From Escarpia spicata (taxonomy: Eukaryota > Annelida > Polychaeta > Sabellida > Siboglinidae): 64,000 bases of DNA. The stretch spans positions 27,932,439 to 27,996,438 of the forward strand of contig OZ023210.1 of the NCBI GenBank assembly GCA_963995525.1, in the 5' to 3' direction. Each line of letters begins with the position of its first letter. Within the stretch, counting starts at the first letter, position 1. The notes under the pieces are model-generated. The model worked only from the letters and a program-made list of their open reading frames with translations. It made no database searches and was not told where the DNA came from. Shown piece by piece: positions 1-64,000 of this stretch. A program made the position numbers and the translations under genes.

Positions 1-263
1 CAATAATATTTAAAAAATATTAAAGATTGCATGGAAATAGTACACCGTTGCTAGAGTACGGTGATACAAGGACCGGTAGGAAACAATGATAAGAAGTTAC
101 GTAATAGGCAGTAAGGTGACAAGTTGTACGATCATAAAGCTAAATTGTCAACAAAAATTTATTCGTGGACGCAACCGTATAGGGAGTTAAGACGTTACCA
201 GATGACGATATGAAGGACATAGTAGGGGGGTCATAATCTCGGAAGCAAAGACGTGACAGAATA

Positions 264-611
264 TTATTTTAGGTGAAAGTATATAGTAAAACAATATAAA
301 GTATGACTAACCACAAGCACTTCCAACTTGGCCTCCTCGGCCGTCCTCTTCCGGCGGGCACAACATCCGCTGGTGATATGTTGCTTGGAATTACATTTCC
401 GTGTGAACGACCCCCCACAGTCGGGGCAGGTGAAGGGTCTCTTCGATGGTGGTAGATATCTCGGAGTCGGTAGGGACATCTCAGCAGCAACCATTCGAAT
501 CATATAACTCGAGTCTAATGTATCGCGAGGATGGTAATAGGGTATCTTCAACATGATGATGTTAGCCGTGGTGTCATCGTAATACGAATGACGGTCCGAT
601 TGGTAAAACAC
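264..611 (-). pseudogene. Small C2HC zinc-finger protein, copy 1 (degraded)
   Basis: The frame encodes one zinc finger, CPDCGGSFTRKCNSKQH followed by ITSGCC. That gives a C-x2-C-x12-H-x4-C spacing rather than a classic C2H2. A basic tail (ARRKRTAEEAK) follows, and the exon then runs into a splice-donor position. In the intact paralogue at 10.3 kb the donor reads GTG|GTGAGT; here it is GTG|GTTAGT. The ATG used by the paralogues (in an ACCATGG context) is ACG in this copy, so only an internal ATG a few codons later remains. A TATA box lies just upstream at 616-623. The product is probably nuclear and nucleic-acid binding, inferred from the finger and the basic tail. Lost start, weakened donor and internal deletion make this a likely pseudogene. 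Confidence 0.6.
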
Positions 612-615
612 CGCG

Positions 616-623
616 CTTATATA
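616..623 (-). promoter_or_regulatory. TATA box of zinc-finger copy 1
   Basis: TATATAAG reads on the minus strand within the conserved context CTATATAAGCGCGGTG. The same promoter core recurs at 4882-4889 (plus) and 10922-10929 (minus), each time about 50 bases before the homologous start codon. Conservation across three copies supports a real pol II core promoter. Confidence 0.65.
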
Positions 624-1132
624 GTTAGTAAATGTGCCGAAAAGTCACGTGGGCATGCCGAAAGATCACGGATTGTAGAGTAGAATGTACACACGCGCAG
701 ACTGCACGAGGACTGCAGAGTAGTTATTTAGTTCACAACTTATCTAACAAGGTGCTTTCAGTTGATGATATATCCACCAGGAGTAAGCACTCGACAAAAA
801 CAAGAGACACGAATTTTGGCAGTACTCATATGTGGTTCGCCCACTTGTGCACTAGGGGGATGATGTTTGTAGTTCATGATCTATCCGTAAGGGGGCTCCA
901 TTGCACGCAAGCGCACAAGAGACACCAATTTTGGCTGTACTCATATATTTAGTTCAACACTTGTCCCGCCAGGGATGATGTTTGTAGTTCATGATCTATC
1001 CGTCATGGGGCTCCATTGCACGCAAGCGTGCAAGATACACGAATTGTGGCAGTACTCGAACGTTTAGTTCGCAACTTATCCGCCAGGTGGCACCACTTGT
1101 AGTTCACGACATATCCGCTAGGGAAAATTTAG

Positions 1133-2009
1133 TAAGGGGGAGCTTTGAAGTATTTTGCGCTCTCTCAGACTTGATGTTTTATAAAGGTGACTTTCTGTTA
1201 CATATTACCAATACAAGGGGAATGCATTTTTTTCTTTAAAATACATTCATGGCAAGGTATACACATTGAGCTTTTCAACAGGGTATACCTTATTGACACT
1301 GATTTATAACTATCAATTTGTAGACAGTTTAGACTTTGCAGGTGTACGGTTTCATATAATTTACTTTTCAATACAATGGAGTAAGTTACTGGCGAGACCA
1401 TTGGACAACTCTAACTTGTTTTAAGAACGTTTTGGTATATATACGACAGCCTAAATTGATTATGTTAGTGATATGTAGGTGATTCTGTCGTATTCTTATT
1501 ATTCTAATTAAGAAAACGCCGGAGACGTACGGTTTCGTGTATCTCCTCTTATAATGTGTATTGTGTATTGACTGTCAAAAGGTCGTGATATAAGTATTTA
1601 AATTGGTTGTACAGACGTTACAGATACCATGCGCTGATGTTACTTCATATATTTTGCAAAAATATTGAGGTGTGGGCTAAGAAACTGGCGGAGACGTACG
1701 GTTTCTTGCTTATGTACGGTTTCAGTAGAACAGAGTATTTTTTCTTATTTGACCACTTTTTAATTAAACTTTGTCTACGTACATACCCGAGTGTAAAGCC
1801 ATTCCTATGAGTGTTCCATATATGTGTTTATCAATCATTCTTATCATTTTATTAATATACTGAATGATAGAACATGAATACAATGTTTTCATAACGTTAT
1901 TTATTTAAAGTTTAACCGACGACTTTTGTAATTTGTCGAAAGGTAATTTTAAGAACAATTAATGAAACTTGAACTGAATGTTCCAAAAGCACCACCGCTC
2001 TCTCATCCT
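1133..2009. other. Unassigned AT-rich spacer
   Basis: I see no convincing gene here. A short motif GGAGACGTACGGTTTC occurs near 1522 and again near 1690, suggesting an old local duplication. Open frames are short and AT-biased. Confidence 0.5.
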
Positions 2010-2340
2010 TCTCTTGAACCACCTCTCTCTCGTCCCTCTCCTCCACCACCTGTCTCTCTATCCTTTCCACCACCACTTGTATCTCCCCTCTCCCTCACCA
2101 CCTGTCTCTCGACCCTTTCCACCACCACTTGTGTCTCCCCTCTCCTCCACCACCTGCCTCTCGACCCTTTCCACCACCACTTGTGTCTCCGCTCTCCTCC
2201 ACCACCTGTCTCTCGACCCTTTCCACCACCACTTGTGTCTCCCCTCTCCTCCACCACCTGTCTCTCGACCCTTTCCACCACCACATGTCTGCACCCCTCG
2301 CCTCCACCACCGGCCTCTCTACCCTTTCCACTACCACCTA
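2010..2340. repeat. 52-bp pyrimidine-rich minisatellite
   Basis: About six tandem units with a 52-base period (for example GACCC at 2111 and 2163), each containing CTTTCCACCACCACTTG. The array is strongly strand-asymmetric (C/T on plus) and ends just before the 3' end of the transposase-like gene. Long Pro/Ser-rich or Gly/Arg-rich open frames here are a by-product of the repeat. Confidence 0.85.
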
Positions 2341-2348
2341 TATGTCAT

Positions 2349-3413
2349 TCATCTCCTCTTCCCCTTCTCCAGCGCCAGTTGTGTGCTCTCCCAACCAAAA
2401 CATGTTGGATGGAACACTCCGCCCTTCGTGTAGCAGCAATCCTTGAAGCAGGAAGTACTGCAGATTTTCACGACTGGGCCCGGGACCACAACAGCACGGG
2501 TAGACATTATGCCACGGACTTCTGGAACATTCCATGTTTCGTTCTCATCCTTGCAGTCCTGGATGACTTCGATGGTTATCCCCAGAATGGACATGGTCGT
2601 GTTACTAGCACGAATTGCGTGGCAGAACTCTTGGCTCGTGGTGATTACTCTTCCAGCCTTCACTAGGTTGTCAGCCTTCCTTTTCATGCCACCACCCACT
2701 CCGTCACAGGGGCCTTTCTCGTGGCCAGCCTCCAACCAAGTCCACGAAGCTCTAAGACTGAACAGTGATGGAAATTTTGCAACTAGGGCACATATTGTGC
2801 GGTTCCGGTACTGTGAAGTTGGTGAGTCTGTGATGAAGTGCAGAGTCGACAGTTCCGGAAGGATGTCCTTGACTTCCTTCATCAGCGCTTTGATGAAAAC
2901 AAAAGTTGTCGACACAGTGTGAGCAGTGACACTTGCAATCCCCACATAGCTCTTGGCACAAAGCTTGCCGTCCTGCTTGAAATGTACCACCATTGGGTGT
3001 ATGGTCACCTGGGACTTGCCATAGTATACTGCCGTTATTTCGTCCTGGTATCTGCACACCCAGTTTTCAGCATAGTCCATCTGGACCGTTATCTCCGTTT
3101 TTTCCGCCATGGACTGCTTCAAGATGCGGATCTGGTGATATTGGGTGGTCACCCGGTGACAGTGCTCACGGAACTCAGCCATGCCGGATATGAATCGGTC
3201 AGTGAAGTATCTCGTAGTTTGTACAACTTGGGTCAGTTTCACCTTCTTGAAGACTCTGCCCTTGTGTTCACCACCTTGGACTTGCCATGTTCGGTACTGA
3301 ACTCCTGTCATTGAGAGGCCTTCAAGTTTTCCCCGGATTTCCAGGTCGGTCATCTCGACCAGCAGCGCGGGAGATTGAGGCAACACTTTTACGGCTTCGA
3401 CCATCAATGCCAC
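2349..3413 (-). CDS. Transposase-like protein, unclassified DDE-type family
   Basis: A 354-residue frame. A central block contains VQMDYAENWVCRYQDE, then ELSTLHFITDSPTSQYRNR, then TWLEAGHEKGPCDGVGGGMKRKAD. Asp of MDYAEN, Asp of FITDSPTSQ and Glu of WLEAGHEKGP are spaced like an RNase H-fold DDE triad. Proteins with this set of motifs recur as uncharacterised multicopy genes in aquatic invertebrate and fish genomes, as I recall, so a transposon origin is likely; the catalytic assignment is inference. A C-terminal Cys cluster (CSTSCFKDCCYTKGGVFHPTC) could bind metal. The start at 3413 is the first ATG of the frame; the N-terminal DNA-binding part expected of a transposase is not visible, so this may be a 5'-truncated copy or one exon. 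No terminal repeats could be assigned. Confidence 0.6.
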   Translation of the reverse strand: MALMVEAVKVLPQSPALLVEMTDLEIRGKLEGLSMTGVQYRTWQVQGGEHKGRVFKKVKLTQVVQTTRYFTDRFISGMAEFREHCHRVTTQYHQIRILKQSMAEKTEITVQMDYAENWVCRYQDEITAVYYGKSQVTIHPMVVHFKQDGKLCAKSYVGIASVTAHTVSTTFVFIKALMKEVKDILPELSTLHFITDSPTSQYRNRTICALVAKFPSLFSLRASWTWLEAGHEKGPCDGVGGGMKRKADNLVKAGRVITTSQEFCHAIRASNTTMSILGITIEVIQDCKDENETWNVPEVRGIMSTRAVVVPGPVVKICSTSCFKDCCYTKGGVFHPTCFGWESTQLALEKGKRR

Positions 3414-3640
3414 ATTGGCGTGGCGTTGGCAGAGACATTGGCGTCTCTGTATATATGAATCGCTGATTCATGCATATAAGTAGTAATGTAGGTGGTCCAG
3501 CGCGTATGGAATGATTTATCCGGAGCAAATCCCATGTTAAGGATAGGGATTTTCCTCCAGACCGCGCCAAGCGCTTACGCTAATGATTATGCAAATGAGC
3601 TCTTTGGCGCGCCCCGGAGTAAGATGAAGAAAGTAGTTCC

Positions 3641-4005
3641 GGTCCCATGTTAAAAGATAGGGAAATTTACCTATATTTTTCGAGGGTTCGATTTATCCCA
3701 AATGTCTTAAAAAACTGTCCTACCAATTTTCCCCATGTTAAAGGGTAGGGAATTTTCACCATGTTAAAGCATAGGAGCTATTATCGTAAACGTATGCGAC
3801 CACTTTTTGAATTTTCCCCATGTTAAAGGATAGGGAATTTTTACCATGTTAAAGCATAGGGAATTTTTACCCCATGTTAAAGCATATAGAATTATCCCAT
3901 GTTAAAGCATTGGGAATTTTCACCATGTTAAAGCATAGGGAATTTTTATCCATGTTAAAGAATAGGGAATTTTTACCCCATGTTAAAGCATAGGAGCTAT
4001 TATCG
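3641..4005. repeat. About 30-bp minisatellite (CCATGTTAAAG family), block 1
   Basis: Units around CCCATGTTAAAGCATAGGG plus AATTTT repeat with a period near 29-32 bases, interrupted by a unique segment GGAGCTATTATCGTAAAGG that itself recurs near 3776, 3991 and 4565. The same family resumes at 4541-4715, just outside the zinc-finger gene on the plus strand. Confidence 0.8.
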
Positions 4006-4540
4006 TAAAGGTATGCGACTGCTTTTTGAATAAAATAAAATATACCGAACAGCATTTGAATATGTCACACACTAGATTGCTAGACCCGTAGGCCGAGGCT
4101 CCGCCAAGGGATCGAGCCCTTATTTGGTTGACGATGACATGTCGAAAATGTGGTGTTATAATAATGCGTAATTTATAATAAAAGGATTATAAATTCAACG
4201 GAGGTCGTTTTATCTGAAGTAATGTATACGAAATGTAGATTACATCTAGGACTATGTTATATCAGAACCTATAGCTTCGTTTTTTTCGAACAGAGCGACC
4301 ATTTTAGAATTAGACCTTTGGTGGCTCTTATAAAACCCGTACTCGAGGCGTGATTGGACATGTTTGTTTGTTGCGAGCACGCGCACCCTGTATGACGTCA
4401 TTAAACTGCTACGCGTCGTAATGTTGTACGCGAGGTGATTTGGTCAAACAGGTAGTGTTTTGGTTAGACCTTGTATTGAACTTGCGCGTATATAATGTAA
4501 TCCCTTCATGTGACGTCATGATGGAGTGACGTCATTAGGG
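4006..4540. other. Non-coding spacer between minisatellite blocks
   Basis: No gene seen. The segment contains several TGACGTCA-type CRE-like palindromes (near 4393, 4512 and 4528), which might be regulatory, but there is no transcript start evidence beside them. Confidence 0.35.
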
Positions 4541-4715
4541 AATTTACTCCATGTTAAAGGATAGGAGCTATTATCGTAAAGGTATGCGACCCCTTTTTGA
4601 ATTTCCCTGTGTTAAAGGATAGGACATTTTCACCATGTTAAAGCATAGGGAATTGTTGCCCCATGTTAAAAGATAGGGAATTTTCCCAATGTTAAAGCAT
4701 AGGGAATTTTCTTTA
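4541..4715. repeat. CCATGTTAAAG minisatellite, block 2
   Basis: This continues the family at 3641-4005: repeated CCATGTTAAAG-CATAGGGAATTTT units, here with variants such as CCTGTGTTAAAGG. It borders the left arm of the large palindrome. Confidence 0.75.
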
Positions 4716-4881
4716 CATAGTAGAGTTGAACTTACTTCAAATGGTTGACTGTTTGCAAACTGGTTTGAACTGGTATTCGCTGTCCAAGTCTGATCTACTC
4801 TACAGTCTACACCTTTAATTTCTACTCCGAGGTCCGTGCTCGTTCGGCACGCCCACGTGACTTTTCGGCACATTTACTAAC

Positions 4882-4889
4882 TATATAAG
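4882..4889 (+). promoter_or_regulatory. TATA box of zinc-finger gene A
   Basis: TATATAAG within CTATATAAGCGCGGTG, 47 bases before the ATG at 4936 and preceded by CACGTG (E-box-like) and two TTCGGCAC motifs. The inverted copy at 10922-10929 has the same flanking motifs, including the mirrored CACGTGGGCGTGCCGAA. Confidence 0.7.
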
Positions 4890-4935
4890 CGCGGTGTTTT
4901 ACCAATCGGACCGTCATTCGTATCACGACGACACC

Positions 4936-5364
4936 ATGGTTAACATCATGTTGAAAACACCGAACTACCACACTCCTGCGGCCTTCAGCGACAGCGACGT
5001 AGACGAACCGTGTTGCCGACCGTTCGTGGTATCTGGCAGCCGACCACAGTCACTGGATGTCAACCGACCACCATCACCGTTGTACCACGATAACGCCAAC
5101 CTCAAAACACCCAACTACCATGCGCCTGCAGCCTTCAGTGACTGCGACGTAGACGAACCAACTAGCAACCCGACGTCTTCACCTCCGACGAAACGTCGGA
5201 AGCTTTTGCCTCGTTATACTTGCTATATGTGTGGCAATACCTTCAGCTGTAAAGGGAGTTGGAACGCTCATGTGAAGCAGGGCTGCTGCCAAAGGAAGCG
5301 AGATAAGCAGCGGCGGTGTAAAGAACAACTTGAAGAGCTAACAGTAAGCTTCAATTTCTCATAG
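4936..5364 (+). CDS. Small C2HC zinc-finger protein, gene A (left arm)
   Basis: Starts at ATG in a strong ACCATGG context. The N-terminal half contains two related blocks, LKTPNYHTPAAFSDSDVDEP and LKTPNYHAPAAFSDCDVDEP, an internal duplication of an acidic segment. After a basic stretch (PTKRRKLLPR, a plausible nuclear signal) comes one finger, CYMCGNTFSCKGSWNAHVKQGCC, with the same spacing as in the copies at 0.3 and 10.4 kb. A basic, Glu-rich tail follows. The codons after about 5343 read through a possible donor (ACA|GTAAGC), so the true C-terminus may be spliced; a poly(A) signal follows at 5631. The 3' part matches the 3' UTR of gene B but lacks its Cys-rich exon. Likely a nuclear DNA- or RNA-binding factor encoded by the repeated element; function unknown. 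Confidence 0.6.
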   Translation: MVNIMLKTPNYHTPAAFSDSDVDEPCCRPFVVSGSRPQSLDVNRPPSPLYHDNANLKTPNYHAPAAFSDCDVDEPTSNPTSSPPTKRRKLLPRYTCYMCGNTFSCKGSWNAHVKQGCCQRKRDKQRRCKEQLEELTVSFNFS

Positions 5365-5630
5365 TGTTCAAATGCTATTCATGTCATTTAGTTAGAACAT
5401 TTTCAAAAATTAAAGACTGGTTGACTGTCTGGAACAATACCACAACCAAGTATCCGAACCGAATTTGTTGGACCCACAAGGCTCCTCGCCGTATGGCAGG
5501 GAAGACTGAAGTAGTGGTATGCGGTATCGTCTTGTACACGATTAAACTTTGCAAGACTCTGTATCAATGTCTAGTATTTGGTTCCTGTAGTTATGGAGTG
5601 TGACATGTAAATACGTTTGTGTTGTTCACG

Positions 5631-5636
5631 AATAAA
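5631..5636 (+). terminator. Poly(A) signal of gene A
   Basis: AATAAA followed by GT-rich sequence. The region 5570-5655 is the reverse complement of 9585-9665, where the equivalent signal of gene B sits, so both genes share the same 3' end. Confidence 0.65.
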
Positions 5637-5857
5637 CTGTGCAAACCTCATCTTGTGTCTTTTTCATAGTGTAATGCAAAGCATACGTTGGGAACCTTAC
5701 TCATTGTCTTGCACTTCACAAGTAAAGAGACTATCCGTATTGTCAATAATAAGGTCATTGATTTGCGTAAAACAGGTTCGTGTACGATATGCAAGACACA
5801 CGAACTGTACCATAGATCAACCTTAACCAAACTATGACGAATACGGAACTAGTACAT

Positions 5858-6130
5858 TGTACGAATTGACCTCAGACCAACTAGTTGTACAAACGAAACA
5901 CTATGCTTTGACCAACACGCGGCACGAATTGAACTCAGACCAACTAGTTGTGCAAACGAAACACTATGCTTTGACCAGCACGCTGCACGAATTGAACACA
6001 GACCATCTAGTTATACAAACGAAACACTAAACTTAGCCGAACAAGTGGTACGAATTGAACACACGGACAAACGAAACACTACACTTTGACCAACAGGTTA
6101 CACAAATTGAACTTAAACCAACTAGTCGGG
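5858..6130. repeat. About 69-bp tandem array, left arm
   Basis: About four units containing CAAACGAAACACTA and ACGAATTGAAC. The core CAAACGAAACAC appears in reverse complement throughout 9060-9520, the corresponding position of the opposite arm of the palindrome. Confidence 0.8.
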
Positions 6131-6139
6131 CAAACGAAA

Positions 6140-6990
6140 CACTAAACTTAACAGGTTATCACGTCAAATTCCCTCAAAAGGGAGCAAATAGACGGGTCAT
6201 CGCGTGAGATTCCCTCAAAAGGGAGTAAATAGACAGGTTATCACGTCAATTTCCCTCAAAAGGGAGCAAATAGACGGGTTATCGCGTGAGATCCCTCAAA
6301 AGGGAGCAAATAGACGGGTTATCGCGTGAGATTCCCACAAAAGGGATCAAATAGACGGGTTATCGCGTGAGATCCCTCAAAAAGGAGCAAATAGACGGGT
6401 TATCACGTGAGATTCCCTCAAAAGGGAGCAAATAGACGGGTTATCGCGTGAGATCCCTCAAAAGGGAGCAATTAGACGGGTTATCCCGTGAGATCCCTCA
6501 AAAGGGGGCAAATAGACGGGTTATCGCGTGAGATCCCTCAAAAAGGAGCAAATAGACGGGTTATCACGTGAGATTCCCTCAAAACAGAGCAAATAGACGG
6601 GTTATCGCGTGAGATCCCTCAAAAGGGAGCAATTAGACGGGTTATCGCGTGAGATTCCCTCAAAAGGGAGCAAATAGACGGGTTATCGCGTGAGATCCCT
6701 CAAAAGGGAGCAAATAGACGGGTTATCGCGTGAGATTCCCTCAAACGGGAGCAAATAGACGGGTTATCGCGTGAGATTCCCTCAAAAGGGAACAAATAGA
6801 CGGGTTATCGCATGAGATTCCCTCAAAATGGAGCAAATAGACGGGTTATCGCGTCAAATCCCTCCCCTTTCAAGCAATTCGACGTGTTATCGCGTGATAT
6901 CTCACCGCTTGCAAACAATTCGACGTGTTATCACATGACATCTCACTGCTTTCAGGCAATTCGACGGGTTATCGCGTGACATCTCTACCA
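6140..6990. repeat. 40-41-bp tandem array, left arm
   Basis: Roughly 20 units containing GACGGGTTATCGCGTGAGAT then CCCTCAAAAGGGAGCAAATA. The last units degenerate into forms with CAATTCGACG. The consensus contains the small palindrome CCCT-CAAA-AGGG. The reverse complement of the same core (ATAACCCGTCTATT) dominates 8442-8960 on the other arm. Confidence 0.9.
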
Positions 6991-7224
6991 AACTTGGCGC
7001 ACGAGACTACGGCCGAGACATTGCACGAGACTACGGACGAGACATCGCATAAGACTACGTGTGCCAAGAACCATTCCGTTGTTTACATTTGAACAGTAAA
7101 GTATATCAGCTACCAACAATCCTACATCATTATCATCACGTGCAGTCTTCCAGTACCCAGATTGTAAGAGACATTTCACACGTCGAGACAACTTGAAACG
7201 ACACAGAGTCCTCAGACCGACACC

Positions 7225-7990
7225 ACTCAATGGACACCAATGTAATTAGTCAGGGTATTGCCATCTACTGACCATGATAGATCTCTATTCGTTGACACAC
7301 TTCCGCGAATACCGGAAGCATAGAGGCCGCCATGACAGTCAAGTAACTTCCGGTGCGACGTCAGTCCCGACGTAGCGTCCCTAGTAGAGGCTGCCATAGC
7401 AAGTGAATTTGAAAACTGCTATGATCGAAAACGACTATGTCAATAACATGAAAGGACAACCACCTGACAGGACTTCATTCAAAGAGGTGACCATCATGGT
7501 TCCCGACGCTACTCAACGGACACCAATGTAATTAGTCAGAGTACTGCCATCTACCGGTCATGATAGATCTCTATTCGTTGACACACTTCCGGGAATATCG
7601 GAAGCATAGAGGCCGCCATGACAGTCAAGTAACTTCCGGTGCGACGTCAGTCCCGACGTAGCGTCCCTAGTAGAGGCTGCCATAGCAAGTGAATTTGAAA
7701 ACTGCTATGATCGAAAACGACTATGTCAATAACATGAAAGGACAACCACCTGACAGGACTTCATTCAAAGAGGTGACCATCATGGTTCCCGACGCCACTC
7801 AACGGACACCAATGTAATTAGTCAGAGTATTGCCATCTACCGGCCATGATAGATCTCTATTCATTGACACACATCCGGGAATATTGGAAACGTAGAGTCC
7901 GCTATGACAGTCAAGTAACTTCCGGTGCGACGTCACTTCCGACGTAACGTCCCTAGTAGAGGCCTTCATGACAGTCAATAAATTTCCGGT
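7225..7990. repeat. 286-bp tandem repeat (about 2.7 units)
   Basis: Units start with ACTCAA at 7225, 7511 and 7797, giving two exact 286-base periods. Each contains CACTTCCGG-type motifs and the CRE-like GACGTCA. A mirrored fragment (CATTCCCGGAAGTGTGTC) lies at 8298-8315, consistent with the palindrome arrangement. Confidence 0.85.
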
Positions 7991-8101
7991 ACGACGTCAC
8001 TTCCGGCGTAGTGCCCCCTAGTGGATAATCGGAGTACTACGTCACATGATGACGCCTTCTAGCGGGTAAAAATATATAATTAGGTTAGATAGAGAAAATA
8101 A

Positions 8102-8158
8102 GTTGAGGTTAATCTCGCGAAAATTTATACAACCACTTTTCGCGAGATTAACCCCAAC
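8102..8158. repeat. Central 22-bp inverted repeat (hairpin)
   Basis: The arm at 8102-8123 (GTTGAGGTTAATCTCGCGAA plus AA) and the arm at 8137-8158 are reverse complements with one mismatch, separated by a 13-base loop. The hairpin lies near the symmetry centre of the two gene-bearing arms. Such a stem could be a replication or resolution structure, or simply the junction where two arms met. Confidence 0.8.
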
Positions 8159-8330
8159 AGTCTAAGTATAAGTTCCGACTAGTGAATTGGTTACCCGTTA
8201 GATGGTGCCCGCCTATTTATAGACATGGAGCGCTACGCTAGAAGTTCCGTCACACCTTAAGTCATGTGACTGCAATGGCTGACTCTATAGTTCTAACATT
8301 CCCGGAAGTGTGTCGACGATGGAGTAGTTA

Positions 8331-8800
<470 letters not shown>

Positions 8801-8960
8801 AGAGGAGGGGTTTGATGCGATAACCCGTCTATTTGCCTGAAAGAGGAGGGGTTTGATGCGATAACCCTTCTATTTGCCTGAAAGAGGAGAGATTTGACGC
8901 AATAACCCGTCTATTTGTCTGAAAGAGGAGGGATGTCATACAATAACCCGTCCATCTCAA
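8801..8960. repeat. About 42-bp tandem array, right arm
   Basis: About four units of TCTGAAAGAGGAGGGGTTTG followed by ATGCGATAACCCGTCTATT. The reverse complement of the core matches the terminal units of the array at 6850-6990. Confidence 0.8.
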
Positions 8961-9059
8961 TCCCTCCTCCTCCTCGCTTTTAGCGTTTCAGCGCGGTAGA
9001 TTAGTAAATCTCATCCGTAGTCTCGTGCGATATCTCGTCAGTTGTCACAGTAACCAGTC

Positions 9060-9520
9060 TATTCCGAGTGTTTCTTTTGTCCGACAAGTTTGTTTCTTGT
9101 CACTCGTTGATCTAAGTGTTTGGTGTTTAATTTGTCCGATAAGTTTGGTTCTTGTCACTCGTTGATCTAAGTGTTTGGTGTTTCGTGTGTCAGACAAGTT
9201 TGTTTGAATGATTGGTTCTTGTCACTCGTTGATCTAAGTGTTTGGTGTTTCGTTTGTCCGACAAGTTTATTTCTTGTCACTCGTTGATCTAAGTGTTTGG
9301 TGTTTCGTGTGTCAGACAAGTTTGTTTGAATGATTGGTTCTTGTCACTCGTTGATCTAAGTGTTTGGTGTTTCGATTGTCCGACAAGTTTATTTCTTGTC
9401 ACTCGTTGATCTAAGTGTTTGGTGTTTCGTTTGTCAGACAAGTTTGTTTTTTGCCACTCGTTGATCTAAGTGTTAGGTGTTTCGTTTGTCAGACAAGTTT
9501 GTTTGAATGATTGGTTCGTG
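9060..9520. repeat. About 55-68-bp tandem array, right arm
   Basis: Seven or so units with TTGTCACTCGTTGATCTAAG and GTGTTTGGTGTTTCG. Some units carry an extra GAATGATTGGTTC. The reverse-complement core CGAAACACCAAAC corresponds to the array at 5858-6130. Confidence 0.85.
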
Positions 9521-9601
9521 CATCTCGCGAGTCAACTTTTGATTCGTGGAATTCGTGGATTTAGTTTGGTTAAGTAAAGACACAAGATAAGGTTTGCACA
9601 G

Positions 9602-9607
9602 TTTATT
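9602..9607 (-). terminator. Poly(A) signal of gene B
   Basis: AATAAA on the minus strand in a block that is the reverse complement of the gene A 3' end. It lies about 115 bases after the stop codon at 9723. Confidence 0.65.
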
Positions 9608-9722
9608 CGTGAACAACACAAACGTATTTACATGTCACGCCCCATAACTACAAGAACCAGAGACTAGACATTGATATAGAGTCTTTCAAAGTTTAATCGT
9701 GTACAAGACAAAAGAAAGTTCT

Positions 9723-10875
9723 CTACAGGTCACCCTCCATTACTGTCAGAACCATTAAATTTTGTTTCATAGTGTTTCGCCACTGTTTCGAAACGGATTC
9801 TTGCAACCAAGTATTGATATTACACAACTGTTCGACTGTCACGTCGGATAGCTTCACACCTGCGTCTAACAAAACACTCAAACAGTCTTTCACCACCGCA
9901 ATTGAATTAATGGTCTCGACAGCCTCGTCAAAGTACATGCAAATTTGAATGTCATCAGATAACATACAATCGTGATGACATTGACTAGGATGGTCTATCT
10001 TGCAACCACGACATTGTCGTCTTGAGAGTTCAAAGATGCTACATGCTATGTGACGTGCAAGCGTCTTCTTCATTTCGATAACAGGGGAATCAACGGTGAT
10101 ACAAGGACCGGTAGGAAACAATGAGAAGAAGTTACGTAATAGGCAGTAAGGTGACAAGTTGTACGATCATAAAGCTAAATTGTCAACAACAAAATATCCG
10201 TGGACGCAACCGTATAGGGAGTTAAGACGTTGCCAGATGACGATTTGAAGGACATAGTAGGGGGGTCATAATCTCGGAAGAAAAAGACGTGACAGAATAT
10301 TATTTTAGGTGAAAGTATATAGTAAAACAATATAAAGTATGACTCACCACAAGCACTTCCAACTTGGCCTCCTCGGCCGTCCTCTTCCGGCGGGCACAAC
10401 ATCCGCTGGTGATATGTTGCTTGGAATTACATTTCCGTGTGAACGATCCCCCACAGTCTGGGCAGGTGAAGGGTCTCTTCGATGGTGGTAGATATCTCGG
10501 AGTCGGTAGGGACATCTCCTCAGCAGCATCCGTTCGAACCATGATATACATGTCAGAGGCTACGCAACCGTGTCGTTCGCATTACAAAGGTCCCCTATTG
10601 TCGACAATCATACGCTTCTTGCAGTATCAGCACCCGATGTAGAAGGGAGTATGCTTGCGTACTTTGTCCATAGGGAAACCTATGCCCTTGATAACAGGGT
10701 CGGCGCATACCATTGATTCTAGATTTGGCACGTTCACGACCTCTGGTTCCTATGGCGGAGAAGGACGGTTGGTCACCGGTATGATGGGTCGGCTCGTTGG
10801 CTCGTCTTCGTCGCTCGAGTCTGCTGCATCGCGAGGACGGTAATAGGGTATATTCAACTTGATGTTATTAGCCAT
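9723..10875 (-). CDS. C2HC zinc-finger gene B (right arm), split and possibly broken
   Basis: Starts at the ATG at 10875 (ACCATGG context). The first segment encodes MANNIKLNIPYYRPRDAADS then an acidic stretch like that of gene A, but a TAG follows after about 41 codons. The zinc-finger exon (10551-10348) carries CPDCGGSFTRKCNSKQH and ends at a good donor, GTG|GTGAGT. A 3' exon within 10157-9723 holds RRQCRGCKIDHPSQCHHDC, a Cys/His-rich motif I recall from repetitive genes in cnidarian and mollusc genomes, then an alpha-helical tail and a stop. The exact acceptor is unresolved. Stops between the first segment and the finger mean either further introns or decay. It is the inverted partner of gene A and shares promoter and 3' end with it. 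Confidence 0.5.
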
Positions 10876-10921
10876 GGTGTCGTCGTGATACGAATGACGG
10901 TTCGACTGGTAGAGCTCCGCG

Positions 10922-10929
10922 TTTATATA
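10922..10929 (-). promoter_or_regulatory. TATA box of gene B
   Basis: TATATAAA on the minus strand, in the same promoter block as at 4882 and 616. It is flanked upstream by TTCGGCACATTCACTAA and the CACGTG motif. Confidence 0.65.
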
Positions 10930-11099
10930 GTTAGTGAATGTGCCGAAATGGCACGTGGGCGTGCCGAAAGATCACGGATTGTACAGTAGAAAATTCAAAA
11001 GCACGGACTGCAGAGTAGAATGTACACACGCGTAGACTTCACGCGGACTGCAGAGTAGTTATTTAATTCACCACTTATCTAACAGGGTGCTTTCAGTTG

Positions 11100-11564
11100 A
11101 TGATATAACCACCAGGAATAAGCACTCGATAATAACAAGAGACACGAATGTTGGCAGTACTTGCACGCTTGCATGTAATGGAGCCCCATGACGGATAGAT
11201 CATGAACTACAATCATCATCCCTGGCGGGATAAGTGTTGAGCTAAATATATGAGTACTGCCAAAATTGGTGTCTCTTGCGCGCTTGCGTGCAATGGAGCC
11301 CCCTTACGGATAGATCATCAACTACAAACATCATCCCCCTAGTGGACAAGTGGTCGAACCACATATGAGTACTGCCAAAATTCGTGTCTCTTGCACGCTT
11401 GCGTGCAATGGAGCCCCATGACGGATAGATCATGAACTACAAACATCATTCCTGGCGGGACAACTGTTGAACTAAATATAGCAGTACCTCGAACGTTTAG
11501 TTCATAACTTATCCGCCAGGTGGCACCACTTGTAGTTCACGACATATCCGCTGGGGAAATTTAG
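11100..11564. repeat. Upstream repeat block with an internally inverted segment
   Basis: Units of about 115 bases (GGAGCCCCATGACGGATAGA, then GATCATGAACTACAA). Compared with copy 1 (700-1132), bases of about 11159-11482 are in reverse orientation while both flanks are collinear. GGCAGTACT lies at one junction and GCAGTACC at the other. Confidence 0.75.
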
Positions 11565-12043
11565 TTCATAAAAATTCCACCTAGGTGGCTCTGTTTTAAT
11601 TTTCATAAAATGTCCGCCAGATGGCGCAACTGGTCAAGCTAAGAAGCACGAATTTGCATGACAAGATTAATTTTACTGTTAAAAAACACATTTTGGCAAA
11701 ATCATACATATAACGCATATAACGCGCATGCGTCTGAATAATACATTTAAAGGAGATGTCGCACCATTAGTGCATTTTAAACTTATCATAACTGAGAGAA
11801 GTAAAAATGTGTAAATGAACATTTCAAAAAGAAAAAGTGTGTAAAAAAGCAAAAAAACACCAAAAAAACATTCATACATATAAAGGTCGCTTAGAGTAGA
11901 TTATGTATTGTTTGCACAGTCATATAAGGAGATAGTGCCTGATGATAGCCAGGTAACACATATTGCTGCATTATTCGCGCAGTAACACGAGAAGAAAATA
12001 CCTAATGATAGCCAGGTATAACACTCTGGCATTTGACGCACAG
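11565..12043. other. AT-rich spacer
   Basis: No gene seen. A short direct repeat (GATAGCCAGGTA with GCGCAGTAACACG-like flanks) occurs near 11945 and 12010. Confidence 0.4.
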
Positions 12044-12880
12044 TCACACAAAGGCCCTTACGTCTTCTTTTGTTTTCACGTGAACGATTTGCTCTCCCAC
12101 TCTGACGAAGACTTTGCCATCTTTCGTCCACGCAGTTTTTCTCTCCTTGATGTTGCTGATGCAGAAGCGATGTAGTTCAGCACGTTTTTTTGTTAACAGT
12201 TCGTTCGTGTAAACGTTGGTGCCTTTAAGGGTTTTTCGACCAGAGTAGAGTTCTTTTTTTTTTATGAGTCGCAAATTTGACGACCATTGGTCTTCCTTGG
12301 CATCTGTTGTCACGGTTGTCGCGGTTGTCTCTGGTTGGTAGTCGATGGGCTTTGCTAATGTCGCTTACGTTTATCGTGACATCTGGGAATTTGCTCTGGA
12401 CAAAAGTTACGAAAGTTTTTTCCATCTGTCTCGGCTGTTACCTCGGGCAATCCATTACTAACCAAACAATATCATATTGAGTATTGTTCGATTTCGTCCA
12501 GTTGTGTTTCCATATCAACGTTTTGTTTTGTTACGGTTTGTAATTTGTCGGTGAGATTTTCAATGTTTCTTTTCAGCAGAGTTTTCTTTGGTTAGTTTTT
12601 GATGACCATTCGCTATTACAACAATTTCATTTTGCATTGATTCCAGCTTTGTTTCTACCGTTTTGCTGATGCATTCCACAAATTTGTTCATCATATCCGC
12701 TATCATGGTATTTTGTTTCTGGAGCATCAGTTCCATCATATCTTGTTGCCTCGTCAGAATGGTTTCGATGTAGTCGTAGCGGTAGCTGTCTCTGCGGTCA
12801 ACATTGTCACTTCGCTCGCTTGAACAATATTTTTGTGTCTTTGAGTTTGGCCTGGGCATGTTGAGAAGTTGAGAAGTCAC
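12044..12880 (-). pseudogene. Non-LTR retrotransposon ORF1-like protein, frameshifted
   Basis: Three overlapping minus-strand frames read in order. At 12880-12560 is a basic N-terminus and a heptad-rich coiled coil (IETILTRQQDMMELMLQKQN). At 12425-12225 an RRM-like core includes VSDISKAHRLPTR and RPMVVKFATHKKKRTLLW. At 12313-12044 come LKGTNVYTNELLTKKRAELH and WTKDGKVFVRVGEQIVHVKT. This order (coiled coil, RRM-like fold, C-terminal domain) is typical of LINE ORF1 RNA-binding proteins that coat the element RNA. At least two frameshifts separate the parts, one near 12290-12240 beside an A/T run. No ORF2 lies next to it, so this is a dead fragment. Confidence 0.7.
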
Positions 12881-14553
12881 AGCAATTTACCACGAAGTCG
12901 CACCTTATTCACTCCACGACGGAGGTCATGCGTGACCGACGTAATCACTACCTCAGTTGACGTTAGTGCACTGCCATCGGTCGCGCTTGGACAGGCAGGC
13001 AGCCAGCTGTGAAATGGCGAACACAACAAGTATTCATCACTGTCCGGTGACGATCACTACTGGTTGCTGGTAACGTAGCCACCTGTAGTGACCACTGACG
13101 GGAAGCCCATCCAACATAAATTTGCACAAATGTCAAAATTCACATGGAGTCAACTCGCCCCATCTGCGTCCGCCGCATCCTGGACAACTTAAGGAAATCC
13201 CTGCCAATTTACAGGTTCGAACGTGAAGTCTGTCAATCAAATGCTGCTGCTTATTTGACGGGGATCATCAATGCACCGACGTCTCCGTGATCACGTGACG
13301 TACACTGATCACAGTGATGTACTAGTACTGATGAACAGTACTAGACAACATTATTTACATCTATGTAAACACATATAGGTGTTTAGGAAACTCGCTTTTT
13401 CAAAGTTTTGAGACAAACATATGTTTTATTTACGGTTTGTGTGGAATATAAAAAGTAAAATGGTTAGTGTTTGAATGAGATATCTTTTATTTTGCAATTT
13501 TAATTGGTTATGGGAATTTTTTGAAAAGATGGTCTTCAATATGATAAATCCCAAGTTGCAAATTCCATGGTTAATGGGACAAGTGTTAATACATAATGCA
13601 ACTAAATGTACTACGGATTACATGTGCCTGACCTCGAAACAACTGTTGGTCGCTTTGGTTGAGTCTTAATTTGTAGATGGCTTCGACAATTTCTAGTGTT
13701 ATGTTTCGTCTGTTGCGAATAGGTGTATTGTTGATTCTTGCTTGTGAGAAGTGTTGTAACCTGGAGATACAGTGTTATATGAAAATTGAATTATGACATT
13801 TTAGAAATTGTTGTCGCAAATTTACTGGATGTACATTCATTGTTATAATATACATGCGATGTCTGTATAAGAATAAAACATAATTTCAGGATGACGTATA
13901 TACTCATTTATTATTAATGAAAAGTAAAACATTCTAGTAGAAAGCATACTGTTGCTCAGAACGCGCTGCTGACCAATTGGAAGCGCGGGTTGCTGGTTGT
14001 AATGAGGTCAGCACGATGTTGTCGTACTGACCAATGAGCATCGCGGTTCTCTGACATGAGTGGCGATCCTTGCTTGGTATATGGGAGATCGCGGCTAGTC
14101 GCAACAAACAACACCATAATTCAAGACGTTCAGTTCAGTTTCTTACCCGATTATAGTATTTCGTATATCAACAAACAGCAAATATATATCCGACAAATAG
14201 CAACTAAAAAATATAGTGATTGGTCCACTCGCCTTTTTCTATGTTCTTTTGTTTCCTTTGACCATTGGCCTGTGATCGACCAAAGCACAACTATATTTAT
14301 TTTGTTATTTACCTTTTCGGTCAACTTGAATAGACAGTCATTCTCCAGGTATCGCCCCGGGTTTTTGCAGCACTGATGAGGGTAAGCTAGTGAAATATAA
14401 TTTGCATCTGCTTTAGGTTACGAGGTACCAGTGCCACAGCTAGCCCCGGACTCCCCTACGTTGCCGAGTACAAAACTAGCGCGAGAGTCGTTGGTCTCTC
14501 CCAACATCCTCGAGAGTCTGGCATATGTCGCAAGCCGTCGCCACCCACTGCTC
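12881..14553. other. Non-coding region before the Polinton
   Basis: I see no supported gene. The open frames near 13475 and 14056 are short, AT-biased and without recognisable domains. GTGACGTACAC-type and ATCACGTGAC motifs occur near 13290. Confidence 0.4.
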
Positions 14554-14559
14554 TACGTC
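14554..14559. repeat. Target site duplication, left (TACGTC)
   Basis: TACGTC directly precedes the left terminus AGTAGTAG and is repeated at 32092-32097 directly after the right terminus. Six bases is the duplication length known for Polinton integration. Confidence 0.9.
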
Positions 14560-14865
14560 AGTAGTAGTAGTGTGGTTAAGGCCCCCGTGTAAAAAGGTCA
14601 TGTACCCAAGATCAAAGAAAGATCAAAGAAATAGGCTCCGCCCCAAAACAAATTCCTAAAACTTAGCATCTATACAGAAAAAGTCAACATCAAAGGATTT
14701 TGCACTTTTTCCTAAAACTTAGGAGCGGAACTAAATACCCTTAATTACCCTTAATTACCTTTGATTGATAGGACCACCCAACGACGCTGACCCGTTGCCC
14801 TTTAGTGTGTGTTTCTTTTTCTATGCGTGATTGACAGACCCAACGACAAATCAGAGGCTTGGAAT
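14560..14865. repeat. Left terminal inverted repeat
   Basis: Matches the reverse complement of 31776-32091 with scattered substitutions and small indels. Internal features are a doubled GATCAAAGAAA, a doubled CCTAAAACTTAG and a run of ACCCTTAATT. The right copy carries about 20 extra bases near CGTGTAATGTATGTG. Confidence 0.93.
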
Positions 14866-14902
14866 CCGCCCAGCCGTATTAATGATTGGCTACTAAGGCT
14901 AC

Positions 14903-14909
14903 TATATAG
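14903..14909 (+). promoter_or_regulatory. TATA-like box of the NADAR gene
   Basis: TATATAG lies 45 bases before the ATG at 14948 and just inside the left terminal repeat. Position and spacing fit a pol II core promoter for the rightward block's first gene. Confidence 0.5.
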
Positions 14910-14947
14910 TATGGGCGGCCGGTGACGTGAACAGTAGCAGCTTGGCG

Positions 14948-15403
14948 ATGACTCCCGCTATACATTTCCGTGGGAGTGCATCGTTCCTGTCGAACTGGTA
15001 TCCGTGTCGAGTGGCGGCGTATGGTCGGGGCTTCAGATCCGTAGAGCACGCTTATCATTTTAGAAAAGCGATGTTTCACGACGATACCCAAACCGCTGAG
15101 TGTATCAAAGAGGTGTGGTCGGGGTATAGCGCAAAACGCCGAAGTTCCAGAATCGAGAAAAAGAGAACGAACGCCGAATGGTACGCCGTTAGGGTCGCGT
15201 GCATGAAGTCCCTGCTGATGAGCAAGTTAGGGGGGTCAAAGAAGTTGAAAGACGCCCTATTGGCTACCGGGAAAGCCGAATTGGTGGAATGGGTGCCGTC
15301 GCACGATGCCTTCAGGGGTATTGGCATTGGCGACAGAGAGGGACACAATATGCTCGGTAAATTAGTGATGGAGGTGCGCGAGGAGCTTAGAAGAAACGAA
15401 TAA
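14948..15403 (+). CDS. NADAR (YbiA/DUF1768-like) domain protein
   Basis: A 151-residue protein, almost entirely one NADAR domain. Family signatures in order: FRGSASFLSNWYPC near the N-terminus, FRSVEHAYHFRKAMF, then WYAVRVACMKSLL, LLATGKAELVEW, SHDAFRGIG and GHNMLGKLVMEVREEL at the C-terminus. NADAR proteins bind ADP-ribose-type ligands; known members are N-glycosidases acting on riboflavin intermediates or removing ADP-ribose from modified guanine. Here it is intact, sits first in the rightward block and has its own TATA-like box. NADAR is not a core Polinton gene, so it is likely captured cargo. A role in countering host ADP-ribosylation or NAD-linked defence is inference. The ATG is preferred over an in-frame GTG seven codons upstream. 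Confidence 0.85.
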   Translation: MTPAIHFRGSASFLSNWYPCRVAAYGRGFRSVEHAYHFRKAMFHDDTQTAECIKEVWSGYSAKRRSSRIEKKRTNAEWYAVRVACMKSLLMSKLGGSKKLKDALLATGKAELVEWVPSHDAFRGIGIGDREGHNMLGKLVMEVREELRRNE

Positions 15404-15441
15404 AGTCGGCGGTCGCGGCCGCGTGCGCGACAGTCGTAGAT

Positions 15442-16063
15442 ATGAGCGTGCTTTTGAAGCATCCGTTTACGTGTATAGTGGCCGGTCCCACGGGGTGCAG
15501 CAAGACTACTTTCGTCGCTCGTCTAATACGGCATTCGGCCGCCATAATCGAGCCGCCGCCCGAGAAAGTCCTGTGGTGCTACGGCCAGTGGCAGGACGCC
15601 TACAAGACGATGCCGCCTACAATAGAATTCGTAGAAGGCCTACCGGATCCGACGTGTTTAGAAGGCAAAACGAGGGCGCTTCTAGTGCTCGATGACCTCA
15701 TGGAGGAAACCAATAGTCGGGTCACGACACTGTTTACAACAAAAAAACCATCACTGTAACACGTCCGTCGTACAGTTGCTGCAGAATATGTTTCCGAAAG
15801 GAAAAGAGAGCCGCACGATTAGTCTGAACGCCCAATATATGGTACTATTCAAGAGCCCCCGGGATGCCGGTCAAGTAAGTCACCTAGCAAAACAGATGTA
15901 TCCGGGTAAGGTTGACTACATGATCGAGTCTTTCAAAGACGCCACGTCGGCCGCGTACGGCTATCTTTTCGTAGATTTGAAACAGGAAACGGAGGAGTCC
16001 ATGCGCATGCGCACGTGTATATTTCCGGACGACCGCCTAAAGTACGCCTACGTGAGGCGATAA
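15442..16063 (+). pseudogene. FtsK/HerA-type DNA-packaging ATPase (A32-like), frameshifted
   Basis: The N-terminal frame has a Walker A at residues 15-22 (GPTGCSKT) and a Walker B near residues 79-86 (ALLVLDDLM). The second half continues in another frame with LLQNMFPKGKESRTISLNAQ, typical of Polinton and large DNA virus packaging ATPases. The frames part at an A7 run at 15741-15747; a one-base error or indel there would explain the break. In this group the ATPase drives genome entry into the preformed capsid. It starts at an ATG 38 bases after the NADAR stop, so both probably belong to one rightward gene block. The total span (about 207 codons) is the usual family length. Confidence 0.88.
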
Positions 16064-16103
16064 AAGGAGGGCGCCGTCACCGGGAGCGTCATTCGCTTTA
16101 AGG

Positions 16104-16460
16104 ATGACGGACCGCGTGAAGAGGCATGTCCTGGCATTGCAGCTGCTGAGTCGTACTAAGAAGAACGTCGCACTGCGAAAGGCCGTAATCGCCCACGCCG
16201 ACGCCGACCTAGTGTGTAGTCTGTGCGATTGCGCATACAACATTCTGATAGGGAACGTGAAAATATCGGCGAAGCAGAAAAAAGTACTGGCAAAATACAA
16301 GAAGCACTTGCGTAAGCTGGGGAACAAAAAGGTGCCCGTCAAACAGAAACGGGCCATTCTGCAAACGGGGTCGGGCGCCTTTCTGACGGCCCTGCTGGCA
16401 CCGTTAACAAGCACCGTTTTACTGCCCCTGCTCAGACAGACTTTCGGCGGGGAAAAGTGA
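16104..16460 (+). CDS. pX-like core/virion protein
   Basis: 118 residues, very basic (repeated KK, KQK and RK pairs), ending in a glycine-rich hydrophobic tail: KRAILQTGSGAFLTALLAPL then TSTVLLPLL. The pattern of basic body followed by GxFLxxLLxP resembles the C-terminus of adenovirus core protein pX and the equivalent Polinton/adintovirus protein. It probably condenses or coats DNA within the virion; I infer this from that resemblance. Intact frame, 40 bases after the ATPase, four bases before the next start. No other catalytic motif is visible. Confidence 0.65.
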   Translation: MTDRVKRHVLALQLLSRTKKNVALRKAVIAHADADLVCSLCDCAYNILIGNVKISAKQKKVLAKYKKHLRKLGNKKVPVKQKRAILQTGSGAFLTALLAPLTSTVLLPLLRQTFGGEK

Positions 16461-16464
16461 GAGG

Positions 16465-17133
16465 ATGCAGCACGCAAAGAAGATGGCGTTGGTCGATCCG
16501 CGATTGGTGGAGAGCCTACTGCCGCTCATCGACCAACCGCCGAGCACGACCCGGTCGCGTGCGATGAGTAGCCTGGACAGTGACATGAAAAACGTTCTAG
16601 AACGATCGGATTTATCGGACCACGATAAGGCGGTGTCGTACAATAAACTGTTGGGCCGCTACAACGCGCTAGAGGCGGCCCGAGCGGCGCAGCCAGTACG
16701 CGTGTCGGTGGTGAGCGAGTCGACGCCGGCGGAAACAGAGGCGACAACGCCGCCGCCCTCGGACGCCATAGAGCGCGAAATAGTGGACAGCTTGCCGAAA
16801 ACCCTGAAAGCGAAAGCCGGCCGACTTATTGCAAAAATGAAATCCGATCCGCTGTGTCGATGGAACGACCGCGGCGAGTTCGTGTACGACGGTCGAACGG
16901 TTAAGGGGAGCAACATGGTCGACCTCGTGAACGACCTTATGCGAACACGAAAGAAGATGACCCCTCCTGTGGGGTGGCAAACGTTCGGGGAGCGTATGAG
17001 GGGACTGAACGTGCCTATGGAGTTCGTCGGTAACCCCCGGTATCGGAAGGCCATGCAGCAGTCGAAATGGGTAGAAGAGACGGCGCCGACGCCGGCTAAG
17101 CCCATTCGGCTCGGCGAGACGTGGACGCAGTAA
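16465..17133 (+). CDS. Conserved Polinton protein of unknown function
   Basis: 222 residues. The N-terminal block MALVDPRLVESL is followed by SLDSDMKNVLERSDLSDHDK and AVSYNKLLGRYN, a helical segment I recall from many Polinton-like loci. A Pro/Thr-rich linker follows (about residues 80-100), then a C-terminal domain with WNDRGEFVYDGRTVKGSNMV and DLVNDLMRTRKK. The second half resembles a small DNA- or capsid-associated domain, but I cannot name it. Intact and tightly spaced after the pX-like gene, it is likely a virion or assembly factor. The internal ATG at 16483 could be the true start. Confidence 0.6.
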   Translation: MQHAKKMALVDPRLVESLLPLIDQPPSTTRSRAMSSLDSDMKNVLERSDLSDHDKAVSYNKLLGRYNALEAARAAQPVRVSVVSESTPAETEATTPPPSDAIEREIVDSLPKTLKAKAGRLIAKMKSDPLCRWNDRGEFVYDGRTVKGSNMVDLVNDLMRTRKKMTPPVGWQTFGERMRGLNVPMEFVGNPRYRKAMQQSKWVEETAPTPAKPIRLGETWTQ

Positions 17134-17207
17134 CACAGGCGGAGGACCGCCGTTAAAAAACGCCGTAGCGAAGCGCCGGAGTGGGAGACGTCGTCTTAAG
17201 ATCAGCA

Positions 17208-17372
17208 ATGCGAAGGTCGGTGATCGTCGTCGTAGACGCCACAGTGCTTGTCCTTGTCTACGTCGGCATATTGGTGTGCGTCAATCGTGATTGTTTATCA
17301 ACGCTGTCATGGTGTCCGGGTGGACTCGTGGCGCTAAACGAAAGCGTCGTCAACGAGATGATCCTCTTCTGA
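17208..17372 (+). CDS. Possible small membrane protein overlapping integrase
   Basis: 54 codons from an ATG: two arginines, then a hydrophobic stretch SVIVVVDATVLVLVYVGILV long enough for one membrane span, then a Cys-containing polar tail. It overlaps the 5' end of the integrase gene in another frame. Small overlapping membrane ORFs are common in viruses, but this could be chance. Low confidence. Confidence 0.25.
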   Translation: MRRSVIVVVDATVLVLVYVGILVCVNRDCLSTLSWCPGGLVALNESVVNEMILF

Positions 17373-18411
17373 GGCGCGCCTATTACGACCCGAAACAGGC
17401 GGGCAGCTATGGCGGCGTTGACGCATTGTATAGGGGGGTCGCATCACGCAAACCGATCTTCGAGCGGTGGCTTCCGGCCCAAGATACGTACACCCTGCAC
17501 AAACCGGTTAAACGAAAGTTCAAACGATGCTGCGTTATCGTCTGCGGTCGAAACCAGCAGTGGCAAGCCGATTTGGTCGACGTCGCTACACTGAAAAAAT
17601 TCAATGATGGCATAACGTTTCTATTGACGGTTATCGACGTCTTCTCGAAGCGGGCGTGGTGCGTCCCGTTGAAGAGTAAGTCGGGCTTGTCCCTCGTCGC
17701 GGCCTTCGAGACCCTGTTGCAGGCGGAACGACCGCTGCACGCCCTGCAGACGGATAAGGGGACGGAGTTTCTCAACGCGCCCCTACAGAAACTCTTCAGG
17801 AACCACGGCGTTCGCCATTTCGTGACGCATAACGAGGAGACTAAGGCGAGCGTCGTGGAACGTTTCAATAGGACGCTGAAGACGCGCATGTGGCACTATT
17901 TTATGAAACATCAGACGCTGCGACACGTAGAGGCGTTGCCACATCTCGTACGATCGTACAACAACGCCTACCATCGAAGCATCGGCAGGACGCCGGCGAG
18001 CTTAACGCCGAAAACCAGGAGAACGTATGGCAACGACTGTACGGGGGCGCCTCCGGCGGCGGTAAACCGAAACTGCGAGAGGGAGACCGTGTGCGCATCA
18101 GCAAGGTGAAGGGTCGATTCAGAAAAGGGTACATGGCTAACTGGAGCGAAGAGCTCTTCACCATCGTAGAGGCGCATCCGTCCGAGCCGCCCGTGTATCG
18201 GCTGGAGGACGATGCCGGGACGCCGGTAGAGGGCACCTTTTACGAGGAGGAAGTACAACGCGTGATCGTCCCGAAGGACAAACTGTATCGCGTGGAGGAC
18301 GTTCTACGGCATCGTAAGGGGGGCACTGAAGTGCTCGTGAAATGGAGCGGTTATCCGACCTCGTTCAACAGCTGGATCGACGCCGGGGCGCTCGTGGACT
18401 ATAAAGGGTAG
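17309..18411 (+). pseudogene. Retroviral-type integrase with C-terminal chromodomain, frameshifted
   Basis: From the ATG at 17309. The rve catalytic core shows the three acidic residues: Asp in QWQADLVD, Asp in LQTDKGTEFLN and Glu in KASVVERFNRTLK. After IGRTPASLT the frame changes (near 18000); the second frame continues with VWQRLYGG, an SH3-like segment (REGDRVRISKVKGRFRKGYM) and a chromodomain (YRVEDVLRHRKGGTEVLVKW then SGYPTSFNSWI). Polinton integrases insert the element by cutting and strand transfer, leaving 6-bp duplications as seen here; the chromodomain may steer it to methylated histone H3. One indel breaks the gene. Confidence 0.93.
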
Positions 18412-18492
18412 GGCGGTCGTGGCGTCGACGGACAGTCATGTGGACGCGCCACATGGGGTGCTGGCGCCTACACGAGGCGGGCCTATGCAACG

Positions 18493-18501
18493 GTTTATAA
18501 A
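18493..18501 (+). promoter_or_regulatory. TATA box before the membrane-protein gene
   Basis: TTTATAAAGG lies 46 bases before the ATG at 18539 and inside the region that would otherwise be read as the 5' end of a longer frame. It argues for the downstream start. Confidence 0.55.
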
Positions 18502-18538
18502 GGCCCCTGCTGCATTGAGAGACCGCAGTGGCGCAACG

Positions 18539-18892
18539 ATGACCGACGGGGCGACATCCAACGAGACGCCTACAAGCGGGCGGCCTACAACATACGTCGG
18601 GGAAGCCGACGAAAACGAGTCAAGCGCCTTCGCGATCGACGCCGGCGCGGAATCCGTCGACGCGTCCGCGCCTATCACCCCCCCCCCCCCCGTCCGCGAA
18701 CACGCTCCATGGCATTTCTTCGGGAGCGACTGCCCTAAATCCGAGATCATCTTCATATGCCAGGTCGTCGTCCTGTACTCGGTCATCATCGTGAGTATAT
18801 ACAATCTGTCGAGAGGTCAGGGCGACTCCAACCTGTGGACGGCCCTGATGAGTAGCTGTCTCGGCTACCTGCTCCCGAGTCCGTCTATATGA
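18539..18892 (+). CDS. Polinton C-terminal membrane protein
   Basis: 117 residues from the ATG after the TATA box. The N-terminal half is acidic, Thr/Ser/Pro-rich and probably disordered; the second half has SDCPKSEIIFICQVVVLYSV and IIVSIYNLSRGQGD, then LWTALMSSCLGYLLPSPSI, i.e. one strong membrane helix and a second amphipathic one. The CPKSEI...SSCLGYLLP signature recurs in Polinton and adintovirus loci between the integrase and the minor capsid gene. Function is unknown; a virion-membrane or entry role is conceivable. A C-run (about 14 bases near 18679) encodes prolines and is an error-prone site. The reading frame could begin earlier with GTG at 18419, which I reject for lack of an ATG. 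Confidence 0.65.
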   Translation: MTDGATSNETPTSGRPTTYVGEADENESSAFAIDAGAESVDASAPITPPPPVREHAPWHFFGSDCPKSEIIFICQVVVLYSVIIVSIYNLSRGQGDSNLWTALMSSCLGYLLPSPSI

Positions 18893-19727
18893 TGACTTCG
18901 TCTGACTTTTACCTGGTCCTGCCGAGCAACGCGTCCATGAAGGAGCACCCCGAAAACACGTTGACTCACTACACCACGAAGCTGCCGCGGCGCATCGACC
19001 TGTCGGGCCAATGGGAGTGCGGTATGGTAAATCTACAGTACCCGCACACGTGGTACAACGTGAGGGTCGCGGACTCGTACTTTCACCTGGCCTGCAGGAC
19101 GGCGTCGCCCAATACACTGTTTAACTTTGGCGGCGAGACGGTTTTCCGACAGGGGCAAATTCCTTACGGGTTTTACAACAGCGCTTACGAGCTGACGCGA
19201 GAGCTCAACGAGGAACTGGTGAAACTGAGCACCGACGCCGTCAAGGCACGCCTGACGTACAGCACCATCACCAACCGGATGACGCTATATATATCGCAGG
19301 GTGTCGAATTTCGCTTGCCGCCCGATAGCCGGCTGAAGAACGTGCTAGGTTTCGAATCGTCCGTCATCGTGAGCCCAATCTTGGGACCGTCGGCCGGCAG
19401 CGGAAACGCCACCTATTCCTACGAGCACGAGGGCTCGCATACGGTGGACATGAACGCTGGTATCGACACGCTGTACGTGTACACCGATATCGTGGAGACG
19501 CGCATCGTCGGCGACACGTTTGCCCCGCTCCTTCGACCCGTCGCCATCTTCGGGCTGAACGGGGCGACTATTTCGAACTCGTTCGCATTCAATACGTGCC
19601 CCTCCTGAGGCGCCAATTCGAGACGGTCGAGATCGATATAACGGACGATTCGGTCAACCGATACCATTCGAGGGGGGGGGAAACTCGTGACGACGCTTCA
19701 CATCAGACGCTGCAAATCTAAACTGTT
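18892..19727 (+). pseudogene. Minor capsid protein (penton-like, single jelly roll), broken near its C-terminus
   Basis: The first frame (ATG at 18892; an adjacent ATG at 18895 is possible) encodes SDFYLVLPSNASMKEHPENT followed by LTHYTTKLPRRIDLSGQWEC, the standard N-terminus of Polinton minor capsid proteins, then YPHTWYN and a beta-rich body to FAPLLRPVAIFG. It stops at 19608, but coding resemblance continues in other frames: PLLRRQFETVEIDI, and after a G9 run (about 19670-19679) a segment ending LHIRRCKSKLF. At least two frameshifts therefore interrupt the last 40 or so codons. The protein would form the pentameric vertex of the capsid, beside the major capsid protein. Confidence 0.87.
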
Positions 19728-20150
19728 TTGACGACGACGACGCGCAACGCGTACGACGACTACTACCTTCGTCAGGTTGGCGGCGCGCTACCCGTCTTCG
19801 TCGGTGGCCGAGGCCAGCGGGGTCACGGTCTGAGCAATCTCTTCGGCAGCCTTTTTCGAAGCGCCATGCCGCTTATTAAGAGAGGCGCCGTGGCGCTGGG
19901 GAAGCGCGCCCTTAATACGGGCATACGTATGGCGCAGGATGTTGTCGCCGGCCAGAATCTGAAACAGTCGGTAAAAAGGCGCGCGAAAGAGGCCGGCGCC
20001 GACCTACTCGACGGCCTACTAAATAAACCGCCGCCGCCGAAAAAACGACGCCGCCGCATAAAGCCACCGGGTAAGGCTGCGACGTCCAGTAAGAAGAAGG
20101 GGCGCCGCCCGAAACGGACGTCACCGCCGAGCGATATATTCAGTCGTTAG
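19728..20150 (+). CDS. pVI-like minor virion protein, start codon missing
   Basis: Residues include YYLRQVGG, then PVFVGGRGQRGHGLSNLFGS and LFRSAMPLIKRGAVALGKRA, which is the amphipathic, Gly-rich N-terminal region typical of Polinton/adintovirus pVI-like proteins; the C-terminus is a long Lys/Arg/Pro tail. Adenovirus pVI, the functional analogue, is released by the protease during maturation and disrupts membranes. No ATG lies upstream in frame: a TAA at 19719-19721 is only two codons before the TTG at 19728 that would overlap the previous stop. The initiator has probably been mutated, or translation starts at a non-AUG codon. Confidence 0.7.
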   Translation: MTTTTRNAYDDYYLRQVGGALPVFVGGRGQRGHGLSNLFGSLFRSAMPLIKRGAVALGKRALNTGIRMAQDVVAGQNLKQSVKRRAKEAGADLLDGLLNKPPPPKKRRRRIKPPGKAATSSKKKGRRPKRTSPPSDIFSR

Positions 20151-20157
20151 GGGAAAA

Positions 20158-21464
20158 ATAGCGTTCGTGCATCGGCAATCGTGCGAGGGCATCAAGACCG
20201 AACTGGACTTGTTCGACATGCCGATGACGCAGACGAGCATCGTGAGCGGTCAGTGGATCGACTACCAGCCGCTGACGTCTCTCGACGCCGGCGGGCCTAT
20301 CGAATTTCTCGTCCCGGGTTCGGACGACTATGGTGACATGTCTAGCGTTAGACTGTACGTCCGATTCAAACTGGTCCAGGGAGACGGCACCAATCTCGTG
20401 AACGCTTCCGTCGTGGCGCCGGTCAACAATTTTCTCCATTCGATGTTCAGCCAAGTCGACGTGTCGCTGAACGGAACGCTCGTAACACCGTCGACCAATA
20501 CGTACCCGTATCGGGCGTACCTCGAAACGCTGCTGAGCTACGGCAACGATGCGAAAGGGACGCAGCTCCAGGGGGGCCTGTGGTACAAAGATACCGCCGG
20601 CGCCATGGAGAAGACCGACTGCGGGGGAACGTCGGGTACACGGCGCGGAGCCACCTCACGGCGGACAGCCACGAGGTGGAGATGATGGGACGCCTACACG
20701 TCGACGTGTTCATGCAAAACCGGTACCTGGTGAGCGGCGTCGACATGAAGATGCGACTGGTGCGCGCGAAGGACGCCTTCGCGCTCATCGGCGACGCAGC
20801 CGACCCGGGGTGGAAAATCGTGCTGTTGGAGACCTACCTGCAAGTGCGAAAAGCTAAGGTGAACCCGTCCGTCCAGCTCGCCCACATTAAAGCGTTGGCG
20901 CGCGGGACGGCCAAGTACCCGATACGTCGAGTCGACACCAAGGTGTTCTCTATACCGCAGGGGACGATGTCTCACACGCAAGAGAACGTCTACCTGGGCG
21001 TCCTCCCGAAACGCGTGTTCATGTTCTTGATAGACAACGACGCTTTAACGGGACCTACGTTAAAAACCCGTTCAACGCGAAACACAACGACATAAACTTC
21101 GTGGCGCTCTACGCCGACGGTCGCCAGATACCGAGCAAACCACTGCAGCCGAACTTTGCGCAGCAGCACTATATACGAAGCTACATGAACCTCTTCGCGG
21201 CGACGGGAAAAGGGTACGAGGACGAGGGAAACGACCTGACGCGCTACGACTTCGGTGGCGGCTACACCATCTTCGGTTTCGATCTGACGCCCGACTGCTG
21301 CGACGGGGACCACTTTTACCTCGTGCGTAAGGGGGCGCTGCGTGCCGAAATACACTTCGCTGTCCCCCCCCCTACCCCTACCGGTGAACGTCATCGTGCA
21401 CGCCGAATTCGAGGGGGTGGTGGAGATCGACATGAGCCGGAACGTCGTGCTCGAATCGTTGTAG
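20158..21464 (+). pseudogene. Major capsid protein (double jelly roll), multiply frameshifted
   Basis: The first frame has FVHRQSCEGIKTELDLFDMP and PMTQTSIVSGQWIDYQPL, the standard N-terminus of Polinton major capsid proteins, then PIEFLVPGS and VNNFLHSMFSQVDVSLNG. Coding continues in a second frame (YTARSHLTADSHEVEMMGRL, SVQLAHIKALARG, FSIPQGTMSHTQENVYLG), a third (FVALYADGRQIPSKPLQPNF, then YTIFGFDLTPD) and a fourth ending at 21464. Breaks fall near a G5 run (20623), a T run (21044) and a C9 run (21364). The codon where relatives start is ATA (20158-20160), not ATG. The protein builds the icosahedral shell as hexon-like trimers. As written it cannot be made whole. Confidence 0.92.
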
Positions 21465-21465
21465 C

Positions 21466-21909
21466 ATGAACACGTTTAAACTGATGCGCCGCCTACGAGT
21501 CGACCCGTACACTAGGAGAGTCGTCGACGGCGTCACGCCGCGAGACGGCCTACCGAAAAGGCGACTCACCGCGCTTCCTGCGGCCTTCGTGTGCAACACC
21601 GACGACGGCGGCGAACAGGGGGCGCACTGGGTGGCGCTCTACATCGACGTCGACGGCGACTACTTCGATTCGTACGCCCTGCCGCCCCTGCACGACGACT
21701 TTCGCGCCTTCCTTCGCCGCAACTGCGGCGCCTCGTGGACGCACAACGACAAGCGACTGCAGAGCGTCGTACCTAACGTGTGCGGACAATATTGCGTCGC
21801 CTACCTGCTATTGCGATGCCGCGGCGTGCCGCTCGAGGGCTTCCAGGCCCTATTCGGACCCGATAGGGTGAACAACGACTGTCTCGTATTCGACTGGCTA
21901 AAGCCTTGA
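21466..21909 (+). CDS. Adenain-like maturation cysteine protease
   Basis: 147 residues, intact, ATG one base after the capsid stop. Catalytic pattern: His54 in GAHWVALYID, Asp68 in DYFDSY, Gln99 in KRLQS and Cys110 in NVCGQYCVAYLLL, the order found in Ulp1/adenain peptidases (clan CE). In adenoviruses and Polintons this enzyme cleaves precursors of pVI, core and capsid proteins during assembly. Last gene of the rightward block, followed by a poly(A) signal at 21952. Length is short compared with adenovirus protease (about 200 residues) but usual for Polintons. Confidence 0.9.
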   Translation: MNTFKLMRRLRVDPYTRRVVDGVTPRDGLPKRRLTALPAAFVCNTDDGGEQGAHWVALYIDVDGDYFDSYALPPLHDDFRAFLRRNCGASWTHNDKRLQSVVPNVCGQYCVAYLLLRCRGVPLEGFQALFGPDRVNNDCLVFDWLKP

Positions 21910-21951
21910 ACATTATTATTATTGTCGCTTTCCGCTTACTGTATTCGCACT

Positions 21952-21957
21952 AATAAA
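21952..21957 (+). terminator. Poly(A) signal of the rightward gene block
   Basis: AATAAA 43 bases after the protease stop. It faces the minus-strand signal at 22003-22008, so two convergent transcription units end in the same 60-base spacer. Confidence 0.6.
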
Positions 21958-22002
21958 AAAGCAAAACGATGAAAACGTACATGGTGTGAGTATACATTTT
22001 TT

Positions 22003-22008
22003 TTTATT
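22003..22008 (-). terminator. Poly(A) signal of the polymerase gene
   Basis: AATAAA on the minus strand, about 67 bases after the PolB stop at 22075. Confidence 0.6.
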
Positions 22009-22074
22009 AGTACCTTGCCATCCTCCGCCGCCTTATAGGCGGCGCCCAGTCCCTAGCTAGGGCCCCTACACTAA

Positions 22075-25000
22075 CTATACGCGTATCAGCGCCGTGGTGA
22101 CGCCGTCTTTGAGCACGCGGCGCTTAGCGTAAAAGTAGCTCAGCGCCGCGCGCTCTTGAACGTACGTCAGCACGGACGAGTCTTTCACTTGAAAGCCGCG
22201 GTTCCAACCGACGCCGCTCCGCTGGTCGCGCAGCACGGCCAGGAAGGCGTCCTTGTCGATGGCGTCGTTCTGCCGCTTGCTCAGCCCCTTCGTGCTGTAC
22301 TTGTCGGTGGCGCCGAAACAATAGTACGTCTTGCTGCAAAGCGCAACGATGCCGTCGCCGGACCACACTTCTTTGAAGAGGCCCGGCGTGCGCTTGTCGA
22401 AGCGGCATCGTTGCGCGCAACAGAGGGGCGGCGCTTCCCACGCGCGTCCGGCGAGACGGCATTGCACGTACGCGTCCGCGTGCGCGTCGCAGCACTCGGC
22501 CGGAAACCAGGCGCCGCGTTGACGAAAGTAGCGCTCACGCAGGGCCACCAGCTCGTCGACGTCGTGGCCAGCGAGCGCTATGTAGGCTGAGTCGGTGTCC
22601 ATTGCGCAGTACTCGAACAGAGGACGCTGGATGTAGACGGCGACGAAGTCGTAATAGAACTCCAGCATCCTCAGTTTCGCGTACTGATAGACAAAGTAGC
22701 CGATCTGGACGGGCAGCGCGTAGCGGACGGTGCGCTTGTTCAGCGCCACCTCGTAGAGGGCGTCGGGTACGACGACGTCGAGCTGACGGAAGCGACGATC
22801 GTTGACGAGGCGGCTGGCGCCGACCGTCGTGCAGTATTTGATCTCCCGGTGGAGATCGACGCGCGTAATCGTCTTCCCGTACGAGCTGTTCCCGAGCAGC
22901 TTAAACGTGTCGGCGATGATGGACTTATCGGGGTCGGTGTCGCCCTCGCGGCGCGCGTTGGACACAGCGTCGCCGAAGCGACGAAAGCACGCAATCGGCG
23001 CGTACTCGATCACCTGATAGATGCGGTCGACGACGAGGCCGTGCGCCAGATACCAACGCAGTAGGGGCGTCGCGAGTAGAATTTTCGTGCCGAAAAAAAC
23101 TACCCACGAGTGTTCGCTGAGGTCGGGTCAGGAGGTCGTGCGCTTCCGCGTAGCATCGCATGAAGGGGCTGAGAGCGTCGCGATCGATGCAGACGTTCTT
23201 AAAGATGGGCTGCATCTCGGCGAATGTGGCGCGCAGCGCGGCCGGCACGGCGATGTCGCACTCGATCAGGCCGAACAGAGCGCCGTCGCGTACGCCCTCC
23301 AAGATCGTCGAGCGCGTAGGGGTGACGGGCCGCCACCGAGATTCGTCGGGCGGCGTAGGCGTCAACGGGGGCCGCACGGCGCGCCACTGGCACTCCCACA
23401 TTTCGACGACGGTGAAGAAGCGGCGCAGGTAGGTCGTCACGGCGCGCATCGCCGCGTACAGCTCGATCATCGGTCTTCCGTTGACGGCGTTCGTCGGCTT
23501 TCCCGTGCACGGGCAGCCGTGGAAGTAGCAGCCGTGGAACTGGTAGGCCGTTCCCGTTTCGCTACACCAGCCGTCGACGCGGTACTTGCCGACGCGCTTT
23601 TCGCGTCCATTATACGCACCCCCGTCCGGTCGGCCACCCACGTCAGCCACTGCACGGCCATACCACTGTAGCGGTGCACGAGCTCCGGTCGAAACGCGTT
23701 CACCTCGCGGCGGCGCGTGTACCAGCCCGTCGGCATATCTTGCATGATCGCCCACAGATAGAGGGCGTCCGCTTCAAAGCCCACGACCGAGCGACAGGGG
23801 CGCGCCTCGTCGCGTCGCAGAAAGGTCACGCCCGCCTCGTGATGACGCGCGAAGATGATCGAGGGACCGCCGACGATCTGCGATTGCAGGAGACGGTGCA
23901 GGTCCTTATTCGGCTCGTTGAAGAGGGCAAAGGTGATCGAGGCCGGCAGATCGTTCAACAGATACAGTAGCGTCAGGCGGGGCACACTTATGGCGTCCTT
24001 GAACATGTCGATGCGACGCTCGCGATAGAACGCGAACTGTTTGGCGACGGCCTCGAGAAACGGCACCACGTCTCTATTATTATACCACACGAGGAAATCG
24101 CGCATCGTCGTCATGCCCTCGCCGCGCCAAGCCGCCACGCAAACCTCGTACGCCGCGGTGGAGATGCCTTCCTGTTTCAGGTGGCTGTAGAAGGCTTCCC
24201 GCGGCGGCAGTTCGGTATCGTTCAATTTCGCCACGTCGATATACTCGTACGGGAAGTAGCCCTTCGTCACCGCGCAGCCGTACGCCTTCAGAAAGCGGTC
24301 GTAGCTGACGCCGGAGGCCAGGTAGTTTGTAATGTCCAGGAATTTCAGCGTCGACGTCGCCAGATACATATAGTTATTCTGGCGCTTGATGGTGAACGCC
24401 GACGACGTGTGCTGATCGACGGAGGTCATGAGAAGGGGGGCCAAGTACTTTTTGACGACGTTCATGTCGTACTTGCCCGAATTAAATCCGAGGACGGGCA
24501 GCTGGCGAAGGTAGGTCCACAGGCGTTTGGCGAGCGCGCTGTACGGCGACTTGGCCGCGTCTTCGGTGGGGGCGGCGCGCCGCCAGTCGTCGTCAAGCGT
24601 ATCGAGTGCGTCGAAGGTCGAATCGTACAGCGGACGAAGAGCCGCGCACGCCGCTTCGCTCGTGGCCTCCAAGGCGGCGATCAGGCGCCGCGCGAGGTCG
24701 GCCGAATCGCCGGTCGTGACGAAACACTGCGCCGCCTCATGGCCGGGCACGTTCGACGCGATGCTCACGCTGAGCAGCTCGTGACGGGCTAGCCACCGGC
24801 ACTTGGCGGTTGTCGGCGGCAGGTCGGTGTCGACGAAGTAGCACTCAAAATCGAACGTCGTCCTGAACGGGTAGTAGCGCAGGCTGTCGTCCACGCAGAC
24901 GCCCTCGTCCTCCAGCTGCTGGAACACGGACGGCGCCGGATGGTAGAGGCCGCCCGGGAAGACGTGGCGAACGCCGCCGTCGCACGTCGCCTCGTGGCGT

Positions 25001-26193
25001 CGCAACTCCCATAGGGTCGGCCACAGGGCGTTGGCGCACTTGCCGCACACGTACGTTTTCGTGTACATCGAGATGTCGTGTATATAGGAAAAGTGTGCGC
25101 CTAACACGTTGACGTTCAGGGTGGTGGGGTGCGCGCCGAGCGATCGACGGACCAGTTCGGCGGTGTCGGCCCGCGTCAGAAGATAGGCGACCACGTTGAC
25201 GCCGAAGACCGCCTCCACCCGGTCGAGCGCGCTCAGGGGGATGCCGGCGGCGTGCGTCGTGCCAGTGGCTCTACAGTAGTCGTCGTATAGGCGCTTGGCG
25301 GGGGCCGTCAAACGATCGATGTCGCTGCTCGCCTCTAGGCGCCTCCTATGCAGCACCAAACAGCGGAACAGGCATAGGTTATCCGCGTAGGGGTTGCCTC
25401 GGCGGTCTTTCGTCAGCCCGATGACGGCCCTGTTGTTGCGCAGGTAGGCCGGAAGGTGCAGCGCGTCGTCGACGCAACCGATAGGATGATTTATGAAGGC
25501 GTTCAGAAAGTAGGTCACGTTCGTCACCAATTCGGCGACCCAGCCCGAGTCGGGGCGCTGCGCGATCACGTACTGGAGAACGTCGCGCATACGGACGTCC
25601 TCGAGGAAGCGCTCGAACGAACGCGCGTCGGTAACGAGAGAGGGCACTTCCAGGAGGCGGCCGCAACAATTACAGGATGAATGAAAATAACGGAGGCGCC
25701 CCGTCACCTTGTGGCGTAGAATAAACGCGTAGCTCACGTTGATCTTAAAGGAGCACGTTTGCGCCTCGAACATTCGTCTTAGACGGGGTTCGAGCGCGCG
25801 CGTGTTCGGACAGTCGGTTAATTGGAAATTATAGCGGGATTGTATGCGGCCGCGCGCCACCGACGTCTGTATACTCGACCAGTGCTCTTCGATGACTCGA
25901 CGCAGTCCAATCGCCAGGTCGCTAGGGGGCGGCACCTCGTCGTCAGGCGGTGGTGGTGACACTACGCCGCAACTTCTCAGATGGATCAGCATTGGGTGGC
26001 GCCTAGTGAAAGGGCGACCGCATTTTGGGCACTCGCGTTCGGTCGCTCTGTCGCTGCCGGACGTTTGCGATGTCTTCGCGTGTTTAAAAAAACTATAGCG
26101 TGTAGCGAAATAGAAGCCGCATTTTGGGCATTGCGAACGACTACAGGAGTGGCCCGTCAGAGCCTCTCGACCACACACGGGACAGTTCGGCAT
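22075..26193 (-). pseudogene. Protein-primed family B DNA polymerase, two frameshifts
   Basis: Spans about 1,370 codons. The N-terminus has Cys/His fingers at residues 4-17, 22-38 and 55-75 (CPKCGRPFTRRHPMLIH) and another near 383-404. A segment NPYADNLCLFRCLVLHRR (residues 267-284) is conserved in Polinton polymerases. 3'-5' exonuclease: ExoI TFDFECY (446-452), ExoII LGFNSGKYD, ExoIII WYNNRDVV. Polymerase: ADALYLWAIMQDMPTG, then in the last frame FKLLGNSSYGKT and YCAMDTDSAYIA (the catalytic DTD). Frames change near a C5 run at 23619 and near 23115-23135. The enzyme replicates the element from a terminal protein; whether the Cys-rich N-terminal part supplies that primer is unknown. A TATA-like element lies at 26263-26272. 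Confidence 0.95.
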
Positions 26194-26262
26194 AGCTGTT
26201 GCTTTTATTTTTTAGCACTTCCAGCTACCCCTCTCCGACTAGCCGCAGACGACGGCGCGCCG

Positions 26263-26272
26263 CCTCTTATAC
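26263..26272 (-). promoter_or_regulatory. TATA-like box of PolB
   Basis: TGTATAAGAG on the minus strand, about 70 bases before the ATG at 26193. The same TGTATAARAG core precedes the SSB gene at about 29076-29086 and recurs three times near the right end. Confidence 0.5.
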
Positions 26273-26339
26273 AGGACGGCGGACCATTCTAATTGGCTGG
26301 CTGACTTGACGGACGCGGGAAGGCCTCTTTTTTATTATT

Positions 26340-27120
26340 AGGACCCTTCTGTTTTGTTGTAGGCGCGCCGATGTAACAACGCTTTATTAAGCGACGCACG
26401 CGCTGTTATTAGCAAACAGCATTGTTCAATTACTTGTTGATGACGCTTTGTAGGCGGGGCCAGGACATTCAACGATTTATTACTGTTGTGCTATGACTCA
26501 GGGTGGCGCACATTCAACGCTTTTATTATTGCGAGAAAGGGAATGAATACGTTTTATTAAGCGACGACACGAGGAGTTTATTATTATTAAGTATAGTGTT
26601 CGTTTAAGCAGCATGAGGTTCAGGACGATCTAATTCAACTGGCCTGTGATGCGGGCGGCACGCTGACGGGATATGGTCAATGGCGGCGATTTTTTTCAAC
26701 ACTTTTGACGATAAACCGATGTAACAAATGAATACGTTTCAACGTTTTATTCACCAACGACATAAATTCGCAAACAGTATTGTGTTCAATTCAATAGGCG
26801 ACCTATATAGAGAGGTCTATTTATTAATAGTGTTCATCAAACAGCGACGAGTGATGCGGGTGGACCATAAGTTATTTCAATGGCGGCAATTTTTTCAACG
26901 CTTTTATTACGAGACACCGATATAACAAATGAATACGTTTTCAACGTTTTATTCACCGACGACATAATTCGCAAGCAGTATTGCGTTCAATTCAACAAGC
27001 AAGAAAGCGACCTATATAGAGATCTATTTATTAATAATGTTCATCACGCACTATTCAGCGATATAGTGTTCGTTTAGGCACTCTTTATTATTATTATTAA
27101 GTATAGTTTAAGCAGCATAA
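26340..27120. repeat. AT-rich non-coding repeats between PolB and the next gene
   Basis: Built from variants of CGTTTTATTAAGCGACG and TTTATTATTA. A tandem duplication of about 200 bases is clear: 26675-26855 matches 26877-27046, sharing AACAAATGAATACGTTT and CGACCTATATAGAGA. No gene. Base composition shifts sharply from the GC-rich coding DNA on the left. Confidence 0.75.
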
Positions 27121-27123
27121 TGT

Positions 27124-27806
27124 TCAGCGATCGATGCCTTCCGCCACGTCAAGGCCGCTCCTCCGGAGCAAATACTCCTGGGTGGCCGCCTCCAGCGTGG
27201 CGCACTCGATGACGTCGTTCCAATCCGTGGTAAGTAACCAATCTGACACATATTTGATGAGGGCAATCTCGGCACTCCGATTCGGGCCGGTCTGCCCCAT
27301 GCGGCCGCTCAGGATGTGCACTAATTGTGTAAAGCACGGCAGCAAGGAGCGCGCCGTGTAAAGCGACAGGACGGGCTGAAAATACCGCCTAAGCAGGTCG
27401 CCCACATCGTCGTACACGCGCGGGTAGTGGCGTCTCGGTCGACCCGCACGGTAGCCGGCCATGTGAACGTACGGACATCCTTCATTGGGGGCGCACTCAC
27501 CGCAGCTGGCCCGTCCCCGGTCCAATATGCCGTCGCCTATCCACTCCGCAAAGGCCTCCAAGAGGCACCTCTCGTGTTCCGAGATTGACGAGAGGGGCGA
27601 GGCCAGCCGCGGCGGCGGCGCCATCTCCGGCGACACGGTGGACCCCTCCTCGATGACGTACGGGAATAAACTTGCGTACGTCGGTGGCGTCGTCGTTCTC
27701 GTCCCGCCAAAGGCATCGGCGTATGATCGCATAGCGGCGTCCGACATAACCAGTACCTTCTCCAACACGAAGTCGAGTGCTCGATCGCGCGCCGCCGGAT
27801 TGGCCT
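27124..27806 (-). CDS. Unrecognised Polinton protein
   Basis: About 227 residues from a likely splice acceptor (TTTATTCTGCAG|GCC at 27806) to the stop at 27124; reading further upstream adds only an Ile-rich stretch from an ATT repeat that looks like intron. I do not recognise it. Visible features: a helical N-terminus (ALDFVLEKVLVMSDAAMRSY), a Pro-rich linker, a Cys cluster CGECAPNEGCPYVH that might bind zinc, and a largely helical C-terminus (AEIALIKYVSDWLL, IECATLEAATQEYLL). GC-rich coding, no stops over 680 bases, and placement in the leftward block between SSB and PolB argue it is real. An upstream exon within 27850-28030 (opening with an acceptor CCCGCAG|GATATG) is possible. Confidence 0.5.
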
Positions 27807-27840
27807 GCAGAATAAATATTATTATTATTATTATAGTCAC

Positions 27841-28245
27841 ACGCCGTTTAGCCGGTCTTTGGCAGAGAACGCTTCAATATCCGATAGTCGGCCGCCACAT
27901 CGAGCAGGGCCTCTATGACGGGGCCAGCCAGATCAGGCCTGGCGTTGGCCAGACGTGCTGCAGCAGTGATCGATTTTATGGCATCCAAGAGCCGATGCAT
28001 ATCCTGCGGGACACAAAGAAGGACGACCGTTAATGGCGCACGATGCAGACTGCCACGAGCGGCCGTCGTCGTCCATTCTACAGCACGAAGAAGCGCAAAG
28101 GGTTAATCACTCGCCCCTCCATAAATCGTCGTGTTTTGCCGCGGCGTAAACTGTAGCGGCATGGTGACGACACTTGTCTGACTATCATACGACGGCGCCG
28201 TCTATTCTGCAGCACAACAACAACAACAAAGCAGTAAAACAAACA
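27841..28245 (-). other. Putative intron/small-exon region upstream of the 238-aa frame
   Basis: Three pyrimidine-rich stretches ending in CAG occur on the minus strand (near 27806, 28006 and 28210). After the second, a frame of about 52 codons runs MHRLLDAIKSITAAARLANA onward to a TAA. After the third lies MPLQFTPRQNTTIYGGASD then a stop. I cannot assemble a certain transcript; these may be exons of one gene, separate small genes or decayed sequence. Confidence 0.3.
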
Positions 28246-29034
28246 CTAATCACTTATTTTCTTCAACGAGCGCACCGTATAGGAGGGCACCCCAGCCCAC
28301 GTAGTTTTCCGCACTTCCACATCAACGACAGTTCCGACAAGCGCCATCACCGTGTCACGCAATTCGTCGGCATCGAGTCCGACCAAATAAGAGGCCTGGT
28401 AGTCAACGAGGGGCGTCATATTGCTATCGAAAACAATTACCCACGTTTCGTCATCCACGCCCGACCCATCCTTCAACATCATTCGCATAGAGAAATAATA
28501 TTTCGTTTCATTCTGGACCCCATGCGACATGCACATCATATCACCGTTCATATTCGAATGTACTTTTCGTCGACAACGCATACACCCCTCGTACACGCAC
28601 TTATCGCGCCAACAGATCGCTTCGATAGTGGGGAAATCTCTTATCCTATAACAACCGTCCATGACCACATGCAGCTCGTGCAGACTCACCGTCGAAGGCA
28701 ACAATACAACGGCGCCCCTCTCAGAAGGTGGTCGGTGGGTGTTTGCCGCCTCCGGCTCACGTCCCGATACCCCCGGCGTGGGCTCCTGAGCCGGTCATGT
28801 AGCCGCGTCGCTCTCCTTGTTGCGTGCCGGCGCCACGCCGGGCAACGGTGCAGTCGGCTGAGCCTGCGCGCCGCCCCGTGCTGCTGGGATGATAGGACGC
28901 AGCAGCACATCGTCCGAAGCCGAGCCCAACGCCGAAGACGGACGCCCCTGTACAGTCGATGAAGCGCTGCGAGTGGGCAGGTTCGGCATCACCTGCTTTC
29001 TGGATCTCTTCCGTGGGGTTGATTCGTCTGCCAT
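28246..29034 (-). pseudogene. RPA-like single-stranded DNA-binding protein with an internal TGA
   Basis: One frame from ATG 29034 to the stop at 28246, interrupted only by TGA at 28797-28795. The first 79 codons are low-complexity and basic (TPRKRSRKQVMPNLPTR). The second half has ICWRDKCVYEGCMRCRRKV, then GDMMCMSHG, YYFSMRMMLKDGSG, WVIVFDSNMTPLV and YLVGLDADELRD, the layout of the zinc-ribbon OB fold at the C-terminus of replication protein A large subunit (Rep_fac-A_C). It would coat displaced strands during protein-primed replication. The TGA may be a nonsense mutation, or an intron boundary (CTCAG|GAG follows at once). A TATAAAAG box precedes the ATG by about 45 bases. Confidence 0.7.
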
Positions 29035-29075
29035 TGCGACGTCACTGTGAACACAACACACATATAGTTTGCCTC

Positions 29076-29086
29076 CCCTTTTATAC
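29076..29086 (-). promoter_or_regulatory. TATA box of the RPA-like gene
   Basis: TGTATAAAAGG on the minus strand, about 45 bases before the ATG at 29034. Confidence 0.6.
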
Positions 29087-29633
29087 AGAACTAGTAAAGG
29101 GTGCGCGTGCACCTGATCACGTACGCCACACAACAGGCAAGTCTGCCAAGGCTATTGTCAATTGAAAAAAATATGCGGTCACGCTGTATATGTTCCGTAA
29201 AAGCGTCTCTTTAAAGCGTTTTTCTTTAATACGGCATCACCCCGACTGATCTTATAACATGCTTAGGTTCGATTATTTAGAATTTCATTAAACGATTTTG
29301 AAACATTACGCACAACAATAGTCAACAACTTACATAACGCTGAACGTGACGCCTCTCGATGCGCGCGCAACCCGAGGGCGCAGTCAACAACTTACATGAA
29401 ACTAATGCGTCATTTACCACCACGTAAACACGCATCTCGATGCGTGCGCACCCCGATGGCGCAGTCAACAGCCTACATAAAACTAATGCGTCATTCGCCA
29501 CCGCGTAACCAATCCGCCATGTCAAGTTGCTCCAAAACAGTCGTCACACAGCACAAACTGTACGTCACACTCTTTAAACAATCATTATAACTATTTATTT
29601 ATTTATATTCACGGGTGCACCTAAAATGCAATC

Positions 29634-30345
29634 AAACAGTCCTATACAAGAATCATTTATTTATTTATTTAGTCATTTCTATTCACGGGTCATCTAATGA
29701 GTCACAAACATTCATACGCAACTATAAATATGGGTGGAAATATCAATGCAATTCGGTGATGTTGCGGCTGAAATTGTTGAACGGAATCCGTGAAGTGTGC
29801 ACCACCTGTTGTGTTTGGCTACTTAACACAGGCGAGATTTGAACACGCCACACATGACACGTCTTCACCATAAACTGCACAACTCAAACGGCTAAACAAA
29901 CAACTTACACAAATTATGTAAACATTCATATACATATTTATTTATTTATTTCTATTCACTGTCCGCAAACAAACAGTCCTATACAAGAATCATTTATTTA
30001 TTTATTTAGTCATTTCTATTCACGGGTCATCTAATGAGTCACAAACATTCATACGCAACTATAAATATGGGTGGAAATAGCCATGCAATTCGGTGATGTT
30101 GCGGCTGAAATTGTTGAACGGAATCCGTGAAGTGGGCACCACCTGTTGTGTTTGGCTACTTAACACAGGCGAGATTTGAACACGCCACACACGACACGTC
30201 TTCACCATAAACTGCACAACTCAAACGGCTAAACAAACAACTTACACAAATTATGTAAACATTCATATACATATTTATTTATTTATTTCTATTCACTGTC
30301 CATCTAATGAGGCAAACAAACATTCATATACAACTATAAATATAT
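29634..30345. repeat. 337-bp tandem duplication
   Basis: AAACAGTCCTATACAAGAAT starts copies at 29634 and 29971, and a third partial copy runs from about 30290. Copies 1 and 2 differ at only a few sites (for example TGTGCACC versus TGGGCACC), so the duplication is recent. Units include TTTATTTATTTATT blocks and an ACTATAAATATGGG TATA-like motif. Confidence 0.85.
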
Positions 30346-30409
30346 ATATATATATATATATACAAGAATATTTTCATTTATTTATTCAGTCGCTTCTATT
30401 CACAGGTCG

Positions 30410-30844
30410 CCTAATGAAGAGCCACCCAAAGCCTGGGGACGTGGGCGCACGCTCCGCGCCGTGGCAGCTGCAACGCCTGTGCCCCGACCTCTTCCGACAC
30501 GAACATGCACAACGCCGCCTCCATTACAACCAAGACGGGGCGATCGACCGATTGCCATCGTACACGGCATCGCTAGGCCAAAGTGGCGCGACCTCGACAC
30601 AAATTTATGGGTGTCGCTCCCTCCTCGCCCACGGGAACGAGACTCGGACACCCATTTGGACGCTCCTGACCCATGGGGGGTGACAGAACGGCTCGAGCTT
30701 AGCCTACCACCACCTCTACGCACCCCAGCAGCAATCTTGCCTCGGTGCCCCGTGCGGCGACGACCACAGAACGGATTTGGCTTACCACGCGATTACGTCC
30801 CGTCAGATTTCCCTAGAATACCATTCGCCATCCTCCGTAGTTAA
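30410..30844. other. GC-rich open block of uncertain coding status
   Basis: A sharp GC-rich island inside AT-rich DNA is open in several frames: plus 30414-30683 (ATG start, 89 aa), plus 30461-30844 (no ATG) and minus 30723-30400 (no clear ATG). None resembles a known family. It could be a small gene or a fragment. The frame with the ATG is the most defensible. Confidence 0.3.
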
Positions 30845-31150
30845 ACTTCATTTCTTCCTCATTAAACTATATAACAATCAACGACTAGTCGTTTGTTCTT
30901 TCCAACGCACAAAACCAATGTATGTCCCTACGAACTCCATAGTAGGCTTGCTTATAAACGAAACACTGTACGCTATAAATACACTACTACTAGAAAGCGT
31001 CACGACTCACGACAAAGCAGGAACGTTACAGCTGTCGCTAGCAGCTTACGGACTTTACACCAGTGCCTGTATCAAGTTTCACAACAACCCAGCGTAGAAC
31101 ATTTATACGTGGTTATGATTATAGCCACTTTCGACCGCCTCAACGCAGCT

Positions 31151-31670
31151 CCAATTAACAGGCAACTCTTTTATACAGTGGTTTGTGCCGGTACAATGGT
31201 TATAGGCAATATTCAGTTGTTTTAGTCCTACCTTAGCGATCCAAACAGCGCCACTGAGTGCAGAGAAACATTACAGCAGTCGGTCGCTAGCCAATTAACA
31301 GGCAACTCTTTTATACAGTGGTTTTGTGCCGGTACAATGGTTATAGGCAATATTCAGTTGTTTTAGTCCTACCTTAGCGATCCAAACAGCGCCACTGAGT
31401 GCAGAGAGACATTACAGCGGTCGGTCACTAGCAGCGTCCGGACTTTACACCAGTCCATGTATCAGGTTTCACAACAACACAGCCGCCTAACAGCGTAGAA
31501 CTTTTATACGTGGTTATGTACTGGTACAGTGATTATAACCACTCAGTACTAAATTTCGTACTCATCAATGCACCCCCAATTAGCAGGCAACTCTTTTATA
31601 CAGTAGTTTTATGCCGGTACAATGGCTATAGGCAATATTCAATTATTTTAGCCCTACCTTCGGTCTGACG
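31151..31670. repeat. Promoter-like repeats near the right end
   Basis: Copies start with CCAATTAACAGGCAACTC at 31151 and 31291 (140-base period) and a diverged copy at 31574. Each contains TTTTATACAGTGG, i.e. CTGTATAAAAGAG on the minus strand, the same core as before the SSB and PolB genes, plus GGTACAATGGTTATAGGC. No long frame follows in either direction. Confidence 0.75.
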
Positions 31671-31775
31671 ATCAAAAGGGACCACTAGAGTGCAGAGAAA
31701 CGAAAACACACACGCAAAGGGCACGGGGTCAACGCTGAACATCCCCTTAATACAGCAGCTTGTGGTCTCAAACTA

Positions 31776-32091
31776 ATTCTAAGCCTCTGATTTGTTGTTG
31801 AGCCTGTCAATCACGCCCCTCAAGTATAGAGAAACGAAACACATACATTACACGCACTAAGGGCAACAGGTCAGCGTCGTTGGGTGGTCCTATCAATCAA
31901 AGGTAATTAAGGGTATTTAGTTCCGCTGCTAAGTTTTAGGAAAAAGTGCAAAATCCTTTGATGTTGACTTTTTCTGTATAGATGCTAAGTTTTAGGAAAT
32001 TTTTTTGGGGCGGAGCCTATTTCTTTGATCTTTCTTTGATCTTGAGTACATGACCTTTTTACACGGGGGCCTTAGCCACACTACTACTACT
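31776..32091. repeat. Right terminal inverted repeat
   Basis: Reverse complement of 14560-14865, ending CTACTACTACT directly before TACGTC. Confidence 0.93.
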
Positions 32092-32097
32092 TACGTC
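32092..32097. repeat. Target site duplication, right (TACGTC)
   Basis: Identical to 14554-14559. Confidence 0.9.
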
Positions 32098-32200
32098 CAG
32101 TAGCTTCCAACCACCAGCTCCGACGAGGCGAACACGACCGAGTAGACACGTCCCATACTTTGCATTACAGGCATACTTTGTTGTTGGGAACTTACATTAC

Positions 32201-33562
32201 TTACTGCTCCCGTAACCTGTCTGGGTCATAGGGGCGCTGCATAGCTGAATGTTTCACCAGTCGACGCCAGTCTTGGCGGTTGTGTGCTATTGTCTGATTT
32301 TCTGCAAATTTCTTCCCAATCCATTCTGCAATATTGTCTGACCATCTCTTTCTCTGTCTTCCTTGTCTTCTTTTCCCCGGCACTGTTCCTTGTAGTATTG
32401 TTTTTTTGAGCCCACTTGATCGTGTTTCGTGGCCATACCATCTCAGTTTCCTCTTTTTTTACTGTGGTCAGCAGGTCTTCGCAATGTCCCACATGTTAAG
32501 TGATGATTTTTATGTTTGTTGGGAACATGCGTCGATTACTGGTGCGGCCTGATCATTTTACGTCACCACTGACTTCCATGTTTACGGCCTAGCATACTTT
32601 ATATTGCAAGCATACTTTGTTGTTGGGAACATGCGTCTGTTACTTGTGCGTCCTGATCTTTTTTCATCACCACTGGCTTCCATGTTTACGGCCTTGCTTG
32701 GCGTGAGTCGATCAGCTGCCGCTCCGATGCTCGCCAATGCTGTCTATGTCATCAAGGTCTTTGAAGAATGCACTAAGAATAACACCTTTGTCGTGTTTGG
32801 TGCACTGAGAAACCAGTTCGGTCCACTGAGACACCAGTTCGGTGCACTTAATACAAAGAGCTGATAACTTTGAGTGAATTCAAGCAATATCCACGGTGTA
32901 CCTAGATGACATAGACACACTGATGACGACCTTGGCCTATATGTACATTACAATGACGACGTTGACGAGTTGTGCTGGGGAGTGTCCTACCAGTGACATA
33001 TGCGCGTGGTCGTGCCTGAGGCTATTGAATGTAGTCAACATACACGCTCATTGCATTTTCTCCGACAGCCACAGTGTCTTCCCTGTCATCCACAAACGGT
33101 CGGCCGAAATTTGATGATTTCTCCAATTCCTTGTCTAGTTTCGCCTCATCAGAGATGGTACTTCTAAGATAAGTAAAATTATAGACATTCTGAAGTAGCT
33201 GGCTATTTAGGAAGGCACGACCAGGATTAGCTTCGACCCTTGATGGTTGGTACAGAACAAACAACCGTTTTCTTCAGGATTATGCTTACACCATGACAAC
33301 TAGCTGATTCTATAAACTAGTCGATTAGGGTTTGCATGTCATAAAGGTTGTTAGCAACAATTACATCATCATATTCGTAGAGTAATTCACGAAATAGAGC
33401 CAACTGTGTTCTGATTTTGGCTCGGAGCTGGGATACCTTAAACAGGTTTGTATATGCACCAGGACATGTTCTCATATATACCCTCCTTCTGGACAGTTTA
33501 TGAAGGGTTCTTTGAGCATGGCTGCAATGTACAAGGAAAGTGGTTTTGGTGCCAGAACACAT
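32201..33562 (-). pseudogene. LINE reverse transcriptase relic
   Basis: Minus-strand pieces in correct order. At 33562-33317 a segment FKVSQLRAKIRTQLALFREL then LYEYDDVIVAN holds the degraded YADD box. At 33264-33022 comes VLYQPSRVEANPGRAFLNSQ and YNFTYLRSTISDEAKLDKE. At 32492-32201 the C-terminal tail reads GKRRQGRQRKRWSDNIAEWI and QDWRRLVKHSAM. About 500 bases (32500-33020), including a near-103-bp direct repeat at 32518 and 32623, interrupt it. The relic begins about 100 bases from the Polinton end and is not part of it. Confidence 0.75.
32518..32700. repeat. About 103-bp direct duplication
   Basis: GTTGGGAACATGCGTC with a following TTCCATGTTTACGGCCT occurs at about 32518 and again at about 32623. 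A shorter related piece (CATACTTTGTTGTTGGGAAC) lies at 32171. Confidence 0.7.
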
Positions 33563-36500
33563 ATATATATATAGACAATATATGTGGCAATAGCGAACAT
33601 CGATTGGTTACCATCCTAAAGTAAGTAACAGTGTCATTGCTGAAATACGTCGTCGGTATTTCACATTCATAAAGACACGTGCATGTTGCCTTGATATCTT
33701 ACGTACCGTTTGACAGCAACAAGTGTCCACAACTGTCATATATTATACAACAAAATACAGTACTGATAAACCTACTTGAATCGGCTTTCACAAATCGACG
33801 CCAAGTCGCTCATGTGCATTCACCTTCCAAGAATTGCGTTGTTACCTCATCTGAGACAGGCTTGCATGCGGAAGTACAGTACTAGCGTTATTCTGCCCGG
33901 GTGATAATTGACGTCAGTATAATTGCTTGCAGCCAGTCTCAAAAAAATAACAAACAGCATGTTTACCAGTGCCAATGTAGGCCTAGATAGTTTTCAGAGA
34001 ACCTGAGAAAAAGTTATTTAACATACATATAAGCAATATGATAGCGCATTATTAATACATAAAAACATTCTTGACGTGTCACGAATTCCAAGCCTTGAGA
34101 CTGGCAACCGCGTGGGCTGCGCTGGAACGGAAGAATGGCGAGAAATCAGACAAGACCTGCGGAGTCGAACAGCCAGCTTCAGCTCTCATGGAAAGTCCAG
34201 GTCTCAAACCTCAATGTGGGATGTGCGACATATGTAAGAGTGAAGGTCATGCAGATGATGAAAGTGAGACGGCTCAATACAGGATGTGAAAGGGATAGAA
34301 CGGTGGATTTTGGAGGATACAAGAAACTGCATCGAGGGGGCGATCAAAGACCATGTGTAGTCGGACTGATTATGAATAGGGGATTGAAGTAAGAAGGTCA
34401 TCACAGTGCAGAGATGATAGGGTAGGGTGGTGTGCTATTGATCACAAGGAGCCGGAGAGAGCGACACGGCACAAAACACGGGGTATAGAAACAGCAGCCA
34501 TAGAGTGAGAGGACGGAGAAGGAAGCACATAGAACTTCACACTGGCCCAAAATAGGTATAGTAAGGATATCAACAGAACATCAGCAGTGGATATAGAAAG
34601 AATATAAAAGTGATCACTGGTGTAAACAAGTGTGCGGCATTTAGGAAATTAAATTCGAAGGGGTGGCATTGAGGTACTTTTTATATTAGGAGTGTGTTGC
34701 AAGTGGGGAAAGTAATACAAGACTACGCACAGAAGGCAGAGGAGGATGGAAAAATGGAAGGTTAGTCAGCTCCATGAAGCGTTTGTGGAAATGATGAAAG
34801 CGAATGAACTTATGTAAGTTAGAGATGCAGAGGTCAAAATGGTGGAGGCAAGTTTCAAAGAGTCAAGTGCGGATGTGATATTTGAGGAATAGAATGGGGA
34901 ATATGGTTTGGAATGGGAGTATCTGGTTGAGTCCATGTTGTTAATGTTGGCCATTAACGTGATAGTATCTGGGAGTTGAGACAAGACATTTATGGTGAGA
35001 CTGCGTGTCATCGCGCTCTCACCCGTACGACATGTAGGCCTTAGAACATAGACTCAAACGTAGGCCTACAGAGCACTCATAGCCAAAGGCGATTTTTGTA
35101 GGCTATGTATTATATTTATGAAAACGTTTTATGTAACATGACAACATTGTTAATCAAACAAAAATAATACAGCAAGACACGCGACGTTTTAGCCCATCAA
35201 GTGGTGTTGCCAAGATTGAACATAAATAATATGTTATTATAATATGTTAATACATGCGCTAAGTACAACATAATCCTTAGATGATGTTGGCTGCGCCCCC
35301 AAGAAGAGTCCGTATACTGGATCACTGGAATGATAAGGTGTTCTGACGACCCACATTCAATGATGAGGTCTCTTTGTAAGCGGCGACAACCCCAGGAGGC
35401 CGCGAGCACGTTGTCATTTCCATGGGTATGGGCAAAGGCTTTCACAGCCTCTGACATTAATGAAACATAACAATTGAACAGACCAATACCAATGGCAAAT
35501 TTAATGAGAGACACATCCAGTTTCTGCGACAATGCGCATCAGCTCAGGGGTTCTTCATACGATACTGATCAAAACAAACTTATCGACTACTGCGCCAAAC
35601 GGCGATTTAATAGAAATGTATCCACACCTGAGTTGTAACGATAATTATAAACGTCACATTGTGGAGATCTTGTTACATTAATTGACGAGGGCACAGCTTA
35701 CTTTTATCAAAGAGACGGCGATATCAGCGAATACACATCTAACTAACGTGTGTGAGCCACCCACGTATACAATTTACGATAGGGTGAGCACAGTAGCAAC
35801 TGTGACGTAGAAGCTATAGAATCGTGTTTACGATGTTATTATCATAAAAATAAGTTACATGTGTGTAACTGATTATGTGTATACAATACAAATCCTAGCT
35901 AAACGTGTACCCTTGTAGCTAAACGTTGTCCATCTAAACGATGTAGACGTACTAAGGCAAATATGGCAACGTTAGGTAAAAACACAATCATGAAATCACA
36001 ATCTTGACACATTATTCGTTCTCATACTGAGTTAGTGTCGATTTAACTACAGTTGGTCTATATATATTTCATCTACCGGCCAGTAGGGTTGTTGGATTTT
36101 TCATTCACAAAAGCTTAGCAAGAAACGAAGATAACAGCGTACAGTGCATGTCAAGCGGAAACCAAACCATTATTGAATCATTGTTATGGAACGGTTGAGT
36201 AATTGCTGGCAATTGCAATTGATGGCCAGACCCTAATCAATTAGATATGTAACCCATTCCTTCATTGTGTACATCGACTAGGCTAACCTTGGAAACAAGA
36301 ACATACCAACTGGGGTTTGCCATACAATTTGGGCTGTAGACGAGGTTTGTGTAAACCATTTGGGGAGCCATCCCTGTGTGCCGTCGTGCTTACGTTTAAC
36401 GACTGAAGATACGACATTTCGGGCAGTATTGAGCGACGGGACAGCATCACATGCGCGTGATTACCTCACTGACAGCAAAGGAGCTGATCTTATATCTGAT

Positions 36501-39500
36501 AGAACTAGGACTCGGCAGTCTGACCAAAGGTGGAAGATTTCCACGATATATATTTTACCCGTGGAACGTATATCTGTTTCTATTTTTCTTGCCATTTATG
36601 TTTAATCGGGGAAATCTACAGTCTAGGCCATAGGTGACATTTTAATTGTGGAGGTTTTACTGCGTGAAAAGAAATTCTGTCACCTGGATGTCACGACTTC
36701 TAAGATGACGGCTTCTCACTTTTTATGTGATACGTTATTTGCTTATCCAGTTTATAAAGGTCAGACGTATCATTTTTTTTTATAACTTTATTACAAACTT
36801 ACCTGCCCGCCGCCACAATGAGACATTTGATTCCAGTTTTGATCAAAGTTCTTAGCTCTCTTTCCCATCGACGGACCCAATGATCTAAGCGTGCCACGTC
36901 AAAATGGCGCGTATTCCCAAAAAGGATTCTGTTCTAAATACTCCGTGCATTAAAACTTGTTTCAAAATACCTTTCTCGTACTGAAAATAGGTCGACATTC
37001 TCATATTTGAATCCACACTTTACATTGGCCACTGGGTGTTTTAAATCTACTTTCAAAACACTACCGTAATGTGTTCGACGGTGTGTGTGTTGAACGTCCA
37101 ACTCTGGAGCTGCATGTAGGGTGCTGCCACATCGCGGCCAAGCCGAGCAGCGTTTCCGTGTTCCTACCAGCCGATAGATCAGCGGAATAGGGTTAAAAAG
37201 CACAATTCTAGACAAACCGGTACACGTACACCTGTTTACGCCTACGTGCTTATTCAGACTGGCAATGTATGCTATGCAAAGCACCCCATTGTTCAAGTAT
37301 TGCGACACTCATTCATACTAGGTTGTACCAGTAGACAAAGTGGCAGCGAAATAATACTGCGGATGACAGGAGGGAAGGTACGGAAGCTTGCAGTAATGTG
37401 TTGCTTAATAGTAAACGGACAATGTTTCGAGGAGGGGGGAGGAAAAGGGGAGATATGGAGGAGAGAGAGGTGAGAAAGAAGAGAGGGGAAGAGAGGGGAA
37501 ATAGAGGGAATAGAGAGGGGAAGAGAAAGACATGATACATATAGGCATGATACATAGAGAGACGTGAACGAGATATTGGATGAGGGGGTGGAGAGAAATA
37601 GAGCGGCAGCAGATGCAGTTAATGAGGGAGCAGTGAGGAAGGAAGGAAGGAAGGGAGGTAGGGAAGATAGACAGATCGTGTGGATGAAGATGGGAATGGG
37701 GAGAGAATGATGTACAGAAAGAGAGTAAATACACAGTACGATTGAGAGAGTGGAGCAGCAGTAGCGTAGGTGGCAGTAACTACAACAGAGACTGAAACAG
37801 GAAACGAGAGAAACGAATGTACGCCCGCAAGCAACCACGCAGACAGGTTGTGAAACACAATGATAATTTAAGGTACAGTGTGAAGGTGACAGGGAGAGAT
37901 ACAGAAGAAAATTGACCACGATGCGAGATTGTACATGGAACATGCTACTGAATGAATCTGAGAGCGTCTTATGGCAAAAAATGATGAATTGCAAGAATTA
38001 CATTGTGCACAACGGTGTTTTCAGATGGATGCATCAAACGATGAACATGGTTGCAGCGTCAAGGGTTGGCTTAGAAAGTACTTTTTGGAAGGTAAGAACA
38101 TTTTGACAGCAGGCTATCATAATCATACCATCATATTTTGGTTCCAGTTGGGGAGAAATCTTCTTTTTATTATTAACTGAATATTTGCTTACATTAACAC
38201 ATCAAATATACACCGATAATCTTTTATATACAAACCTGTATAACGTAATCGATTTTTCATTGGTTGATTATCATCACAAATACAAATGAGAAAAACACCC
38301 AGTTCTAAAATAATCTATGATATTACTGATCAGCTGGCAGTACAGTCTGTGACTTCAGGTCGTTGAGTCCATTTCACGTGATCGATATTTTCAAAAAGCT
38401 AATAAAATGAACTGACATATATATTATATCTTGCTACACGTAATCTTTCCAGTAATCCAATTCCCAACTCCACCGCATACGAAACGTTTTGCATTGTGTT
38501 CTTTCAATTACCCAACATTACCGCGCCGGATATCACCCAGATGTAGACAAAGTCTGAGTACGGTGCATATAGAGTGCCTGTAGGCCAATGACGCCACATG
38601 GTCGTGGTACTCGATCACTGACCATATTTAATGTTGACGCATGATATTTAAACATATCAGAAACATGGACACGGCAATTTAGGTCACCCGGTGTAGTAAG
38701 TTGAAGACACTACCCTCGAAAACACTACTCAGTGTTCTGCCTAGGTCGAATTTGCAGGGCGTTAGTTTTTCAGTGACTCCATGGCACGCACAAGGCAAAA
38801 AGGACGTCCTGCCTTTTTTAAATTGCGCGGTTAAATTGTTCCCAACTGAGCGCATATCGCAATCGAGAATGGATTGAGGCGCTTGCAGAACTTGATCTTC
38901 TGAAAGCGCCCCGATGTCGACTACGTATCCCGATCGCCATTAAATTTTGTATCGTTTGTGCCAAAAATATTAAATACGTTTATTTGAGACGCCGACCTTC
39001 GAAAGTTAATAAACCAGAGCGATGGACTTTCGCGGAGCGCCTCGACTATTCATATCGCCAAGCATTCTTTATTTTGTTAATATCTTCAACAGTTAAATTA
39101 TGATCGCAGGGAGACTTCCACCGTTAGATTAGTCGTTAATTTCTTAATCACGTTATACTTGCAAAACTTATTAAAATACGTTTTGATTTGAGGAGGCGCC
39201 AAACTTCGCAAGTCGGTAGACCGCCTGTTCGCGACAGACGTCGCCTGTTTCGCTAGCTATTGCTCACAGCGTTCTATGTGCCCTTTTTCTGAAATGGCAC
39301 CCTGCCCTTTTGGGAACCTGGACAGAACACTGGACTACTGTAGTGTTTTGAGCGTACGCCCAAAACACTACTGTTAAGTTCAAAACATTACCCCTACATT
39401 TTGTTCAAAACTTTTAATTTGTATATGTTAGTACCATCCATAAAGTACATGTCGCTTGGTGGGAGGTTTTGGGGTATCCGAACAAGCTATACTAAACTTT

Positions 39501-40094
39501 ATGTGGGGAGGTGGTATCTTGGTAATGGCTACATAACGATTACAAACGAAGCTGTTGACCCCAGAGTGAAGGTACGGTGTATTTATTAAAAACCTCGTTG
39601 TGTCTACAGTATGTTCATGGAGTGCCAGTGCGTGTAGCGTCATTCTATTTTTTAATTGCTTTAATGGCGGCAGCCGGAACGTCGGGGGAAACGTCCGGGG
39701 GATGGGCATATTTCAAATATTGTGGGGGTGGGCAACGTTAATAGCTGCGGAGATGAACTTGACGCTCATGGATCCTAACCAAATCTACAAATGGATTCTA
39801 AAGAAGTTGTGGAAATATTGGAGGCGGCGTAGTATGTTCGAATTCCCAATCAAGCGTTAATTAAAGTAAATTATATGATTGTGTGTGTGCGTGCGTGCGG
39901 GCGTGCGTGCGTGCGTGCTTGCTTGCTTGCGTGCGTGTGAGCGGATTAATTTATTTATTGTTGTTAGTTTGCAATAGTATATGTCATAAATAAATCTTTA
40001 TCAACAACACAATCACTAGATTCAGCGCACTAGTGTCTTATGTTCCCGATAACTAACGACGGCAAACATATCGCCTGCACTGTGTAGCTCTGCT
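33563..40094. other. Long non-coding stretch
   Basis: I find no supported gene in these 6.5 kb. Notable low-complexity parts are a purine-rich (GGAGA/GGAAG) tract at 37435-37760, giving artificial long pyrimidine-coded frames on the minus strand, and a GTGCGTGC/GCTTGCTT tract at 39882-39938. ACACTACTG-type motifs recur near 38712, 39337 and 39365. Confidence 0.5.
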
Positions 40095-40373
40095 TTGGTT
40101 CAATGTCATTTTGATTACTCATGTTCAGCTTGGTACAGTGGATTATCGATAAAAATGAAGTGCAGAATGCAGTGTAGACAGAATAAGATGATCAGATTTA
40201 TGTTAAATGCTCCACCGAGGTTCCATGTTGGTGCTTATGAATTTAAGACCGTTGGAAAACTGTCTGTTGAATATAGAGTAGAACAAATAAAGTTGTGCCA
40301 CATGTTCAATATTATCAATGGTAATGCACCAGCATATTTAAGATTCAGATTCAGACTGTTTATTACCAAGTAG
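40095..40373 (+). pseudogene. LINE ORF2 C-terminal fragment
   Basis: 92 residues with VQCHFDYSCSAWYSGLSIKM, QNKMIRFMLNAPPRFHVG and EQIKLCHMFNIINGNAPAYL, which are the conserved region after the reverse transcriptase in CR1/Jockey-like elements. Truncated on both sides, no upstream RT domain, so a dead fragment. Confidence 0.75.
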
Positions 40374-40821
40374 CATTTAAAATGTACGAGGAATTCTTGG
40401 CGTTGTGGCGTCAACATACATGCACGCTTGTCTCCCCTGCCCCCCCCCCCCCCCCCCATCATGCACACGCAAAATATACAATCAGAAACATTATGAAACT
40501 ATGCTAAAACTAGTATAAATTGAAACCAAGGCCAACTGCCTACATATTTTAAGGCAGTCGTACATCTATTGACATAACGTGAACTTGATAACATAATATT
40601 AATACCGTCTGAACATTGCCTAAAAAGTTTAAAAGTATACATGTAGTTAAATAAATAATAAATAAATGTATATATATAAATTAGCAGACGACATAAAAAC
40701 TAAGCTGACAGTTAAAAAGTATGTACATACGTGTAGTCAAGTTAATAAATAATAAATAAATAAATAAATAATTAAATAATTTTGCATGGCGACATAAAAT
40801 CTAAACTGACTGAAAACAGTT

Positions 40822-43070
40822 TCATGGCATCTCGCGGTTCAAGTGATCTTTAAGTCTAGTGGTTCTTGCCTTAATACTTCTATAGCGCTTGCCAGAGGGA
40901 AGAAGTTCAAATAGATGGTTGGCTGGGTGAGTAGTATCCCGTACAATGCTCTTGGATTTTCGCGCACAACGAGCATGGTAAATAGATTCAATGGATGGCA
41001 GCTTGCGCCCAATGATTGTAGATGCGCCCTTCACGATAATTTCTAACCGTTGTTTCTCCTATTGACTGGCGCAGCCAAACCACACTACAATCAAGAAAGT
41101 GAGGATACTTTCAATGATTGCGCGGTAGAATCGTATCATAACTTCCTGAGCAATGCCGAATCTCCTGAGCTGCCCCAGGACGAACAGGCGTTGTTGTGCC
41201 TTTTTTGTAATGCACAATGTGTTTGTGCGCCAGCTGAGATCGTTTGAAATTGTTGTTCCAATGAATCTAAAAGGTTCAACCTGCTCGACCTCCACGCCAT
41301 TTATCGAAAGAGGGTGGATGGGAGTCTTGTTTTTACGAAAATCAACAATCATTTCTTTAGTCTTTGAAACGTTCAATTCAAGATTGTTATCCGCACACCA
41401 GCCAACCATTCTCTGAACTTCCTCCCTGTATGGCGTCTCATCCGCATTCTCAATGCAGCCCTCCACAGTAGTGTCATCGGAAAACTTGATCACAAGGACC
41501 GATTTGTCCACGGAGTCATTTGTGAAGATACTGAACAAGAAGGTGGGTAGCACACAACCTTGTTGGGCACCTGTATTTAGGATAATAGGTATGGAGATAG
41601 AGTTGTTGACTCTGACAGATTGAGGCCTGTGAAGAAGAAAGTTAAGGACCCAGTGACACATGGCAGGATGTACATTCAACAATGAAAGTTGATCGAACAG
41701 CTTGAATGGGATGATAGTGTTAAATGCTGAGCTGAAGTCAATGAACAGGATCCTGGCATAGGTTCCTGGCCTCTCTAGGTGCTTCAGAATGTGATGCAGA
41801 CCTAAAGCTACCGCATCGTCTACTGATCTGTTTGCTTGATATGCAAACTGGTGCGAGTCCAGGAGGCCGTCGGTGACCGACTTCAGGTACTTGAGTACTA
41901 TGCGCTCGAACACTTTCATGGCGACTGAGGTCAGTGCCACTGGACGGTAGTCGTTCGACCCGGTGATGTTGGACTTCTTGGGAATGGGTATGATAGTGGA
42001 AGTTTTGAAGCAGATTGGAACTCTGCACTGCTGGAGAGAGGAGTTGTAGATGTCCGTAAACACCGCAGAGAGTTGGTCGGCGCAGTTCTTTAGGGTAGAT
42101 GTGGAGATGTTGTCTGGACCCGAAGCCTTTCGCGTGCTCTGCCTCCTGAACAGTTTCCTCATCTCAGCTTCCTGGGTTATGAAGGGCGGAGACAGAGGTG
42201 TACCTGATGGATGTGGGCGCTGCTCTGGTGAATAGTTAAGCTTGTCAAATCTGCTGTAAAAGTCGTTCAGCTGATCAGGGAATGAGAGGTCACTGCTGTT
42301 GGTGGCCGCTGCGTGTTCCTTGTACTGCGTAATCTGCCCCAGGGTGACAGTCTTTGTCTCCGTGCACAGCTCCTCACACCAGTTGATGTAGGATGTCACG
42401 GTGTTAGCATACATGTCTAAGTCAGGACATGCCTCTTTAAACACGGTACGCCTCCTTAAAGACTGTGTAGCAGTGGTCCAGGACCTTGCTATTGCGTGTG
42501 GCACAGTCTACGTGCTGCTTGTACCTGGGCAGTATCTTCTTCAAATGTGTGTGATTAAAGTCACCCAGAATGATGACTACGCTGTCAGGATAGGTCGATT
42601 CTGCTGCCACCACCTGAACAGCCAACTGGCTGACTGCCTTGGTAGCACTGGCATCAGGGGGGATGTAAACACCCAACACCACGACCGAAGAGAACTCTTT
42701 CGGGGACTAGAACGGCTTGCAATTGATAGTTAGAGTTTCCAGTTCGGAGAACACGAAGAAGAGACAAGCTGAATGTCATTACACCACCGCTGATTCACAA
42801 GAAAGCACACGCCACCACCCCGCTGCTTGTCCGTCAGTTCGCTCGATCGGTCCGCTCTAAACAGAGCATGATTGTCGCGTCAGAGGTTGTGGCTTCTAAC
42901 CACGTTTCCGTAAAAAGCAGAATAGAGGCGTCTCTTATTTCTCGTTTGTCAGTCAACAGGTGAAAAAGTTCGCCTGTTTTGTTCCTCGGTGATTGCACAT
43001 TTGTTAGAACGATAGCAGGGAGTGGTGGTCGAAGGATGCGCCGGCGAACTCTACAGAGTGCGCCCCCGCG
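40822..43070 (-). pseudogene. CR1/L2-like LINE ORF2 (endonuclease-reverse transcriptase), broken
   Basis: Near 43070-42830 an AP endonuclease start (LTNVQSPRNKTGELFHLL, LLFTETWLEA). At 42682-42437 the endonuclease continues in another frame (VVIILGDFNHTHLKKILPRY). The reverse transcriptase frame at 42504-41059 holds ASGPDNISTSTLKNCAD, NDYRPVALTSVAMKVFERIV, ARILFIDFSSAFNTIIP, NTGAQQGCVLPTFLFSIF and IKFSDDTTVEG (FADD-type box as FSDD), then ELNVSKTKEMIVDFRK. A TAG at 41059-41061 interrupts the frame, which resumes in phase to 40822 with RYRSIKARTTRLKDHL. One nonsense codon and at least two frameshifts make it inactive. Confidence 0.88.
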
Positions 43071-43799
43071 TCTACCCCGCTTGCGTGTGCGGCTTGAGGC
43101 GTTGTGTTGTGTATGACCCGTGTTGTCAACAGAAAAAGTGTCCTCCAAGGTGAAGTTTGGTTTGTACTCACAGTTCATGGATTCCCTAATTCTCGGTAGA
43201 TCTTCACGATCATACTTATATACACATATAGACTTAAACATTAGAACAATCATCGAAAACGTACACACAATCATCCACCGCCACAACGTGTCGCCATGCA
43301 CCCGCGCCGTCCTAGAGAAAGAGCAAATGTTGAAATGGTTCATCATAGATACCCCACAAGAGCCAGTGAATTGGCATGTATTATTCCCAGAGTAAAGGGT
43401 TCTGGACAAACTTCTCTCCTTTATACAGGCATATATGCCACTGAAACAACTTGTCAATCGAAACAAAACAGTGTCGATCTAAAATTAGTTTTAGTAAAAA
43501 GGTGACGACCCATTTATATAGTAGATTGGTGGCCCATAAACACAATATTTACGCTACGTCATATTATTTAATGCAAAGTATTTATTTATTTATTGTATTT
43601 GAAATTTTTCAATTTTATATATATATAATATTTTTTTTAAATCGTATAATTTATCTTCCTTTTTATACTATAATTACTTATTCACTATTTTGGAGGACAT
43701 GTACTGTGTGTGCTTTTATGTGCTATCCTCTGTATTATATATACATATGTCATATTTCTTTTAATTATGTAATGCATGTATATCATTTTAGTGAATAAA

Positions 43800-43822
43800 C
43801 TCACTCACTCACTCACTCACTC
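43800..43822. repeat. (ACTC)n microsatellite
   Basis: About six ACTC units, just outside the 3' end of the next LINE (minus strand); it may be that element's 3' tail. Confidence 0.85.
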
Positions 43823-43879
43823 CCTCACGCCAGTCGTGTTCTCATTTTGCTAACTCATTTAGGTCTTTCTATAGTTCTT

Positions 43880-45828
43880 GTGAGTCATATTGAGATCAGA
43901 TGATTATTGATCTCTTTATAAAGGACACAGTCATCTGCAAACAGACGGACTGCGGAGTAGATATTGTCTTGCGGTACACTTTGCGGTACACCTGAAGTAA
44001 CATTTATTCAGATGGAATGTTCGCCACCGACCATCACTCTCTGTTCACGGCATTTGAGAAAGTAGAGATCCAAGCGTATGTTTTGTTGTGGATGTCATAT
44101 CTCTTTAATTTATTTAGGAGCCGGTTATGGGGAACGGTGTCGAATGCTTTTGATAAGTCCATTATGAACATGTCCACTTTGGATTTATTATTTAGGGAAT
44201 TCGTTAGGTCGTGTGTGGTGAGTATTAACTGAGTTTCTGAGTGTTTTCTGCGGAAGTCGTGTTGTCTTACGGATAACAAGTTGTATCGGTCGAAATGGTC
44301 CATTATGTTAGAGTAGATTATGTGTTCGAGGAGTTTGCAACATATTGAAGTTAGGGAGATGGGACGGTAATTTGATGGAAGGGACCGGTCTCCGTTATTG
44401 AAAATTGGGGTGATGTTGGCACGTAAGCATGAGAGGGGAAGTTTTGTGATAATTGATTTTTGGAAGATTACTTTGAGGGCTGGAGGTAATTCACGAGCGG
44501 CAAGTTGTAATATTGTGGCTGGTACTTCACCGGGTCCTGTTGATTTGTTTGGTTTTAATTCATTAAGTAATCTGGCGACTCTTTTTGTTGTGATGGTGAT
44601 GTCAGGCATAGCTGGTTTGTTTGAGTATGGTTCTTGTGGTAGGTTGGTGTTTTCATTTGTAAAGACTGACTTAAATTGGTTATTGAGGATTTCGGCTTTA
44701 AGTCTGTTATCTGATTCTACCCTGTTGTCTTTCATTAGGGTTGGTATTCCAACTGTATCAATTTTAAGGCTTTTTTATACATCAGCAGAATCGTTTTTGG
44801 CGAGTCATAACAAATGGAAGATATGTATCTTCTGTGAACATTGCTTGTCTCTCTATGCGTGATTTACGTGCCTTACAAAAGTGTTCATAGCTGGTTCGAT
44901 TCCTATATAGTTTGTGGGTGTTGAAAGCGCTTTGTTTGATTCGCATTTATCCACGGTGTTTGGTTACGCTTTGATATTATTTGTGTTGGTTTGCGAGAGT
45001 TCATTAATGAGTCAAGGACAGTTTGGAATTTTGTATACATTTCATCAACTGTGTTCATGGATGTATCCCTTGATACAAACTCAATGCTCCATTTGAGCAG
45101 GTCTTCTTTCAGAGCCTGCATGTTAGCTTTGTGGTACATGTATATTTTGCGTGGTTTTTGCTTGATGACCCTGGGCTTGCAGCTGTTTGTGATTACTGTG
45201 ATGCTGTCGTGATCGCTTATTCCTGGTACTACTGTAGATCTTCCCAAAAGGGTGGGGTTAGTTGTTAAGAACAAGTCCAAAATGTTGTTTACTATTTTGG
45301 GTTCGCATAAAACTTGTTCAAGTCCAAAATCATTGGCAATTTCAAGTAGCATTTTGGATAAGCCGGGAGCAGCTCCCCTAGCTTTGCGCTGAGTAGGTCT
45401 CAGTCGATGGCGGGAAGGTTAAAGTCTCCGCCTAACCACATATGTTCTTTGTTTGAGCGTTTAATTGTGTTCATTGATTCTCGTAGTTCATGCATGTATT
45501 CGTTTGTGTTACCAAATGGGGGTGATCTGTAGAATGCTCGTATTGTGATATCTTTCGATCCTTGTATTTTGATGGTGACCCAGATAATTTCACAATTGCT
45601 ATCGAGGGCAGTTCTGTGTGTTCCTATGAGGTCAGTCTTTAGTGCTTTTGAGTTGTCGAAGTCTCTGTCTTTTCGAATGATTGAATAATTGGAGGGGAAC
45701 CGCTCACTGCGGTCAACTGAGCTGTGTAGGTGTGTTTCGGTGCCTATAATTATGTCCGGGTTGTAATTTTCAATGCACACGGCAAGGTCCGAATCTTTGC
45801 ACCTGATACTACGGACGTTTATTACCAT
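43880..45828 (-). pseudogene. CR1-like LINE (endonuclease-reverse transcriptase), truncated
   Basis: Endonuclease at 45828-45400 (VINVRSIRCKDSDLAVCIEN, IIIGTETHLHSSV, WLGGDFNLPAID) and 45352-44903 (DLFLTTNPTLLG, VPGISDHDSITV, the catalytic SDH). Reverse transcriptase at 44735-44034 with NKSTGPGEVPATIL, SNYRPISLTSICCKLLEHII and DLSKAFDTVPHNRLL. Further downstream, in broken frames, a GVPQ block is joined directly to LFADDCVLYKEI, so the usual stretch between them is deleted. The open frames are separated by short shifts. Inactive. Confidence 0.82.
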
Positions 45829-46675
45829 GGTTTTCAGGGATTGTCTCTTAGTAGATGTTTCCTGAGTGTATTTCTTAGTTCTACTTGTGTTTACCTGGTC
45901 TAGTACTACTTGAGTTGATGTATAATAATAGTGTAGTTAATGAATACTGCACGAGCCTGTGATGCTGTTTTCTCGGGGTGTCTAACATCTGCCAGAGAGA
46001 CTGTTCTCCATCGGGAGGGCATAGCTTGTATGGTCATAGATGTTTAGCCAATGTATAATTGCAGCAAAAGGTTCTACGTAGTTGCCAATCTTCTCAGTCC
46101 TGATGATGTCCAACATGATCTCCATAGTTTCTACGTATGTCAATCAGATCCTGAAATTTGGATTCCTCCACGAGATATTGAATTGTCTCATTCCTCAAAA
46201 CATCTAACAGTTGGTCGGCTGTGTTGCGTGCCACCTCTCTTCTTCAACATCCTAACTACATTTTGGACAAGTGCTTTGACTTTCACGTTATGTTAATGAC
46301 TAAATACATGTGTAGTAATAAATAATATGTACACTATATCAACAGGAACATATACGAACAAACTTACAAATAATAATTGGGTGTCTAAACAACTTTGATG
46401 TACGCGATCAACACATTTGAGAAGAACATGTTTTTATGTTAGATTATCCCACATATGTATGAGAAAATTCAACGTTCAACAGCTTATAACACAGAAAATA
46501 CATGTACAAATCATAACATATTTGGTTTCATGCAACGGTGTGTAAAATAAGATATCAGTTAATTAATAAAACTATTTGACACAAGTATGAGTTTGTGACC
46601 CTCAAATAGCCTTCAAATTCGAGAGTGGCATTCACGTACACTTATTTGTTTTATCCCTTTTGTGATGGATGTAGC
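45829..46675. other. Non-coding spacer
   Basis: No supported gene; mostly AT-rich sequence with short open frames. Confidence 0.4.
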
Positions 46676-46860
46676 ATGAATTCATCGATTTTGAGAAAGC
46701 CTTCGACAGTGTGGACAGAGAAGTCATCTGGATGCTGATGCAACACTATTGTATTCCTGCATAATTCATAACAATAATCAAACATATATATGAAAACTCC
46801 ACCTGTCAAGTTATACATAATGGGAAAATGTCTGAAACAAAAAATATAACTGTATTACTT
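46676..46860 (+). pseudogene. Short LINE reverse transcriptase fragment
   Basis: Reads FIDFEKAFDSVDREVIWMLM then, after one stop, IIKHIYENSTCQVIHNGKMS. This is the motif A region of a LINE reverse transcriptase (different from the two elements on its left, which have DFSSAFNT and DLSKAFDT). Confidence 0.75.
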
Positions 46861-47638
46861 TCGCGGTATATCGAATATTCATAATTTCACGCTGACCTTG
46901 TTTGACCTTAGCTCCACTCGTACCATATCAGGTAATTCCTCCACATCGTACTTCAGTTTGACGGGGAGACAATAAGCTTTCCAAAAATATATGACTTGGC
47001 CATCCTGTAGATATGCGTTCATTGTAATGTTAAGACGATTGCGGAAGCGCACAGTTTTGAACATTCATCATTTGACGGTGACCTTGGATTCACGCTTACT
47101 GCACCACTTGGCAGCTCTATGACAGGCCTCGTTGAGACGGAGAGATGTAGAGCTTTCAAATGATACACTGTATAACATTTGTGTGTGGGGGGGTTAAATC
47201 GGCCCGATACGTGATTCTACCGGTCGCCTACTACCGTAGTGTTTTCAGCAGGGTGGTATTTTGAGCGTCCTACACCGGCATTAGGAGACAAGGGTTACCT
47301 GAGCTGTATAAAGTATTGATTGTGGTGCTGCTGCTTTTTCGTTCTTTTTCTTCCCCTTGATCCCTTGCGGGGGGGGGGTGAAATATCATCCGGTCTTCGG
47401 CAGCGGTCGTTGACTCTGCGTTCACACCTGCCCATTCGTGTTCTCTCTTCACACTTCCTCTCCATCTTGACTTCGGTTTTCCTATTCTCCTTCTACCACC
47501 CTCTTCTGGTTCCACAGATAATTAATGAGCAATTAACACGCATTATTGGCTGGGTACGGTGTGGGTAATATCCAGGAGCATAATGCCATGTGAATATAGT
47601 ATTATGAAACGGTAATTCTGGCGTTGCGCCCCGTCTAA
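46861..47638. other. Spacer upstream of the transporter exons
   Basis: No clear gene. The 5' exons and promoter of the transporter must lie here or further left, but I could not identify them. A G9 run occurs at about 47370-47378. Confidence 0.4.
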
Positions 47639-50600
47639 ATGCGTTTAAACCTGCCCCGACGTTCGACAGGCCAACAGCTGCAGAAAGGACAGAGCCAGAA
47701 GTTGGAGGAAGCCCTGCAACACGCACACTGGCACAAACGGTTTCTGGCGAGAAACAGACGTCTCATAGCAATGCTGCTGCCCGGCAGCATCGCACAGTTC
47801 ATCTACTGGTCTACTTTCATCAGCTACGGGCGATGGGAACTGTATCCAGAAAGATACGAAATGTCCATCACCATGGTCATAGCTTCGATCATATCTGGTA
47901 AGGCCATGGGGACGTGTGCTTGAGAAATAATTACACTGTGATGCAACGTTTAAACCGAATGTATTAAATGGTGTTGGTTTCGATTAGTTGAAGGTGTTAT
48001 GTAAACTACGACTAGAAGCGAGTAGTTACTATATGGTGTGGTTTGGCTTACACTGACCACTAAAACAATGGTAAATATATATTACATATTGCTATAAAAC
48101 ATCAGCTTTACCTGATATAATTTTGTTTTAATTAGGCCCTTTATATTTTCTTATATTTTCCGTTATATCCCTAGCTATCAATGTTAATTGACATTTTAAT
48201 ATTACTCAATATTTGTAAAGTTTTATAAATTTAGTGAACGTACTGCGTTTGTGTTAAGACATTTTCGAACTGACAACCACAGCTTACATCACATTTGCAT
48301 CCAACTCAGTGGGAAAACTCCAAGCACCACTCTGCATAATTTTTTATTTTCAAGAACAACCAGCATACCATCTGTATGACTTTTGTATGACATATAGGCT
48401 CCACTGTACGTATATCACGTGAGTACCGTTGTTGAACATTATAACAGTTAGGGTAGTCTACAAACTCTCATTGCAGTGTCACTACGATGGCCTTAACAAT
48501 CGTAGAGCTACATTTTGGTGTTTATGAAATTTGCAGTTCGAACTTTATAAGAGTAAACGTTTTGCTAGCAGCTTTGCTTGAATTAAATGTGTTTTATCGT
48601 AAACATATATAATTTTTTTAAAAATGTGTCCCCTAATTAAGAGTACGATAGTTGTTTGTGTACATATACATACATATGTAGTTGGGTGTATTGGAATGCA
48701 AACCGTATGTGCGTGCATCTGTAGATGGGCGTATTAATAAGCTGGTTCGCAGGCGCTCGCCCATGCACCGGCTGAGGCAAATTAATTCCATGTCACCACA
48801 CCGTTTTTATTTGCCGAAATATGTCATAAATAGTGGAGTGTTCGAGTTTCTAATCCGATACTTCAATTATTAAGCGAGTCAACTGAGGTAAATTTCAATT
48901 CACATTACATACAGTTTAGTTCGCCTGAACTTAAATGTTTTGAGGGGTAATCTTATCTGTGATTGAATGAATGTTCAGCAAAGTGCAAAACTATTACCAT
49001 CCATAAATTTGACGTCATCAATATGGAAGTAAATAATTTTAAAAATCGTACTTTCCATCTGAAGTTTCTCCCAGTCACAGATAACATTAGTTTTCAGAAT
49101 GTGTACGTTCACATGAACATGAATTGAAAAATAGCCATTCAGTTGATGAAGTTCTCTCTCCCAGCACGAGAGAAATACCGGGATGGGTAATCGGTCTCCC
49201 CAGTATTTAGTCACATTATTGATGACAAATATACATTAAGAACGTCTACAAAATCTTTTAGACATATTCGAATTGGAACAAGCTCGTTTACGACATTCGC
49301 TTTGTACATAACAATGAGAATGCTTAATCCTTTGAATTTGTTGCGCCACTGAGTTCTGATGTTCCGAGGATATTCGCGCTAAAGAAGTCATTCCATTATT
49401 ACTATATATTCGGACATAATCGTAATTAGAATTTGCACAAATCGTTTTTGTTCTGACACATCTCAATTTAAACTATGCTGGTGTCGCCAGGAACGACGAG
49501 TCAGGGCGGAGGAGCCATAGCCTTCCCTGTCATGACCCTCGCTCTCGGCATATTGCCATCGGTCGCACGTGACTTCGGACTGCTCATTCAGGCGTGCGGG
49601 ATGACCGCTGCCGGCGCCACTATCGCTTTGATGCGCATACAGGTTTGTTACACAAGCTGAGCAGACGACTTCTAATTGTATGCCCGTTATGCTACGAGGA
49701 ACTAACATAAAGGAATATTGTGACGTTATAATTTGCCAGTATTCCTACTTGTAGTGGACGTAGGTTTTGTCTGTGTAGAAGTTTATTGTTTCTTTGATAT
49801 TGCTTTATCATGAGCGGATCAAGAGAACGGTCCACGGGGTCCGCAACCCCATTTTTGACGCAAAATATATGTTCATTTACAACACAAATATAATAATTGG
49901 TTGAAAATCAGATTTTGCCACCAAAGTGCACCTTTTCAGGTGTTTTATAAAAAAAAACTCGGTTGTGAAGGGAACATTTCCGTCCACCCTCCATCCGCAC
50001 AATTCTTATCTTCTTGGTCACTAAATAGGACATTTATAACTTAAATATAAAGTAAACATTCCTTGGCTGACCCATTGACATAAGGCCTACTGACACACAT
50101 ACCTACTGATACACACACACACCCGCACACCACACACACATGCACACACACACACGCACGCACACAAGATGCACGCACACACACGTACGCACACGCGCAA
50201 ACGCACATTCCAAGTGTCACAAAATTGCACCTTTTCAAGAGATTGGTATCACAGTATCCAACGTTTGGGAAGGGGACATCAACATCCCATGACGCTTTGT
50301 CTAGTTGTCCACTAAATTGTGCATCTACAACATAAATATGCATTACTTGTCTAAAAGCATATTCACAAAGTCACCAAATTACATCTTTTCATATGTTTTG
50401 TCTAAAAACTAACTATTGGAAAGGATGAGACCCCCTTCCACACCCACACCCCCCGTGCATCCTTCTTTAACTACAAAATGAGAATGTTTACAACTGAAAT
50501 ACCCTGATTGGTTAAAAATCACATTTCGTGTGTGATCATATTGCAGCCTTTTAAGTGTTTTGATCAAATAGTTCAAAACGATGAAAAAGGACTCAAACCC

Positions 50601-53600
50601 ACCCGTGCTTCCCCTTTTCTCAAGTGCGTCGTTTATGGCTTTTTGACGGGACGGGCAACAAAGCAAACATCGAGGCACACAAAGCCATCTTTTAGTCTCC
50701 TCGTGCGATCCTGCCCATTTTCTGGGATCCATTATTATTTCACCAATATTAATGACATCACGACATCCTCCTTTCTTTCGAACAAACACAAAATAAAGCA
50801 ATCAAAAGTAATTATAACGCGATCAGACTGTTCATCACTAGTCAATTATTTTCCAGCACAGCGTCCTTAACGGACAGTCATACAACTGATCGGCTTCTTT
50901 ACGTTTGCACCAGTACAGCACAGCATCTCTCTGTAACATGAAAGATTGCTCACTTATCTTTTGTTAATTGTCACTTTTACTTACTAAACACGAAACTGGG
51001 GAATATTGTCCTTGGATCTGACACTGATTACTTTGATATCCAATTAAGAGTTATATTACTAGAAACTAACAAAACAAGCTTTCAGCTTTTTACTACTACT
51101 ACTACTACTACTACTTCTACTGCTACAACAACAACAACTGCTACTACTACTACTACTACTTCTACTACTACTACAACAACAACTACTACTACTACTACTT
51201 CTACTACTACAACACCAACAACAACAACTACTACTACTACTACTACTTCTACTACTACTACAACAACAACAACTACTACTACTACTACTACTACACATCA
51301 ACGGTCATCAATTCACATCACTGGAACCTTAGCGGCTTCTTCACTTGTCTGACACTGCGAGTGGTGTACGATTCCCTTGTTGACATTTCTGGTGGCCTCC
51401 CCGAAAGCTGTGATGAAGCTACTGGTTCAGCCACCTGTGCAGGTGGCTGTAGCTCTCCTAGCTCGACTGGTGTAGACTGCTGCTCCGTTGGACTGCGGAA
51501 AGTGCGGACTGCTTGTCACGTGCCGAAAGTTCCATTCAGCCGTAAATGTCTGGAATTCAGCTGATGAGAACTGTCGCCCGTTGTCGGAAATAACTGTTTC
51601 TCGAATCCCGTGATGTGCGAAGATGTTCTTCAGTTTGTTAATGACTGAAGACGAAGTTATGTTAGGAAGGTAGGCACTATCAATGTATTGGGAATAGTAG
51701 TCAACACCAACCAGTTAGTTACGTCTCTTCAATTCACAAAAGTCAACGCCGATCCGATCGAAAGGGCGCGTCGGCAGTCGGGACAGCAACAGTGGTTCAT
51801 ATCGTTGCAAATGACTTTTTCCAGGCAATATCTACACCTGGACTATCTGTCCTCAATATCCTTACTCATTCCTGGCCACCATACCGACGGCACTTGGTGA
51901 TACACATGTGACCGTCTTGGATTTGCTCCAGAATCTCCTTCCTCATTGAGAAAGAAATCACGATCGTATCACCTCGCAGCAAGAGTCCGTCACAGACGCT
52001 GAGTTCGTTTCTGACACCATACAGTTCTCTGGCCGCCAGCTGAACGTCTTGCTTGTACATCGGTCACCCGGTCACCGTGTACTCGATCGCCGACTTCAGG
52101 TTGACGTCTCACTGTGACTCTTTGCGTATTTGGCTCAGCTTTGTGTCAGACGCAGGCCACGATGAGAAGATCTCATTCACATAGTTTTAGATATCCTCCT
52201 GTAGAGGGCTGCTGTTCTCCACCGACAAGGGATTCGGAATAGAGTGTCGGTAACCACCATGTCCTTGCCCGGTGCGTAATCTGTTGTTACATTGTACCGC
52301 ATCAATTGCATTAAGAATCGGTGACATCTCAAGGGAGTCTCGTGTAGGTATTTGGTGTTCGAGAGCGAGATGAGTGGTCTGTGGTCAGTTACTGCAGTAA
52401 ACCCTTCTAGACCCACTCGAATTTGTCGCACGCCCATACCATAGCCAAACATTCCTTCTCGATCTGATCGTATCCATTTTATGTCGGAGTAAGGGTAAGC
52501 GAACTGTAGGCGATGGGTTTTAGCTCTCCATCATGGCCTTGGAGCAGTACGCCGCCCGGTCTATAACTGCTGGCATTAGCGCTGACCACGGTCTTCCTCG
52601 TCACATCGAAGAATGCAAGTGTGGGTGCTTTGGAAAGCAAGTCTTTCACTTTCTTTACTGCCGCCGATAGCGGGTAGCCCCACAACCACTGGGTGTCCTT
52701 TCGGAGGAGGTCGTTCAGTGGCTTCACCACTGTCGACAGATCAGGGAGAAATCTGCCAAGGTAGTTGTTGACCATTCCCAACCACCGTCTCAGTTTAGGA
52801 ACATCTCCTGGATCTTTCATCCGACGAATTGCATCTACTTTCGAGGAGTCAGGCTTGACCCTATCCCTGCTGAAGACATGTCCAAGAAAGTTTATATCTT
52901 CCTTGCGGAATTCACAATTTTCTTTGTTCAGCATCCGTCCTATCCTTGCAAAGCGTATGAGCACTCGGTCGAGGTGCATGTCGTGCTCTTCCTTGCTGTC
53001 AGCGTGAACGAGTACATCATCAATGTAACAATCCATACCTTCAATGTCTCCAAGTATGGTCTCCATGGTTCTCTGGAACACTTCAGGAGCAAGAGAAATT
53101 CCGAGTGGCAGGCAATGGAAGAAATTGCAACCAAACGGGGTATTGAAGGTCGTCAGTTTTGCTGTCTCTTCGTCGAGAGATAAAATCTTGAGGTGGCGTC
53201 CACTTCGTGAAGAATGGTGACCCTTGCAGCTTGTGCGTGACGCCCTCTAGTGTCCGTAGTATGTAGCATTCTCGTTTTAAAGCTCTCTTCAGTCTCTTCT
53301 GATCAACACAGATTCACACTTCTCCCCCTCGTTTCATCACTGGTACCTTCGATGCACACCAATCAGTTGGTTCTGTAATGCGCTCGATGACACCGCTCTT
53401 CTTCATGCGATGGAGTTCCCGCTCCACCTACGGCAGAAGAGGAAGTGGGATCCGCCTCGCCGTTGATATACTGTAGGGTGTTGCATTGTCCCTCAGCCTT
53501 ATCTTGATGGGATCGCACTGTACTGTATCTCCAACTTCACCGAAAGCAAGGTCATGTACGTCGTCAAGCCTTTTCACTGGGTTCAGACGTATGGCTGTGT

Positions 53601-56600
53601 CCCTGCTGAGGAGAGTATCACAGTCATTGATCAGAACGAACATCCTTCACGAGAGAGTCTGATGCTCATTCGCAACACTTGCTATGATCGTTCCAATGTG
53701 AGGAAGTGCACCTCCAGGGCTATGAAGGATAGCACCTGACTGATTCAGCTTCCGCTTGGGTTGAAGGGTGCTGTACACTCTATTGGAGATAACTGAGCCA
53801 TAAGCAACTGTGTCGATCTTGAAATTGACAGACGATCCGTTTATGGTGAGGTTGATGTGTCACGGTGGTTCTTCACCATGCTGGTTGATGTTGTCCAACA
53901 AGTATGTAGATGTAGGACTGGTAATAGCAAGCTGCATCTCGCTTACTTCTCGAACTTGGTTCGCGTTGACCTTGGCTGTTGTGCGACACACACGCTCAAA
54001 GTGGTTCATGTTGCCGCAAGTTCTGCATTCCTTGCCTCTGGCCGGGCACGCTGCTCCTTTGTTGTGGTGACGTCCACAATGAGTATAGGCATTATATTCC
54101 CTTCCTCTCTTGTGAGTAAAGTTTTTGTTTCCTGCTTCACCTTTGTGCCACTTTGTGAGTGACCACTACCAGGTGCGGTGAGCGACGAAATCAACATTGG
54201 TATTACTAACACCGGTGTGCCGTTGCTCACTCAATTAAGATTTCACCATTTCTGACTGTCGTGCTTGCTATACTGTTCGCTTCAGGGTAAGCTGAAACTT
54301 CTCTGACAGTTCACAGTCACGCACACCCAAGACCAGTCTATTCCGGATGCTTTCATCTCTGTTCGGGAAGTCGGCATGTTCCGAAAGTTCGTACTTTTTA
54401 CGAATGTACGTTTATATGTTTTCTTCCGGCAGCCGAGTTCTCGAGTAGAATAAAGCGCATTGATGTAGAATATTCATTCTGGGAACGAAATATTCATCCA
54501 ACTCCGTCAGTACTTGAGCGAGCGTTGAGTTATCATCTACGTCGGTGAACGTCGTGTAGATTTTCTCGGCTTCCGGCCCCATTGCGTAAAGGAGACTACT
54601 TACTCGAACTGCAGCTGCCTCTTCCTTATTCAGTCTCGCCGCCAAAGTATATCGCGAAAATCTCTGACACCACGCCGGCCAACCTGTCGGCTTCATCAAG
54701 TCAAATTGTTCCGGCCTTTTAAATGCCATCTTCAACTATGTCTGTGTGAATCACTAATCCCACTGCAGTGCCACCACGCGTCGTTTATGGTTTTTAACGG
54801 GAAGGGCAACACAACAAACATCGAAGCAGGCAAAGCCATCTTTTCATCTCGCGCTCCTCCACAAGGATCCATTATTATTTCACGAATAGTAAATGGGTAC
54901 AATTACACTTCGAATGCATTAATTGAAATAAAAACGGGTTGAAAGTGCTGCGAAACTGCGTACCTTTTCGAAAGGGCAAAAAAATCACAAAATGGACCCC
55001 CTTCTAAAAACCTTAATCCACCCTTGTTTACTATCCAGAGTTCCGCAATTTAAAAAAGCAAATATAATCAATTAAGCTTTTTACTACTACTACTTCTACT
55101 ACTACAACAACAACTACTACTACTACTACACATCAACGGTCATCAATTCACATCACTGGAACCTTAGCGGCTTCTTCACTTGTCTGCCAGTGCGAGTGGT
55201 GTACGGTTCTCTTGTTGACATTTCTGGTGGCCTCCCCGAAAGCTGTGGTGAAGCTACTGGTTCAGCCATCTGTACAGGTGGCTGTAGCTGTCCAAGCTCG
55301 ATTGGTGTAGACTGCTGCTCCGTTGGACTGCGGAAAGCGCGGTCTGCTTGTCATGTGCCGAATGTTCCATTCAGCTGAAAATGTCTGGAATTCAGCTGAT
55401 GAGAACTGTTGCCTGTTGTCGGAAACAACTATTTCTGGAATCCCGTGATGTGCTAAGATATTATTCAGTTTGTTAATGACTGAAGACGAAGTGATGTTAG
55501 GAAGGTAGGCACTATCAATGTATTGGGAATAGTAGTCAACACCAACCAGTTAGTTACGTCCTATCAATTCACACAAGTCAACGCCGATCCGTTCGAAAGG
55601 GCGCGTCGGCAGTCGGGACAGCAACAATTCATGTCGTTGCAAGGCAATATCTACACCTGGACTATCTGTCCTCAATATCTTTACTCATCCCCGGCCACCA
55701 TACCGAAGGCACTTGGTGATACACATGTGACCATCGTGGATTCGCTCCAGAATCGCCTTCCTCGTTGAGAAATGAATCACGATCCTATCACCTCGCAGCA
55801 ATAATCCGTCACAGACGCCGAGTTCGTTTCTGACACCGTACAGTTCTCTGGCCGCCAGCTGAACGCCTTGCTTGTACATCGGTCACCCGGTCACCGTGTA
55901 CTCGATCGCCGACTTCATTTTGACGTCTTACTGTGACTCTTTGCGTATTTGGCTCAGCTTTGTGTCAGACGCAGGCCACGATGAGATGATCTAATTCACA
56001 TAGTTTTGGATATCCTCCTGTAGAGAGCTGCTGTTCTTCACCGACAGGGGGATTCGGAATAGAGTGTCGGCAACCACCATGTCCTTGCCCGGTGCGTAAT
56101 CTTCTGTTATATTGTACAGCATCAATTGCATTAAGAATCGGTGACATCTCAAGGGAGTCTCATGTAGGTATTTGGTGTGGTCTGTGGTCAGTTACTGCAG
56201 TAAACGTCTCTAGACCCACTCGAATTTGTCGCACTCACATACCATAGCTAAACATTCCTTCTCGATATGAGCGTATCCATTTTCTGTCGGAGTAAGGGTG
56301 AGCGAACTGTAGGCGACGGGTTTTAGCTCTCCATCATGTTATTGGAGCAGTACGCCGCCCGGTCCATAACTGCTGGCATCAGCGCTAACCACGGTCTTCC
56401 TCGTCACATCGAAGAATGCAAGTGTGGGTGCTTTGGAAAGCAACTCTTTCACTTTCTTTACTGCCACCGATAGCGGGTAGCCCCACAACCACTGGGTGTC
56501 CTTTCGGGGGAGGTCGTTCAGTGGTTTCACCACTGTCGACAGATCAGGGAGAAATCTGCCAAGGTAGTTGACCATTCCCAACCACCGTCTCAGTTCAGGA

Positions 56601-59600
56601 ACATCTCTTGAATCTTTCATCCGTCAAATTGCATCTAGTTTCGAGGAGTCATGCTTGACCCCATCCCTGCTGAAGACATGTCCAAGAAAGTTTATATCTT
56701 CCTTGCGGAATTCACACGTTTCTTTGTTCAGCATCCGTCTTATCCTTGCAAAGCGTATGAGCACTCGGTCGAGGTGCATGTCGTGCTCTTCCATGCTGTC
56801 AGCGTGAACGAGTACATCATCAATGTAACAATCCACACCTTCAATGTCTCCAAGTATGGTCTCCATGGTTCTCTGGAACACTTCAGGAGCAAGAGAAATT
56901 CAAGTGGCAGGCGGTGGAATGAATTGCAACCAAACGGGTTAATGAAGGTCGTCAGTCTTGCTGTCTCTTCGTCGAGAGATAACTGTCAAAATCTTGAGGT
57001 GGCGTCCACTTCGTGATGACTGGTGAACGTCCTCTAGTGTCCTTAGTATGTAGTGTTCTCGCTTTACCGCTCTCTTCAGTCTCTTAAGATCAACACAGAT
57101 TCACATTTCTCCCCCTCGTTTCATCACTGGTACCATCGATGCACACCAATCAGTTGGTTTTGTAATGCGCTCGATGACGCCGCTCTTCTCCATGCGATGG
57201 AGTTCCCGCTCCACTTACGGCAGAATAGGACGTGGGATCCGCCTCAACGTTGACATACGGTAGGGTGTTGCATTGTCCCTCAGTCTTATCTTGATGGGAT
57301 CGCACTGTACTGTATCGCCAACTTCACCGAAAGCAAGGTCATGTACGTCGTCAAGCCTTTTCACTCGGTCCAGACGTATGGCTGTGTCCCTGCTGAGGAG
57401 AGTATCACACTCATTGATCAGAACGAACATCCTTCACGAGAGAGTCTGATGCTCATTCGCAACACTTGCTATGATCGTTCCAATGTGAGGAAGTGCACCT
57501 CCAGGGCTATGAAGGATAGCATCTGACTGCTTCAGCTTCGGCTTCGGTCGGAGGCTGCTGCACACTCTATTGGAGATAACTGAGACATCAGCCCCGGTGT
57601 CGATCTTGAAATTGACAGAAGATCCGTTGATGGTGAGGTTGATGTGTCACGGTGGTTCTTCACCATGCTGGTTGATGCTGTCCAAGAAGTATGTTGATGT
57701 GGGACAGGTAGTAGGCTGCATATCGCTTACTTCTCGAACTTGGTTCGCGTTGACCTTGGCTGTTTCGCGACACACACGCTCAAAGTGGTTCATTTTGCCG
57801 CAAGCTCTGCATTTCTTGCTTCTGGCCGGGCACGCTGCTTCTCTGCTGTGGTGACGTCCACAATGAGTACAGGCATTATATTCCCTTCCTCTCTTGTGAG
57901 AAAAGTTTTTGTTTCCTGCTTCACCTTTGTGCCACTTTGTGAGTGACCACTACCAGGTGCGGTGAGCGACGAAATCAACATTGGTATTACTAACACCGGT
58001 GTGTTGTTGCTCACTGAATTGAGATTTCACAATTTCTGACTGTCGTGCTTGGTATATTGCTCGCTTCGGGGTAAGCTGCAACTTCTCTGACAGTTCACAA
58101 TCACGCACACCCAAGATCAGTCTATCCCGGATGCTTTCATCTCTGTTTGGGAAGTCAGCATGTTCAGAAAGTTCGTACTTTTTACGAATGTACGTTTCAG
58201 CCGAGTTCGCGAGTAGAATAAAGCGCGTTCATGTAGAATATTCATTCTGGGAACGAAATATTCATCCAACTCCGTCAGTACTCGAGCGAGCGTTGAGTTA
58301 TCATCTACGTCGGTGAACGTCGAGTATATTTTCTCGGCTTCCGGCCCCATTGCGTAAAGGAGACTACTTACTCGGACTGCAGCTGCCTCTTCCTTATTCA
58401 GTTTCGCCGCCAAAGTATATTGCGAAAATCTCTGACACCACGCCGGCCAACCTGTCAGCTTCATCAAGTCAAATTGTTCCGGCCTTTTAAATGTCATCTT
58501 CAACTATGTCTGTGTGAATCACTAATCCCACTGCAGTGCCACCATGCGTCGTTTATGGTTTTTAATGGGAAGGGCAACACAACAAACATCGAAGCAGACG
58601 AAGCCATCTTTTCATCTTTCATCTCGCGCTCCTGCCCATTTTCAAGAATCCATTATTATTTCACGAATAGTAATAACATCATGACATCACATAAATGGGT
58701 ACAATTACACTTCGAATGCATTAATTGAAATAAAAACGGGTTGAAAGTGCTGCGAAACTGCGTACCTTTTCGAAAGTGCCAAAAAGTTTTTAAAAAATTG
58801 ACCCCCTTCTAAAAACCTTTCAATATAATCAGTTAAGCTTCCTGTGTTTATGTTTACGTCATCCATATACGTGACCATTGTGTGTTCAGGTGGAGATGCG
58901 AGCGTTGATCTTCTGCACCCTGGGCGGCGTCATAGGAGCAGTGGCCGGCTTCCACTTGGTCGACCCGTATCTCGCACCGGCCCAGAAGAAGATGATCTTC
59001 GTCAGCATATATTTCTCATTCGCCTTTGCTCTTTTCCTGCTCAACCGATACCATGACCGCAAGACATTCCTATCTATACCGAATATAAACGTGCCGAAGG
59101 TGTGTGTAGAGAAGACATGGCGATGTTACATGTATGTGTATGGTCGACCAGATTGTTGTTCCAAAAATCGGCATGCACGTGACACCTCTTACAAACATCG
59201 TATAAAATGAAATTATTGTCTTTGTTATGAAAGAGTTGAGTAAGATCACAAATACAGAGCATCATTGACGTTACTCTGAGCTGTAATTTTTACAAACTTA
59301 CATGCAGATATCGCATTGGTTTATTTGAGCACTTTGAAAACGAGCGAGCTTCTTAAGGGATGGTCTCTTGAAGTCCAACGCCTCTTGACTCACGGGTAGA
59401 CCTGAACCGAATTACTTCCAGCCCAGACACGCCGTCTCTGTTGTAGCTGGGAGCGCTCATCCTGACTGGCGTGTGTGGCGGTGTACTCACGTCGTTCGCT
59501 GGCTGTGGACTCGACATATGCTGCTACAGCATCCTCACTCTGCTGTTCCGTGTGTCTGAGAAGGTGGCGACACCAACGGCCGTCACGTTAATGGGCATCA

Positions 59601-60461
59601 ACAGCGTGTTCAGCTCCTACTGGCGCACCTTCGTCATGCACGAGACGTCGACCGACGCCTTGCTCTATGTCGTCGTCTGCATCCCCATCGTCGTCATCGG
59701 AGCCCCCTTCGGCTCTCTGATCGGCAGTCACTTCCACAGGTAGGGGCTGTACAGGCGAAGTCTACACACACGCACGGACACGCTCAATTGTACTCACACA
59801 CACATGCACACACAAATGCGTGCGCGCACACACACACACATGCATGCACGCTCACGCACGTACGCACACGCGCACATACGCACCAACGCACACACATACA
59901 CACACACACACACACACTTATTGACGTGGCAGCAACATAAGCATAAGTAGCTGGCCCTATCTATGATTTTGATATTACCGATTACTGTTTGATATACCTA
60001 AACAAAACAACGAATCATTGTGCACCAAATGATCATCATGATGATGGTGAAGATGTTAGTTATTGACATACATATAATAATAACTATAATAATGCCAATT
60101 ATTACATATCTTGAGGACGTTGTTATCATCAAGTCTCTGTGTCGACAGACTTGTGCTTGCGGCCGTGATCTACACGATAGACGTGGTAGCTCTGGCGAGC
60201 GCCTTCTTCATCGTCAAACTCAACGCGACGCTGGTTGTGATGACAGTCGTCATCATCGTCATCGGGTTCGGTGTCTTCATGCTCCTCGCCTACCAAGGCG
60301 GCCGCATGCTGAAGGCCCTCGAAGACTCCACAGAGGAGGACGGACCGGACGAGGAGAGGGGCTCCGTGAACCACGCTCTCAGTGACGTTGCGAGCTCCGA
60401 CACAGACCGTCGTGCAGCGTCGTCTCAAGGCGACGATAAACCGTGTGAAGTCTTACAGTGA
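47639..60461 (+). CDS. TauE/SafE-family (TSUP) membrane transporter, at least five exons
   Basis: Exons 47639-47897, 49491-49642, 58890-59099, 59447-59739 and 60149-60461 join in phase with GT-AG borders (donors GTAAGG, GTTTGT, GTGTGT, GTAGGG; acceptors GCCAG, TTCAG, TGTAG, GACAG). The predicted product is about 408 residues. Key motifs: [14 protein letters not shown] before a helix, [20 protein letters not shown] in the first repeat, [39 protein letters not shown], and [20 protein letters not shown] in the second repeat. TSUP proteins are seven- to eight-helix transporters of sulfite, sulfonates or related anions, with two homologous halves. The C-terminus is acidic and probably cytosolic. 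The 5' start is uncertain: the first exon may begin at an acceptor near 47660 rather than at the ATG. Confidence 0.85.
47898..49490 (+). other. Intron 1 of the transporter gene
   Basis: AT-rich, no gene or recognisable element seen. Confidence 0.6.
49860..50624. repeat. Degenerate tandem repeat of about 150-200 bp
   Basis: About four diverged units with ACAAC-AAATAT, TTGGTTGAAAATCAC, TGCACCTTTTCA, GTGTTTT and a C-rich CCCACCC part. An AC-rich (ACACAC, CGCACACA) tract sits at 50105-50210. The same unit (TACCTTTTCGAAAG, GACCCCCTTCTAAAAACC) continues after the LTR-like blocks near 54970 and 58765. Confidence 0.6.
50625..50765 (-). repeat. LTR-like block 1 (3' side of Gypsy copy 1)
   Basis: Starts TGCGTCGTTTATGGC and shares GGGCAACA-AACATCGA, AAGCCATCTTTT and ATCCATTATTATTTCAC with blocks at 54777 and 58545. 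The far end is not resolved; the LTR may extend to about 51055. Confidence 0.65.
51091..51294. repeat. (ACT)n/(CAA)n trinucleotide array
   Basis: Alternating ACTACT, TCTACT and ACAACA tracts. A shorter version (55083-55130) is at the same place in Gypsy copy 2, so the array belongs to the element and expanded in copy 1. The Ser/Cys-rich minus-strand frame is a by-product. Confidence 0.9.
51340..54729 (-). mobile_element. Gypsy-type LTR retrotransposon, copy 1 (gag-pol remains)
   Basis: Minus strand. Gag from ATG 54729: [20 protein letters not shown] and [22 protein letters not shown]-like knuckle region ([12 protein letters not shown]) lies near 54000. Reverse transcriptase and RNase H lie at 53081-52177: [20 protein letters not shown] then DDVLVHADS (YIDD box), [30 protein letters not shown]. 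The integrase zinc domain is at 52060-51866 ([24 protein letters not shown]), and the core near 51750-51530 has [11 protein letters not shown]. Many frameshifts and stops. The Gag start is about 48 bases from the 5' LTR-like block at 54777. A primer binding site TGGTGGCACTGCAGTGG follows the LTR end. It lies in the large intron of the transporter, opposite to its transcription. Confidence 0.85.
54777..54975 (-). repeat. LTR-like block 2 (between the two Gypsy copies)
   Basis: Starts CGCGTCGTTTATGG (TG mutated to CG at the edge) next to the primer binding site of copy 1. It is shared by both copies: 5' LTR of copy 1 and 3' LTR of copy 2. Confidence 0.65.
55120..58497 (-). mobile_element. Gypsy-type LTR retrotransposon, copy 2 (gag-pol remains)
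   Basis: Near-duplicate of copy 1 in the same orientation. Gag from ATG 58497 ([20 protein letters not shown]), reverse transcriptase at 56881-56339 ([49 protein letters not shown]), integrase zinc domain at 55879-55685 and core fragments near 55570-55340 ([13 protein letters not shown]). It differs from copy 1 by point changes and small deletions, including a shorter ACT array and loss of part of the RNase H region. Broken by frameshifts. It ends at an identical primer binding site beside 58545. Confidence 0.85.
58545..58790 (-). repeat. LTR-like block 3 (5' side of Gypsy copy 2)
   Basis: Starts TGCGTCGTTTATGG directly after the primer binding site complement CCACTGCAGTGCCACCA. It shares TGGGTACAATTACACTTCG and GGTTGAAAGTGCTGCGAAAC with block 2. 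Confidence 0.7.
59760..59925. repeat. AC-rich microsatellite in the last transporter intron
   Basis: Imperfect ACAC, GCAC and TGCAC repeats between the fourth and fifth exons. Confidence 0.85.
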
Positions 60462-60615
60462 CAGTGCGATCAGTGGGGGATTGAGAGCTAGGCGATTCCC
60501 GTGCCGAACTCCTCCCCGATCAGCAACATGTCGAGCTCATCGAATAACGACAAAACAACCACAGCCCAATGAAGTCAGTGTATTCTGGAGAGTATAATTT
60601 GAAAATGAACCTGCA

Positions 60616-62335
60616 AGTACTACCAACTAACATGCAAGGTGTACTGCTCACTAACATGCAAGTTGTACTGCTCACTAACATGCAAGGTGTACTGCCCACT
60701 AATCTGCAATGTGAACTGCCCACTAAACTGCAAGGTATACTATCCACTAACATACGATGTATACTGCCCACTAACATGCAAGGTGTACTGCCCACTAACC
60801 TGCATTGTATACTGCCCATTAACCTGCAAGGTATACTGCCCACTAACCTGCAATGTGTACTGCACATTAACCTGCAAAGTGTACTGCCCACTAACCTGCA
60901 ATGTATACTGCCCACTAACCTGCAAGGTGTACTGCCCACTAACCTGCAATGTATACTGCCCATTAACCTGCAAGGTATAATGCCCACTAACCTGCAATGT
61001 ATACTGCCCATTAACCTGCAAGGTATACTGCCCACTAACCTTCAATGTATACTGCCCACTAACATGCGAGGTGTACTGCCCACTAACCTGCAATGTATAC
61101 TGCCCACTAACATGCAAGGTGTACTGCCCACTAACCTACAAGGTATACCGCCAACTAACCTGTAAGGCGTTTTGCTCACTAACCTGCAAGGTATAGTGCC
61201 CGTTAACCTGCAAGGTGTACTGTCCAGGTTAGTGGGCAGTATACCTTGCATGTTAGTTGGTAGTATACATTGCATATTAGTGGGCGGTACACCTTGCGTG
61301 TTAGTGGGAAGTACACCTTGCAGGTTAGTGGGAAGTATACCTTGCATGTTAGTTGGTAGTATACATTGCAGGTTACTGTGCAGTTCACCTTGCAGGTTAG
61401 TGGGCAGTATATCTTTCAGGTTAGTGGACAATATACATTGCCGGTTAATGAGCAGTATATCTAGCAGGTTAGTGGGCAGTATACCTTGCAGGTTAGTGGG
61501 CAGTATATCTTTCAGGTTAGTGGGCAATATACATTGCCGGTTAGTGGGCAGTATATCTAGCAGGTTAGTGGGCAGTATACCTTGCAGGTTAGTGGGCAGT
61601 ACACCTTGCAGGTTAGTGGGAAGTATACCTTGCATGTTAGTGGGCAGTACACCTTGCAGATTAGTGGGCAGTATACCTTGCATGTTAGTTAGTAATATAC
61701 ATTGCAGGTTACTGTGCATTTCACCTTGTGGGTTAGTGGGCAGTATACATTGCAGGTTAGTGGGCAGTATACATTGCAGGTTAGTGGGCAGTACGCCTTA
61801 TAAGTTAGGGGGCAGTATACATTGCAGGTTAGTGGGCAGTACACCTTGTAGGTTAGTGGGCAGTAAACACTGTAGGTTAGTGGGCAGTATACCGTGCAGG
61901 TTAGCGGGCAGTATACCTTGCAGGTTAGTGGGCAATATACATTGCAGGTTAATGGGCAGTATACATTGCAGGTTAGTGGGCAGTATACATTGCAGGTTAG
62001 CGGGCAGTATACCTTGCAGGTTAGTGGGCAGTATACATTGCAGGTTAGCGGGCAGTATACCTTGCAGGTTAATGGGCAGTATACATTGCAGGTTAGTGGG
62101 CAGTATACATTGCAGGTTAGCGGGCAGTATACCTTGCAGGTTAGTGGGCAGTATACATTGCAGGTTAGTGGGCAGTATACATTGCAGGTTAGCGGGCAGT
62201 ATACCTTGCAGGTTAGTGGGCAGTATACATTGCAGGTTAGTGGGCAGTATACATTGCAGGTTAGTGGGCAGTATACATTGCAGGTTAGTGGGCAGTATAC
62301 CTTCCATGTTAGTGGGCAGTATACTTTGCAGTATA
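60616..62335. repeat. 24-bp minisatellite forming a large inverted repeat
   Basis: About 70 units with a 24-base period. From 60616 to about 61220 units read CACTAACCTGCAAGGTATAC then TGCC; from about 61226 to 62335 they read GGTTAGTGGGCAGTATACCT then TGCA, which is the reverse complement. The switch lies within TGTACTGTCCAGGTTAGTGG. Since 24 is divisible by three and the unit lacks stops in several frames, long open frames (up to about 394 codons) appear on both strands; I treat them as by-products. The array begins about 155 bases after the transporter stop codon. Confidence 0.93.
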
Positions 62336-62399
62336 TACTCTTGTTGGGTTTGTTGAATTAAAAAAATTGTTGTTTGACAGTTGACAAAAAAGTATTTCA

Positions 62400-64000
62400 T
62401 ATCAGCCTTTTGTTGCTCGACATCTTGTTATGATAATAGTGGTTAGTTGCGTAAGTACATCAAATAATAAACCGTCATCCGCTACTGTCAACGACATCTG
62501 GTTTTGATTAGGTCACCAAATACACACTGTGTTGTTGGTGTATAAGCCAAATGTATGCATATATTTTTAACATGACTCCTGCAATATTGTGTTCTTACAG
62601 GATTTATTAAAATTCCTAGCGTTTTCTCTATGATATAGGAATGTAGTTATTTCAATATTAATTACTTGTGATATGAAAGTAACGAAAAACTTGAAAAAAG
62701 TATGTTGTTCGTTTTTCATACATGTTATACGCCATAAGAGGCGGTCATTAGCCGTCCACCACTCCTTCTTTCTTACACGCACACGCACGCATGCACTAAA
62801 ACAGAAGGTATTATATCCTATTAGAGTTAGTCATTAAAACATTAATGTATGGTGTTCGTTTTTCATACATGTTCTATCGACCCGATAAGAGGTGGTCATT
62901 AGCTGTCCACCCTTACACGCACGCAGACATGCGCACGCACGTAGCGTTTTGTTGCTCGATATCTGGTTATGATAATAGTGGTTAGTTGCGTAAGAACAAC
63001 AACGAATGGATAATGATTGTTGGTGATTTGTTAAACTGATCACAGAATTGTTCGATCTTTGAAGTGTGGTAACGCTTATCAACATCAAGCTTCGATATTA
63101 GTGGCACTACCGCCACGTTAATGTATCTATGTGACTGTTAATAAAATGTCGTTCGCTACTGTCAACAACATCTGGTTTTGATTAGGTCACCAAGTACACA
63201 CCGTGTTTTGAAGTATAAGCTAAGTGTAAGCACATATTTTTAACATGACTCCTACTATAGAAAATTCTAGAAAAAGAGCGGGACCATAGCAAACATTTCT
63301 AACTACTGATTGGTCAATTTCATGCCAGTAAAAATATCTTAGTTACCCCTTAATTACCCCTAAATACCTTTAGTTACCCCTTAATTACCCCTAATTACCT
63401 CTTAATTATCCTTAAATAACTTTAAATACCCTTAATTACCCCTTCAATACTCCAACTTACCTCTTAGTTACCCCGACTTTCCCATAATTACCCACAACGC
63501 ACACACCAAGATGAACTTTGGACCTGTTGTTGCGCAAGAGAGTCGAGGTTGCAACATATTTAATTGTGTAACGGTTAATAAGTGTCAACAAAGAAAACTG
63601 TATAACTGTTGGTCATGTGTTGAATTAAAAAAAAATGTCGTTTGACAGTTGGTAAGAACAAAATATTTCATATCAACGTTCTGTTGCTCTATATCTGGTT
63701 GTGATAATAGTAGTTAGTTGCACGAGAACATCAAAGAATTGTTCAATCTTTGAAGTGTGGTAACGCTTATCGACATCATCTTTGATCTTAGTGGCAGTAC
63801 CGCCGTGTTAATTGACATCTGTTACTGATAATATGCCGTTGTTCACTACTGTCAACAACTTTCCTGATAATAAACCGTCGTTCGCTACTGTCAACAACAT
63901 CTGGTTTTGATTAGGTCACCAAGTACACACTATGTTTTGGTGTATAAGCTAAATATAAGCACATATTTTTAACATGACTTCTACTATAGACAATTCTAGA
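62400..64000. repeat. Degenerate dispersed/tandem repeats at the window end
   Basis: Three blocks (about 62412-62580, 62950-63260 and 63683-64000) share GATATCTGGTTATGATAATA, GTGGTTAGTTGCG, CTACTGTCAACAACATCTGG and TTTTGATTAGGTCACCAA. Two blocks share GTTCGTTTTTCATACATGTT (62706 and 62850). No gene. The final block is cut by the window edge. Confidence 0.75.
63340..63495. repeat. TTACCCC/TTAATTA low-complexity tract
   Basis: Irregular repeats of TTACCCCTTAAT and TACCTTTAG. The spacing is not a clean hexamer, so this is not a telomere array. A similar ACCCTTAATTACC run lies inside the Polinton terminal repeats. Confidence 0.7.

What the first reader, a model, noticed from the sequence alone, without database searches (positions are those of the whole stretch)
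4700..11100. Giant imperfect palindrome with two inward-facing zinc-finger genes: candidate undescribed element
Seen: genes A (plus, 4936) and B (minus, 10875) have homologous promoters (TATATAAG, CACGTG, TTCGGCAC), homologous N-termini, equivalent C2HC fingers and 3' ends that are reverse complements (5570-5655 versus 9585-9665). Between them the arrays 5858-6130, 6140-6990 and 7225-7990 have reverse-complement counterparts at 9060-9520, 8442-8960 and 8298-8315, in mirror order around about 8.13 kb. Part of a third arm lies at 58-1132. Inference: a foldback-type element, or two copies of a larger element or virus joined through long inverted ends that carry a gene.
Basis: partly seen in the sequence, partly recalled or inferred. 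Interest (0 to 1): 0.82.

Follow-up and report, generated by a model that had tools for sequence, protein, structure and literature searches.

The report
Old hairpin-centred inverted pair of genes
A 6-kb stretch of what looks like animal DNA is an ancient, worn mirror-image duplication, centred on a small hairpin, of a gene from an unnamed multi-copy family related to a DNA-replication protein; the mirror image is real, but nothing shows that it is a new jumping element.

Summary
Between the two arms (4700-8100 and 8101-11600) blastn finds 38 inverted and 0 direct matches, and no inverted match in 100 shuffles. They run from the promoters to the innermost repeats, around a hairpin at the centre (21 pairs, 13-base loop). 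Mirror order is broken once. The outer flanks share no exact 9-base direct or 10-base inverted word, so 'foldback element' is not established.

The genes are more informative than the palindrome. Gene B is a decayed relative of proteins that join a replication-protein-A C-terminal domain to an unnamed helical domain with the motif C-x-G-C-x-x-D-H-P-S-Q. In B a C2HC finger follows an RPA remnant with two stops. Gene A keeps promoter, finger and 3' end; no HPSQ domain was found in it. A relative on another contig (P0103) runs from an HPSQ tail into an inverted piece of the same family.

Best reading: an old fold-back (tail-to-tail) inverted duplication of a multi-copy unit with satellite arrays, later reshuffled. 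Whether the unit is mobile is open: the host-genome search gave no answer in 17 tries.

The parts
58..1133 (-). third, partial copy: promoter, C2HC finger exon, intron; cut at its left end near 58
   Evidence: blastn to 10093-10542 (96%), 10814-11161 (82%), 11481-11565 (94%); 432/446 over exon and intron
4843..4938 (+). core promoter and 5' UTR of gene A (E-box, TATA 4882, initiator-like TCATTC 4914; element names recalled)
   Evidence: 87/96 identical to B, 92/96 to third copy; positions
4936..5361 (+). gene A exon 1: duplicated N-terminal motif and C2HC finger; no HPSQ domain found downstream
   Evidence: ORF and motif; finger; tblastn of 120 relatives on 5331-5760 gives only short weak matches, best E 6e-4
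5529..5662 (+). 3' block of gene A with polyadenylation-like AATAAA
   Evidence: 126/134 identical, inverted, to 9576-9709
5858..6150 (.). array I, left (63-bp units)
   Evidence: TRF 5861-6060; inverted match of 6015-6150 to the right array
6154..6985 (.). array II, left (41-bp units, two subtypes)
   Evidence: TRF; inverted matches to 8443-8965
6998..7042 (.). CGCACGAGACTACGG block, out of mirror order
   Evidence: inverted match to 9009-9046
7121..7216 (+). remnant of a C2H2-type finger (PDCKRHFTRRDNLKRH)
   Evidence: Pfam zf-C2H2 E 2.1e-4, 22 bits, below the curated cut-off of 25.2
7217..8001 (.). 286-bp repeats and inner block, left
   Evidence: TRF 7217-7963; 7855-8001 inverted to 8181-8324, 0 of 200 shuffles as high
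8107..8153 (.). central hairpin, 17 exact pairs; the fold extends it to 21 pairs with a 13-base loop
   Evidence: DNA fold of 8090-8170 -20.4 kcal/mol, z -8.1, 0 of 200 shuffles as good
8181..8324 (.). inner block, right
8333..8441 (.). (AC) microsatellite without a left counterpart
   Evidence: TRF
8441..8955 (.). array II, right (51-bp and 41-bp units)
9009..9046 (.). CGCACGAGACTACGG block, right
9068..9504 (.). array I, right
9576..9709 (-). 3' block of gene B
9723..10085 (-). gene B HPSQ-domain exon
   Evidence: 28 of 29 candidate proteins match at E<=0.01; a profile reaches 158 of 7997 scored candidates
10351..10545 (-). gene B C2HC finger, before a GT donor-like site near 10347 (read by eye)
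10534..10845 (-). gene B N-terminus and RPA-like zinc-ribbon remnant with two in-frame stops
   Evidence: tblastn of P0075 residues 9-115, 42.6%, E 9e-18
10873..10968 (-). core promoter and 5' UTR of gene B
11160..11487 (.). 115-bp array upstream of B, inverted relative to that of the third copy

Best explanation
The locus is an old tail-to-tail inverted duplication of one multi-copy genomic unit: promoter, N-terminus, DNA-binding module, HPSQ exon, 3' block, array I, array II, inner repeats. Shown: the arms are inverted homologues, in blocks, from promoter to near the hairpin; the hairpin is at the centre; B is a decayed RPA-plus-HPSQ relative; and all three copies carry the C2HC finger. Inferred: the duplication arose when a broken end folded back at the short inverted repeat GGTTAATCTCGCGAAAA and primed its own copying. 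Later the arrays expanded independently, the coding middles were lost or exchanged, and gene conversion or constraint kept the promoters and 3' blocks alike. Also inferred: the ancestral protein bound single-stranded or structured DNA through its RPA-type domain, with the HPSQ domain as a zinc-binding helical partner.
For: 38 inverted and 0 direct arm matches, 0 inverted in 100 shuffles. Inner homology reaches within about 106 and 28 bases of the hairpin. Hairpin z -8.1. RPA-HPSQ relative P0075: PF08646 30.9 bits, cut-off 28.5, and TIGR00617 rpa1 positions 452-549 at 22.3 bits, far below that model's whole-protein cut-off of 334.2. B aligns to P0075 residues 9-115 at 42.6% with two stops. P0103 carries an HPSQ tail followed by a match to the antisense of B's RPA piece: 17/36 identical, 36.2 bits against a best of 19.2 in 200 residue shuffles. 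Member counts up to 45 in one 90% cluster (P0035). Fold-back inversions with hairpin intermediates are documented in yeast (PMC7467729, passages), and human inverted duplications have short inverted sequences at the boundary of an unduplicated spacer (PMC3907307, passages).
Against: One block is out of mirror order and the AC repeat has no partner. Identity is uneven: 94% at the 3' block, 75% inside, 65-72% in array II, so a single event needs later conversion or constraint. The human junctions described have spacers of 766 bp or more, not 13 bases; short loops (median 3-4 bases) are described in yeast mre11 and sae2 mutants. The hairpin could be a small separate insertion. Coding middles of A and B show no significant inverted match.
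Confidence: 0.55

Rival explanations
1. A foldback-type DNA transposon: long composite inverted ends with internal tandem repeats, moved by a transposase supplied elsewhere, its outer ends now eroded.
For: Inverted arms with tandem arrays and rearranged modules, as in Tm1 and Tetris. A 372-aa ORF without a Pfam family (2349-3467) lies nearby beside other repeat arrays.
Against: No exact 9-base direct or 10-base inverted word shared by the outer flanks searched, though an eroded or 8-base duplication would be missed. Homology ends inside asymmetric sequence. Genes lie in the outer arms, whereas Tetris is described with TIRs around a middle domain without apparent coding capacity. The third copy ends inside the gene, not at an end shared with A and B.
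Confidence: 0.17
2. Two independent insertions or cluster copies of the same repeat unit that happen to lie tail to tail; the hairpin is a separate small element.
For: A third copy lies about 4 kb away in B's orientation, so copies cluster. The 115-bp arrays are inverted between copies, so local inversions occur here. Mirror order is broken.
Against: Inverted homology in the non-genic inner block on both sides of the hairpin needs both units to end at nearly the same central point.
Confidence: 0.2
3. Concatemer junction of a linear element or virus with hairpin ends, terminal repeat arrays and genes in its inverted ends.
For: Hairpin centre, then arrays, then inward-facing genes on both sides; RPA-like gene remnant. 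The likeness to hairpin-ended viral genomes is recalled.
Against: No viral relatives found. No replication enzyme was seen in 1-12 kb among the ORFs given to Pfam. The arms are far apart in sequence.
Confidence: 0.06

Closest known systems
Fold-back inverted duplications (yeast, human; PMC7467729, PMC3907307, passages seen)
   Same: Two inverted arms meeting at a short inverted repeat with an unduplicated loop
   Different: Here the arms are old and diverged and embedded in repeats; the loop is 13 bases, while the human spacers are 766 bp or more
Foldback transposons Tm1 and Tetris (PMC3169594, PMC4079207, passages seen)
   Same: Inverted arms built of tandem repeats with variable copy numbers
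   Different: No terminal repeats or target duplications found at the outer flanks; genes in the outer arms
Helentron/HINE elements of oysters (PMC7492417, passages seen)
   Same: Satellite-like arrays and a short palindrome; many plant Helitrons carry a single-strand-binding-protein gene (start of the abstract of PMC4683698 in the listing; that it is RPA-like is partly recalled)
   Different: No Rep/helicase seen near; arrays occur in both arms and not once between two flanks
RPA1 C-terminal domain (Pfam PF08646)
   Same: Relative P0075 passes the Pfam cut-off; B keeps a piece matching it
   Different: Fused to the unnamed HPSQ domain; in B the piece is broken and followed by a C2HC finger

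Membership tests
Foldback (FB) transposon | Inverted arms containing tandem repeats | tested here: met
Foldback (FB) transposon | Outer termini flanked by 8-10 bp target duplications | tested here: inconclusive
   no exact 9-base direct word between 4600-4800 and 11010-11700 and no 10-base inverted word between 4600-4830 and 10990-11700; four 8-base direct matches against 2.7 expected. Eroded or 8-base duplications cannot be excluded
Foldback (FB) transposon | Dispersed copies sharing the same ends | not testable with these tools
   The genome search unanswered in 17 tries; the third copy in the window does not share both ends
Fold-back inverted duplication | Inverted arms meeting at a short inverted repeat with a loop | tested here: met
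   homology stops about 106 and 28 bases short of the hairpin
Fold-back inverted duplication | Uninterrupted mirror order | tested here: not met
   CGCACGAG block out of order, AC repeat unpaired; could follow later rearrangement, but lowers the claim
Helentron/HINE | Rep and helicase genes, or subterminal repeats with 3' palindrome | tested here: inconclusive
   no Rep/Hel among the ORFs given to Pfam in 1-12 kb; subterminal repeats not tested
RPA1 C-terminal family (PF08646) | Profile match above the curated cut-off | tested here: inconclusive
   relative P0075 30.9 bits, cut-off 28.5; the window's piece is matched only through P0075
Virus | Homologues in viral collections | tested here: inconclusive
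   none found, but animal viruses may be thin in these collections

The most novel reading that the evidence does not exclude
The HPSQ family is an undescribed class of animal mobile element. A constant promoter and 3' block frame an exchangeable DNA-binding module (RPA-type OB domain or C2HC finger) plus the HPSQ domain, and its proteins act on the element's own hairpin and satellite arrays, so copies spread as hairpin-centred inverted pairs. P0103 would be a second such pair, on another contig.
Probability: 0.12. Interest if true: 0.75.

Novelty: new variant of a known kind. Interest (0 to 1): 0.4.

Why it matters
The palindrome is most likely a fossil of a known kind of repair accident. The gene family is the part worth following: a multi-copy family that joins an RPA-type domain to a confidently modelled helical domain, for which the members scanned gave no family above a curated cut-off in Pfam or NCBIfam and only weak PHROGs matches. 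If it proves mobile, it would add a class of element that carries a single-strand-binding module and tends to form inverted pairs.

Tried and rejected
Host genome: the genome search 'own' was sent the same request 17 times; each time the answer was that the machine is busy or cannot be reached.

Relatives: gene A's exon 1 found none (1 candidate, none at E<=0.01). The HPSQ exon and its alignments found none in viral contigs or prokaryote contigs, nor did P0075 in viral contigs. Rfam gathering scan 0 matches, ARAGORN with bacterial code 0 genes.

Families: weak matches set aside. Pfam: the window's HPSQ exon to MCR_gamma, E 0.023, under the cut-off; P0111 to ORC_WH_C, E 0.0038, 17.8 bits against 26.4, and three weaker ones; P0105 to P2, E 0.088. 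PHROGs, all of unknown function: P0113 E 0.014, P0075 E 0.018, third copy E 0.033, window exon E 0.056. NCBIfam: P0108 to ribo_bS22, E 0.08, and third copy to rubre_like_arch, E 0.034, both under the cut-offs.

Papers: the listings of searches showed no title or abstract start describing this family; one search returned 0 papers and mostly met an unrelated acronym. The searches are few, the listings were cut, and the library is partial, so this is weak evidence of absence. Searches were for mechanism and foldback elements.

Rejected: the RPA piece as an intact exon (two stops). Exon 2 of B beginning upstream with ITVDSPV: I saw no acceptor AG between the in-frame TGA and the later AAG, read by eye; splicing is therefore uncertain. 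Selection on the finger: B and third copy differ by 2 synonymous and 0 non-synonymous codons after MSLPTP, too few to test.
Full report
WHAT IS THERE. The window carries reverse-transcriptase ORFs and separate integrase-core and chromodomain ORFs, so the host is probably an animal; this is inference, and no tool named it. Within 1-11.6 kb lie three copies of one gene unit: A (plus), B (minus) and a partial third copy (minus, 58-1133). A and B face each other. The blastn comparison of 4700-8100 with 8101-11600 gives 38 inverted and 0 direct matches at E<=1e-3, and no inverted match in 100 dinucleotide shuffles of the right arm. The matched blocks, from outside in, are the promoter and N-terminus, the 3' block, array I, array II and an inner block. 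A more sensitive alignment places 7855-8001 against 8181-8324, with a score of 87 against a best of 43 in 200 base-order shuffles. At the centre is a hairpin of 21 pairs with a 13-base loop, z -8.1. Its 17-base stem word occurs nowhere else in the window, up to 3 mismatches.

WHERE THE MIRROR FAILS. A short block (CGCACGAGACTACGG) is on the central side of array II on the left and on the outer side of it on the right. The AC repeat at 8333-8441 has no partner. No significant inverted match was found between the intron/exon-2 stretches of A and B or between their exon-1 bodies (28 and 30 of 200 shuffles scored as high), nor for the short stretches between the arrays and beside the 3' blocks (132 and 19 of 200). 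The outer flanks searched share no exact 9-base direct word and no 10-base inverted word; four 8-base direct words are near the 2.7 expected. B's upstream 115-bp array has no partner beside A in the blastn lists, and the third copy carries that array inverted. Identity is uneven: 87/96 in the core promoter, 126/134 in the 3' block, 102/136 in the inner block.

THE GENES. A, B and the third copy share TATA, initiator-like, E-box and TTCGGCA elements at matching positions, and a C2HC finger of one spacing, CX2CX12HX4C. Individual finger matches to Pfam are weak (best for A E 0.0033, for B E 0.0041, for the third copy E 0.0092, all under the curated cut-offs). B's second exon encodes a domain that matches 28 of 29 candidate proteins in a 5.8-billion-protein search; a profile of 21 sequences matches 158 of 7997 scored candidates at E<=0.01, 120 of them listed. 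Its conserved core is C-x-G-C-x-x-D-H-P-S-Q with later H and C. The members scanned gave no family above a curated cut-off for that domain in Pfam (P0002, P0007, P0010, P0075, P0105, P0108, P0111 and the window exon) or NCBIfam (P0075, P0108, P0113 and the window exon), and only weak PHROGs matches of unknown function. Of the 120 listed proteins, P0075 alone bears a precomputed Pfam domain, the RPA C-terminal domain, which lies ahead of the HPSQ domain. B's first exon aligns to P0075 residues 9-115 with two in-frame stops, after which the C2HC finger takes over. So B is a decayed and rearranged member of an RPA-HPSQ family. A keeps the outer parts and the finger; no HPSQ domain was found between its finger and 3' block beyond short weak matches (best E 6e-4).

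HPSQ DOMAIN. A model built on 34 sequences with P0108 first is confident (pLDDT 90.7, pTM 0.82) and all-helical. Fold comparisons are told under Tried and rejected; they leave the fold undecided.

HOW IT PROBABLY AROSE. The simplest account that covers the non-genic inner homology and the central hairpin is a fold-back inverted duplication: a broken end folds at a short inverted repeat and primes copying of itself. This is documented in yeast (PMC7467729, passages) and supported in human (PMC3907307, passages). Array growth, loss of coding parts, and conversion or constraint at promoter and 3' block then gave the present state. P0103, from another contig, ends its HPSQ reading frame in sequence that matches the antisense of B's RPA piece (17/36 identical, 36.2 bits; 200 residue shuffles reach 19.2). 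Of 120 relatives compared with 1-12 kb at E<=0.01, only P0075 and P0103 match outside 9600-10150, the stretch of the HPSQ exon. P0103 is one further tail-to-inverted junction in the family; one case only hints that such pairs recur.

WHAT IT IS NOT SHOWN TO BE. Foldback transposons such as Tm1 and Tetris are described with terminal inverted repeats and target duplications (passages). Target duplications were looked for as exact words and not found, which is inconclusive for an old locus. Viral origin has no support in any of six searches. Helentron membership is undecided.

LIMITS. The host genome could not be searched, so copy number, pairing and ends in the host are unknown. High copy in relatives is inferred from cluster sizes, up to 45 (P0035). 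Splice sites were read by eye.

CHANGED ON CHECKING.

Noticed in passing
14560-32091: Polinton/Maverick-like element: inverted ends of 331 aligned columns at 87%, starting AGTAGTAGTAGTG, with TACGTC on both outer sides; integrase-core and chromo ORFs; DNA polymerase B only weakly seen (PF03175 E 0.18, under the cut-off). The family name and its hallmarks are recalled.
   Followed up: partly
60608-62331: A second large palindrome: a 24-bp repeat array in two inverted halves meeting near 61225.
   Followed up: no
51241-58819: A 3.8-kb direct duplication at 91% identity with a reverse transcriptase/RNase H ORF 52479-53081 in one copy.
   Followed up: no
2349-4711: 372-aa ORF without a Pfam family beside CCATGTTAAAGCATAGGGAATTTT-like arrays at 3725-3994 and 4602-4711; possibly another DNA transposon.
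   Followed up: no
800-1117 and 11160-11487: 115-bp array flipped between the third copy and copy B, with possible breakpoints in a repeated GAGACACGAATTTTGGCAGTACT-like word.
   Followed up: partly
1077-1092, 8012-8027, 11510-11525, 11611-11626: TATCCGCCAGGTGGCA-like words, 4 in the window (2 exact, 2 with 3 mismatches) against 0.32 expected; they resemble a CTCF site (recalled).
   Followed up: no
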